A stretch of DNA of 64,000 bases, from the NCBI GenBank assembly GCA_033439295.1, contig JAVTLE010000018.1:186001-250000 (forward strand), given 5' to 3'. This DNA comes from Deuterostichococcus epilithicus (lineage: Eukaryota > Chlorophyta > Trebouxiophyceae > Prasiolales > Stichococcaceae). How positions within the stretch are numbered: the first letter of the stretch is position 1; each line of letters begins with the position of its first letter. Of the stretch, positions 1 through 64,000 are shown piece after piece. A program made the position numbers and the translations under genes. Under the pieces are notes generated by a model that made no database searches, had not been told where the DNA came from, and saw nothing but the letters and a program-made list of their open reading frames with translations.

Positions 1-783
1 GCAGGGGCGCTTGGAGCCGTCTGCTAGGATGATATTGAATCCCGGGGTGCTGTCCAGCGGTAGTCCGAGAAGTCGGGCGTATGCGGCGTTGACGAAGTTG
101 CCTTGGGCGCCGCAGTCTACCAGAAAGGTAGCAGGCTGTCCGCGGGCGCGGCCGTGTAGATGCATCGGCATCTCGTTCTGTTGTGTCTCCACTGAGGTCA
201 GGCGCAGTTCTCTTCCTTGCGGCGTTTGTAGTTCAGCGGCGTCTGGCAGCAGCGGTGTTGGTTCTGCTGTGCAGCTGCTGGCTGTTCTGCTGACCTCGTG
301 CTCCATTTTGGCGGTGTCCAGCGGGTGTTCTGCGGCCGGCGTGGCGGCGGTTCCGAGTTCCGATTCCTGGGCGGCAGCAAGGGCGTCCCCAAGCTGTGCG
401 GCAGGGTGCGTTCCGCGTTCTGCTCGTGCTGACGTTCTGCGTTCCGATCGTTCCGAGGCATGTCCCACACCATCAGGCTGTGGCGACTGCTTTTTGGCTG
501 GCGCGGCTTGTGCTGAGGCGCCCTGGCTGCGTTCCGATGTTGGCGGCTCCGGCGGCGGTGCTGATACGCTGCCGTTTCGCTGGCTTCTTGGCGGGTCTGC
601 TGGTCTGGCCATAGGTTCCGAGCTGGCCGTCAAGGGCTCCTCTCCTAGCATAGCATAGATGCTCTGGTGCAGAGGGATTGGAGAGGCCCCGGAGCTGATG
701 GCGGCGCTCAGCGCCGGGGCGGGCCGTTTCCCTGGCGGGACGGTCCGGGTGCGCCGGAGTTGGGGCGGTAGTTGGACTTGCCA
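1..783 (-). CDS. Pol polyprotein, N-terminal part with aspartic protease (partial)
   Basis: A minus-strand frame is open from about 783 to the window edge. It is offset -1 from gag and runs through the gag stop. The first ~190 residues are Ala/Pro/Ser/Glu-rich and look like a linker. It then reads into a retropepsin-like segment with FLVDCGAQGNF (about 90-130), followed by a hydrophobic ARLLGLPL stretch. The catalytic triad is DCG instead of the usual D-S/T-G. No start codon is needed if the frame is reached by -1 frameshifting from gag, as in many LTR elements. The reverse transcriptase would lie beyond position 1. Confidence 0.7.
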
Positions 784-1766
784 AAACGCTGCAGCTTGAC
801 GGGGCAGTTGCCGGCCCAGTGACCCAGCTTGCGGCAGTAGAGGCAGCCGTTGTTCTCTCGAAGATAGGTACGCTCCTCTGGCGTCAGCCGGGCGCGTGAT
901 GGCTGGTTGCTGCGGAAGGCGGCGGCTGCGATGACGTCGCTGTTCGGCAGTTGTGCGGCGTTGACGTTTGGGCCCTGATCTGCGCCCATGTAGCCCAGCT
1001 CCATTAACGTTGGGCCAGACGGGTTGTAGCTGCGGTTAGGCACGCTCTGCTGGCGGTTGCGGCTCGCAAAGTTGATGCTGTCCACACGCTGCGCGATGTG
1101 GAAGCAGTCGTCCAGTGTCTGTGGATTCTGCAGCTCCACGTGGCGGCGGATGTCGGATTTCAGTCCGGCAATGAAGCGGCGCTTCTGTTCTGGCTCGTGC
1201 ATGTCCGGGATCTCGAGGCAGTAGCTCCGGAACTGATTGATGTAGTCCTGGACGTCGCGGCGCTGCATCAGGCGGCTGATGCTGTAGGCGGCTTCTTGCT
1301 CGCTGTTGATCCTGGCAAAGGCTTGGCGTGCCTCTGCCGAGAACTCTGGCCAGGTGCCGAAGTTGTCAGGTCCGCGGCGTTGGTAGCGGAAACGCCACCA
1401 GGTGGCTGCGGCGTCTGCGAGTAGTGATCCGGCATAGCCGACCCAGTCTTGTGGCAGCACCTTGGTTTGCTTGCAGAAGTGCTCGACTTGGAAGAGCCAG
1501 GTCTCCACGTCGACGCCGTATTTGGTGGCTCCAGAGAAGCGCTGTGGTGTTGGCGGCTTGGGCGGTTTGACTGACGGATGGTGTGTTGCATGTTGCAGTG
1601 CAGCGGCGGAGGCATCGCGAGCGGCTGTGGCGGCGGCTGCAGTGTTCTGAACTTCTGACAGCTGGGCGCGGACGGCGTTCAGCTCAGCGGCGCCGCGGGC
1701 GATTGCTGCATCGCGCTCGTGGATGGCGGCCTGGAGTGCGGCGACGTCCAATGGTGCTGTATCCAT
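708..1766 (-). CDS. Retrotransposon Gag (capsid-nucleocapsid)
   Basis: Single-exon ORF of 352 codons. Residues ~10-60 form an Ala/Glu-rich coiled coil. Residues ~95-220 match the retrotransposon gag domain (a WWRFRYQRRG stretch, AFARINSEQEAAY, then QDYINQFRSYCLEI and the RFIAGL motif). Near residue 310 there is a CCHC zinc knuckle, CLYCRKLGHWAGNC (C-x2-C-x4-H-x4-C). The C-terminus is basic and Pro/Gly-rich. Gag packages the element's RNA into virus-like particles. The pol frame overlaps its 3' end in the -1 frame. Confidence 0.88.
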   Translation of the reverse strand: MDTAPLDVAALQAAIHERDAAIARGAAELNAVRAQLSEVQNTAAAATAARDASAAALQHATHHPSVKPPKPPTPQRFSGATKYGVDVETWLFQVEHFCKQTKVLPQDWVGYAGSLLADAAATWWRFRYQRRGPDNFGTWPEFSAEARQAFARINSEQEAAYSISRLMQRRDVQDYINQFRSYCLEIPDMHEPEQKRRFIAGLKSDIRRHVELQNPQTLDDCFHIAQRVDSINFASRNRQQSVPNRSYNPSGPTLMELGYMGADQGPNVNAAQLPNSDVIAAAAFRSNQPSRARLTPEERTYLRENNGCLYCRKLGHWAGNCPVKLQRFGKSNYRPNSGAPGPSRQGNGPPRR

Positions 1767-2056
1767 ACTGCTGCTATAGGGCTGGTTTAGCGTGGAAGGT
1801 TGCGAAGGTTTTTACGCTTTGAAAAGGGCGAACAGAACGAATCGACGGCACCGAAACCACTGTGACAGAACGGGGCCCTGCAGTGCTGACGTGGCCTCAA
1901 TCTGTCTTTCTGGAGGTACTGGAAGTAGGTTCTGAGTTCCGACGTGCTGCGTTCTGAGGTTAGCGACTGCTTACAAGTTGGAGGAGAGTTTTGAAAACGA
2001 GAAGTGCAAACGAGAAGTGTAAACAGGAAGTGTTCTGCAAATGTGCCAGCGCCATG

Positions 2057-2065
2057 CTTTTATAG
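2057..2065 (-). promoter_or_regulatory. TATA box of the LTR promoter
   Basis: The minus strand reads CTATAAAAG here, about 290 nt upstream of the gag ATG. Short direct repeats (AACGAGAAGTG-like) follow at 1996-2030, near where transcription would start. A TATA box at this place in an LTR defines the U3/R border. Confidence 0.55.
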
Positions 2066-2390
2066 CAATGTTCCCAAGTCTAAGCCCTGTACTGCCTGAT
2101 GCACTATTCCCGTCTCTAGAACGTTCACAATCGCGAGCATCATCTAGAGTATTCTCTAAAGGCGTCCAGACTGTTCGATGGCAATCGACGTGAAGTTGGA
2201 GTATGTAATGCTGACTCACGCAACGTGGTGACACGTGCGTTCTCCGACACCATTCTGCTATCGAATGGTCGATCATGGAGCTGATGTTCATCGAGGTAAG
2301 CTACTCGCATCAGCATAGTGAAGTCACCCTTGCCACACCCAAAAATCAACTTTCACTTACGTAGACAATGCAATGGAACGTTCCGTGGAT

Positions 2391-2988
2391 GTAAAACATG
2401 GCGGCCATGCCACAGCTTGTGCGGCGTCCTCCACGCCTGTTTTGGAAGACGACAACCTCACAAGACTGTGAAGCAGAACAAGCCCGCGTTGACAGTGCAG
2501 CAAAATCGACAGCACCACCGCCCTTTGGACTTGAATGATGTCCGTGCGTTGACTCAACAGATGAACAAATAAGGTTAACAACTCAAATGGGACGCCTTTC
2601 ATTATCACTGTGTCGTGCACAAACAGATGAACGACGTGGCTCTAAAATGTGTTATGTGATGAAGACCTGAACTATCAGCTATGAGTACCTAATGGCGCAA
2701 CAGGTGCCGCACCTCGATGCTCCAACATGCCTACATACCTCTGGGGGTGAGCACGTGTGTGACCCAGCAAAACACTCGTGTCACCCTTTGCAGCACTCGT
2801 CTGCTGTTGATCCGGCAACCAAACGACCCCAAAATAGCTAGGGACGTTCCAGGATATCAGCTGTCCGAGAGCACATAAACGAACCTACAAGCTTCATATA
2901 ATGATCCGATTCCCGGCAGCTTGCTTGCAGCGCTACAAAGCTGGACCAGACAAAAACGAACCACAGTCGAGAACTCACACCGTACACG
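2391..2988. other. Gene-poor interval between the retrotransposon and the esterase gene
   Basis: Short unrelated ORFs only. It probably holds the 3' UTR of the minus-strand esterase gene. No clear polyadenylation motif or repeat was seen. Confidence 0.4.
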
Positions 2989-4446
2989 TCATTCCGTGCA
3001 TATCCTTCCCAGCATTTTCTGCGTCATGAGACTGCTCAGCGCCATGCTGATGTTTGGGCTGTGGTAGTAGGCGATGCTGCCAAAGTGGAGTAGATCTGTG
3101 GAGTAGCGGCGAGCATCCCCTCCCACCGGCAGAAAGTCCCGCATGACGTCCGCCACATTGATGAATGGCAGCCCCTCCCTCTCAAAAAAGTACTGCGCGC
3201 GCAAGGCAGTGCGATGAGAGCTTTAAGCACTACAAGTTGTTGAGAGCATATTGAAGTCCACATCCACTGCAAGTCAGCCACTGTGCACGCACACAACCCG
3301 CGCTCACCTGCGCCAGGGCGTCCAGGCCCATCACTTCCAGATGAAACCGAGTCTCCGGGCTCTGAAATGACTTGCTGCCGAGGTAAAAGGCCCTGGACTT
3401 CGAGCCCGCCGTCAGGGCGCGGAGCCGCGTGGCGAGCAGCTGCACCTCCTGCTGGAACGCCGGCAAAACAGCGTCTCCGCCAAAGACGTCGTGCATCCCA
3501 GAGTTGATGACCACAAGGTCAGGCTGCGGACACTTCGCGACGCCGCCGTCCCGCTCGTCGCGACCGGCTGTTCCATCCGCTGACGCCGAGCCTGTGGCGG
3601 AGGGCTCGCCCAGCAGGCACTGCACTACCGGCGCCAGGTTTGGGTGGCGTATCGAGCCGAGCCCGCCGCCTGCAGCTCCGATGTCCTGATGCCCTGCAGC
3701 AAGGCGACGATGCACGATTGCATTCCGTCGTCGTGGGATGTTAAAAAAAACTATATATTGCGCGCCCACAAGCCCATGCTGGACGACAAGCTGCAGACAT
3801 CAGCCTCACCTATGTAGCGTTGCACAACGCTGATGTTGAGCGATGGCAAGGCGATGTCGAAGTCACGGTGGGAAGCACGGAATGTGACCTCGACTGGCCC
3901 GTCCACGTCGTGGCCGCCCCTGCCGCCTAGCGCCGGTATCTGCAGGTGCGCCTCCCCTGGGACTCTGGTGGCGGCGTTGATGTGCTCGTGCAGCGCTGTG
4001 CTGTTCGTCGCTACGCCGCTCAAGAGTATCGACAGGTCATGTGCCGTCTCTGTCATGGTGGAGTCGCCCAACAGCACGAGCCGCTTGTTGTGCAGACAAG
4101 ATCGTGCGGCTTTTGTGTCAAACAGCTTCAGGCCGCAGAGCACTGAGGCTGGTACGGCGCCATCGAGGTCTGCAATTTCCGGCAGCCAGGCGCCCCCGCA
4201 GACGTCGGGCGAGCACTTGGCTGCAGCGGCGTCCCACACCACAAGGAGGTCCGCTGCATCGAGGCTGGCGCATTCAGGATGGTCTGCAACGGTTGCATTG
4301 CCCCCCAGGCGGACATCGCAGCCCATCCATGACCGGAGCAGGGCGCTGACCACGAACAAGGCTGTGACACCAGTGATGGTCCTGAAGACCATCAGCAGCG
4401 TCCTCGAGTCCGGGGCCCGGGAGGAAACGCTCCTGGGCCTGTGCAT
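2989..4446 (-). CDS. PC-esterase / Pmr5-Cas1p-type GDS acyl-esterase-like protein
   Basis: Three exons join in phase: 4446-3810, 3693-3308 and 3192-2989, giving 408 aa. Residues ~18-40 form a signal anchor (LLMVFRTITGVTALFVVSALL), so a type II Golgi/ER membrane protein is likely. The family's catalytic blocks are visible: VLLGDSTMTE (GDS serine) at ~123-133, VVINSGMHD in exon 2 and DLLHFG (Asp-x-x-His) near the C-terminus. Cysteines are frequent in the N-terminal half. Members acetylate or deacetylate cell-wall polysaccharides or glycans (plant TBL, fungal Cas1p, animal NXPE); the substrate here is unknown. All joints are GT-AG and no lesion was found. The neighbouring genes also look like glycan modifiers. 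Confidence 0.78.
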
Positions 4447-6629
4447 TTTCGGCGCATGCCCCTTTCAAAGCAAGGAAAGCAACAAGCTTCTGTGTGTGAT
4501 CCGACGAGCGCTCACCCTTGGTCGCCTTGGTCGCCCCTCGTACCGTGGGACAGCACGCAGCACACAATGGAATCGTTGCTGGTTCAGCCGCCGATTGTAC
4601 CGGTCGTGCGGTTTCCAGTTGGGTCCTCAACGTTCAAAAACTTTTCAACGAATCGTGGTTGGCCGCCAACTGAACCAACGGCGGTTGATTTGAGATTTGT
4701 GCTGACTGCCCTATCTGTTGGTACCAAATTGCGTTTTGTCGACGATTCCATGAACATTGCGTAAAGCTGCTGGTGTGCCAGCCCAAGCCGTGAGCGGATG
4801 GCCCTGGTCACTGTGACGCGCCCGGCAGATATGGGAGTGCTGATCGGGGCTAGATCCTCACGCTTTCAATTGGTCCACGCAGCGTAGCATGCATGCTTGC
4901 TTGGGCTTCCTGCTGTCACTGGCCGTGATGTTGCTGCCGGGTAGTGTGTCGGCGCCTCAGCAGTGGGTGTTGCAGGGGAGATCTGGCACACCATCGCCAA
5001 GGCCTCGCAAGTCCGTACACAGTTCTATCCCTGCAACCTGATCTGAATGCATGAATCATCCCACTTTAGCTGTTGGGCCCTCCTCGAATGGGCCTTTCCG
5101 CTTAAGCATCAAGTAGGCATTGCCAGAGACAACTCGTGGTTACCCCGCGAAAAAACCCACTGAATCAGGCCGCTGCGGCATGCAATTGGGCACCTCTCTG
5201 CATTGCTACGTCACGGTGCCTCGCTCACGCTCCCCGGCACAAAGTGCGACAGACGGCTGCTCTGCCGCTATGCCGCAGCTGACCTTTGGCGACGGCCTTG
5301 TTTCTCCCTGCCAGTTGCACTGGCCTCGGTGCTGATCTTGCCCCTCCCTGCAGGGCACATGCTCTGCAGCAAGGCAAGCCGCTTGCGACCTTGCCAACAC
5401 TTCAGCCACACGGCGGCGGCGCAGGTTGCTCTGGTCTACTCACGTGCAACATGTTGAGTGCTCTCAATGTCCGGCTCTCATGGCAAAACAGATTTCTGCT
5501 TGAAGCAGCTTTCCCCTTCCTGCACAGTTTCAGTCAGTGTCTTCGCTACGATGGAGCGCATCCCCAAAGTGCAAGCGGGCAGAGTGCACTCGCGCGTGGT
5601 CGGGCAGACTTGCAATTTCAGCTCAGTAAGTACTTATGGTGTAGCGGTGCCTCTACACCCGGGGCCCACAAACGCGAGCGCCTTAAGGCATTGTTCCACG
5701 ACACACCACTTTGCATTCATGCTCAAAGTGGTTGCCAATAACCTGAAGTGAGCGTCGTAGTTTTGGGACCCCCGGAGTGATTCGCCAGATGAGAGAGAGA
5801 GCGAGATGTTTACCACCTTTCCAGCCTCACTCAGGCTGATTAGGGTTGAAGCAGAACATAGAGCTGATCGTCTTGTTCAAACTTGTTTACAATCGTTCCC
5901 ACTAAATCGTCACATGATAGGATGAAGCCTTGCCAACGATACAACATACAGCCACCAAAATACTGTTGGGTGCCACCCGTCGCTGCCGTCTCTCTGCATC
6001 GCATCACCATCCGATTATCCCCGCAGCATCATCTCCTTCAAGGCACATCACCGTGTGATGAAGCAGGCAGCCGCTGCCATCACCACATGGCATGTTGCAG
6101 CACACAGCGCAATCATCATCGCGTTTGCTGACCGCGGCAACCGCCCCTCGCCTCGACGTCCTGCACTGCATATCCCACAACCAGAAGCGACAGCGTCATG
6201 CAACTCTGTGTTTTGGAGCAGCTTCAGGCATGCAAGCATGGCATTCATGGCACGTGGCGGCAATACATGGGAAAGTCCGCTGGCAATATGCTGCAGCTCC
6301 GTTTTCTGCGCCTTTTGTGGATATGCTGGTGGAATCAGGCCCACTGCAGGCTGACACTGCAGAGCGCAAGCGCGCGCACTTTCACCCGCCTTGCCAGGCT
6401 CAGGGCTGGGCCCGCGACGGCGGTGCGGCCAGAGCCCGGCGCGGAGCTACTTGCGTTTGCAGCGACGTCGGCAGAGCAATGTTGCGCCCTCTTCAGCATT
6501 TTCGAGCCTGTGCTCGTGGCTTTTGACACTTGCACGCCCATGCTGCAGCAGGTCGACCTACTGACGCCGCCCTCCGCCGCCACTGATTGATGTGTAGTTG
6601 AGGCAAATCTATCCGGCTGTCAGTGAACG

Positions 6630-6810
6630 CTGGATGCCAGAGAGGGCCCCCGTCAGCGGGTAGGTGAGCAGGCTATCAGACAATTTGATCTGGGTCGACA
6701 GCGTTGTCGATGCCGCTTGCTCTGGTAACAGCTCGACCAGAGTGCCAGCGAAAGCTGGCTCTCAGAGTGCGCCCCCGACAGCGGGGAGGTGAGCAAGCCT
6801 TCAGACAACG
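6630..6810. repeat. Decayed direct repeat, two copies ~120 bp apart
   Basis: The segments at about 6633-6684 and 6755-6808 share the core GAGGTGAGCAAGCCTTCAGA or close variants, preceded by GCCCCCGNCAGCGGG. They look like an old tandem duplication. Confidence 0.6.
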
Positions 6811-7107
6811 ACACCTTATCCTTGGCCATCCCTTTGGTTCGTGTCATCCTCGCCAAGGCGTGGTTTGGTACTCAGGCGTCGGGGGTCAGGTTACGCTGTC
6901 CTGTGATGAAGTTGGGTGGAATTTAGGAGGGCACGTGAGTCACGCCAGGTGGCAGGTTGCTCAGCCCACCTAAGCGCGGCCAGTAGGGACTAATCAACGT
7001 GGCCGTGACCATTAGAAAGGAAGAGAGAAATCCGGGGCTTGCGGTGTTGCCGTTTTGTGCTCCGCACACGGGCGCGGCCCAATTTTTGCAGGCGTCATTG
7101 TTCGACA

Positions 7108-7145
7108 CTAGCACAAGCACGAGCACGAGCATAAGCACGAGCACA
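7108..7145. repeat. Hexamer microsatellite (AGCACR)n
   Basis: About six imperfect copies of AGCACA/AGCACG/AGCATA in a row. Confidence 0.75.
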
Positions 7146-7539
7146 CCTGATTGAAATCTTTCGACGCGCCTCGGCATGATTGCGCACGCAGGGTGTCTGT
7201 GAAAGCGGCAGGCATTGTTTGTGAGGGTCGATTTACTTATCGTTTGAACCGTCAAAACAATTTCGTAAGGAGGTAATCGCCATTAGGTAACCAGGTAGTT
7301 GTGGGTATCCAGATGGAAGTACCCAGGTAATATTGTGGGTGGCATTTTGGAAGTTCCACCGCGCACCGAAGCATGCAGGTGAGTACTCTGTGAATCACGA
7401 AATCGAGGTGATCACCAGCTGGCACAAAGAATACAAGTCCCAGAACATTGCGTCACGGGCGATGAATACCTGCGATCGATGAAACTGGATGTGCGGCTAG
7501 GAACGAAGACCGACCATTCGCGCTCACGTAGAATGAGAA

Positions 7540-7990
7540 ACCTTTAAAAGTAGCCACTGGCGCTCCTTGAGCTGCGATATTTGCTCCTCGCCTCCTTGGT
7601 TCCTCCGACTAGGAGGCCCTCTCATAATAAAGGCTACCTTTTCATTCTTCTCCTCCCACCCGGGTGTGGAAGGCAACCGTATCGTTGTATTGCATGTGCC
7701 CCCGGATGGGAGGAGAGATGTGGCAAAAATAGCAGTTTGGTGCAAGTGCGATCTGTGTTGCGTGCCCGGATAGGACATAGGAGGAGAGATTTGGCAAAGT
7801 AAAGTTGGGTTGTAGGCGCACTTGCAGCCCGGATGGGAGGAGAGAAACGGAAAAGTAGCCGATTGGGCTGTAGGTGGTGCATTTTGCCGCCCGGATGGGA
7901 GCAGAAAAAAAAGTAGCCGGTCGGGCTCCAGGTGCAAATGATGCTGCACGGATGGAGGAGAAAATTGCTGAAGCAGCCGACTGGGCTGAA
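7540..7990. repeat. 60-64 bp minisatellite with one inverted unit
   Basis: The core CCCGGATGGGAGGAGAGA recurs, with variation, near 7701, 7765, 7828, 7889 and 7948, spaced 59-64 bp, each followed by an A-rich stretch and GTAGCCGATTGGGCTG. At about 7628-7666 the reverse complement of the same unit occurs (CTTCTCCTCCCACCCGGG). The array could therefore fold into a long hairpin. Confidence 0.85.
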
Positions 7991-8362
7991 CAATACTCGC
8001 AGCTCAGGTGTCGTTGGTTAGAGAGGCAAATGATGCTGAGCCGAGGTAGTGATACATGGCACTTGCAGTACTCTGCTCGGGATTGTCGAACAACCAAATT
8101 ACTTGGACATCTCACAGTCCACAAGCACATGACACGTGGAATCTCGCTCATTCCTTCTCTATCAGGAGGTCCCAACGAGCAAAAATGTTCCCAGAAATGT
8201 TGCGCGCTGCGCTCGCAGGTATTACTATTAGGTCGTGCCTAGCATCCGACATCTGCAAGCCAATTTACCTATGTCGCGCAGGTCTTTCTGTCCAGTACGG
8301 TATCTAAATTCTCCCCGGAGTCCATGTCAGCTGGAGTAAGGCTGGCATGGCTGCACTTTCAG

Positions 8363-9886
8363 TCAGCAGCTAGCTTGCATCTCTGAGATCTCATCAACGT
8401 ACCGAAGGTCCTCATGATGAAACACCTTGTTCACCAGGTGGTATGGGTATGCAAACTTGGCGCTACCCGGATCATTCGTGATGATCACTTTGCCTGGCCG
8501 AATTGTGGAGGCAAGCGTCACAAATGTGCTGGACCCCTGGATGTACACATCCATCAGCGAGTACAGAAACATGTCCCGCAGGTCGTCCCCGCTGTTGACC
8601 ATCTCGTGATCGAACAAGAACTGGGCCAGCAACTGCTCATGTGGGTCCTTAATGAAGACGAAGTAGTTGAAGCACCGGCCCGTCTTTCTGATATTGTGGA
8701 TTGCGAAGTTGACGTCGACGAGCTGCATGTTGTACTTCAAATGTGTGATGCCTTCTTCCGGATGCGACAGATCTCCCCACCTGCGATTTGCAACGTGTAA
8801 TGACGCGGTTAGCGCTCAGTATGCTGCAGACACCCCGTGCAGCGAGGACACTTCTCCAAAACTGACTCGGCAACAGCTGGGATTGCAGATTCTCGCCTGA
8901 CGTGGATGCCGACGTTGAGGCAGCCACTGGCATTGCGCTCAAATACAAAGCCCTGTTGTGCAAAGATATGTCGGAAGGTGTAGCCGACCCACGGCTGGAT
9001 GCAGTCACTGAAGTCCTCATACGTCTCTGCAAAGCCATTTTCTTCCTGATAGTTCTTCTCCTGAATCAGGTCTTTGCAGCCAGCCTCCGCGCGAAAATCT
9101 TGCAGCAGCTGGGCATCGGCGGCGCTGACGCTGCCGCCGGACAGCTGCAGGCACATTGCATGTAGCAGCTGACGTTCGGTGTCGCCCTCCCGCCGCTGCA
9201 GGCGGCAGGCAGACTCATTGCTGGGCTGCCGCCGTGGGAACATGTGCGCGTCGTTGACCAGCTGGCTGACGTTGTAATGGTGCTGCGACTCGATCAGGTC
9301 CTGAATGACGAGCGTCTTGTTGGTGAATTGCGAGATGATGATAGAGCTCTTGATGCGCTGCATGTAGGAGCCAACGCCCTCCCATGAGATGCCGCCACTT
9401 CGAAACAGGGCGCCATTATCCGGATCAAACAGCCTTGGCAGCTCAGCCGTGCTGTCTCGATAGGCGCAGAGCCGCGGTGCTGGCTGCATTGGCTGAGCGA
9501 GCCTACGACCAACAAAAGCTTGGCATTGGCACAGCCCTGCAATCAGGTGCTCTAAGCAAATGCGTTGTGTTCGTTGACCATACAACCTGTTCTCACACTT
9601 TTGTGGCAAGGTGTGCATACACAGCATGTGTGCAGCCAGTGCGGCACCTCTCAAGTTCAGGCCATGTTGTGAGCAGCTTCATATCTTCACCCACGATGCT
9701 CAACAAAAACAACGCCACAGCAAGGCGTCTCACCTCACAGTTAGGCGGACAGGGGCCTGGCCCCAGATCAAAGGGCCTACCGCCAGCAGAGTGGACGCCA
9801 ACAGCACGCCAGCCAGCACCCCACAACACGCGCGCCACGAGTGTTGGGTGCTTGAAGCCGAGCAGTTCATTTGTCAAAGTGATCAT
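8363..9886 (-). CDS. Fucosyltransferase-like protein with HVRWGD motif
   Basis: Exons 9886-9734, 9483-8897 and 8780-8363 join in phase to 385 aa. The last intron is GC-AG (donor CAG|GCGAGA). Joining across it produces GIHVRWGD, the H-x-R-x-G-D signature of GDP-sugar-binding fucosyltransferases (GT11/GT23 and relatives). The C-terminal part has IQGSSTFVTLASTIRPGKVI, like the donor-site segment of GT-B fold enzymes. N-terminal residues ~13-32 are only weakly hydrophobic, so a membrane anchor is uncertain, as is the start codon. The exact acceptor and donor are unknown. Its 5' end faces the methyltransferase gene (555 bp between ATGs). No clear TGTAA polyadenylation motif was seen. Confidence 0.7.
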
Positions 9887-10440
9887 TTGTCAAACTGACG
9901 CCGGCTTCAGCCCACAGTCGGTCGAGCTTGGCACAGCAACATCACAGCTCGGAAACATCTGCTAGCACAGTCTTTGGTTTTGGGGGTGCCCTGAAATTAT
10001 TTTTCCCGTGGAGCTTGCGCGCACGTGGGTTTCTCGACGTGTCTCATGGACCCGGAGTAGGAGAAGTGCCCCGCGGTTGTCCTGCAATGCACAAAGTGTA
10101 CCGTACTATCTACGGTTTCCCACTACTGCTTGTGGACGCTAGGGGTTGTCTCCCTGCTGTCGCACCCCCGTCACACCACAAAATTGGGATGCAGCATGCA
10201 CATTTGCTGCACATCCAAACCACCGCGGTATCAGACTCGTCTGCCATCAGCACCTGGATATCGGGAATCCTGTCGCTTGTATCACGCCCGACGCCCTTTT
10301 CAGGCGCAGACGGCGTCAAAAACTTTCAATTTTCAGCATTCGCCAGGCCAAGTCGGTCGACAGAGCTCGCTGCTACATTGGGTCTTTGGCACACGACTAG
10401 TCATAGCCCCCCCCCGGCGGACACATGCGTACTGCACGAT
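9887..10440. promoter_or_regulatory. Shared divergent promoter region (fucosyltransferase-like / methyltransferase)
   Basis: There are 554 bp between the two start codons of divergently oriented genes. The interval contains dispersed-repeat copy A (10115-10217). No TATA box is obvious. Promoter function is inferred from position. Confidence 0.4.
10115..10217 (+). repeat. Dispersed repeat, copy A (upstream of the methyltransferase)
   Basis: Shares GTTTCCCACT, CTGTGGANGCTAG-like, CACACCACAAAA and TGCTGCACATCCA in order with copy B at 12590-12710. Both copies are in the same orientation and flank the methyltransferase gene. Confidence 0.75.
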
Positions 10441-12246
10441 GGTCAGGACACTTCCTCTCCTCGCTATCGTGCCAGTGATCGGCTTGCTCGCGGCCGGTAT
10501 CGTGGTAGTTACTCACTCCAGTTCCAAACAGGCGCTGTCACACTCCGTGGCCTGCATCAAGGTGAGGGTCATGCAGCAAATGGTTGACAAAGCTGCTGCG
10601 CTCTGCTGCAGCTGTCGGGGAGGCCCATGCTTGTCCATGCGCGATGACCGCAGGCAGGGAGAACAGCGGCGAAAGGGGCGGAGGTGGGTCCCAACAGCAA
10701 GCTGGCAGTATATGGGCGGGATTGGGACGAGCGCATTGAGTACTTCAATCAGCACAAGCCCGAGCTCAACCCGGCACAGCTGTGGGATCTCTTCGCGCCC
10801 TTGTGGGACTGCGATGGCGACGTGGAGAGGCTAGGCCTCATCATGGACGGCGGTGCGTTGCCCTCAGGCATTCCCGCGCTTCTCCATACCTGTCATGCAC
10901 GCTGGCTCAACTCCACAGTTCGCAAGTGGCTCCGAGGGGCCAGTGGCTGCTGCAAGGCACACACGCATTCGGCAGAGCCCCTGAGTTTATTTCCCACTGA
11001 CACTCCCGTGCAGGAAAGTGGATTTGCGACGTCAATGGGCTGTTGACGGCCAACCCTTCGTGCACAGTCTACAGCCTGGGATGCAATGGCGAACTCTCCT
11101 TCGAGAGACGAGGTCCTCGAACGGGCACCGCAGTGTAAGGTGCGACCCCCCCTTTTCAGCCACAATTGCTGTGACTCGAGCATCACCGCCATTGGGATGA
11201 AGCATACACTTGTGCGATGTCCATGACGCCTCTTCCTTCGCTGGTACCAGATCCATACGTTCGACCACACGCTGGGCCCTGAGACAATCGCCTATGTGCA
11301 AAGCGTGCCAGGCGTAATGTTCCATCCCCTGGGCATAACCAGGTGAGGAGTGCCACGGGTGCGGGCCCACTGCACCTGCATACGAGCTGCTTGATGCCAT
11401 GGTAATTTGCACATCCAGCAGCAAGGTGTGAAATGCTGGCAGCGTTGTCACTGCGTCTAGTGGTGACTGTCAGTGGTGACTGCAAGGAAACCATTGAGGG
11501 CTGCATCTGGCGTGTGGCGCCAGTGACGGTGTGTTGCGGGAGCAGAACCCACCAAACTTCACGAGCATCCTGAAGTCAATGAGGGATCTGGAGCTTGATT
11601 GGATTGACGTTTTGAAGATCGACATCGAGGGTGCGAGTCTTCATCAGTCATCTTCAGACATGTATGAGCATTGACAGCCATCAGCATCGTCGTCCAACTC
11701 AAACCGTCTCTGTTTTGTCACGTAGGGTCGGAGTGGCCGGTTTTTGCAGAATTGTTCAACCTCAATGAGACCATTCCCAATTCTCAGGTTTGTTGACTGC
11801 TCAAATGCTACGCCTCTTGCATTGTGCTTGTTGCATCCTCAGTTTGCATGTGCTTTGCTGCAATCAGGAATGCTTCGCTGCATTCAGCACTATGGTTTCT
11901 GCGCTGCAGATTCTGGTGGAGCTCCATTGCGACCAGGCCAAGGGAACCCGCCAAGACCTATTCGAAGGATTCTTCGTCGACATGTGGTGTGCAGCGGGTC
12001 ATTCGCCTGCTGTACTGTAATGTGCCCAACTTCCGCCGACTACCTCGTCAGGAGGCTCTGCCAACACACTGCTATATTTTGCCACTGATGCGTGTATTGC
12101 AACGCTTGTGCAGGCGGCATGGGTATCGCGCTTTCCACAGCGAGCCCAACTTCCACTCCGGCAACCCAGAAAACACTCAGGAGTACAGCTTCATCAAAGT
12201 GGACGACGACGGCAACATCGTCAAGAGACCAGCCACGTCCGACTAA
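10441..12246 (+). CDS. METTL24-like methyltransferase, type II membrane protein, with an apparent +1 frameshift
   Basis: Eight exons join in phase: 10441-10560, 10654-10852, 11014-11139, 11251-11342, 11524-11630, 11726-11787, 11910-11986 and 12114-12246. One extra base in exon 3 (about 11101-11108) breaks the frame; without it the model is exactly 304 codons plus stop. The N-terminus is a signal anchor (LLAIVPVIGLLAAGIVVV). The body matches the Methyltransf_22/METTL24 family: GGKWICD, then VYSLGCNGELSFE, IHTFDHTLG, DVLKIDIEGSEW and a final GYRAFHSEPNFHSG block. These are predicted SAM-dependent enzymes of the secretory pathway with unknown substrate. Without correction, translation stops at 11137-11139. 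It may be a new pseudogene or an assembly indel. Direct repeats flank the gene. Confidence 0.75.
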
Positions 12247-13038
12247 GCATGAAGTGGCACATGCAGGCGACACGGACTCACGAAGTACTGCTGGAGGAGA
12301 AGGAAGCTTAGAGAGGGTCTGACAGCTGTCGAGCTGTTTCGCCGACAATTGTCACGACAATTGGCCTTTGTTCAGCATAGTCTCAGTTGACAGTCTGTAC
12401 TGAATTTTGCGGCAATGCCGTCATGCATGGCGGCTGAAGGCCACAGGAGACGCACGGATGTACTTCGGACCAGAAGGAAACTTCCGACGTGCGATTTATT
12501 CTGTAATTTATTTCCAACAAATCAGTTCTCACCGTCCGACAAACCCTTGCAAAATTTGGGGAAATCGCAGGTATCGGGGGTCGACTGCAGTTTCCCACTT
12601 CTGCCTGTGGATGCTAGTGGACGCTACGACCCTGGCTCCCTGGGCCTCTGCTGTCGTAACCCCGCACACCACAAAACTAGCATCCAGCGTGCACATATGC
12701 TGCACATCCAGGATAAACATAGACGATAACCGTTTATCTGAATGCTCGGCTCTGTGAACATTCCTCGGCTCTTCTCCTTCAGGCACGTTGTCAGCACAGG
12801 TTGCACAACACGACAATATACGTCGATCCAAGCCTGTCCATCTGCAGCGTGAGCCCCGGTGGCCAGCGACAGACGGGCGACAAGCGTTCTGAGACAGCGT
12901 TGAGGGTCACGCCTGGAGCAGCGGCCTCGTGTGAGCATTGTGACAGCTGTAGCGCACGCGGCAGACATTGGTGGGTGGCCCAGGCGGGCGCTGAGGGAGC
13001 CCCAGCGCCTGGAGCTGCAACCTCACCGCAGCTCCTCC
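12247..13038. other. Intergenic interval with dispersed-repeat copy B
   Basis: Holds the methyltransferase 3' flank (a TGTAA occurs near 12500), repeat copy B (12590-12710) and the presumed promoter of the amino-acid transporter. No supported gene. Confidence 0.45.
12590..12710 (+). repeat. Dispersed repeat, copy B (downstream of the methyltransferase)
   Basis: Direct repeat of 10115-10217. This copy is ~18 bp longer because GTGGATGCTAGTGGACGC is internally doubled. It is followed by AT-rich sequence. Confidence 0.75.
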
Positions 13039-16000
13039 ATGGTGGGCGCCACTGATGCGGAGGAGTCGCTACAGGTGAGGCAGCACATCGCGCATGCCGC
13101 AAGCACAGCCTGCGGACGGCTCGCGCAGCTTGCAGCGGTGTATATGCATCCCGCCTGTGAAATGCATTTCGAAGAACCCCAAGATAGATTCCGTATTCTG
13201 AACGACAATCTGATTATGACAACGCCGCACGCCTCACTCGTGTATGTGTGACCTTCCGTTCAGGAGGACGAGCGCGTGCCGCTGCGCAGGGTGAGCGATG
13301 AAGCGAGCGAGGAGGACCCTTTCGTCGAGGTGGTGGAGGGCGCGGAAGGGAGGCTGCCACGGTTTAGGCGCCATGATCCCCAGGTTGGTGCCACGCCCCT
13401 CAGCCTCCCACGTCCATGGGAACCAGACATGGGACAGCTTGCTGCATGTCCTCGAGCCGCTCACCCTGATCCAGGCAGCGCAGCTCGAAGCTGTGTGTGC
13501 TGCTGCGCCCGCACCGCCTGCGTGCGGCGCGCACTCACAGCCACCCATCGTGACACAATCAATCTCTGACGGCATGCTGCATCTGCACTACCCCTAGCCT
13601 GGCCACACTCGCCAGCCTGTGACTGCGCCACTAACCGCAGGACGACGAGCAGGAGGACAAGCAAGGAGTCGCTAAAGCAAGGTGAACTCATATCTGAGAG
13701 TCTGCAAGTGTTTCTGTTGAGTCTGCTTGCTTGACAGCGCAAGCGAGTCTATCGACACGCCTTCACGCTTTGCGCATCCCCTTCGTGTGCACAGCGGAAG
13801 CCTCTTCATCAGTGTGGTTGGGGCGGGCGTGCTCGGCCTGCCGTTCGCTTTCAGGCAGGCCGGCCTCGCCCTCGGCGCCGGGTTCCTCACTGTGGTCGCC
13901 GCCATCGCTTTGTACTGCATGCTGCTGCTGGTGCAGTGCAAACGGTGCGCGGCCTGCTCCTCCATGCTACTAAAAAGGCTGCCGGGGGACCCAAACACAA
14001 TTTGTGTGCTGGGGTTGCGTGGCATTGTGGGACTGCCAGCGTAGGGCTGCGCAGCTGCCCGGCACTGGCCTCAAGCCATCAAAATCAAATAGTCAGCCGT
14101 GCAGATCGAGGGTTGCAGGATCGTGTCTGGAGGCATTGCCGATCAGGCCCAGGCGCTGACAGGGTGGAAGCAGCCGACAGGACATAGCATGATGCGCCCA
14201 CCTCACTGGCGGCACCAGTGCCCATCCCATGGCACCGCGTGGCATGCCACTGCGTCTTGACAGCCCTGGGGCCACAAGGCAGTGCCAATGAGGGATGTGT
14301 AGGGACAGAGAGCAGCGGTAACTCTGGCGCGCTGGGACTGGCCTGTAGCTTCTTGTCATGGATTTTCCTTCTTAACATCAACATATCTATATGGCCTATC
14401 GCAATGTAATGCAAGCGCGTGTCTCGGCCGCAGACACCTCGAGGAGCATGGGGTAGTGAGCTATGGGGAGGTCACTCGCCACACGCTTGGCCGCGGCGGT
14501 CAGCGCCTCGTGGACACGCTGCTCATCATCAGCCAGACCGGTGCGGGGGGCACCTTAGCGCCGTGGCCTGCGGCCGCTGGGATCCAGGTCGACTGTGACA
14601 CTCTTGCTGCGGCGGCTGCACCTGACCTGTGCACGTTGTGCGCTCGGAGGTGGCAGCGCACCTCGAGTGCTCGTGAGCTGCCGCTCAAAGCCCAGCCGAG
14701 CAGCAGCTGCCTGTTGCGGCATGGCTTGCAGCGTTGGCGGTCGCTCCAGCATCGGGTTTGGCGCAGCCATGCAGCCTGAGTTCTCGTGGTTTCCACTTGA
14801 AGCGTGCCGCTCGCAGGCTTCTGCATCGCGTATCTCGTCTTCATCAAGGTGCGCCCTCCCTGTGTTGCTTGTGCTCCTCCTCCGGCCACACGACCTGTAC
14901 TGCCGCCCTGACTGCAGAGTGTGTGTAGAGGAACACCAGGTGTTAACCTGGTTCAAAAACGTGTCGAGCTAGTTTCATGTGTTGAGCGAAAACCGAGTAG
15001 CCCTCCGCGTCACTTATGCAGGCCAACATCGCGTCGGTGCTGCCCATTCCGGGCGATGCCGCGATCGCGGCGCTGCTGCTGCCGCTCATCGGGCTGGCCA
15101 TGCTGCGCGGCGTGGCGGCACTGGCGCCCGTCTCGCTTGCCGCCGATGCCGCCATGATTGCTGGTGAGAGGCTTTCTTGCTTTTCGAAAGCTGACGCCAT
15201 GCTCATGTTCATTACAGAGCATCAATCGAGCTGGCTACCGCCCAATGCAGCCAGATGTTGGTGGAAGATTCTGCAGCTTCTTACATGTGCGGCTCATCAT
15301 GCAAACTTCATGCGTTCCCGTACCTCACCCCTTGGAGTGTCTGCTTGGCACCTGCAGCCGCGCACGCAGCCCTCCCAGCTCAGCGACATACAGGGTGCCA
15401 CCCCTCCGCAAGCGCAGGCTTTGCGGTGGTGCTCTTTGACGACGCGCTGTCGCTGGCGCGGCACCGCCCCCCCATCCAGCTGGCCACGGGCTGGGCGTGC
15501 CTGCCCTACCTCTTTGGCGTCGCCATCTACTGCTTCGAGGGCGTCGGCATGATACTGCCCATTGAGGCCTCCATGCACACGCCTCACCACTTTGACGCGG
15601 TGCTGGCGGGCACCATGGCGGCGGTCACGGCGCTGTACGTCGGCTTCGGCTCGGTGAGAGTCACTGATTTGCCATTGCCCCGCGCATGTCTGCATCTGCG
15701 CCTCTCATCCTTCCCTGGCGCCCGCTGGCAGCGCACAGGGGGCTGTTGCGTGGTTTCCTCTGGAGTTTCAGCGCCCCGCCTGCCGTGCTCCTCAGCCAGG
15801 CCACATGCGCCCAAACTCTCCGTGTAGCGCCCCTGTAAACATGGCAGTTGTTGTGTGCGACTTCGCAGGTGGGCTACCTGGCGTTCGGGGACAAGACGCA
15901 GGACATCATCACCTTCAACCTGTCGGCCGGCTGGAGCACGCCGGCGGTCAAGGCGGCGCTGTGCGCGGGGCTGTTTCTGACCTTCCCGCCCATGATGATC

Positions 16001-16915
16001 CCCGTGTACGAGATCATCGAGCGCAGCCTGGCCAAGCGGGTGCGGCGCTCGTACGCTTCTCCCTGCATGCATGGAGAACTCTTTTGTGACAGAGCACCGG
16101 ACACCGCATGTCAGACGCTGCAACTGACAGGACCTGAAACTCTTCGGGGTGTAGATAGAACCAGGCAGCGCGCTTGGCTGGCTTGAAACATTGAATGACA
16201 GTGCCTTGCTGTTACGAGGCTTCAGGGCACAGCTCCAGCCCCTAAACAGCCGAGGCGCACCAAGTGCCCCCGGGGTTGGGCTTTCATACCGGATCATGCG
16301 CTCTGTGAAGCAGTCAACGCAGGTGGCACAGCGTCGATGCAGCTGTGGTTCCAGGCCAGTCTTCGTGCTGCCGCGCAGAGCTGGTTCACCGCGCGCTTCC
16401 GGGGGCAGCGCAGGTGGACAGTGTTTCGCGCCATCCGCAGCGCCATTGTTGTGGGCGCGACGCTCGTCGCCATGTTTGTTCCCGGCTTCGGCGCCTTCAT
16501 CAGCCTCATCGGGTCGCTGGCCTGCGCGCTGCTGGCATTTGTCATCCCCACCATCTGCCACCTCAAGATCTTCGGCAAGACGCTGTCCTGGTGCGCGCAT
16601 GTGGCATGTTGTTGATTTCTCTATACAATTGGCTGATTCGTTGGACACGTGCAACTGGATGATTGGCTTGACATGCCAGTCGGGATGCAAATGGGGTGAG
16701 ACCTGAAGTGTGCAGGGCCACGGCATGCATGTCCTACCAGGTTTTGCTGGTGGTCGGGTCCTCGTTGCCCTGTTCCGCCGCTCACCCCTTCCAATGTGTG
16801 CAATTCCAGGTGGCAGTACTCGCTCAACATCTTCATGGTGGCGTTTGGCACCGTCGGCGCCATCATTGGCACCATTGATTCCGTCAGAAAGCTGATCCAA
16901 CACGCCTCTGCGTGA
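13039..16915 (+). CDS. AAAP-family amino-acid transporter (vacuolar AVT3-like)
   Basis: Eleven exons join in phase: 13039-13074, 13264-13383, 13641-13681, 13738-13944, 14434-14540, 14817-14848, 15022-15163, 15418-15653, 15869-16039, 16379-16590 and 16810-16915, giving 469 aa. The first ~70 residues are acidic, cytosolic and non-conserved. Transmembrane domain 1 starts with SLFISVVGAGVLGLPFAFRQAG, the signature of the Aa_trans family. About ten further hydrophobic helices follow, including VAIYCFEGVGMILPIE, VGYLAFGD and FPPMMIPVYEIIER. Relatives export neutral amino acids from plant and yeast vacuoles by proton exchange. The start ATG is the first of a 12-codon exon and is less sure. An acceptor at 16342 would add 12 in-frame residues. 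All introns are GT-AG. Confidence 0.88.
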
Positions 16916-17647
16916 CCGGCGGCCTCAGCAGCCCTGAGCCATGTTTGCCCGCAAGCATTCTTTCCCAGGGAGACACGGGTGGCGGTCGTGTTCCTGAGCG
17001 AACGATTCTTATGATTTTGTGCCGGCGCTTACCGCACCAGGCCTTGAATGAATTAGCCTTGATTTCGCCGTTTTAGTCTGTGGTGCAGTCTCGGGGCTAT
17101 TCAGGCGCACTCCTCGTGATTCTGCATGGCAATATCACGCAAGCCAGATCGTACGGGTTCTTTTGAGTCTGAAGTGCTCCCATCAGGCATTCTCCGGCGC
17201 GTCCGGCACTTCTGGTTCTCCACAGCTACGTACTGGGCGCCGGAGGTGCCCACGCGCAAAGAATCGATTAAGTCTGCAACTGCACGGCGAGGCAAATGCA
17301 ACCAGATTCGGCCTGACGCACCGCACTCGGAGGGAGCCTGACGCCGAGAGGTTGCACTGCAGTCACCTACACGACCCGTGAACTACTGTCACAGGTCGAC
17401 AAAGGTAGTCGGGCGTGCAGCTTTTGAACACAGAATAATTCGCAACATGAAGTACTAATGGGCCACTGTCGTGATGCAATAGGCAACTCTCTAATTCGAA
17501 CGAGGTGCCTGTCTTGATTGCAATCATGATGGTCTCGTGGTCAACATGATGGTCTGATGGCCGCCCACTTACAAAAAGTTGAAGCACAAATTCATCCATT
17601 CTTATCGCAGGTCAACGGATCGGGGACGAACAGGCGATTGACGATTT
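16916..17647. other. Convergent intergenic interval
   Basis: 3' flanks of the transporter (plus) and the GT23-like gene (minus). A minus-strand TGTAA lies at 17569-17573, ~75 nt after the GT23 stop. A short direct repeat (CATGATGGTCT) occurs at about 17525-17555. Confidence 0.45.
17569..17573 (-). terminator. TGTAA polyadenylation signal of the GT23-like gene
   Basis: The minus strand reads TTTTTGTAAGTG ~75 nt after the stop codon. TGTAA is the usual green-algal polyadenylation signal. Confidence 0.45.
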
Positions 17648-20014
17648 TCAATAATAGTAATCAAATTCAGTGACATTGACCTGAGCAACATCTACAAAAA
17701 GCGATCCTGCATTGCATAGCAGCGTCGCGTGCAATTCGTCGATCAAGCGGCACCAGTTGCTGGACAGTGTGCCGACCCACGCTTTGCATTCCAAAGCGAG
17801 CTGCAAGTTCACCAGGCTCTGTAACATTTCTGCGTCTGCTCCCGTTCGAAGCGCACAGGCAACCGTACTAATGCTGGGGTCAGGCTTTCGTGTTGTGTTT
17901 GCGAACTCAACATCCCACGTGGTGTTTTCCGCAAAGTATTGTATGACCTTCTCATCTTCCGTAGAAAGGAAGATGTGACGGTCCAGCAGTGCGGGGTTGT
18001 TGGCCTGCATTCGCATAGCTTCGACATTGTAGGCCTCGTCTGGCGAGGGCGGGTACTCGATCGCCTTGTCGCCGCGGCGCACGTGTACCTGTGCCAGGAG
18101 TTCACCCGTCCTCACCTTCCGGGCGTGGCATGCCAGCGAATGCGTGTCTTGCTTCTGAACAGCGTTGACGCGAAACCGAAAGACCGACCCATGCAAGGAG
18201 GCAAGCAGCATTTCGATCGCCCTGAAAGCACGACCTGACCAACAAGGAAGCACATCTCACCGATATGGCCCTCGAGAGGTCGTGCTGCCCGGGAAAGACC
18301 TGGCTCCGCACACGTTGCATCTCGGCAAGCGTCCTGGCGTTCGGCCTTAGCGTGTAGGCAGCGCCCATTGCGCGCCACCTGCGGGAGTGTATCAGCGCAT
18401 CGAGCCAGCAAACATGCAGATTCCTTCTCCACCACACTAGGTCCTGCCGCTCTACGTGTAGCAATGCCGGAGTCAACGCATGCACACGATTTCAACAGCT
18501 CGCCTACGTTGCACTGGGTCCTCCAGCATGTTCGCATTGACTCACCAGTAATGCCACCTGTGCCGAGGAATGCCCGAGATGCCCAGTATAGGGTGTTAAC
18601 GAGTGGGCACATCCAGACGCTCGGCCGAGAAGCCTGCATGAGCAAGGCCGCATGCTCTCGTTGCAGACGATTTTCCAGTGCACAGCAACTCGGAAGCAGG
18701 CGGTGGCGCTCTGCCTGCGGTGAGTAACAACCACACTGATGATGCCTTACCAGCAACGTCCTTGAGGATGCGTATGTGCGACTGTTCTGCGCCCCGAATG
18801 TGATCTTGCGCATCTGTCAGATCCAGGTCGTTAAAGTTGCAGCTGCTCAGCCGCTCGAAGAAACAGTCGTCCGTGTTGAGCAGCCCTTCGCAATACGGCC
18901 CGCTCGTGTAAATCGTGTGCGGCTCGTAGTATTGCAGCAGCAGCACGCGGTTCAGCTCCAGCGCTACGGAGAGAACGATGCCCAGACCGTGAATCTGCAC
19001 ATCCAGATCATACACTGTTAACTCGAAGTCGTCAGCACAGCAATAGGTATACTCACAAAGGTGCAGGTACCACGGCGCATCACGATGAGGGAGGCACGGG
19101 ATGGCGACTCGGGCTCGGCAAGTGCATCACCTGGCTGCCAATACCAGTGTTGAGGGGTATGTGAAGCAAGAACCTGCACAGTTCAACAGGCGACATCGAT
19201 CAGCGTGCATTTGATTGTCATCCCATGATTGCTGACTCCACACACAGGTAGCCACATGAAGGCAACACATGCAGAGGTACAAACATTGGCTGCGCATTCT
19301 GCATGCATGCATTGCTACACCTGGCATTCGAACAGTTTTCTGGATGCTGGTTCCGGTAGATGTCCCGTAGGACCTCTGCTGAGCCGAATAGGGCAGAACG
19401 ATCCTCTTCCCTTTCGGGCCACTGAGCAGTCAAGTCCCAGATGCCTGCCATGCAGAACAAGAAAGGTCATACGCTCGCTCGGGGACAGGTCCTTCATCAA
19501 CCGTGCATTGTGGATATGTGTAAACCCAAAGCTCTAAAAACGTTAAATGATTCGGTGGTCAAGACCTGCCTCGCCTTGCAGATCGTCGCTGGTGGGGCAT
19601 CGTGTCGCCAAGTGCACTTCTTTCAGCGCCTCATCATATAGATGATGCCTGACTCCACCTGCAGCTGCACCTCCGGCCCCGCCTCCCCCACCTGCTTCGT
19701 TGCCGCTGGCAACATCGCTGCTCGGCCTTGCCACTGGCACATTCACCCAAAGTTCGTGCCCAGATCGCTGGAGCCTGCGATCGAAGGCCGCCCTCATTGA
19801 GCAATCACTCTTGGCTGCAGCTCATGAACACGCAAGCGCACCGCTGCTTTCGTGATTGGCGTACGCCCAGGGCACTCGTGAGCTCAGGGCAGCACTGCTG
19901 ATATCTCACTCACCCCGAAGGATTCGCACTACCGAGGCTGTAGCCAATGGCAAGCAGCACGGCGCATACAAATCCCGCACAGAGGTGACCAGTGCGCCGG
20001 CCGGCCATGCGCAT
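17648..20014 (-). pseudogene. GT23-like (alpha-1,6-fucosyltransferase-like) gene with an in-frame nonsense codon
   Basis: Exons 20014-19914, 19774-19575, 19444-19321, 19173-19131, 18994-18751, 18633-18546, 18378-18261 and 18088-17648 join in phase (453 codons). Exon 1 encodes a signal anchor (AGFVCAVLLAIGYSLGSA). Exon 2 includes a Gly/Ala-rich stem and HLYDE. Exon 8 begins with QVHVRRGDK, the GDP-fucose-binding motif of FUT8/NodZ-type enzymes, followed by IFLSTEDEKV and LSSNWCRLIDEL, comparable to FUT8's C-terminal blocks. Intron 2 is GC-AG. In exon 6 codon TAA (18596-18598) stands where the paralogue has Tyr, before the catalytic motif. Everything else is intact, so the damage is recent, polymorphic or a sequence error. 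Confidence 0.75.
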
Positions 20015-20520
20015 TGCCTCAGGTGCCAAGCAGCCTTTGACAGGAAACCAACTGAGTCATGTATATCAGAACGCCGCAGCAGAGCAGGTCCGGATCAAGA
20101 CTAGAGCTTCTGCTTCGGTTTCAGATCGAGTTGCGACTGAGCCCAACGTGAGACGCTAGCACTGCAGGTCCACGGAGCAGCTTCGGAGGACGTGGCTGGG
20201 GACCGTATGATCCCAACGCTTGTTGATGAGCTCGTTGACAGCGATGGGGCATGTAGCATCGTTGTGGATTTGTGGCTTGGTCCCGAGCGCGACAAATGGT
20301 TACACACCGAATTGACGTTTGTCGTATCAGCTGTATTTGCTGCGACGACCGACAATACACCTATTCGGCCTTATTCGTGTAATTAGCAGCAAGCTCGCCT
20401 CAGCAACCTCGCTGTGCACACAGATGACTGTGCATCTTTTTCAACTCGGCTGAGATTTGGCATCGCAGCAGATTCTGCGACTCAATGTATCATGCTGGAC
20501 CCCTAACGCACACGAAAACA
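20015..20520. promoter_or_regulatory. Divergent promoter region of the two GT23-like paralogues
   Basis: 506 bp lie between the start codons. The arrangement suggests an inverted duplication with a shared control region. No TATA box stands out; function is inferred from position. Confidence 0.4.
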
Positions 20521-22368
20521 TGTCACGATCGCGAAATCAGTCGAAATCAATCGTACTAGGGGTTGTTGCCGCCATCGTGCTGCTCACTGGCGTTTGGCTT
20601 TGGGAGGGCGCAGGCGGCGGCGATAGCAACAGGAATGGGTGGTGCGTATCAGTCCAGGGGACTGTCTGCGTCACAAGAATGGTGCACCTGCTGTTGTGGG
20701 GTCGATGCCGCAGTACCTTGGTAGTGTTGCTGCAGGATCCGGCGATCCGACATCTGGGAGCGCATGGAGGCGCCGCTTGCTGGTTCCTCAAACCCTGAAC
20801 CCCAAATAGACCCATCTAACATCAACGACAGCAACGGAGACGGGGACAGCCATTATCCTTATCACCTGTATGACGAGACGCGCCCCACTTTTCAAGATGC
20901 CACCAGATGCCCATCCGCTGATGATTTGCCCGGCATCTTTGATTTCACTGCACACTGGCCACGGCAAGGCGGCGCCGCTCTGTTCGGCACCTCAACCGTC
21001 CTCCGGGACGTGTATAGGAGCCAGCACCCAGAAAACTGCACGAATGCCCGATTCTTGCTCCACATCACGCAATCGGGCGGCATCGGCAGCCAGGTGTGTG
21101 TTTTGTCCTGCTCGTCATGTTGTGAGATGGCTTCATGCAGCGCCATGCTGCTGCAAATGCCTTTATTTGATTTAGTTCAGTTCATTTCCAATTACGTGCG
21201 CAGGTCCACATCGTTGGCACAGCTTTGGCCAGAGCACTGGAACTGGGTCGTGTGCTGCTGCTGCAATACTAATCAACCGCAGACAATCTGGACGGATGGC
21301 CCGTACTGCGAAGGGCTGCCGAACATGGACGACTGCTTTCTCGAGAGGCTGAGCAGCTGCAGCATGGATGACCTCAACACCACGGAGGTTCAGCAACACT
21401 CTCTGCACGAGGAGCAAGGGCACATCCGCGTCCTGTCGGATTCAGCTGGTGAGGGTGCGGAGTGATGACTGAATCAAACCTGCATCCGAAAAGCTGCTGT
21501 GCCACGGCAATGCACAGCGGGTACTTTGAGATCCAAGCATGCCGATATATGCATCTCGTTCGCGCAGGCTACTCTCTGGAACGCTTGGATGTTCCCAGCC
21601 GGTATCATCCGCTGCTGGAGCTTTCTGGCATCCCGCCGCACAGGTGGCATTACTGGTGGCGTGCTATGAGTGCAGTCTACGTGCTGAGACCGAACAGTAG
21701 GACGCTTGCCGAGATGCAGCGTGTGCGGGAGCAGATTTACCATGGGCCCGAGGACCTGTCGAGAGCCATATCGGTGAGATGCATCCGTGCGTGAGCCCAA
21801 AACACATCGGTCATCCACGTTGTGCCGAATCAACATAAACTGGGTGCACGAGGATGCATCTGATTTTTTGCAAATACCATCCCTGTTGAGCCTTGCGACT
21901 GCAGCCGTGATGTTGTGCCGTCACAGGTGCATGTGCGGCGGGGCGACAAGGAGACTGAGTATCCCCACTCACCAACTGAGGCCTATGACAACGAAGCAAC
22001 GCGGATGCAGGCCAACAACCCTGAGCTGTTGGACCGCCGTATTTTCCTGTCTACAGAGGATGAGACTGTGATCAGCTACTTCAAAGATAACACGACGTGG
22101 CAGGTTGATTATGCTGATAGCGCTCGGAAACCAGACGCAAAGATGTCGACCACCGACTATACACGGCTCAGTCCGGGCGGCACTCCGACGGAATTTTTGC
22201 AGAGTCTGGTGAACCTGCAACTCGCTCTAGAAACGAGTGCATGGGTGGGGACGCAATTGGTGCCGCCTCATAGATGAGTTTAGCGCGACCATCTTGTGCC
22301 GGGTGTACTCGCCCTTTGTTGACGTAGCCCAAGTCAACGTCACGGGACTGTCCGCGACTTATCATTGA
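20521..22368 (+). pseudogene. Second GT23-like paralogue with two frameshifts
   Basis: Exons 20521-20641, 20736-21093, 21204-21448, 21568-21773 and 21927-22368 align with the minus-strand paralogue end to end. Exon 1 encodes a signal anchor (SIVLGVVAAIVLLTGVWLW). VHVRRGDKETEY and IFLSTEDETV in exon 5 are the fucosyltransferase motifs. Two lesions are seen: an extra A in TACTAATCAACC (about 21271-21277), which gives an immediate stop, and loss of 8 nt at about 22252-22255, after WVGT, which removes the LSS of the paralogue's LSSNWCR. Three introns of the sister gene are cleanly absent here. A poor-quality G/C-run region with an N follows 10-200 bp downstream. Confidence 0.75.
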
Positions 22369-23053
22369 CGTCGGGCATGGGAGGGGGGAGGGGCGGACCC
22401 GACCCCCCCACCCCCCCCACCCTGCTACCTTACCCCCTCCGGGTACCTAGAGGGGTTCAGCCAGCAGACAGACCCTCCCCCCTTCACCCCACATGAGGGG
22501 CCCCTCCACCCACCCCGCCGCCGCGGCACCACCATGGGTATCAAGCCCTGCTAGCCATGTCCACNTGGGCGGGCAGCTGACTTGGGGCACCTTCACAGCA
22601 AAGCACACCCCCAAAAGCGCCGTCCGCCAGCCAGACATGCGCCTGTGCTGAGCAGGAAGGTACGTAGTACTGACCCGGTACCTTTCTTCACGAAAGTCAT
22701 TCTTCTTCCTCAATGTCTTTGTCAGGTGAAGAGTCAGGTGTTTGGGTCACTGCGACCTTGCAGCACCTGTTGCTCGCTATCTCGACAGAATAATCCCCTG
22801 TTTCGTAGCCCCTAATTAAGCCTGCTATTCAGCAATTCAGGCCTATTTCTAGCACAGTCAGATTAGCAAGTCACCGCGATGCGGTCCAGCAGTCCTCTCC
22901 TTGGTGCCGCGGCTCCACATCCTGCAACACGGAGTTCGTTTTCTCAGCTTTCTGTACAAGCACGGCTGCCGCGCGTCGGCAGCCGGCAGAGTTGCGGATC
23001 TTGCATGCCCCGAATTACCGTGACCTCTTGTCGGACATTGACAGACAACTGAG
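22369..23053. other. Intergenic interval with G/C homopolymer runs and an undetermined base
   Basis: 22376-22560 is made of long G and C runs (for example seven and nine C in a row), and position 22564 is N. This is a likely sequencing or assembly weak point. The rest is the upstream region of the DUF7164-like gene. Confidence 0.6.
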
Positions 23054-25106
23054 TTGTTCAGGCGCATACAAAAGCGTGCAGCTCTCCGCCCACGTTCTAG
23101 TATGCATGCGCGGCGCCTCAAAGCAAGCCCTGTCAGATCTTGCGGGTCCCGCTTTGCACTTGTCGCCGTCTTTGCGGTCGGCGCGCTGCTTGGGAGTGTG
23201 ATCACTCGCCATACAAGTAGCGTAGACAGCCATGCCGTCGTGACGTCGAAGAGTGGCCCGTCAAGTGGGGAAGATAGCACCGCCTTCCACATTGGAGTCG
23301 TGGTTGCACTAGGGGACCGGCGCTCCTTGGTCCGTCGCATTCAGACCCTGACTGCATAACAGCCTGCAGGGTGCATGATGATACTATCTGCTGATCCAAT
23401 TCAGCAGCACGAACTGGTGAAGTTGCATCGGCGCAGGTGTCGGAGTTTCTGGCGTTCCTGCTGCCGTCATGGCAGCTGGTGGCCCGCACCCCGCGGACAC
23501 CCGGCGCAGCAGTCGTGGACCTGCTGATAGCTTGCGAGGGCGCCTCGTGCGGGATGCTGCCGCCTGAATGCCGCCCGATGGAGGCAGCAACAGCAGCAGG
23601 CGCGCACAACGATGGCATTTTGTTGCGCAGCCTGATGTTGCTGTACAGGCACTGCGAGTAGTAGGGGTGGCACTCCACTTCCTCTGGCCGATGCCAGGCA
23701 TCAAGCGTAGCTGCTTCCCTACTTGTACGCAGGCGGCAAGGGCGCGCTCTTTCCTCACGACCGCGCGCCAAACTGCTGGTGGCACCCGTTGGCACAATCC
23801 AACAGGGATGCGTGGTCAGACTACCTGTTCATGACATCCGTTGCCTTCGTACTGGACTACCCTTTCCCAGACATCATGCCGAGGTGAGGCAGTCAGAGGA
23901 GAGTGAATGCATCGCCACAATCAATTATTTTGTATCTGTTCGCTGCCATCTGGCCTGCGGCGCCAATTACAATGCAACGGCGGAGATTTGCTGCGTGCAG
24001 ATACGACCTGATTTTGCGCACAGACCAGGATGCATTCCTACCTCTGGGCATTCTCACAACACGGCCCAAGAGGCGTGCAGCCTTCGGGACTGTGAGGCAT
24101 ACCAGCGATTTTGGGCGGCCGCGGTTGCGGCAGATTGCCACGAAACTGGGCCTGAAGCACAGGGGTATCCTCGACATCTGTTCAGGCTGGCTGGCGCCGC
24201 CAGCGCTGACGTACGAAATGGCGAATCTGACGGCGGTCGTCGCAAGGCAAGCGCTACCCCTGCTGCGACGTTTGTGTCCATGATGGAGAGTGCGGGGACG
24301 CTCCTGAGCTTCTGCAGCCTCTCGATGGCTGCAGCATCGCGGAGGCTCCGCACCATCTTGAGACGGAACTGCGTCATTTGTGCATGCAGGCACATGCTGG
24401 ACAATGAATTCGGCCCAACTCGCGAGGGGCTGGAGAAATTTCCGCCTGAAGGAGAGTGGCCGACCTGGTGCGCTTTGTCTGATGGGCAACATCACGAAAA
24501 GACGATGGAGTCGCATCGCTTGCTTGATCCCTAGATGCTCGCCTAACAGTCCAGACCACATTGGCTTGTTGCTTTCGTGATCAGACCTATATCTGAGAAG
24601 ATGATTTGCGCACAGGTGGCGCGGCATTACCAGTCTTTATGCTGCGGAGATCGCGATCAATCATATAATACCCGATCTGGACGACTCGTACTTGGACCCC
24701 CGCATTGATGTGGAGACAGAGTCGGAGGAACCTGTGCGCAACATGATGCACATCCACGCAAGTCACTCACGCATTTACTTCGACAAGTGGGTGTTCCATG
24801 AAAGGTGACAGGCGCAGTTGCATGGAGATGCGATGTGTCGCCGTGTCTCTGCAGCAACCTATCTTGGCCATGCAACCACAGAAGCACAGGAAGTGAATAT
24901 TGTTTTTGCATGTGCCATGCAGCATTGGCCGGCACACAGATTGGAATAGTACCACAGCATGGGCGGCCTCCGGCATGCAGGCGCCAGCAACGCCCGTGCC
25001 TGCCACCTTTCCACCGCTTCACGACGGCATGTCCGCGCGAGACTTTGCGGCAGCCATCACGGGGATGTCAGTGCAGATCGCCGTCCACGTTCTGGAGCTA
25101 GTGTGA
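23054..25106 (+). CDS. DUF7164-like type II membrane protein (putative glycosyltransferase)
   Basis: Supported exons: 23054-23329 (signal anchor FALVAVFAVGALLGSVI), 23437 onward, 23733-23883, 24001-24246, 24390-24467, 24616-24804 and 24923-25106. From 23733 all joints are in phase. They read SVAFVLDYPFPDIMPRYDLI across the joint, then LRTDQDAFLP, a DxD-like element as in GT-A enzymes, then WRGITSLYAAEIAINHI. This resembles the DUF7164 domain found in algae; I assign it from memory of the family pattern. The intron at 24247-24389 is GC-AG with a consensus donor (AAG|GCAAGC). The part between ~23590 and 23732 does not join cleanly: the exon runs into stops at 23659-23664. The exon 1 donor (TTG|GTCCGT) is weak. 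A glycosyltransferase role is inferred. Confidence 0.65.
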
Positions 25107-25818
25107 AGGACTCGAGACCAGCGGCGGGAGGTTGGGATGGGGAAGCACACCGCAGTGGAAGTGGGCGCCAAAGGCCACCCATCATGGAGGCAGAGCCAGC
25201 TCTGCAAGCTGGACGTGAAGCTGCCCCACTTGACGTGATGATCCCGGAAGGTGCCCGGAGTACGTTCTGGGAAGGTGTCTCGGCCGCAGCCGTCTTGCGA
25301 AAAGGGGGTAGGGGCAAGATCCGGATCCTGTACCTTCAAGGTACTCATGACTTACACTCACTTGTGCACTCATCGTGAGGTTGATGACCGAACTCCTGAT
25401 ATGAACCGAAGACTGGTTGTGCTTGATTTGGATGTTGGATGCAGTTCGTGATCGCAAATTCGAACACTGTAATGCTGATTCGAGTAATTGATGTACGCCG
25501 CCCTTGATATTGATTCCAGTGGACAACACTGCCGGGCTGTTTCACACTGCACACCATTTCATAATTTGTACCTCACAAAGGCCGTGAAGGGCTACAATGC
25601 GATTGACACGTCCACCTTGTGGCAAGCATGGGCACTGGAAGTAGGCCAGTCATCTCTCGACAGCTCCACGCACCCTACAGTCTGCCGCGCTGCCTGAGAG
25701 CCTGCCCATGCCTACTGCAACACTGCTTGAGAGTTTCCCACACCGCCGCCCGTCGTCTGCATGCCGCTTTACATGTCCAATTGAGGCGAATTGGCAGGTG
25801 TGCATAGCCAATTGCGGA
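25107..25818. other. Convergent intergenic interval
   Basis: 3' flanks of the DUF7164-like gene and the golgin. TGTAA on plus near 25466; TGTAA on minus at 25769-25773. No gene supported. Confidence 0.45.
25769..25773 (-). terminator. TGTAA polyadenylation signal of the golgin gene
   Basis: 46-50 nt after the golgin stop codon on the minus strand. Confidence 0.45.
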
Positions 25819-28800
25819 TCACTGTCTCTGAAGCCTGGAGTCTGCGACAGCCGCCTCCGACACGGCCGGTGTGGCCACCGCTGCGCCGCCGCCGGCCGCG
25901 GCAGCGCTGCCGGCCGCAGTGTCGCCGGCGCTGCCACTCACAGCTCCCGCCGCGGGAACTCCCCTCAACGCTGGAGGCCCCGCCGCCGCCGCCGCCGCTG
26001 CGGCACGCGCCTCGGCGGCGCGCGCCTCGGCTAGCTGCGCCACGACAGTCTCGAGGGCGCCGCGGAACACGGCCCGCATGTCCGCGATGTCCGCCTCCAA
26101 GGCTGTGATGCGTTCCGTGCGCTCCCCCAGCGCCTCCAAGCACAGCCCCAGCCGCCGCCGCTGCTCCTGCACGGCGTATGGCACTCCTGGTGTCTTGCGC
26201 AGCCCAGACATGCTGCGCCTACTGCCACAAGTTTCCGTCTGGGCCCCCCGCAATCACCGTGGCTCCGGCAGCAGGCCTGCGGTGGATCTCGCAAAAGACG
26301 ATGCTCGCCAGGCACAGAAAGCATCCACCGCGATACGTCAGCCTCTGCCCTTCAGGACCCGCTGGACGAGCGCAGCATGTGCTGCGTGACGCTGCGCGCG
26401 TCCGCTTGACATCGCACCTGCAGCTCCCGCCGCAGGTCGGTTGCTGCCGCCGCATCACGCGCCGCCTCAGCCTCGCGCGCCGCCGCGGACAGCGCCTCCT
26501 CCTGAAGCGCTGCTCGCTCCGCTTCTGTGCGCCGCACCTGTGGCAGGGGGTTCCCCGAGGCCTTGGTCGGAGGGCTCTACAACTTTGTAGAGCAGATCTT
26601 CAGAGAAGCAGAGCAGGTCGATGGAGGATATTCCTTGTAGAGCAGAGCAGAGCAGGGCAATGGAGGACAAGCCGCAGTTGCAGCCGCGCGCCTCTGCAAC
26701 CGGGGGCGGCGACATGAGAGGGGCGAGGCTGACGGAATGATGCAAGTCCGATGGCTCGCAGGCGCACCTGCTGTTCTAGCAGCGCGATGCGCTTCTCTGC
26801 TGCTGAGCCGCTGGTGGGTGCCGCAGCTGATGGGCGTCGGCTGCCGCCGCTGCCGTGCCCCGGCGGCGCCATGAGCGATGACACCCAGTCGCCCAGCTCG
26901 TCGCGTTCTGTGCTTGGACACCGCTGTACGTCAGTCGACTCGGGAGCACACACAATAACGTCTGCAGGACCACCCACATCACACGATCTGCTGCCCCAGC
27001 GACCCACGAAGCAAGGCAGGCCGGCCGCCCGGCACTCTGACCACCCAGTGCAGAGGGGTGACCCACCGGCAGAAGGATGCGACCGTAGTCGTGCTGCACA
27101 GCCAAAAGGTGGATGCGTGCTTGGCGCTCTGTGCTGCGACAGCGCGCTCACCTGCGGCACCGTCTTGCTGCGGGGCAGCTGGGGCCTGCCATAGCTCGTC
27201 TGCTGGTTCTGCAGCCCCTGCATGCTGCGCTCGGCTGCCGTTTTCGAGAAGCTCATGCGGGGCTGCGCCGCGTGTCCTAGCAGCGGCGGAGCCCGCCCCC
27301 GCTGTCTGTGCCTCGGCCAGCTGACGCTGCAGCCGCTCGCTGGCGGCGGCCAGCGCACGTCCCTGCGCATGCACTTGGGGGCCGCGTCTGGGGCGTCCGA
27401 TCAGACTGTCGTGTTTTGCATCGTCATGTCTCGTAGCTTTGTTGCCCGAGCTTCGTGCCAGGACAGCTGAACGCGGGTAGTTATGGTTCTGCCGCATGCG
27501 AAACCATGTGTCACGTGTGTGCATCCGACCTGGAGCTGCTGGCCTCCGAGAGGGTTTAGGGATTAGGGGCCTGCAGGCAGCTCACCCGGTCCTCGGCAGC
27601 CCACAGCTGCTCCCGCCAATCCCTGGCCGCCGAGGTCGCGACGCGCTCCGCCTTTTGAGCGGCCGCCTGAACGGAAGCCAGCTCATCCGCCAACGCTGCC
27701 GCCCGCGCCTCAGCGGCAGACGCCCTGTGAAGGGGTAGGCATCTGCCCGTGAGCCAGCCGACAAGGCGCAGCAGTCGAACAGCACCGCCAGACGAGGAGG
27801 CCATGCAGGAGGACCGGTGCCCTCTGCTGCAGGCAGCATGCTGCTGCTCCCGCCAATCCCTGGCCGCTGAGCCGCCATTGTCGGTCACATAAGGCCTTGC
27901 GCGAAATCGCGTAGCTTGCGACACCCACCTAATTCTGCCCTGCTCCATGCTGGGCGGATGCATCAACACGTGAGATGCGCCGGCACACCTGCGGCGCTCG
28001 GCCTCCAGGCTGCCATGGGCTTCTGCGGCCCGCCGCGCCGCNGCCGCCGCCTCCGCCCGCGCCGCCCCGGCTGCCGCCTCGACGGCGCCGCATCGGGCGG
28101 CACCAGCGCGTTCCTCCGCCGTAGCCTTGACTGCAGCAGCCTCGACGTCCGACAGCCGTGCCGCCAGCCGGGCCTCCGCCTCGGACGCCGCCCGCTGCTG
28201 AGCCTTGGCGGCCGCCGACATCGCCTCGATCTGCCTGCAGTGCACAGCCGCTGTGGTGCTGTTTCGTTCCACAGATCGGATGCCGAGTGGGGAGGACACG
28301 CGCAAGTCGAAGTGCAGCCCAGTGCTTCTGCCACTACAGCGGCGGGGGCCACATCGACAGGCTTCAGTGCCCGGCATTCGTTGCAGTGCCTGCCATGTGG
28401 CACATGGAGCCACAAGGTGCTCCTGTTGCTCCCACCACAGCTTGTGAACAGCCATCAGGCAGTGTCAAAGTAGAAGGATTCACTTTTCAACTCGAGATCT
28501 ATCTTGCACCTGAGCAGCGGGCGGGTAGACTCCGACGCCGACGCCGCCGCCTCGGAGAGCGCCGCCTCGGCATCGCGGGCGCGCGCTTCAGCATTCGTAG
28601 CCTCTCGCCGCAGCCGCGCCTCGCTCGCCTCAGCGCCCGCCGCCGCCGCCTCCAGCTGCTCCTGCAGCTCCTGCGCGGACACGGTCGCTGGCGGCAGCTG
28701 AGCACCGGTGTCAACACTGGCGGGTGAGCGGATTGACGTCCTGCTGGGGACATTCGGATTTCACGTGCCATCCTGACAGGGAAATGGGGAGGTCGCTGGG

Positions 28801-31046
28801 GAGGCGGGGGGAGATGTGTGCAGCGCAGGGTTGCGTGCTCTGGCAGTGCAGGCCCGGGCGCGAGGCGGCAGAGGGGGCGTCGGCACCTGCAGGCTGGCCG
28901 ACAGCTCCGCCTCACGTTGCCGCGCCGCTTGCAGCGCCTGCTCATCGCCCCTGCGCCCAGCTCCATAGCTCTGAAACCGATATCGAACACGTGCGGGGTG
29001 CGCAAACACGTGGAGTTGATCTGTTACGCAATTCCGCCCCCGACCCATGATGGGGAGGACCCGATTCGGATCTCTGACGATGGGTTCAGGCTAGGATTCA
29101 GGCACCGCCGAGCACACGTGCAGCGACCCGCCTGGCGCTCGAGGCGGAGGCGACGGCCTCATCGGCGGCGCGCCGCGCGGCGGCGACCTCCCGCCGCGCC
29201 TGCGCACGCTGCTCCGCGAGCTGCGCCTCCAGCGCCTGGACCCCCTCCGCGGCGCGCGCCGCGGCGGCCGCCGCAGCCTCCTGCTCAGCGGCCACCTGGG
29301 CGCGGCGGGAACGGCGTGAATGCACGTTCAGCCGCCCTGCCCGGGTCGTGCAGTGCCTGCTTGCCGGTCTGGGAGCAGGCATCAGCCCACGGCGCTGGTG
29401 GACAGAAGCACCAGAACGGCGCCTGTGCCCCGCGTGACCGGCGACCCTCCGAGAGCCGCGCGCGGGGCCCCGCCCCCGCTCGCACACGGTGGCTGCCCAC
29501 CGATGCCTCACCCCATCGCTGCTCCCGAACGCTTCCGCGCCATGGCCACAGCGAGCGCAGCGCCCACTTGCTGCGCCCCAGCCCCGCATGTTGCGTTCCG
29601 ACTGCTCATTTCGCGCACATGCAAAGTGAGGGCGCGCACACCTGGGCCTCCAGCGCCCCGGAGCGCTGCGCCAGGCGGTCCAGCTCGGCGTCGGAATGGC
29701 GGGCGGAGGCGCGCGCCCGCCGCAGCGCCGCCTCCAGCTCCCCGTTCTTCCGCGCCAGCGCCTCCCCCTCGGCCTGCGGGCGCAGCGCCGCGGTCAGCGC
29801 CCTGAGCGCCCACCGTGCTGTCCTGGTCCGAGATCCTCCCGCCCGACGCGCGGGGTGACGCAGCCGCACTGGCCTGGGCATTGCACGATGCCAGGGCGCC
29901 CTTGTGCGCACCACCCTGAGGTGCAGGGCAGCAATCAAGGCCCGGTGCCAGCACACATTGCAGCCGGCAGCAGCGTGCCGCTGCTCTGTGGGCACCGCCG
30001 GCTGGTGTGTTGGGCCCCGTGCAGCCAGCCTTTCTTGCTTGTTTGTTCTTTTCCAGCCCCGCACCCCTGCGCCCGCACCTGCAGCGCCGCCACCAGGGCC
30101 TGGCTCTCGGCAAGCCGGCCGGCCGAGTTGTCGGTGCCCCGCGCCGCAGCGCTGGCGGCGCCGCGCAGACCGTCCCGCTCCTCCTGCGCACAGCGGCTCG
30201 CACAGGCGGGGTTTGCAACAGTTTGCATTGCTGCAGCAGGCCTCAAACTCCTTTGCGTCCTCAGCAGATGGTGAGGCGGTCTTCTGCGCACGTCCGCCCC
30301 CTGTCCTGAGCGCCCGTCATGCTGCAGGCGTGGCCGCCGCCTGTGCGCGGCCCACTGTCCGGTGACCGCGCACAGCAGCCCAGCAATGGCTGCATCACGC
30401 GGCCGCGGGGGGCCGCTAACACCTACCTTGAGCTGCGCAACGGCGCGGTCCGCGGCGCCCAGGCGGCGCTGAAACTCCTCCTGCAACTCCGCCAGCTCCG
30501 CCGCGCCGCCATGCGATGCCTCCTGTCGAGTTGCAGGACAGGATGCGCGTCAGCGCGGCGGCATAACGTCGCAGTCGCTGAGCCGTCCTCGGGCTGCTGC
30601 CGAGGCATTGGTGGGCCTTGGCACGTGGACCATGTGTGACCGGTAATGCACACTTCCGCCTGCAGTCGGGGGGCGACTCAGGCCAGCATGCTGGTCGTGG
30701 CGCTCCTGATGAAAGCGTGACAGGGCACTGACAGCGCGGCACGGCAGGTGCGAGATGGCTCGCGGGGCACGGGCAGCGGAAGGGCGCACCGCTCGGAGCG
30801 TGTCGTTCTCCTTTTGCAGTGCGCCATTGATCACGGTGAGCGTGGCAACCTTGCCCTCCAGCTGCTGGACCCTGCACCAAGCGGCAGTGTCGCCGCTGAG
30901 CGGCAGTGCCACCGTCCAGTGATGGTCGTGCGCAGGGCCATGGCAACCAAGGACGCAATCAAGCTCGAAAGCGTGACGATGGCAAGCACGTTTGTGCATC
31001 CAGCAACTCGCCTCTTCTTGAGGCTCTGGTCCTGTGCGCCAGCCAT
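25819..31046 (-). CDS. TMF-like golgin (Golgi coiled-coil tether)
   Basis: A chain of coiled-coil exons runs from 31046 down to 25819, most joined in phase. The first is 31046-31012 (MAGAQDQSLKK), joined by a GC-AG intron (AGAG|GCGAGT) to 30871-30790 (VQQLEGKVATLTVINGALQK). Later exons lie near 30510-30428, 30185-30070, 29785-29643, 29300-29105, 28980-28890, 28700-28490, 28240-27990, 27730-27580, 27370-27130, 26850-26775, 26537-26398 and 26175-25819. The last encodes LEALGERTERITALEADIAD, like the C-terminal Rab-binding region of TMF1 and plant golgin GC5, then an Ala/Gly-rich tail. TMF proteins tether vesicles at the Golgi. The known N-terminal half of TMF is missing, so the start may be further upstream. 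Position 28042 is N. Confidence 0.72.
27601..27876 (-). repeat. Duplicated golgin exon fragment in the adjacent intron
   Basis: The 3' part of a golgin exon (27601-27637) and an intronic segment (27840-27876) share CAGCTGCTCCCGCCAATCCC (plus strand; CTGCTG in one copy) and the following TGGCCGC. The copies are 239 bp apart in direct orientation. Confidence 0.8.
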
Positions 31047-31663
31047 GGCCTGGCGCTACGGCGCCAAGTCAAGCTGCTGTGCAGGCTGTGCGGTCGAGCC
31101 GATTACCAGCCCGCAGTCTCAGTGCCGTAAACAATCCCTCATACTCACGTTGTTGGCTGCACAACGGTCCAAACGAAGTAGGTGCGATACCTTTCGCAGA
31201 GATCAACCAGAGATCAACTCGAAAGCTTGCCATGGGTTGACAAACTTGCAGCCTTCAGATGATGACATATGGGACTATAGGACGAAGGGCACTACGAGAA
31301 CGTGAATTCACCAAGACTTTGCAGTGTGCAAGCTGACCAGAAGGTTACTGAGATCGCAGGTCCAACATGTATCAAGCGCATGCGGAAGGCGGTGACCCTG
31401 GACCAATAAGAGAAGGCTATGTGAACAGAAACGTGAGGACAGCGCGGTGTAAGGTATGATCTTCGGTGGCTTGCATCAGTACCGTGCTGTTGCAGGTCTT
31501 CGCAGTGCAGGGTGGGTGGAGTCACGGAGTCAGCAGCGGCATGGCATGATCAGCCTTGGTGCAGTGCTGCTGGGGTGCCTCACGGCTTGCGATGTTCTCA
31601 CGCTTCAAGCGCCGATCAGAGTGTTACAGCACTTTGACCTGCCAGCAGAGCATCTCACAGGCA
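31047..31663. other. Intergenic interval between eIF2 gamma and golgin
   Basis: 617 bp; eIF2 gamma 3' UTR with TGTAA at 31624-31628 (minus) and the presumed golgin promoter. No gene supported. Confidence 0.45.
31624..31628 (-). terminator. TGTAA polyadenylation signal of eIF2 gamma
   Basis: Minus strand GCTGTAACAC, 36-40 nt after the stop codon at 31664-31666. Confidence 0.55.
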
Positions 31664-34600
31664 TCATGGTCGCCCTGGCATCGATATACTGAGGCCCTGC
31701 GCCGAACACAACGTATGACTTCAAATGTGACTCTGAAGCGCTCAATCTGAATCGCAGGATTGAACACACCTTTGCGCACGCATGCTGCAGGAGGGGTTGC
31801 AACATACACAAAGGGGCGCCCTACCTTTTGTATCTGCCCCCATCCGATCAGCCGCCAGTGCTTCTCAACGCGCCGGCTGAGCGCAATCTTCTCCCCCTCC
31901 TTGGTGCACACCGGCGAGGTCAGTTGCAGCTTCGCCAGATCGCCCTTCACCTGCAGGCGCGACACCGGAGCAGTGCATGAAGTTGAGCGTCACTTTCAAA
32001 CACCGATCAGCAGACTGCCAGCCGCAGAGCATGAAAATCATGCACATGCCCGCAGGGCGCATCGCGGCACAGGCAGCCAGCTGCAGTGCCACCGATCACA
32101 GACGACTCGACTTCGAGAACTGGCGAATCTCCTGAGGGGCGCGCACCGCGAGGACCTTGGCGCCGGTGCACATGGAGCCGATGTTGAGCATGAGCACCTC
32201 CGACTTGCTCAGCTTTGTCACCTTGCCCTGCTTCTCGCCGCTCTGCGCGCACATGTTGGGCAAAACGTCAGACGACAGGCGCTTTTCGAATGCCGCAGCA
32301 CTGCGGCAAAAGGCCTCCGGGACCCCTGGCCACATTCCGCAGCACGCCGGACCCAACGAAGCCGCGAAACTTCGCCGAGCCGCAGAGGCACACCCCGTGG
32401 CACAGGTGTTCCCAGAGGCTGCCGCACGGCGAGTGTCCCAGGCAGCATCCAGGTCGCAGGGTCCCTGCAGGGTGCATGCCCCCAAGACACGCAGGGCCGC
32501 TCTTCGCCGCACCGTGGTGCGCACGCCCAGCAGGCGGCGCAGGAGGAAGAAGTTGATTTCCAGCTCTGTGAAGACGTCCGGCAGCTGCCCCACCTCCCCC
32601 AGCACCTGCCCCACCAGCCTGTCCGCCCGCGTCAGCGTCGGGTCCACCTGCGCCACGCGAATAATATATACGTTCCCCGCGATGGTGGAATCCAGCGCCC
32701 TGCGAATGGCATGCTGCAGCGGGACGTCGTTGTGCAGATGCGTGACAGCCAGCGCGTCCCAGCGCCTGCTCCAGCAGGGCTGCATCAGCCAGGTCGGGTC
32801 CAGCTGCGCGTCATGGTTTGGTCGTGGCCGGGGAGGCGGCCGGGCACAGCCTCCTGAGCGTACTGTGATGTCGGTCCCCCGGATCACATCCAGCATGCGC
32901 CAGCTGAGAATGGCGCCCTCTGCCGATGCCCGGAAGGATGCCAGAGGCCGTGCGCCGCAGCGCGGGTGTGGCAAACGCTCCCCAGACTGCTGCTGGCAAC
33001 GAAGCAGTGCGCACCGTCATGCCGACGCCGATGAGGCCGCCGGGGACCGCAAACTGCAACGTGTTGTCCTCGGCCTTGAGGGACACGATGCGGGAGTAGA
33101 TGGGCAGGCAGGCGGCACGCCCCTCCGCATCCTTCGTCACGATGCCCGGCCGCACCTCCACCTCCTGCCCCATCTTCAGCACGCCCTGCGGTGACGAGGG
33201 AAATCGAAAGCATAGAGTACACTGCTGAGGTGCTGGTCCCTTCGCATCTTTCGCTGCGATGCCGGGCCGCACATCCACCTCTGCCCTGTCTTCAGCACAC
33301 CCTGCAGTGACGAGTGGAGATCGAAAGCGTTGAGAGGGCTGAGGTCCTGGTCCGTCCGCATGTTGTGTCACGGTGCCGGGCCGCGCGTCCTCCTGCCCCC
33401 AACTTCAGCAGGCCGTGCGGGAAGCACTGCGTTACCGGCGTCAGGGATTGGGGATGGCTGGCAGGAGCGCGCAGGGCCTGCACACCATGACAGGCTGCTG
33501 GCCCCCAATGTTCCGCTCGCCCTGCGCGGCCAGGAGAGCACGTCTGTGTTGCGACGGCGCCTAGCGGCGTTGCCAACGTGTGTCCGCCTTGCGACAGGTT
33601 TCTGCCTTTCACGTCTGTTCTGACACGTGGGTTATGCCTTGCCTGTCTTTCTCAGCAGCCTATCATCATGCAGTGGTGCCATATCGTTGTGTCAGCATGA
33701 CGCGCTTCCACAGTGTGCGGCAGCGAGGCCGCCAGCAGAGGCCGCCCGGCAGCTCGTGGTCCCGCCACACGGCAAACTGCAGGCCAGCAACTCCAGAGCG
33801 GCTCGACCAACAACTTCTGCAGTGGTGCAGAGGGTTTGGTGCTCACCTGCAGGATGGAGCCGCCGGCGACGCCGCCCTGCAGCTCCTCCACCTCTGAGCC
33901 CGGCTTGTTGACATCAAAGGAGCGAATGACGATCATCTGCGGCGGCGACGTGAAGTCCCTGCACAAGAGCAGGCCAGGACAGTGGGTGTGCTGCTCGTGG
34001 CAGCGATGCCCGGGCCCCTGGCAGGCGACTCTGATGAGTTGCTGCAGCGACTGCAGTGAGTGAGCAAATCGGCGATGCGACGGCAACTCAGGTTGCAAAT
34101 CAGGTTGCAAATCAGCATCGAGAGGAGTAGCTGGCAGAAGACGCAGGTGGTTTTCCTCACGGGCCAAAGAACGAATCGAGGAACCAGCCTACCGCACGGG
34201 CACCGGGATCTTCTTGACGATGTACTCGCACACGGCATCGATGTTGTACTTGAGCTGCGCGGAGATGGGCACCACCGGCGCGCCCTCTGCGATGGTGCCC
34301 TGTGCAGAAGGTAGGTCAAAATCAATGTCGTTTCTCATGCACAACGAGTCAGGTCCAGGCAAGCAGCAAGCCCACACCTCTCGAATGTTCAAGTTTTTTC
34401 AAGCTCGCTCCTCTCGAGGGTTCAAGGTCTTTCATGCTCAAGAAGATGAGGGCGGAATGCAACGATCCAGCAAGCCGCACCTGGATGAACGCCTGAATGG
34501 CGTCGTGCTGATTGGTGGCCTTCGCCTCATCGATGAGGTCGATCTTGTTCTGCAGGATGATGATGTGCTTCAGCTGCATGATCTCCACCGCCGCAAGGTG

Positions 34601-35746
34601 CTCTGCGCGCACGAACAGGGATTCACACATCAAGATGTCAGGCAGGATGTTAAAAGTTCTCCGAGGTCGATGCATGGCTTGTCCGACCAGGACTGCCATG
34701 GAGGATGTCAAGTCAGGACGCGGACTGCACTAACCCGCCGAGGCTGTGTGACTTGGACGCCTGATGCAAGCGGTCGCGCAACAGGGGGCACGCAGTGTCT
34801 GAGATGGCGTGCCTGATGTCTGCGGCTGCGGGCACGTCTCGTTGGCCGCGATCAGCAGGAATGCGCCATCCATGACCGCCGCGCCGTTCAGCATGGTGGC
34901 CATGAGAATGTCGTGCCCCGGGCAGTCCACAAAGGACACGTGGCGGAGCAGCTCCATGTTGCTGCCCTCGAAGCCGGGTACCTCGCACGCCGGGTTGTCC
35001 TCCTTCGAGGAGCCGTAGGCCCTGTAGCAGGCGGGCCTGCGAGAGCGGCATGCACAGAAATCAGCCGCATGGAACCCCAAGCGTCAGCGGGGCAAGTGAC
35101 AGAGGCTGCTGTTTCGTAATGTCAAATGAAGTATAGAAACTTGGTATGGAGAGGGTTGCTGGAGCATCGTTGCCTTGGTGGAGTGGCCGGCTTGTAAACT
35201 CACCGGGGGCAGCGCGGGTCCTCTGACTTGAAGATCTTGGCATTCGCATAGCCGAGCTTGATTGTGATGTTGCGCTCCAGCTCGTTCTTGAAGCGCACCG
35301 TCTGCACGCCCGAGATGGCCTTCACCACCGTTGACTTGCCGTGCGCCACATGCCCGATGGTGCCTGCGCGGAAGAGCATCCTACGTCATCTGCTGCCATA
35401 ATGCCGGCGGCGCCAAAGGGCGGGTCCATTGGGCTGCAAACCGCGGGGCCGCCAAACCGCGGAGCAGCAGACTTGCGCTACCCCAGCAGCTGGCACTCAC
35501 CGATGTTGATGGTCGCTTGCCTTGAGATGACCTCTGGCGTCAGTGGCGTCAGCTCCGTCACACTGAGTTTAGAGAGGTCCTGTTCCAGTCGCAAGCACAC
35601 AGGTTACCACGTGGCATTTGGATGGGTTGCAACACCTCATGGAGCATCCGTGCACCGATGCAATAGTATGTGTTGACAGAGTAGGCCTCGGATGAGAACA
35701 TGCAAGTCCCACGTTCCCGCACCTGCTCCCGCAGCTTCTTCGACAT
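31664..35746 (-). CDS. EIF2S3: Translation initiation factor eIF2, gamma subunit (GTPase)
   Basis: Twelve exons: 35746-35723, 35579-35501, 35363-35204, 35036-34813, 34602-34481, 34299-34193, 33958-33847, 33185-33015, 32647-32513, 32242-32147, 31950-31825 and 31696-31664. They sum to 462 aa, the normal length. G1 is [10 protein letters not shown]3 is VDCPGHD, G4 is QNKIDL and G5 is [11 protein letters not shown]. The Cys-rich insert ([12 protein letters not shown]...NPAC) is present. The C-terminal domain reads [17 protein letters not shown] and [13 protein letters not shown]. With alpha and beta subunits it carries Met-tRNAi to the 40S ribosome. The intron 34812-34603 is GC-AG (TCAG|GCACGC). 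The last 10-codon exon is the least certain joint. Two decayed copies of exon 8's start lie in the preceding intron. Confidence 0.95.
33117..33440 (-). repeat. Three tandem copies of an eIF2 gamma exon start
   Basis: The coding copy (33117-33185) is followed at ~115 bp intervals by two decayed copies (about 33232-33300 and 33345-33415). All three share the acceptor, GTGCTGAAG-like start and the GCGGCCNGGCATC core, plus intron sequence (GGAGATCGAAAGC-like) between them. Copies 2 and 3 have indels that break the frame. Confidence 0.85.
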
Positions 35747-36810
35747 GACTACAGCACTCCACAAGCAGTCAGTCGGTGACGATCGATAGAGTCCTGGTGT
35801 TCAGGCCCCCAGCAACCCTTCGCTAGCAGTTGAGCAAGGCTACTGAGCACTAAATCCAGCGGAAACACAATCCAAATTCCAGCAGCCGCCGGCAGCTCAG
35901 TCTATCGGGATGCTCAAGTCTTTTGCTGCGTAAATGCTGCTATCTGCACGCGTTCAATGTGAATCAGCTTCGCACCCGGTTTGCAGCAAGCCGACAGGGA
36001 ACGGAGCAGTGCGACACTGCCCGCAGATTCCTATGCGGGAAGGTCGTAAGCACCTAATCGCGCTGGCTTTCCAAAGCGGAGGTGCAAGAGCGTGCCGATC
36101 CGGTGACCCGACACGTTGTTGGTCCGGAAAGAAACTAGCCTGGGTTCAATGCGTGCAGCAAGCAAGAAGTGCGCCAGTGGCTGGGCCAGCGATTACTGGG
36201 TTCTGCGGCACGCGCTATTGTTCTCGGAACGAGCCGACCAAGTTGCACACGCGCATAGGTGGGGATGCACGGTCGCAAGACTGCAACGATCGGCACCGCG
36301 CACAACTATTCGACACCAAGTCGGGCAGGCAGACAGCGGGCGTACGACCCCCGCAGCGCTGACGCCTGTGCGTCTAAAATCCCAACCACCTGCCATGTGG
36401 ACACGAGCCGCGACCCTAACGTCGGCAGTTCACCTACACAAGACGTCAGCTAAAACCTGGAGCGGTGCCCCTGCCCAGGGAACGCCTCTGCGGGCAGTGG
36501 TAAAATTGAACGCCGCGGCGCGAGCGCAGCCGGCGAACGGCGTCCGCCGACCCGGCTGCGCCCGCTGCGAGCGTGGTTGCAGTGCCGGGAGCGAGCGCTT
36601 CTAGAGGCGCGAGCTCCTTGCCGTGGCCAAAATCCGACTCGCTGCCTGGCGCCTTGCGTGACGGAGCGGCCGCCGGCAATCCAGGCCGCGGCCTTGCAGG
36701 ACCGATGTATCAGCAAGGCCCGCAGCCGTGGAGGCCCGCTCCCGCCGTTGCCCAGCGAGGCGCAGCCGCGGTGCCGCGGTTGCGGGTCACGGGCCGGTCC
36801 GCAACGGGGG
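35747..36810. other. Intergenic interval between transportin and eIF2 gamma
   Basis: About 1.06 kb; the eIF2 gamma promoter and transportin 3' flank. Plus-strand ORFs here (up to 162 codons) have no recognisable domain, and the larger ones overlap the transportin C-terminus antisense; I do not accept them as genes. Confidence 0.45.
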
Positions 36811-39800
36811 TCAGCCATGCTGCAGCATCGCCAGCATCTTGTCGCGTGCCGCGGGCGACATTGCCGCCAGCACCAGCTGCCATTGGCCGCGGTCCACCAG
36901 TTCCGCCTGCACCAGGAACATGGAGGTTCCAGTCAGATGGTCAGGGTTGGAGCAACACAGGCAGATTGACCGCACATGGACGTCAGGCTCCATCTGCCGT
37001 CTGTTGAGCGGCCACTGGGCTCTTGGGCGACACCACTCAAGACAACAGGTGCTGCAGGCAGCGGACGGTGCAGCCGGCAAGCCCAGCAGGTACTGAATCG
37101 CCATGCAGGGGTGCGCTCGGCAGGTGTGGTAGCTTGCATCGACTGCCCAGCGCAGGATCTAGTTTCCTGGTCTCAACTAAACCCACCTTGTGCAGGTTGA
37201 GCATCTGTAGGATGTCCGCCGCAAGCCCCTCGTTGTGCAGCGTCTGCCACGACAGCACCGCCTCCACGATGCTCTTGAAGGCGGCCTGCGATGCCTGCAT
37301 CGCACGACTGGGGTCTCAGGAAATCGGCGCCAGCTGCTGTGTCTTGAGTCTTGCTGCAGAGATGGAGATGCAGCACACAGCCGCGGCAAGCACGCTGTAC
37401 ACATGTTGCTCTTGCTCCTTCCCGTGCCCCTCCTCCTACTCGCCAACCCCACTGGCAGGCGCAGCCGCTCCAGTGACTGCTGCCCGCCTGGGGGATTTGT
37501 GCCGCACGGCGCAGCGGAGCCCCTGGAGAGTAGCGGCTGCGCATTCATCCTTTCCTGCTTTGAACACTGCCCACCTGGGGGTTATGCCGCATGGCGCAGC
37601 ACAGGCCCTGGAACGCATGCTCCTTCTCCACGCCGTCGTTGAGCAGCCGCAGCGCCGCGCACCAAGGCGTAAGAAAGTGCTCCAGGTGAGGAGCCACCTG
37701 CGGCGGCAGCGGCGGCGGCAGCAGCGTCAGCAACAAGAACGTTGGGAGAGAGAAGAAGCCTGAGGACTATGTGAATGATCTAGATCACGTTGCTCTCTGT
37801 TCTGTGCTCGAGAGTGGCTGAGCCGCCATGTGCTGTGCCCGACCATGCACCATGGTCCTGCATCGCCGTGGGGCAGCCCAGTGCAGGCGGGCGCGGCAGC
37901 TGCCGCCGCCGCCTCATCACCGCATCCGCAAGCTTCAAACCCAGGAGCCCCTTGTCGTAGGGGCGGCTGCACATGCTGTGGGCGGCGTCTGCCGTTGGGC
38001 GCGGGGGCTGGTTGTGATCCGCTCACCTGCGCGGGGCACACCCAGGCGATGCGGCCGAGGGTGATGGCGGCGTTCTCCACCAGGCTGCGCGGCATCTGGC
38101 CCATGGCGGCGCCGAGAATGGGCACCAACCGCTCCGCGATGGGCGCCGCGAAGGGCGCCAGCTCCTCCGGCCGCTGCTTGATCGCCAGCTCGCCTGCGGG
38201 TCGTTGCGCAGGGTCAGTTTCCAGCGACGCTGACTTTGGGTTCGGCGAGTGGTTCAGTGCAGGCGGCATCCGCCACGCTGCCCCGCATGGGGAGATGCTT
38301 TCGGGGCACACGGCTTGCCGGGTTGCGGCGTTGCCGGGTGCAAGCGGGCGGGATTTCCACGCCCTGACTCGAGCGACATGTAGACATGCAGAGCCTGTCA
38401 TTCCTATGGAACAGCGCGCGCACCCAGGGACCAGCAGGCATTGTTGCAAGCGGACATGGTGGCTGCGGAGATGGCGGGCGCCTCCAGGTTGGCTATCGAC
38501 AGCGCCACCAGCTCCGTCAGTGCGGCGCCCAGGTACGGCGCGCACACCTGCGCAGGTGGCACAAGGCTCGTCAGAGTTCGGACTCGTTAGAGTTTAGGAA
38601 GTTTCACGTCCCGTTTGGGTTCCCCTGTAGACATTCCGACTGGTGCACCACCGGCTCCATCCGCGCCGCGCCCGGGTACGGCGCACATCTGGGTGAGAAG
38701 TCTTTTGGCGGACGGTTTGGCGGTTTGGCAACCTGGTAATGGCCAGCCTGGCAGCCACAAGGCCGAGTTTCGACAGCAGGCGCCTCGTGACAGCAGCGGC
38801 TTCAGGCCTCGAGGAAAGCGCTGCAAGTTCTGCTGGTTTCAGTTTGTGGCAAGGCATCAGGTCATAGCAAGGCGGGCAAGAGTGCAGTGAGCGGTGGAGC
38901 GCCGTCAAGTCTCCAGGTTTGCAGTGCGAAGGAGTTCTGCATTGTGGCGATGCGCAAAGGGGACGAGGCGGGTCAGGTCGTGGTAATGGGGTTTAGGCAC
39001 ACCTTTGCCAGGTCGCCGACGAGAGCAAAGGCGCTCTGTCTGATGTCTGGTGACGCATCCTGCATCCAGCCAGAAGCACAGCATCAGGCGTCCTGAGCGT
39101 CGCGCACAGTGCGGAGATACCGGAGGTCTTCCCTACATCCAGCAGCTGGGAGACAACCAGCCATGCGGCGTGGCCGCCAGCCGTTATCTCCTCTCAGCGG
39201 CACTTCCAGCAGCATCCAAACACAGCCGCCCCGGCGACGAGCCGTGGACCGCCACCCCAGCTGTCCGCCTGACCACTGAGGCCGTCCAGCTGCATCCGGA
39301 CGTTCCGTGAGTGTGTCCAGGTAGCAGAGCTCCTCGCGGCGCAGACTCGCCTGGCAGCACTGCAGCAGGATGTCGCGCAGCGCGGTGGGCGCCGCCCCCG
39401 CGCGCGACAGCACCCCCTCGAAGCGGAAGCCCAGCGCCTCGGCCACGCCCGACAGCGCGTCCAGGCTGCACACCACGTAGTCCAGGTCCGCCTCCGGGTC
39501 GGCCGCCTCCTATGGGCGGGTGATGTCCAAACAAGATTTCATTGTGTTTCAGGGGATAGTGTCAGTCGCGAGCTGCACACCACATAGTCCAGGTCCGCCT
39601 CCAGGTCGGCCGCCTCCTGTGCGGGTGATGATTTCAGGGTTTAGAGTGTCAGGGTGGTTTAGTGCCAATCGCGGGCTACACACACATAGCACACATGTGC
39701 ATGTCTGCATCCGGGTCTGCCGCCTCCGCATGCGCGGTTCTTGAGGGTTCAGGGTGCGCCAGAAAGGTCACAGGCTGCACAGCATGCGGGTTCAGCCTCC

Positions 39801-42800
39801 AGCTTCCTGCGGCAGCGGAGCCTGAACTGCGGCTGCAGCCGCCTGCTGCTGCCGGCTGTCGCGTCCTGTGCTGCTGCTGAGCGTCAAGCAAGCCGCAGGG
39901 TCGGCGGGCCGCTCAGAACCACTCCTCGGACACATGGGAAAGAGTCGGCAGGGAGGCGGTGGTGGGCGGAGGCCAGCAGACCAAAGCGCACCTTGGGCGC
40001 CATTTGGCGCGACAGGAGGTGCGCGCTGAGGATGCGCATGCATCGCTGGAAGGTGGCTTCTGCGTACTCCTCAAAGGCCGGCCCTGCACGACAGGGTTTT
40101 GCAAGCCAGGTTTTGGCTTCCGTCAAACTTCTGGACACCGAGCGAGGTCACGCAACGCAGCGTGCCAGGGAGGCTTCCGGGCTGCCTGTGAGGGGGCCGC
40201 TCCAGCAGCCCGCAAGCCAGATGATGCGGGGACAGCGCATTGTCTCCATGCCGACTCGACGCTGCCGCGATGCAGACCTGCAGAACCTCCACGCGAGGCA
40301 GCCTCTGTGCGCATCAAAGCTTGGCCCACGCCGCCCCTGCAGTGGGGGACCCCGCCCGATGCAAACAATGCAGCCGGCAGCAGAGGCTCTATGTCAAACC
40401 CACGAGCGGCAGCACGCGGAGCGGCGCCCCCACCGATGGCGGTGGCGATGGTCATGAGGCACTCCATGAGGGGCAGCAGCTCGCCGTCGGCGTCCGGCAG
40501 CGCGCCCCACTTGGCCAGCAGCGGCGGCATCAGGATGGTCAGCAGCGAGGGCTCCGCCAGAGCGCGCCCGACGGCCTCCGCCAGCGTCGACAGCGTGTCG
40601 TACAGCATGCGCACGTTGCGGCGGCCGTACACCAGGCACGCCTGCGCCAGTGTCTCCAGGATCGCCTGCATTCAGGAGAGGGGAACCCTTTCAGGGCCGG
40701 AATTTAGGTCAGTCAGGGTTAGGGAACCATCTTGAGTATGTTGAACGCCGTACACCAGCACCGCCTGCGCCAGCGTCTCCAGGATCGCCTGCGGGACACG
40801 AGTTAATGATTAACTTTCAATCCATACTGTCAGTTTTCGGGGTCTGCTTGACGGCATCGCCCTTGCGCATGTCGGTGTTGCGCTGCATCTGCCAGGCGGT
40901 TGGTTGGACTCCGGCAGTGCTGCCCGCTGCCGATCCTGCAGCCACTGTTGAGTGCTGATGTGTGACAGCACCAGGTTGCAGCCGCAGCATGTCCGTGAAG
41001 CGACCCATCGTCAGACAGAATGTGTTTGCACAGCGCCAGGCACCTGGTGGCCTGGCCCAAAAGGCAGATGCACACGCCTGGCTCTGCGGATGGCATCACT
41101 GGGCTCTGCGGGTGGCATCAGCTGTCACTGAACCCCAGATAGCGCACCCGCAGGCGCGGCAGCAGCTCGGGGCCGGCCTGCTCCTCCAGGGTGGCCAGCG
41201 CGCTGCACGCCGCCTCCTGCACGTGCTTGTTGCGGTCCAGCACCCGCCCCAGCAGCCCCTGCGGGCGCGCGTTTTGCAAGTTTGCTGCTCTGGCGCGCTG
41301 CAGCGAGGAAGATGTGACACAGACGCCGGTGCACAGGCGGTAACACGGTGATCTGCGGGCGGCAGCTCGGCGCTTGCTGCTTGCGCGCAGCCCACGAGGC
41401 GTGCGAGCGCCTGGCGATGCTGTGGGCAAAGCGGCCGCGTGACGACCTGGCAAAATGACGACTTGTGCAGCGGCAACATGTGCGAAAGCAAGCGAAAGGG
41501 AGCACAGCAAGTGACGAGCGGGAGCAGAAAGGGGGGGCCGGCGCCCAGCCCACCTCGATGACCAGGTCGAACTGCAGCTGCCCCGCTGAGTGCGGGTCCT
41601 GCCCGTTGGCGACGACCCAGTGCGCATACCGCGAGAGCGTCCAGCATGTGATGCTGCGCACCAGGGGCCGCGGGTCCGCCAGCGCAGGAGCCAGCAGCCC
41701 CACCAGCTCCCCGATGTACGGGACCAGCCCCCGGTGGCAACCCTCGCTGATGGCGCCGAGCGCCAGGATGGCCGACTCGCGCGCGCGCCAGTCCTCGTCC
41801 TGCGGCGCGGCACAAATTCTGTTCGTAACATTAGTGCACCGCGTCAGCGCGAGGCCCGGGTGCGCGCGGGTGGCGCACCCGGCTGACCCCGTCCAGCCGG
41901 ATGCAGGAGTGCAGACGCTGTGTCATCCTGCAATGCTCCCTTGCAAGCGTGCCTCATCTGCCACCGGGAAAGGCGAGAGGTACTGCAGCCGGGTGGCAGC
42001 GCAAGAAGGCGGCGGGCGGCAACCGACCTGCCCACAGCACACCCATGGGGTGGAGCAGATGCTGTCCAGATCAACACTCTCAAAGTCCGGGAAGCTGGGG
42101 GCCTAGGAGCCCCCCCAGGCTAAGGGGGCGCCCACCTGCAGCCGCTGGCGCACGGTGGGCGTGACAAAGGGCAGCAGCTCCTCGCCGTAGACGGTGGACA
42201 GCACGTCCAGCCCCGCGGCAGAGCACTTGCGGATGTTCCAGCAAGCGCTGTCCTTGCCCATGCCCTCGCCCTCCGAGTTCCTGCGGTCGGCCAGGCATAC
42301 AGGGTTTCATTTGTTGCGGTTGCAGAAGTCTGAGCCGCAGGAAGCTGCGCATCCACAACCAGCCTGTGACTGCGATCACAGACCATGGCCGCGGCTCGCA
42401 GCCGAGCCCTCAAGCAGCATGGTGCCGCGTGCTTGCCGAGAGCAGAAAAAAGCCAGCGGTGCGTTCCCCTCCACCATTCTTTTTTGGCGGTCACACTGCA
42501 ATAGAGCTTTGGCCATCGGAGCTCCACGGCGCCAGGCGGCAGCCGGCGGCGACATGTTCCCGCCACCCACCTGTGGTGGAATGGCCGCACATCCGCATCG
42601 TGGTCCGCCGCCGACGGCAGCCCCGCCTCTGCGGCCTCCGTGTCCACAACCTCCTCGTCGAACTCGTCGTACACCATGTTTTTGAGCAGCAGCGGCACCA
42701 GGCGCGGCAGCGCGGGGGCGAGCAGCGCGGGCTCCAGGGGGGAGTCGCAGAAGGCGGCCCAGAACTCGCATGCCTCCAGCGCCAGCGCCTCGTCGTCGTC

Positions 42801-43785
42801 CTGTCAGCAGCCAGATGTCAGGGTTTGAGGAGTCGAATGTTTTGGCCGGCCATACGGGAAAGTCTCCAGCGCAGCGCCTCGTGCTCTTGCTGCTGAGGTC
42901 CAGGTGCCAGGATTTCAATGATGTCAAGGTTTGGAGCCGCACAGGCCTCAGGGATCGTCTGGCAGAAGGCAAGGCGTCGCCGTACGCAATGTGCGGTGGG
43001 GCGGCATGAAAGTGGGCCGCTGTGGCAGGGCTGATGCTGAAAATGACCAGGAGGCTTGGCGCTAAAAACCCAGGACATGCACAGGCACATCCCTGCTCGA
43101 CCTGCCACACATGTTCGCCCCAGTTTGCGGCTTCCGTCAAACCTGCCTTGCCGACGCAGTGCTGGTTTCTGAAAGAGAGGCTGATGCAGATCTATCTCGC
43201 TAGAATGAGCACCTTGTGCAGCAGCAGCACGACCTGCTGCCCCTTCAGCCGGCTGCATGACGATGAGCATGCTCCGCCAGCAACTGCCCTAACCTTGCAT
43301 GGTGAAAGCACCTCCTTTGTTTGTCGCCGGTCATGACTCACTGCCCCGCACACGACGCTGGCCCCTCACCTGCGACGACTCGAGCATGTACTCGATGATG
43401 TCTCGCATCTGCGGCGCCAGCGTCTCTGGCTGCAAGTGCAGCAGCTGCACCAGCCCCGAGCACACCGCGCGCCGCACGCTCGCCGCCGGGTCCCGCGCCA
43501 GGCCAAATAGCCCCAGCCGATACGTCTCCATTGCGGCGCCCAGTCCGCCGGGGACGCTGGCCGCCAGCAGGTTCATGACGCCGACCGCGAGGCGCTTAAT
43601 GTCCGCATGCGGCGAGCAGAACAGGGTCAGCACCCGCGGCGCCAGGCCGCCGACCAGCTGCTCGACGCCGTCCGCCGCAGGCGGCACATCCTCGAGCACC
43701 TGCGCAGCATGGCGCAGGGTCGAGGGTTTCATGCGCGCCGTGCGTCTGCATGACCGTCCAGCGCAGCTCGTTGCTGATGTGCATA

Positions 43786-43850
<65 letters not shown>

Positions 43851-44920
43851 TATTGCTGCTTCCGTCCTCTTGACGCTGGGTGGGTTGGAAAGTTTCCCAG
43901 ACGTGCAGCACGTGGTCCTTGGTGTTTGATCTATGAGGTCTGGCGTCCGGCGCCGCGGGACCTGGCGATGGCGATGCGCCGGCAACAGTGTGCTGGGCGA
44001 TGGCAGTGTGCGCAGGCGCATCCTACCTTGTAAAGCGCGTCGAGAGCTCCCTCCATGGCGGGCACGCTGTCGCTCTCCATGCAGGCAACAAGCGCCGGCA
44101 GCAGCTGCGGCCAGCCGCCGAGGCCGTCCACTGCTGCCACGGTTGCGATGTTGGTGCCCACCACATGTCGCAGCGCCCGCGCCTCGTTGTCGATGGCCAG
44201 CAGCAGCGAGGCCTGCACGACGACGGGGGTGGGCAGCACGTGAGCAGGTTTTGCTGCTGCCGCCGTCGTCAGGCAGGGGATGCGCAACAGCCGCCCAGGG
44301 GCAAACTTGCCAAACTTGGCAGTCTCTGCGAAGCGCGGCTGAAACATCTAGGGATGAGGTGTCTGGTGAGGTGTCTGGTGCACGACTCTCACCTTGATGT
44401 ACTCCTGGTAGTTGGGCGGAGTGGCCGCATACTGCTGCTTTAAGTTATTCTTCAGCAACAGCCCCGCACCCTGCCGTATCTGCAGGTGCAGTGGGGGGCA
44501 TTGCAGTCACAGGGCTGGTGGTGTCGAGCGCAGTGCAGCGCTTTGTAAGGTTCGACAGGCGTCAAACCGGCCACCGAGCAGCGCACCTCCAGCTGCAGGC
44601 TGGTGCCCTGAGCCAGTATCAGCGCGAGATAGTTGTTGAAATCTGGAAATGCCCTGCAGCGGTCCAGCTGCGCGAGGACCTGGAGGAAGATAGCGAGCGT
44701 CAGGGGCTGCAAGGAGCTGCAGGGACGCATGCTGCACCGCATTGAGCGCGTCAAAGTACAGTCAGCAGCACAGCGAGGTGATGGCAAGACTTGGCAGGGG
44801 CGTGCGAGCAGCTGCTGGTGGTCTCACCTGCGACTGATTGGAACCTGGATGCTGAAACTCGGAGAACAGGCCGCAGATCTTTGCTGTCGCCTCCTCCTGG
44901 GGTGCCCACACTCCGTCCAT
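36811..44920 (-). CDS. Transportin-1-like importin (karyopherin beta-2)
   Basis: A multi-exon HEAT-repeat gene. Exon 1 (44920-44828) starts [19 protein letters not shown]; exon 2 (44679-44587) holds [15 protein letters not shown], the transportin N-terminal signature. Further blocks follow in the family's order: [20 protein letters not shown] (~44160), [13 protein letters not shown] (~43375), [20 protein letters not shown] (~42760), [20 protein letters not shown] (~41240), [20 protein letters not shown] (~40600), [20 protein letters not shown] (~39450), [16 protein letters not shown] (~37590) and a last exon ending MLAMLQHG. Transportin brings PY-NLS cargo such as hnRNPs into the nucleus in a RanGTP-controlled cycle. 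Several exon edges are tandemly duplicated in introns. I did not model every exon, so intactness is not fully checked. Confidence 0.9.
37477..37622 (-). repeat. Transportin exon 3' end duplicated into the next intron
   Basis: The exon end encoding [13 protein letters not shown] (37566-37622) has a diverged copy at 37477-37530, ~88 bp downstream in transcription, including the donor-like GGTGGGC/GGCGGGC. Confidence 0.75.
38506..38693 (-). repeat. Transportin exon 5' end duplicated in the upstream intron
   Basis: 38506-38550 (exon start, [14 protein letters not shown]) and 38648-38692 share CCACCNGCTCC and GGTACGGCGC in direct orientation, 142 bp apart. Confidence 0.75.
39472..39736 (-). repeat. 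Three tandem copies of a transportin exon start
   Basis: Exon start 39472-39525 ([12 protein letters not shown] region) recurs at 39580-39630 and, more decayed, at 39692-39736. The period is ~108 bp. The copies include the acceptor, the GTCGGCCGCCTCC core and the preceding AAACCCTGAAA motif. Confidence 0.88.
40622..40796 (-). repeat. Transportin exon start duplicated in the upstream intron
   Basis: 40622-40672 (exon start, [14 protein letters not shown]) and 40745-40796 share GTCTCCAGGATCGCCTGC and GCCGTACACCAG, 123 bp apart. The upstream copy keeps an AG acceptor. Confidence 0.88.
42772..42930 (-). repeat. Decayed duplicate of a transportin exon start
   Basis: 42772-42830 and 42865-42930 share NCTCCAGCGC(C)AGCGCCTCGT and the following CAGGGTTTGAGG/CAAGGTTTGGAG; period ~93 bp. 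Confidence 0.65.
43786..43850 (+). repeat. (TTG)n microsatellite, about 21 units
   Basis: An uninterrupted TTG/GTT trinucleotide run in a transportin intron. On the minus strand it reads (CAA)n, which makes poly-Gln, poly-Asn or poly-Thr shadow ORFs. Confidence 0.95.
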
Positions 44921-45448
44921 CGGTGCTCTTCTGACTGGCTGCCGGCAGCCTCACACCGTGCGTGGCGAGGCATGCCGGTCCCGGCGCCGAGTCCAGTTTC
45001 GCATGAGCAGTCTAGCTAGGGTTCGGAGCGTCTGAGGCGACGGACATGCGTGTGCTCGCAAACTGTCCTGCTCCTGTGACCAAATTGCAAGCGAAGGGCG
45101 TGGCAGCGACAACCGAGCGCGAGAGCTGACCAAACCGAGCTCCGAGGGCGATCAATCTTGCCTCAATGAATCTTCAAAGTGTACGAAACAGGTTCCGGCG
45201 TGAGCCCAGCGCCCTGCGGCCTGATGCCGAGCTTTCGATAGCCTAAACCCTTGAATTAGTTTTAGAGGTTGACTTCAGCAGGGCCGACTACGACTCGTAT
45301 GGCTATCGGAGCAACAGGCTGCAGCATCCGCCACCGAGACTGCAGAGTGCTCTTCCCATCAGATATCGGCGGCAGTTTTTCTCGCGGTGCAGCATTTTTG
45401 TTCAGTTCTGCTTTGCGAGCATCTCAGCACTTTGAATAAGCTCGACTC
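44921..45448. promoter_or_regulatory. Divergent promoter region (transportin / unknown 456-aa gene)
   Basis: 528 bp between two start codons in head-to-head orientation. No TATA box was recognised; function is inferred from position. Confidence 0.4.
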
Positions 45449-48400
45449 GTGTTCGACATGCCGCCAAAGGCCGGCTTTGGAACTGTGACGCTCGGGAGCT
45501 TCACGGACGTGCATGTTGATGGTCTGCTGCCCACACCCGCAGGCTTTTTGACTCAGATGTCCGCACCCCCGGAGCTGAAGTTTAGTAAACTGGCACCTCA
45601 GAGGCAGCAGCGGCTTGTGCTACTGGCGGCGGCGCTGCAGGCAGCTCACCCCTGCAAAATGCAAGAGGGAACAGAAGCGGCCGTTGTCGCCTCGGCACAC
45701 TGGCTGATGCCGTACTTGACTGCGCTATCGCCACGGCTCAATCTGACCTTGCAGCCCTCAGCCATCGAGGCGGCCGAAGTATCGTTCCATGCCACCGGAA
45801 CGCCCAGCCCCAGGTCCTCCAGAACCGCACGTCGGTCTCCGCCAGAGGAGCAGTCCCGGCCGCCGCTGCCACCAGCGCTGCCGCAGCAGCAGCAGCGTGT
45901 CGACCAGCCGTCATCGGCACAGCCGAACGAGGGAGGACCAGAACAGCACGTAGCTTCGCCAGCCGCTGCTTTCAAGGCAGAGGAACCGCCCACCTCCCCT
46001 GGCAGCTCATCCAGCGATGCACGCTACTGGATGAACTTACTGTTCAGCCCCGAGGAGTATCTGAAGGTGATTTTTGATGCTGACCTTTTGTGTGGTTTGG
46101 TGTTGGCATCTTGTGTACGGTGTCCAAAGCTTCAAATCTATTGACGGAACATCATACATTGCACTTTCAAAGCTGCATTAGCACTGGCGCAACCGAGTGC
46201 ATGAACTCGAGAAGGGTTTCCCTGGATGCAGCTGAATGACACCCGCGGCTTTTTCGACCTGCTCATCCGGGTGGTTCAAGGCGACGTCGATGCCATCCGG
46301 GGGGTCGTCGAGCTCAAGGCCAACCTGCTAGCAGAGTTGCCACGGTACCTCGACCAGGTAGGCTATCAAAACATACAAGCAGGATGTTGTCATGCAGATG
46401 CTATACTATGCAGGCATCCGTTTGCAGCCTTCCAGGGCCCCCACTCCTTCAACCTGTGTCAGTCGACTAGCTACGCACTACCCTCGTCAGCGCGGGCCCA
46501 TGTGCATCCACAGGCGGCAGTGCAGGGCGTGGCGGCACTTATGCAGAACATTACACGCGGCTGGTGCGAGCCAGTGTATGTGGCGCTCACAGACGGCAAG
46601 AACCTGGTGCGCCTGTGCATTTACTGCTGACCGGAATGCGTGTCCAGAATTTGTCGTCAGGGCTTGCGCATTACACACCTATCTATCGCTGGGTGCTTTC
46701 GATGGGACTATGGTATCACATGACCTGCTGCTTTTGGTTTGTCACCTCAGAGCGGCCAATGTCTTGTGGTTTGCTGCACATAATTTGCATGTGCAATGTC
46801 ACAGCTGTGTCGACCAGATCCGCATGTGAAGCCGATTTATTGCAGATTATGGCTCATTTTGCTGTCGTGCAGGCGGTGGTGCGGTGTGTGCCCACCTGGG
46901 ACAGGCCGCAGCAGGAGAGTTTCCTGAAGAAGAAGGCGGCGGACATCAAGCACGCGGATGTGCGCGCCACGCTAACCTGGGTCTACTGGGCGGCGCCCTT
47001 TGATAAATTTAAACCGCCTACCTACCCAAGGGACGCCCCACACTTCTGGACCGGCCTGCAGGTGCCGAGCCCTGACAGCGGTGGAAGGGAAATGCAGAGT
47101 GCATCTGTGAACACTTTGAGATGCAGATCGCCAACTCGGCTGGAGCTCTTGTGCACCTCACTCCACCGTCGCATTTGGACACCCGACCAGAGAGCATCGC
47201 CCCTCAGCTGCTCCTGATGATTGTGTTTCTACAGGTGCTGACCCTGATGGCCCTGCCAGAGCTGCGCGAGTACAGCGCTTCAGACCTGCAAGCACGGCTG
47301 AAGGTACTCTTGCCCCGGGACTGGTTTTTGTGTGTTCTCTGTGGTCCTTGGCTGTCCAGAAGAAGCAGATTCGGGCATGCTGAATACCCTCTGAGGACTT
47401 ATGATGGTTGTGGCTGTTCCTTTGTGCACATGCAAGGCTGCCTTTGGTTGGAGGATGCTTGCGCGGGCACCCCAATGGCTCTCATCGCCCTCTCTTCTGT
47501 GCGCAGCGTTCTGCCCAGCGCTCAGGAGAGGACCTATATGGCATTCTTCGCGACCAGGGCTTTCGCGACGTCGAGGGCATTGCAGCCCTGCAGAAGGCGC
47601 TGAGGGGCGGTCACACCTCCGCTGCGGCCGCACTGCACGCGGTGCTTCACACTCCGCTGGGGCAGGTGAAACTCCCCGGCAGATTCATGCTTCAGCGCTG
47701 TTGTGACGTACAGCCGCTGGCGATGCAAAGTACACACGAATAAGTAGCAGGGTCAGCAGCAATCACCAGGCATTCCACACCTGGTTCTGGTTCTGGCACC
47801 CATCCAGGATATATGGGTCGTGGGGAGCGACGCTGCTGCTGCGGCCCAAAGCGCGCCGGCCACAGCCCTTACAGAGGGTGCGGAAAATCCTGTGCTCATG
47901 CTCCGCTGGCGCTCTGCTGAATGCTCTTGTCCATCAGTGAGCAACCTGTCACCATGTCCTGGACCCATGTCTCGGACACCTCAGGCCACAAAAGACTGTG
48001 AGCAGTCAGTTCCAAACACAACATCGGATTCTGGCATGTGCAGGTCAGGGCGAGGCTTCGGCTGGAGAGCCGGCCGCCAAGCGCCAGAAGTTGAATGCCG
48101 ATGCCGAGGTGTGACATGCTAAGCCTTCGAGCTGACGGCTGTGATGCAGAACCATCTTCGTCATGACAAAGGGACATGTTTGGAGCCATCCATCCGGAAG
48201 TGGTCATGCAATAAAGCTTGTGACTTGCGTGCAGGTCATGGCAACCCGACTGGAGGCGCAAGCGCAGAAGATCAAGGAGTTGGAGGCGGAGCTGGTGAGA
48301 ACCGACATGCAGGCTTCATGCCCTTGACCTGGCAATGAGCATTTTGTTGTTTATCACGCATTCATGCACAACCTGCCAACATCAGCAGTACATGCCCATG

Positions 48401-48460
48401 CAGGCAGAGAAGATGGCATTGCTGCAAGGCATCCAGGCATTGGCGCAGAGAGCGGGCTAG
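45449..48460 (+). CDS. Conserved-looking protein of unknown function, 456 aa
   Basis: Eight exons join in phase 0 throughout: 45449-46066, 46232-46357, 46514-46606, 46873-47061, 47235-47303, 47507-47665, 48235-48294 and 48404-48460. All joints are GT-AG. The N-terminal ~120 residues look folded (FGTVTLGSFTDVHVDGLLPT; ALSPRLNLTL). Residues ~125-190 are Pro/Ser/Gln-rich and disordered. Then comes a helical segment (NDTRGFFDLLIRVVQGDVDA), a basic patch with RPQQESFLKKKAADIKHADV and a short coiled coil at the end (RLEAQAQKIKELEAELAEKM). No signal peptide or membrane helix. I do not recognise the family. An extra small exon between 47665 and 48235 cannot be excluded. The same phase at every joint is unusual and supports the model. 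Confidence 0.72.
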
Positions 48461-48950
48461 GCTTTGGGGTAGCTGAAAGCGTAAAGCGCAATCAGAGTCT
48501 GACTTGGCTTGCAGCTGTGAAGTGGCAGCAGTGGATCGTGTTGAAGGGATCTGGATAGTCACGTGTAGGTGCAGCGGAGTATGTGCTCTCCATGCACACA
48601 CAACTTCACTTCAGACTTTTCTTTGGCGTGCCGCACTGTACTTCTCTAGCAGGGCCTTCATAGGTGTCTGTTCCGGCCAGTAAAAATGGCTTGTGCGCGT
48701 CAGTCTTTTCTTGAGAGCAGTAGCTGTCCTGGACAAGTCACCCCTGCCACGGCGCCAGCGCCTGGTGCTTGCAAAAGTGAGTCTGCAAAACGATTAGATG
48801 ATACATGAAATCGACACCAGCAAACCCTGTTGAGATTGTAGCGACCTCTAAAAACCTGCTTTTCGCAAAGGTTGGCTGTCTGCAGCTTCCTTTATCTGTT
48901 GCTGAGCACTGTCCATGACCCGCATCGGGGCCGGCATCAAGAGCGATTGC
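48461..48950. other. Convergent intergenic interval
   Basis: 3' flanks of the unknown gene and ZDS; nothing else supported. Confidence 0.4.
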
Positions 48951-51900
48951 TCACTCGGCGCTCCCAGACACTGAGGCCGCCGCCGCCGCAGAGGCGAGCT
49001 GCGGCGCGGCGGCAACCACCTCACCGGCGCACTGTCGGCCAGACAGCGTGGCGCCCTCCATCGAGTCGATGTAGTCCTGCTTTGTATAGCTGCCCGCCAG
49101 GAAGAAATTGGGCACTGGGGTCTTCTGGTCCGGCCGGAAGGGGTCCAAACCTGGCGCCTGCGCTTTCAGACCAGGATGTCAGCGAAAGTTTCTTGGAAGA
49201 TTCGCTCTGGGCACGCAATCGTCATTGAGGGACCATCACTAGACGACGCAGCTCTCGTCCAGCACCATTGGACGAGGCTTACAACAGCGCACCTCCCGGT
49301 AGAGGCTCTGCTGGATCTTGACGACAGAGTGCCACGTGTTCTCCAGCCCCCGCGCCGACGGAAACAGCTTCCGCACCTGCGCGTCCACCTTCGCGGCAAT
49401 CGCCTCATTGGGCAGCGGCATGTAGGCGTCCGCCGGCGTCAGCACGCACTGCATGAGCGAGCCCTGCCCCTCCCTGTAGTAGTCCTGCGGCAGACAAAAG
49501 CATCCCTTTGAACCATGTCCAGAGGGGCGCGCCCCTGCCGCTGCTGGAGCTCAGCTCTGCAGTCGGTACAAGAGTCTGTTTGTGCATGCTGCAAAAAGCG
49601 TGCCCGCTACCACACCTCGCAGCGTGGCCCGGCGGCGCTCTGGCGATGCACGCTCGTTCCAACCGCCCTTCCTCGGGGCTTGCAGCTGCTTTCCCGACAT
49701 GGCGCAGAGTGGGGCCGCACCACCGGGGAGGTGAGCGCCAGGTCCGCGAAGCAGGAGAAGTCGGCGTCCGCAGAGTAGAGCAGGTTGTCGAGGCCCAGGG
49801 CGGGCGCGGCGTTGCCGGGCCGCACCGCCTGCTGCTGGCCCTGCATCTCGGTCACCCAGCCGTCGTACCGCAGCTGCACCGTGATGACGGGCACGCCCAC
49901 CAGCTTCCAGATGTTGTCGAACATCTGCATGTTGCGCCAGCCCTGCGCGCGGCGGCGGCCAGATTTGAGTCAGCGGCGGCGGAGTCCCCATGCAGGAGTC
50001 AGACGCGCAGGAGAGGCCGGGCGTCAGCAAGGCGGTGCACAGAGCGCCTGTGCTCAGACAGCACCATGATCCAGAAGCCCGCAAAGCGGCCGCAATTGGC
50101 GCGGGGCAGCAACAGGGCATCCGTCGACTGTCTGGCTGGGCGATGCTGCCCCAGACTCCACTGTGGGTACGACATTCTAGCGGAGCAGCTGCGCGCCTCA
50201 GGGATGAGGCGCTTGGCACCCGGCACGTCCAGCGCTGCGATGTACGCGTCCGCCTTGATGATGCGCTCCTCGCCCGCCTTGGCCATGCGCAGGCCGGTCA
50301 CCACCGGCAGCCCGTCAGGGCCGTCCCCGTACATCACCTCCCTGAGGAGGCGGCAGCCACGGCAGGTGGTCGGACGGCATTCCTAAAGTTTTCTAAGCGG
50401 TTGGACGCGCGCCATCGCCGGCAGCCTCCGAAACGTTGCTGCACATTGCTGTCCGCACAGCAGGCAGGCACACGGCCGCAAGGACGACTGGCTTTGATGC
50501 TCGGGAGTCCTGTCGGCACCTCCCCGAGGCGCTGCCTGTTGCAGTTTTCAGATTGATGCGCTCATCAAACGCCCTGTGCTTGCTAGGATGCCCGATAAAT
50601 GCTCTCGTCTGCCTCGACAACCCTCTGCAGGAGCGCCCCTGGCGCCATTCAGGCACCCAGCGTCTCAAATGCGCCGCCAGAGAGCACGAGACTTCAAGAC
50701 TTCTGACATGCATGCATCTTGCAGCGGAATGCAAGCCGCCCACCTGCAGCCCCAGCGGATGTGGAGGCGACCGCCGCGCGCCTCCACGTAATCAGTGATG
50801 GGCTTCAGCAGCCGCTCCGCGGGGGAGCCGCTGAGCATGCGCAGCTTGCTGGCGTCCGTCTTGGTGGCGAAGAACTGAAAAATTGTCAGCATGCAGCGCG
50901 CCGAGATGTCCTCGCAGTCCAGGAAGCCCAGCGCGTACGCTGCAGGGTGTCGAGGGTTTCAGGGTTAGGGTGTTGGGGTGCAGCACAGCAGGTCGTCAGC
51001 TGGGGGTTCGGCAACGACAACCTGGTGCTGCTGATTCACAGGGCAGTGCAGTGCCTTCGAGTGTCCAGTTGACACCGACGAGCAAGCTGAGACTACGGAA
51101 ATGGTTGCAATCTAGAGCCAAGAGCCCGTCGTGTGCAGCCGGCTGGCCAATCGTGTGAGGCAGGAGCAGGCGTGCAGGCATGAGGAGGTGTGGCATCGCC
51201 AGACACTGGCAGGAGACGCAGCACCGCGCCACGACGAGCGGAGCAACTTCACGCACGAGGCGGCTGTCAGAGCCAGCAAGGCACCCCACCGATGGGGTCC
51301 CACATCCGGTCGATGGAGCCCTGGCTGCCGCCGTGACCCTTGAACCAGTCGGCGAAGGAGATGTTGTCCAGCTTGCGGATGTCGGCCATGCCGCCCTCGG
51401 GATCGATGAGCGCCCGCACAATGGGGGAGGTGCCCAACGCTAGCGAGTTCTGGATCTTGTCTGTTGTCGACAGCTGCGGCGTCGTGAAGAACGCCTTGAG
51501 GCCTGCGGTGCGGCACAGCAATGTATGTGACGCCTGTTTGTGGGCTCCCGGGGCATGCCACCAGTGCAGAGAGCACATCTGGCATGCACAGCATGTGCAA
51601 CAGGACAGCGCTGCACAGGGATGCGCCCAAACTCGCGCAGTTGCGTCCGTGTGCCCGGGTGATCACAAGAGGAGAGTGGCATCCGCAAGCGCCCTCACCA
51701 TGGAAGGGCGCCCCAATTTTCACGCCGTTGATGTCAAATCGGAAATCCAGCTCCCGCACATCGCCCCCCGTGTTGACGAAGGTGTGCGTGTGGTCCTTCA
51801 GCAGCAGGTTCTCCAGCACGCCGCACTTGCGCATGAGCCGGAACAGGTTGTGGTAGCACCTGCGGGAAGATGACTTGTCTGCGTCAGCTTGCACTGACGC

Positions 51901-52973
51901 CAGTAGCCTGAGAGGCACGCTGACACAAAGCTCGACCAGATCGCCGGAGACACAGTGTTGTACACTGTCAAGGTGGACAGGGCAACACATTCAGATACTC
52001 CACATCCGCCTGCGCCGCCTCCCCAGGGTGCTCAGCGCCTCACCCGAAGAACACGTGCAGCCCCATCTCGATGTGGTTGCCGCTCCTGTCCTTGAAGGAC
52101 GCGACCTTGCCGCCGATGAAGGGCCGCTGCTCGTAGATGTCCACCTCGTAGCCCTGGTCCAGCAGCTCGACGGCTGTGGACAGGCCTGCCAGGCCGCCGC
52201 CCACAATGGCCACCTTGAGCTTCGGGGCGCCCTGCGGAGGTTTCAGGGTTTAGGATGGTGTGATAGCGCCGCTGAGCAGGGCGGTGCCATCCAGCAAAGC
52301 GGTTTGAGTCGCCACTGGTGCAGACGGAGCGCATGTGGTCAGCCGGTTGGGCCTGCGGCCGCAGCCCACCTGTGATGTGCTGCACACGCGGCGTGAGAAA
52401 GTGCCTCTGCCCAGCCATCACTGCAGTCAGTGGCTCCGTGTGGAGCGTGGTGTCGATAAGCTTGCCTCGCAGGCAGGCAATGCAACCGTGCAAGGTGGGG
52501 CTGAGCCGCCGGCATCTGATCGCATTCCCTACAGCCTGGTCAAACCTCTGTGGCAAGATGTACGACCACAGCATCCCTGCTGTTGTCAACGCGCCTGCTT
52601 GGCGCCATGTGCTTATAGCATGCTCGCATATGTCTCACCGGCGCTGGCTTCCCAGGCTCGTCAGGATATAGCGACCGCAGCGGCGCGTCCTTCGGCCCGG
52701 CATCCTCTGCCTGCTGCACCGGCCGTGGCGGTGCCGCGATCGCCGCTACAGGGCGCCACACCACACAGTCACAACAGCCGATGCACTTTCTACAACCTGC
52801 AGGAGTGCACCAAAGAACATCAGAATCTGCTCACATATTGTGCGTCGTCGGGATGCTGCCGCTCGTGCGGCTCTGAAGGGTAGCCGGTGCCTCTGCTGCT
52901 GGCACTGCATGTGCTGCCAGCATGCATTCGGCAGCGAGCCAAGCAGCGCCTGACTATGCATGATGGACGTCAA
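48951..52973 (-). CDS. ZDS: Zeta-carotene desaturase, plastid
   Basis: Ten exons sum to 588 aa: 52973-52835, 52745-52639, 52231-52044, 51859-51699, 51502-51290, 50939-50744, 50341-50197, 49942-49724, 49484-49293 and 49157-48951. The first ~60 residues are Arg/Ala/Ser/Gln-rich, as a chloroplast transit peptide. [20 protein letters not shown] is the FAD dinucleotide-binding motif. [20 protein letters not shown], then [12 protein letters not shown] and the C-terminal [20 protein letters not shown] are specific to ZDS and separate it from phytoene desaturase. The enzyme turns zeta-carotene into lycopene with plastoquinone as acceptor. Intron 50196-49943 is GC-AG (GAG|GCGCGC). Two introns carry an AAACCCTGAAA motif near the acceptor. 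No lesion. Confidence 0.96.
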
Positions 52974-53643
52974 ACGCCCTCTCGCTTATCTAATGCACAC
53001 CCCGCTGCAGTCTGAATGGGTTTCAGGCGCAAGCAAGCGACGTGTTACTTCCGACGGATGTGTATCGCGGTTCCTGAGGCTGTCGAAGCAGCGTCAGAGG
53101 AGCGCTAGGAGACAGTGAGCTTATCAAAAGGTGCTGAAGTGCGGCACGGAACACAAATTGGCAGCGACACAGAGCACAGCAGCGGATAGCGCCACGCCTG
53201 AGCCAGGCGATCAAGAATCCCCGCCGGGGCCGCCGAGTCGTAAGACACTGCTGTCTGCTACTGTCCCCGTTCTGCGTCCCCGCCTGCCGTCCGTTTGCGT
53301 TAGCCTGCGAGCGCAGTGAAGCCAGGGGCCAAGTCTGCGGTTCGGTACAGCTGTGCTTACACGCCGTCGAGTGCCCTTTTGCTGTCGGCTCTGCACGGCG
53401 TGCTACTCCTCCAAGCAGGCCGTCGTTGCCTGATCAAGGCCAGCGCATCACCGAGTGCTCAGTTCGTCGTCAAGATCACACGTGTTGGCGTGCGGCCGTT
53501 GGTCACACGCACGATCTCGACGCTCATGTAGCATGCTGCAGCAGCAACAGCAGCGCTGCGGAGCGCCAGAGGCAGGGCAGTAGAGTGGCACCGACTACAC
53601 AGCGAGTGCAGCGTGCTCAGCCAGAGCGGCAGCAGAAGCAGCC
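52974..53643. promoter_or_regulatory. Divergent promoter region (ZDS / sugar transporter)
   Basis: 670 bp between the two start codons in head-to-head orientation. No coding signal. Promoter role inferred from position. Confidence 0.4.
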
Positions 53644-56643
53644 ATGGTCAATCCTAGAGTGCTCAAGGAGGTGCGGTGCTGACTGTGTGTGGCGCTCGTG
53701 TCTCCTGTGCAGAAATCTCGTGTGAAGGCAAGTGGGGAGCAGTCAGGCCTGTGGTACTGAGGCAACGCCCAGCTGCAAACCTGTACGCAATGAGTGCTCA
53801 AGCTGGCATCAAGAAGGCGGAACTTGCGACTTTGTGTACAGGTCATGCGCAGCTACAGCTATGTGCTGATATGGATGTCCATTTCGATATCAGTGATCCT
53901 GTTCAACAAGTGGCTACTGGCCTTTTCGGGCTTTCCCTACCCCATCGCTCTGACGTCCTGGCACATGCTGTTCTGCTCCGTCGTCGGCTTCCTGTGCGTG
54001 CGCGTCTTCAAGGTCGTCAAGTCACATAACATGACGGCGCACACCTACGTCCGCCGCGTGCTGCCGATTGGTGCGTCTCTTGAAGCACCCGGTGCCTTCT
54101 GCGCCTCCGTGAAATGATTCTGCAGAGCTATGGTTCCGCGGCGTGCTGGTTGGATCCTTGCAGCCCAATTTGACTGATGGCATGCACAATGCCGACTGCA
54201 CCTCGGCACCGGCTCTCACAGCGCCCGGCAGACGCCTTGACCACCATGGTGCACTCCGTGCAGGATTCTTGTACGCGGCCAGCCTCTGGCTGTCCAACGC
54301 CTCGTACCTGTACCTGTCGGTGTCCTTCATCCAGATGACCAAGTCGCTGATGCCGGGGCTCGTGTATGCGTCCGGCGTGCTGTTGGGCACCGAAAAGTTT
54401 TCTACCTCGGTGAGGCGCCGCCCTGCCTCCATGTGCATCGGGGGGAACACGCACGGTGCTGCCTCCCCAAAGCTGCTGCAGTGCAGCGCTGAGGGCGCTG
54501 GCAAGAGAGGCGCCGCATGCCCTGGTGCGGCGGTGGTCGCAGCCGCTGCCCGCGGCGTCGCGCACGCGGCCATTGCAGCTACGCACTGTGCCGCTGGGCG
54601 GTGAGCGACCTGCGTCCTGCGCACTGGAACGCGACCTACCGTGCTCTTCGGTTTGCCAGGTGACGGCCAACATGCTGCTCATCGCGTTCGGCGTCCTGGT
54701 GTGCGCCTTTGGCGAGCTCAACCTCGTGGTCAAGGGGCTCATCACGCAGCTGGCGGCGCTCGCGTTCGAGGTGCGGCGGAGCCTCGCCCGAGGGCGCAAG
54801 CTCGCCTGCGTCGCGACCATTCTGCTGTCTGAAAACTCCTGCAGGAGCAGGATGCGCGTGTCCAGTGCGATGTCCTCATCGTGAGGCGCGGCCGCAGCAC
54901 AGACTGCCCACTCACCCTGCCTGCGACCGCAGGCCTCGCGGCTGACGCTGGTGCAGATCCTCATCAACAGCCAGGGCCTCAACATGAACCCGCTGCAGAG
55001 CCTGTACTACATCTCACCCGCCTGCCTCGCGTGCCTCTCCGTGCCCTTTGGTGAGGCCCCTGCACCCAAACTGCCTCGAGCGAGTCAAAGCGCTGAGTCC
55101 CATGGCATGCAAAGTGCATGGCGCGGCGGCGCAGATGCAGCCGGTGCCGCTCGCCTGCCTTCCCACTGACTGCTGCTCGCGGCTCCAAAGCCGTCAAGCT
55201 GCCGCCGGGAGTCGCCTCTGTGATGCGGCAACCTTGGGTGGCGAAACCCTGTTCTGGAACCCCCCCTGCAACCCAGCATTCACTGTCCGCTGCAGTGCTG
55301 GTGGAGATCGGGCCCATGATGGCGGACACGTCGCTGAACTTCTACCCATCCGTGTTCCTGGCCAACGCCCTGGCCGCGTTCATCCTCAACCTGGTGCGCT
55401 GCATCTGAGTTGAGCCTCATACTCTGCGGGGTTGTCCGTCAGCATTTTTGCTCAACTGGCTGTTGCTCAGCGCTGGCAGGCATACCAGCCTTTTCCACAG
55501 CCGTCCGGAGCCGTGGGGCATCACACCAGCTGCGCGTATGTCGCAGCTGACTGACAAGACAGGACTTTGGCGATGGCGAGCACATTGCGTCGGCATGTGC
55601 CTACAGATCATGAGCCGCCGTGTGAGAGTTTCTTTTATTTAAATCAGAAGAATTTAAATCAAATGTGAGAGTAAGCAGTCTATGCTACTGTGCAGGCGGT
55701 GTTCCTGCTGATTGGCAAGACGTCGGCGCTGACGATGAATATCGCGGGCGTCATCAAGGACTGGATGCTCATATTCTTCTCCTTCTCGCTGTTCCACGCC
55801 CCGGTCACGCGCCTGAACCTCGCCGGCTATGCCTTCTGCTGCTCCGGTGAGGCGCGCTTTGCCAATGCGTACTTTCTGCAAACTGGAAGTGTATTTTCAA
55901 GGCGCATGCAGCCTGGAAGGCATACACCCAGGAACTGATTGGTCCAGCTCTGCCAAGCGCTGTGGCTGTGGTCGGCTGCCGTCGCTTCACCAGCATCATC
56001 GAGCAGGGATGGCGCCATCACGTGTGCTTCAGCATAGCTGTGTTTTTGGACAGTCGAGCCACTCTCTATCACAAAGCTGTGACACCTGACCTCTGCCGCC
56101 CCGCAGGCGTGGCAATATACAATTATCAGAAGCTGCAGATGATCCGTGCCAAGGCAGCGCTGACAGGATCCAAGGACGCGGAAAAGGGCGGCAGCTCCGC
56201 CCCCACGCCTGACACGGGCGCCGCTTCAGGCCAGGCGTCAGCGCTGCTGTCGGCCGGCGGCGCCAACGGCCACAAGGACGGCTACGAGGGCGGCTACAGG
56301 TGCGCAGTGGCGTCAACTTGGCACGACCTGTGTCGCTCGTGTGCAGTGTCGCTGGATTGGCAGTGAGTGCGGCGGGTCCCACCCCTGCCCTCTGCGGCTT
56401 GAACCTGGCCGCTCCTTGCAGAGTACAAATGCATGCCTCATGGCTGCAGGGTCAGATAAAATTTGCTTGAACATGGTGCTCGAACCAGCCAGCGCACACG
56501 AACAGGAAGCTGACCGTGCGCGTTCGCAATGGTGCAGGTCAAAGGACGAGATTCTGAACCAAATTCGGGAGCTGCAGAGCGAGGTTGCGCAACTGGAGAA
56601 CCGGGGCAGCGGCCCCATCGACGCCTCTAACAAGAACAACTAG
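53644..56643 (+). CDS. Nucleotide-sugar / triose-phosphate translocator family transporter (KVAG-type)
   Basis: Nine exons give 392 aa: 53644-53670, 53842-54070, 54264-54409, 54660-54770, 54933-55050, 55296-55393, 55696-55846, 56107-56299 and 56538-56643. The TPT-family signature is present: [20 protein letters not shown] in helix 1, [33 protein letters not shown], then [20 protein letters not shown] and [19 protein letters not shown]. About ten membrane helices are visible. There is no transit peptide, so Golgi/ER is likelier than plastid. After the last helix come a ~55-residue Gly/Ser-rich segment and a short coiled coil ([19 protein letters not shown]). The closest plant relatives are the At3g14410-type carriers. 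Substrate unknown; UDP- or GDP-sugars fit the nearby glycosyltransferases. A TGTAA lies 56-60 nt after the stop. Confidence 0.92.
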
Positions 56644-56698
56644 AGAGGAGTGGCCTCGTGACCTGCCACCTAGGCGCCGCGCCGCGCGGCTGCCTGGT

Positions 56699-56703
56699 TG
56701 TAA
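56699..56703 (+). terminator. TGTAA polyadenylation signal of the sugar transporter
   Basis: GGTTGTAACTTC, 56-60 nt after the stop codon. Confidence 0.55.
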
Positions 56704-57569
56704 CTTCTTGGCAAGGCGGACAGCCATACGCGCATGCAGGACTTGACGCAAAAGGTTCTCGTTGGATGTCGAAATAAAACATTGGCCACCGATCAGGGAG
56801 CTGGCCCTCGGAACATGTTCTAGTTCTGAACAACCTCATACTCCCCAGCCATTCATCCATCCACCTTGGGAGGCTCCTGCAGCGGCGCAAACTGCGCTGA
56901 GGCTCTCCCTGTGTCCAACAGCTCGTGCAAGAAAGCTGCTGCTGCCATATCTTGCCGTGCCGTTGTAATAGGTTTCCTGAGGCCGCCCTATCACCCATCC
57001 TCTGCCTGTCCATGTGTATGCGGGGGATCAGCGGCTGCCGCATCACAGCTCCCCTGTCCCCAAGCATCGCGCCAAAGACAGCGTGCATGCAGGTTGTGTA
57101 CCCAGGTTATGCTCAACGACTCGCCCTGCCTTAATGAATGTGATACACCGACAAAGAAGCGCCGAATGCAAAAACTGGCAAACAGGTGAGCGGCTGGGCG
57201 TCGGGAATCGCATGCCTCCAGTTGGACTGTGCATTTGAGGAACCTGCTAGAAGCAACTCGATCGTTCTTGTATCTGGTTGTGCTTCACCTGTACCTAAGT
57301 CCACGACAATTCAACGACTGCACCGAAATGGGCTTCAGAGTGACACAGATACCCATTGCCCAGGCGCTGTTCTACAGTTTGCCAGTCCAACACTACAGTT
57401 TGCCGGTTCAACTCGACACTGGAAAAAGGCACTGCAGGCCAGGTGACAGAACGATCGACCAACTCCATCAGCCTGCGCAGCGCCGCCAGCCCACAGCGGC
57501 GCCGCCACCGGCGCGTCGCCTCCTTGATGCGCATCGCCAACGCCGGCGGCGGTAGCGATGCTAATCTCC
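56704..57569. other. Convergent intergenic interval with a dispersed repeat
   Basis: Holds the repeat at 57356-57456. Minus-strand ORFs that run from 57573 through the repeat have no recognisable domain. Confidence 0.4.
57356..57456 (+). repeat. Dispersed repeat, copy 1
   Basis: Shares TTGCCCAGGCGC, ACAGTTTGCCAGTCCAAC-like, and GAAAAAGGCACTGCAGGC with 63368-63450, same orientation. This copy has an internal duplication (CTACAGTTTGCCNGTYCAAC twice). Confidence 0.8.
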
Positions 57570-60500
57570 TCAAGCCTCACCTGCACATGCAGCAACCCCT
57601 GTGAGCACCGTTTCCTTGCGGCTGCTTACAGTACTGTTCTGCTACCTTGTCCATTCTCCATCTGCGACACACGACCTGCACCTCCATCAACAGGCTTGTG
57701 CATGTGCTGGACTAGCACAATGCTCGAAACCTGCCAGAGACCCCGTGGAATGTTCCATATGAGGGCTGCTGGGAACTTCTGCACATAATGGGTGACATCG
57801 AGCACTGTACAGCGTCCATACCTTCTGCTTCTCGCAGCTGTAGCTGTGCTTTGCGCTCAGCTAAGTGCCGCTCAAGGGCCTGCGCTTCTTCCCGAGCCAG
57901 CGCTTGTTCTCGAGCCAACGCTTGCTGCCCATCCACCAGCGCTTGTTGCCCATCCCGCAGGTCCTTCTCCGTCATCATAGCAATGAGTCTGCATGGAGGG
58001 TGCAAACCTTAAGCTGAGAAACGGCTCAGTCGTGATGTTTGATGCATAGAATGAAACCACAAACACAGAGGAGGGTTCCGCACTTTGGGCCGCACAGCGG
58101 CTGTGCGCATCGCTGCCGCATGAGCAAAGCAGGTCATGGCGCGGCTAGAACTCTCCGGCGGGCATCAGCTGCTCGAGCATAGCATGGAAAGCCGCTGACG
58201 AGCGCCGCAGTGTTGCAGGACGTGGGGGACACCACACAGCATGGGAAGCAGAAAAGTTCACATGGGAGAGCGGGTGAGCGGCACATATGAAGAACATACT
58301 GCTCAGTGCGCATGGCAGCTCGCTTGTCCAGCTCTCGCTCGTCCTTGCGCCGAGCAGCTATGACCGCTTCGCTGGTTTTGAGCAGGCCATCCGGCAGGGC
58401 CTTCAGCACGAGCACCTGCGATATGGCATCTTTGTTAAACACAAACTTCCATTGTGTATGAACCGAGAGCCCTGACATGCATAACATGGTATCATGGCCT
58501 CCACAACGTTCACTTGTGCATAGCAAGACTGCTGTTGACCTCTGATATGGACACTGCATCGGCTGCCTGCGATATGCCAGGTGCTCGACATGAAGAGCGT
58601 GCCCTTGGAAACGCACCTCCGCCAGGTGCTGGATTGCCTCCTGTGCGTCGCCCAGGTCGGCGATGTTGTACTTGTACTGGGCGCCAGCGAGGAAGTGAAG
58701 GAAGCCGGAGCACGTGTAGGTCCCGCTGAGCAGAGCGCCATGGGCGTCATACCGCGCCTCCAGGCGCAGCTGCATCAGTGTCATGTCATCCATGAGGAAG
58801 CCGTCGACGCACTGCTCGGCCTGCGCATGAGGGAAGGAAGCAACCCACCTGACAATGCCTACCCACCAGGTTGATGAGCATCCCGTCATCGATTGGATAT
58901 TGAATATGTCAGATCAAATACCCCTAACATTAACCTAACATGAACCATGTAACTGTGAGTTAAAGTCCCCTGACCCTGCACTGCTTGCATGACCAATACA
59001 AGGGGGACAGGCTTTGGCATCCAATGACAGGCATTCACAGAGTAGGAGAGAGGGTGTGAACTCACCAAGTCATACAGTACCACTAGCTGCTCACCTCCCG
59101 TGTAGGTCCACTGGCAATTTGCAGCATGTGGTTCATGCGGGTCGCAGCTGCCAATTGCGCGGCTAGCTGCAAGACGCCCAATTCGTCGCTCAACCGCTTG
59201 ATCTCCCAGACGCAAAGAATTTCCTTATGCCTCCGCACCGTGAACTCGACAGGTCCTGCGCACCAAAGAGTGCGCAGCGTGACGTCTTGTTTGGACAATT
59301 CCAGGATCACCAACGCACCCAAAGTTGCGACAGCTGATTAGACATCACCACAGCTCAGTCAAGCACATGGGTCATACGCATGGGACGCATAGCATGCTTA
59401 CCGGACATTTGGTCACCCTCAAGTTGGTGCTCGAATTCGGCAGCGGCAGCGCCCACCGGGGGGGCTCTAGTGGTGGTGACCAGGCGCTTGGCGGCGTCGC
59501 CTCTGCGAGTTGCGTGGCCACAGCTGCAACAGCCTCGGCAGCAGTCTGCACCTGCTGCAGCCGCTCAGCTTGCTGCTGATACCAAGCTGCGGGCCTGTGC
59601 TCATTGCTGGAGCCGGCAGAATCAATGTCAGCCTTCAGCTCGGCCGCTGTGCTGCTCAACTCCACAGCAGCGTCAAAGCGGCTAGCAGCGCCAATCCGCA
59701 GCAGCAGTGGGCAGAAGCCGTCCTCTCCACCGCCGCCCTGCGCGGCCATTTGCCCAACATGTTTTTAGGGGAGTGGATGGACCTGGATCCGTGTCGAGTC
59801 CGTTCAAAAAAAAATGCAGCAGCTCACGTTTGTGTCAGCCAAAAGCTTCGTTTCAGTTCTCAACTTGACAGTCGACTAGTTGACATTCGGTTGTGAGATT
59901 TCGATTTGCACCTGAGCTTGCTCTGCCATGGCAGAATGAATGGTTGCCGCCTCATCTGACGCCTGCACAGCCACGGCATTATGCTAGTACCAAGGCTTGC
60001 TTGGTGGGGATTGACTTGCTGATGGGTCAGACGGGCAGTTTGCAGCGGCAGGGACATGTAACACACCGGTATGGGCGCAGCCTCCACCTCCAGCTTGTAG
60101 CCACAACCCCGAACAACAGAGAGGGCCTCATGGAGCAGGAAGCCGGCCCTGAAATACAGTTCCCTCTCCGGCCCGGTTGGCTGGCAGAAGGTCGCCGCAG
60201 CATTGGTAAGCCCCTTCGACCACAGAGAGGCGAAGCCAGCAACCAGCTCAAGTGGCACCTGCGCGCGCGCGATCAACAAGGTTGTTGAGAGAGTACCTGA
60301 GCGGAGAATTCAACCGTGAGCACCTTGACGTCACTGGCAATCAGCATTCTCGGGGCCTGCCTGCGGTTTTGGCAGCGTGGCCTGAAAGATGGCGGTACGG
60401 TGTTCCGCAGCAGGCGGGCGCGGTCTGCCGGGCTGCCGATGCCGAGCAGCGGACCGTACTCATCTGCCCACCGCATCAGAGCCTGCTTGCTGGAAAACCC

Positions 60501-60974
60501 GCCTGTCTCTGCAAACATCTCCAGCAGCTTCCGCACAGCCTGTGGGCAAGCCAACACGACTTTGAACTCCTTGTGCGGATGAGCTGGTGGTATGCAACGG
60601 TAGCAGGCAGAAAGGCACAATGTGACAAGCTTGTGATCGTTGAGACAGCACCTTTCCACCGCTGTAGCTTCCAATGGCTGGAACCTTTCGTGCAACCATT
60701 TCACGAAAGGACGCCTCCGCCTGGCGCTTTGCCGACGTCGGCGTCTGACGTTTTTGCCGCTCGGCAGCAGACCAAATGTACAATTGCCACTGCCGTTGCT
60801 GCTGGGAGCAGCTGTTCCCTCAGGCGAGGGTGCTCGGCTGCCTCCGCTGCCCGACGGTGACCCGGCTGACCTTGATCTGGTAAACATGCCGACCGTGACA
60901 AGGTATCTCCTAAGAGACTCCAGCCAACCCTTGAGGCCAGAACGGCAGAGGCTGCCCACGGACGAGTTCAGCAC
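57570..60974 (-). CDS. Unrecognised multi-exon protein with C-terminal coiled coil
   Basis: Coding-like exons on the minus strand: start region 60974-60560 (Ser/Gly-rich, then a basic patch), ~60580-60420 (FKVVLACPQAVRKLLEMF), 60260-60073 (VPLELVAGFASLWSKGLTN), ~59960-59910 (ASDEAATIHSAMAEQAQ), ~59729-59421 (helical, many Gln/Ala), ~59265-59090 (EFTVRRHKEILCVWEIKRLS), ~58830-58615 (AEQCVDGFLMDDMTLMQLRL), 58415-58300 (VLVLKALPDGLLKTSEAVIA), 57980-57822 (coiled coil with DGQQALVDGQQALAREQALA) and a tiny last exon ending at 57570. About half of the joints match in phase; the N-terminal part and the 59421/59265 joint do not resolve. No signal or membrane segment seen in the clear exons. Family unknown to me. 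Confidence 0.5.
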
Positions 60975-61296
60975 CAGACCGACGCATATCCGCTGCTTGT
61001 TATGAGGCCGTCAGTGACGAGACGCGACGATGCCACTGCCCAATCACAAGATACAAAGTGGGTGTTCGCTTGACAGCTTGAGTTCTGGAGTCAGGAGCTG
61101 AAAGTTGGAAGTGTGACCCCGTCGGATTATTGCAAAATGCGTCGGGTGTGAATTGAGCGACAGAATTCCCAATGCCCAGTTGCCGACAGACAAGTCTGAC
61201 ACTCCGCTGGAGAACACTGGAGAACGCCATGGTCGAGAGGTGAATGCATAGTGCACTTGCCGTGCATCAGCATGCTGCAAGCATGCATCTGCGATT
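60975..61296. other. Short intergenic interval
   Basis: Possible upstream region of the unrecognised minus-strand gene and of the plus-strand ORF that follows. Nothing else seen. Confidence 0.3.
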
Positions 61297-61671
61297 GTGT
61301 TCATGCTCAATTCACCATGCTCAACTCGCCAGGCAGTACCTGTCTTCAACAGGCTGAGGGATAACAGTCTGAACGCCGCTGACATCGCTGAACTTGCGGA
61401 GGAACTGGAGGATTCTGCACACAATGAGCAGGCAAACTCCCGAGTTCTGGCAAGGGACATCTATGTTAACCTTCTGATCCTGAAGCTGCGGCCGCTACAG
61501 ACATCAACCAGCAGGAGGGAGGACCTTGATCTCGAGGAGCTGCTGACACCGCCTGTGCAAGCAACGATGGCGCTCCACCATGTTGTGAGTGTGCAACCTG
61601 TAGATGTGCAAACACGCCGGGAAGGTGCGGGCTGGTTCATGTGCCGTGCAAGTCTTGCAGTGGAAATTTGA
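61297..61671 (+). CDS. Possible exon of an uncharacterised plus-strand gene
   Basis: ORF with a protein-like stretch from an AG acceptor near 61332: NRLRDNSLNAADIAELAEEL, then VLARDIYVNLLILKLRPLQT and acidic EDLDLEELLTPPVQ. It looks alpha-helical and charged. A GT donor lies near 61584. No partner exons were resolved and no family is recognised; it could be chance. Confidence 0.25.
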   Translation: MFMLNSPCSTRQAVPVFNRLRDNSLNAADIAELAEELEDSAHNEQANSRVLARDIYVNLLILKLRPLQTSTSRREDLDLEELLTPPVQATMALHHVVSVQPVDVQTRREGAGWFMCRASLAVEI

Positions 61672-62620
61672 GCTGGATGGTTCAAATCAAAAACAGGTTA
61701 TGCAGTGGTCAGCTGAGCTGGATGTGCACTACTGTCCGACCATTCGCTGTCACCTGCAATCCTGCTGGGACTAAATTCGCAGCACAGCCGATGAGGACTG
61801 GTGGCCATCGTAAACAGACGGGCGACAAGGGGGTGACACGCCAGTGTGCATCCACTGGCGCGCCATGGCCGCGCCTCCCCCGGCACCACAAGCACACACC
61901 CGTGCTACCCGTCGGCCGCCATGCTGGCCTGGGGCCGCGGGGGGCACGGGCAGCTGGGCTCCGGCGCCGCGGTGGACTCATGCTGCGCATGGTGTGCGGC
62001 GGCCTCAAGGCCGCCACACTTTGCAGGTGCTACTCGTGCCCCCATTCCCCTACGGAGGACGTTGTGCAACGCGGATATGTTCAGTGAGGCGCACGTCTGC
62101 AATCCTGATTGCGCCAAAGGCTGCATGCCCTGCAAGCGGGCCTGAATCTGCTGAGACCTATGCCCTTGCCAATGGACACCCAGCAAGCGTTTGTAGGGAC
62201 CTGGCGGGTGCTGCAAAACAGTCGCTGGGTGCTGAGAGTCCGGTCATTGCTTGCTCCGCAGGGCAGCAGGCTGTCTGCTGCGGATGGAGCCACAGCGACT
62301 ACCTATGGTGGTTTCGAGTAAGGGATCTACTCCGCTTTGCATGTCTTGCATGTGCCATCCCAGGTCGAGGGCAGACACCCTTGCTTTGAGCGAGATGCAA
62401 AGACGAACGAGTTATTGCTCTAGGTGAACGGTTCGCGGCTCGAGTCATTCTTGTATCTTACTTGCTCCACCTGCAAAAATTGTAGCTTTTTGCTGAAGTG
62501 AAGAAAAAAGGGGGAGTAAAGCCAGTCGGGGGAGTGGTGTCCGAGTTCTGGATGTTCTGGTCCCCGAAAGTTTTTGGGAGGCGCGCTGTGCGTTGGCAGT
62601 TTTGCAGTGAACGCCGCTTG
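61672..62620. other. Interval without a supported gene
   Basis: Several overlapping ORFs (up to 181 codons) but no domains and no consistent splice chain. Confidence 0.35.
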
Positions 62621-62623
62621 CAG

Positions 62624-63183
62624 CCATGCCGACTGGTGCGTCGCGCTACGTGATTGGTGACCAGAACCTTCCTCCGACGGAATGGAGCCTGACTGTGGGC
62701 GTCAGGTCGGGCAACGTTCAGACGGGATGGCTCGGCCGCGTGAAAGCCTAAGCGGAGTGGTGGCGCTGGAGATATATGCTGCAAAGCGGTGCGTACATGC
62801 CCTCTGCCGTCTGGTGCCTGGCGCCGCAGGGTCGGGGCATGGATTATGAGCGATGTGTGGGAGCTGATCAGTCAGGGGGTCGAGAATTGCACGGTGCAGC
62901 AGGTCAGGAAGCTGTTCCTGCAGCTCACCCCTGCGCAGGAGGACCGCCGGGCCCCCAAAAAACCTGCAGTGGTCGGGCGGCCTGCGGGACGCGCTGTTCG
63001 CGGCCCGGAACCTCCGGGCCGCTGAGCAGCCGCAGGCCGAGTTAGGGGCTCAGCAGCAGCGGCCGCTGCAGCCAGTGGCAGCCGCAGCAGCGAACATCTG
63101 GTCGGACGATGAGCTGGTTGACGCTGTGATGAGGACGGGGTTGAGGTTGACAGCTTGGACATGTTCCTTGACAGCCAGTGACT
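62624..63183 (+). pseudogene. Broken ORF of unknown origin
   Basis: A 42-codon ORF at 62624 (MPTGASRYVIGDQNLPPTEW start) is followed, after a stop, by a protein-like frame from 62846 (MSDVWELISQGVENCTVQQV). This passes a CCCCCAAAAAA run at 62951-62961 and continues well only in another frame (GGLRDALFAARNLRAAEQ, then NIWSDDELVDAVMRTG) to about 63183. It looks like one coding unit with a homopolymer frameshift, possibly a transposon or phage-like remnant. No family recognised. Confidence 0.35.
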
Positions 63184-63235
63184 GTAAACATTCGACAGAC
63201 CACCTTCCCCCGACCCACTTCTGCCCCCTCATCGA

Positions 63236-63330
63236 ATTTGAGTAGAGAATTTGAGTAGAGAATTTATTGTATACATTTGTATACTACATATGATTCATAT
63301 TTTCATATGGTTCATATGATTTCAAACGAC
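63236..63330. repeat. AT-rich stretch with tandem and palindromic motifs
   Basis: GAATTTGAGTA is repeated three times with small changes, followed by CATATGATTCATATTTTCAT and nearby CATATG copies. It is strongly AT-rich in a GC-rich region. Confidence 0.6.
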
Positions 63331-63367
63331 AGTAGCGCCAATTGCTTCTGAGCGTAGAGAAATGTAG

Positions 63368-63450
63368 TTGCCCAGGCGCAGATTCTGCAGTTTGCCAGTC
63401 CAACTCATCATTGAGAAAAGGCACTGCAGGCTGGGTGAACGAATGATCCG
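63368..63450 (+). repeat. Dispersed repeat, copy 2
   Basis: Partner of 57356-57456; shares TTGCCCAGGCGCAG, CAGTTTGCCAGTCCAACT and GAGAAAAGGCACTGCAGGCT. Confidence 0.8.
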
Positions 63451-63651
63451 TTCTGCTCACTGCAGACGATCCCCACAGGCCCGACCAACCAATGCCGCCA
63501 TGCACAACTGTAACGAACCCCTCCCCCTCGGCCCCTGCTGCGCTGGTCTCGCTGCAAGCTGCTTGGACGCCCTAGGGAGGCAATGGCCCTAAAGCTCTCA
63601 ACTCCAAACACTTCGGTCCAGCCCGCGCCCAGAGGGCAGCCGCGGACGCCG

Positions 63652-63986
63652 TCAGCAGGCCGAGTGCAGCGGCATCATCTGCAGCCCGCCGTGCTGCTGC
63701 GCCACGGCCTTCGCGTCAAGGCTGCTGTACTCGCCGCCGCCGCCGCCGCCGCTGACGTCCTGCTCCGCGGCGCCGCCGCCCTTGCCATCTCCTACTTTCA
63801 AATCTGGCGCGGGGGCATCATCAAACGCCGCCGCGGGCCGCATCGTGGAGTCCGGCGAGATGACAGGCAGCATGATGAAGGCGAACACAGCGCCGCCGGC
63901 CATCACAGCGGCCAGCACCAGCACCGCGGCGGTGTAGTCGCCGGTGGAGTGCTTCAGGGCTCCCACTAGAAACGGCCCGGCCAGGC
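63652..63986 (-). CDS. MFS transporter (anion:cation symporter-like), last exon, partial
   Basis: The exon begins after the acceptor GCGCAG at 63987 and runs to a stop at 63652. It encodes LAGPFLVGALKHSTGDYTAA, then a last membrane helix (VLVLAAVMAGGAVFAFIMLP) and a ~60-residue cytosolic Gly/Asp/Ala-rich tail. The motif G-x-x-GP-x-LVG-x-LK before the last helix is typical of the ACS group of major facilitators (organic anion, phosphate and related carriers). The rest of the gene lies beyond 64000. Substrate cannot be inferred. Confidence 0.65.
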
Positions 63987-64000
63987 CTGCGCGTGCAAGG

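Follow-up and report, generated by a model that had tools for sequence, protein, structure and literature searches.

Introns of three neighbouring genes in a 64,000-nt stretch of DNA from this alga (the window) contain pieces resembling the exons next to them, which raises the question of how such copies arise, what becomes of them and whether they are peculiar to this locus. We analysed the window together with 17 further 10-kb pieces from elsewhere in the genome (L002-L018), which comprises 46.8 Mb on 21 contigs. Gene models were produced by a home-made HMM gene finder trained on the analysed DNA itself, yielding the splice consensus CAG|GTGcGc for donors and YGCAG|G for acceptors, and homology to transportin-1 and eIF2-gamma served to correct the models in the window. 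Transportin as assembled from these models matches transportin-1 (5yvg, E 3.3e-172), and for the eIF2-gamma part the match is 28zu (E 5.1e-213); a TMF domain (PF12325, E 2e-11) marks the third gene as golgin-like. The light-harvesting family PF00504 has 39 exon matches in the genome, and in the PDB one of these exons hits chlorophyll a-b binding proteins, with the green-algal chains 7d0j and 6kac as best single-domain matches; taken with the abundance of introns, this points most probably to a green alga.

An earlier note had listed seven duplicated places with 16 copies in the window. For each place the exon piece was locally aligned to its own intron, to 2000 Markov shuffles of that intron and to 283 introns from other loci. 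All seven were confirmed: each has a same-strand copy of the exon in the neighbouring intron, with a score that none of the 2000 shuffles reached. Scores were 55 for the golgin-like gene, 73 for eIF2-gamma and 44, 46, 80, 67 and 33 for the transportin places; introns from other loci reached the score once for the golgin-like exon and never for the other six places. The weakest place is 42772/42865, where 20 nt align with a score of 33 against a shuffle maximum of 32. A plain repeat scan recovers five of the seven places, while 37477/37566 comes from self-comparison and 42772/42865 from the edge test described below.

All copies and their parent exons lie on the minus strand. In the golgin-like (TMF-type) gene, positions 27595-27634 within the predicted exon 27586-27724 recur at 27832-27871 in the upstream intron (27725-27988) with 88% identity and a period of 237. 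This copy matches positions 90-130 of the 139-nt exon and sits in the intron upstream, so that it does not represent an adjoining exon edge; the description of the duplications as exon-edge copies holds for transportin and eIF2-gamma and has to be dropped for the golgin-like gene. In eIF2-gamma the 5' edge of exon 33015-33185 (33121-33185, the functional acceptor side by homology) is followed by the intron tail with a first tandem edge copy that retains CTGCAG (33186-33305), and by a second tandem copy with flanking sequence (33338-33420), seen in both the repeat scan and the self-comparison. In transportin the place 37477/37566 is a donor-side duplication: the 3' edge of exon 37575-37759 (37575-37612) is copied into the downstream intron at 37480-37527 with a period of 87. 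The remaining transportin and eIF2-gamma copies are on the acceptor side. The 5' edge of exon 38424-38547 (38502-38547) has a copy at 38645-38687, 81% identical with a period of 143, in which the AG is lost. That of exon 39351-39509 (39465-39509) was copied twice, at 39572-39616, which is 94% identical over 50 nt with the AG kept and the intron half still homologous, and at 39697-39737, with lower similarity and the AG lost. The edge of exon 40434-40665 (40624-40665) is found again at 40747-40792, 91% identical over 46 nt with GCAG kept and a period of 123. These four transportin edges were placed by self-comparison and homology, and part of a fifth, 42774-42793 of exon 42571-42800, by the edge test and homology; its weak copy at 42863-42882 covers 20 nt with 95% identity, a period of 89, CAG kept and an intron-half z of 3.3. 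A perfect (TGT)21 tract also lies in a predicted transportin intron, at 43786-43849.

That most copies keep a splice site, as had been stated, is generous. Among the seven window copies whose site was read (all except the golgin one and the third of eIF2-gamma), four keep the AG (exon starts 33301, 39616, 40788 and about 42889) and three have lost the site (on the 37527 side, where GT reads GC, on the 38690 side and at 39726). In the whole sample about half of the strong copies defined below keep AG or GT: AG is present in 7 of 14 acceptor copies and GT in 4 of 7 donor copies, with 1 of 22 unreadable.

Which of the duplicated junctions is used was approached through the homologues. They align across the transportin junctions 37575, 38547, 39509, 40665 and 42800 and across the eIF2-gamma junction 33185, with no need for the copies. 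On this comparison of sequences splicing most likely uses the junction that adjoins the remainder of the exon, and it would be existing introns that have grown. A route to new introns, as suggested earlier, is not supported by these alignments, in which the copies play no part, and no gained intron was identified. Inserts of 10 and 12 residues near 42800 and 33185 stem from small predicted exons that we read as false. Four such exons (33486-33521, 39581-39616, 40756-40788 and 43213-43242) lie inside introns and are unsupported by the homologues; two of them coincide with exon-edge copies. Since 39581-39616 and 40756-40788 were removed before the transportin protein was built, the protein is continuous there in part because of how it was put together. 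The reading frame is open with these two exons as well, and human transportin-1 aligns there with no missing residues. Gene finders can therefore be misled whichever explanation of the copies applies, as two transportin copies were called exons here.

We then asked how widespread the copies are. An edge scan compared 80 nt of each exon edge with the adjacent intron at 712 edges in the window and the 17 pieces, and a strong copy in the edge's own intron was found at 22 of them, 15 acceptors and 7 donors. The phenomenon had been described as one of three neighbouring genes; this framing falls, since copies occur on at least nine contigs. At a score of at least 36, own-edge copies were present at 15 of the 348 acceptor edges and 6 of the 345 donor edges, with none in length-matched foreign introns and none in the antisense of the own intron. 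Far exon ends, serving as a control, gave 0 of 205 and 1 of 206 at this score, and 3 of 206 in antisense at a score of at least 30. For three rows of the scan (L014 9281, L003 4558 and L011 7370) the period exceeds the predicted intron, so their intron-tail z is invalid and was discarded. Only three of the 22 strong pairs fall in the window because false small exons hid the copies at 39572 and 40747; the copy ending at 42882 is also absent, its score of 33 being below the cut, as is the golgin copy, which is not an edge.

Self-comparison of the window and the 17 pieces gave 52 direct-repeat rows with a score of at least 40 at offsets of 40-300, none at 300-1000 and 37 at 1000-6000, where the density per base is far lower than at 40-300. 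No inverted repeat rows were found at offsets of 40-500. The same-strand direct repeat beside its parent that tandem duplication leads one to expect is thus what was found, and inverted copies were not seen. When 56 rows with a score of at least 38 and offsets of 40-350 were classified, 34 joined part of an exon to an intron, 17 were exon/exon, 2 intron/intron, 2 intergenic and 1 mixed. The offset is divisible by 3 in 14 of the 17 exon/exon rows, at 4 loci, nine rows forming one array in L004; the three others (L010, L014 5632 and L017 5026) are perhaps exon-edge copies that the gene finder took for exons. Tandem repeats within predicted exons are seen at L004 1405-1564 and L002 5257-5559, with every offset divisible by 3. 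In the window, 6618-6808 and 7701-7866 are tandem pairs with periods of 125 and 127 in predicted intergenic DNA, which may mark an unpredicted gene.

The strong copies are clustered and lie in long introns. The distribution of the 22 pairs over 23 ten-kb bins is uneven (permutation p 0.0015), with five pairs in each of L003 and L014, between one and three in seven other bins and none in the remaining 14. Introns with a strong copy have a median length of 474.5 nt (22 entries) against 245.5 nt for the others (354; Mann-Whitney p 1.8e-7), and 10 of the 22 strong-copy introns contain a further copy at p<=0.1, compared with 3 of 150 control edges. G+C content did not differ between introns with a strong copy and the others. 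The excess of copies is found mostly in introns longer than 400 nt and is slight at 280-400 nt; pervasive weak copies in every intron, a possibility that we considered, were not seen. Nineteen of the 22 periods lie between 87 and 172, and the other three (209, 224 and 265) may span an intermediate copy. The exon part of the copies measures 38-72 nt in the 22 pairs, with up to 80 nt allowed in the search.

These copies, and the added length of their introns, probably go back to serial tandem duplications that crossed splice junctions and then decayed. We start here from the copies themselves, their same-strand orientation, the match to their own exon, the few arrays homologous over a whole period, the many contigs, the clustering and the longer introns; from these we infer how the duplications arose, in which order, and that the copies are passed over in splicing. 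Tandem duplications of about 80-170 bp would arise along the genes of this alga, and a unit spanning a splice junction would contain an intron tail with an exon head, or an exon tail with an intron head. Splicing at the junction joined to the rest of the exon would restore the original mRNA, so that the event could be tolerated and the intron would gain one unit; recurring events at one edge would build arrays. The spare exon piece would remain recognisable since the parent exon is conserved, and the duplicated intron piece would fade with both copies free to change. Duplications within an exon would survive mainly in frame, and wholly intronic or intergenic ones would fade from view. Exon-only units should accordingly keep their frame, as most exon/exon rows do.

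Duplication across the junctions, as proposed earlier, is borne out where the whole period is homologous, namely in 33121-33418, 39465-39755, L014 9178-9469 and L016 3772-3970; the associated idea of new introns is not. The intron-tail z exceeds 1.64 in 8 of 35 valid rows, which is above chance. Mismatches by codon position (0.095, 0.144 and 0.212; 22 pairs) fit a freely changing copy together with synonymous change in the exon. The fullest duplication in the sample is L014 9178-9469, with 92% identity over 159 nt, a period of 133 and a predicted 3-nt exon in the upstream copy; an intron gain of the potato type (see below) is possible at this site.

Whether the excess at exon edges calls for a bias towards splice sites depends on the age of the copies. 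We simulated units of the observed sizes, placed randomly over the gene models and decayed with 0.25 indels per substitution. Random placement puts about 32% of units over one exon edge, 27% in introns only, 25% in intergenic DNA and 8-9% in exons only. At ages of 0.15, 0.20 and 0.25 substitutions per site, 83%, 46% and 17% of the one-edge units are detectable, as are 57%, 13% and 1% of the intron-only units. The predicted ratio of edge units to intron-only plus intergenic ones is about 1, 2.5 and 11 at these ages, and the observed rows number 34 to 4. For random placement with decay to explain the edge excess, the copies must thus have an age of about 0.20-0.25 substitutions per site; a splice-linked bias, which may or may not exist, is unnecessary at that age and would be needed at 0.10-0.15.

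The two halves of the copies point to different ages. Codon-position mismatches, exon scores and gaps (1.09 per pair) indicate about 0.10-0.15 for the exon halves, while 0.20-0.30 is suggested by the intron halves and by how few intron-only pairs there are. The intron-tail z is below 1.5 in 18 of 21 valid strong pairs, compared with 8-18% of simulated pairs at age 0.12-0.15 and an indel ratio of 0.25. When intron homology was sought by anchored extension, 3 of 21 strong pairs reached p<=0.05 relative to random intron positions and 2 of 21 relative to other splice sites. On the acceptor side the similarity ends about 6 nt into the intron, with 54 of 84 matches at -1 to -6 and 33 of 126 at -7 to -15 (14 pairs). 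Near-identical copies are fewer than a steady rate would predict: of the 22 strong pairs, a 25-nt match in L012 alone lies above 0.90, and the best copy in the window reaches 94%. Three simple schemes of decay were rejected. Neutral decay with uniform ages predicts many young copies and clear homology of the intron halves, contrary to the data; a single old age of 0.25-0.30 fits the intron halves, but predicts median exon scores of 41 and 40 against the observed 50; and higher indel ratios (0.5-1.5) erase the intron homology but predict 1.3-2.5 gaps per pair against the observed 1.09. Possible contributors to these discrepancies are gene conversion from exon to copy, selection on the surroundings of decoy sites, introns that change faster, a burst in the past and assembly collapse.

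Alternatively, a process that favours exon edges may make or refresh the copies, either repeated gene conversion from the exon onto a decayed copy or templated copying of an edge of about 40-70 nt with its splice site. With tracts ending near the splice site, exon halves would be refreshed and intron halves would drift, and homogenisation anchored in exons would shape long introns in some genes. We regard this as unlikely, both as a process and in its consequence for introns. It would account for the drop in similarity about 6 nt into the intron in the 14 acceptor pairs, for exon halves that look younger than intron halves, for fewer intron-only pairs than the exon-half age predicts, for an exon part confined to 38-72 nt though 80 nt were permitted, and for the L012 match, which is 100% identical over 25 nt adjoining a poorly matching stretch. 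Four arrays, however, are homologous over the entire period, 19 of 22 periods lie at 87-172 as for units containing an intron tail, the longest perfect runs average 13.8, close to the 12.7 simulated at age 0.15, and the six conserved nucleotides are those constrained in real acceptors. Should exon edges indeed refresh their intronic copies, this would be a process that plain duplication does not explain.

Selection might instead keep the copies as alternative exons or competing splice sites. About half of them retain AG or GT, and the gene finder called 39581-39616 and 40756-40788 as transportin exons with an open frame for both; yet 23 of 24 alignment gaps would shift the frame, the mismatches are those of a freely changing copy, and human transportin-1 has no residues for either exon, which renders such use highly improbable. 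It is very improbable that the duplications are intermediates in the formation of new introns, whether by the Rogers model or as in potato RdRp. The units do include splice sites, the potato case shares their geometry (PMC4974935), and at L014 9178-9469 the period of 133 is close to the predicted intron of 130, a value that depends on a doubtful predicted 3-nt exon. In the other 21 of 22 strong pairs (periods 87-265) the period is shorter than the intron, whereas the Rogers model has it equal to the intron length, and the copies sit inside introns that join conserved protein. An assembly artefact is hardly credible for copies that are spread over at least nine contigs, are mostly 75-94% identical and show numerous separate differences.

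Short duplications within genes, which can include introns, are reportedly common in eukaryotes (the internal gene duplications of Gao and Lynch 2009), and those of the alga resemble them in being short and within genes. A new intron in the potato RdRp gene goes back to a tandem duplication that crossed an intron-exon boundary; the same paper describes an 83-bp intronic tandem duplication with no effect on gene structure (PMC4974935). As in the alga, the potato unit joins the 3' part of an intron to the 5' part of the next exon, in tandem and with splicing signals; the two differ in that a new intron arose in potato, whereas in the alga existing introns appear to have grown, on many contigs and in serial arrays (PMC4974935). 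For Drosophila, tandemly duplicated coding sequence with a proto-splice site was proposed to have become new introns (PMC2891723). Tandem duplication involving splice motifs is common to that case and the alga, but no new intron position was found in the alga. The passages found in the Coccomyxa genome paper mention no such feature (PMC3446292), and a literature search by titles and abstract openings, with subscription papers mostly outside it, returned no serial exon-edge copies that lengthen algal introns. We thus consider tandem duplication across splice junctions a known type of mutation that is here recurrent, serial and retained as intron length. If this holds, tolerated splice-junction duplications account for some of the length that long introns have in certain genes of the alga, so that rate and fate of such events become measurable in one genome, including the frequency with which a duplicated acceptor is ignored, the speed at which the copies decay and whether new introns ever result.

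A further feature of the introns concerns the telomere-like motif AAACCCT: the 375 predicted introns of the window and L002-L018 contain 35 occurrences in sense orientation, against 2.8 expected from shuffles and 8 in antisense. A link to the copies was considered and rejected, as the motif is present at 0.19 per kb in introns with copies and 0.34 in those without. The 62 AAACCCT/AACCCTG sites lie a median of 38.5 nt before the acceptor and may be part of the branch-site region.
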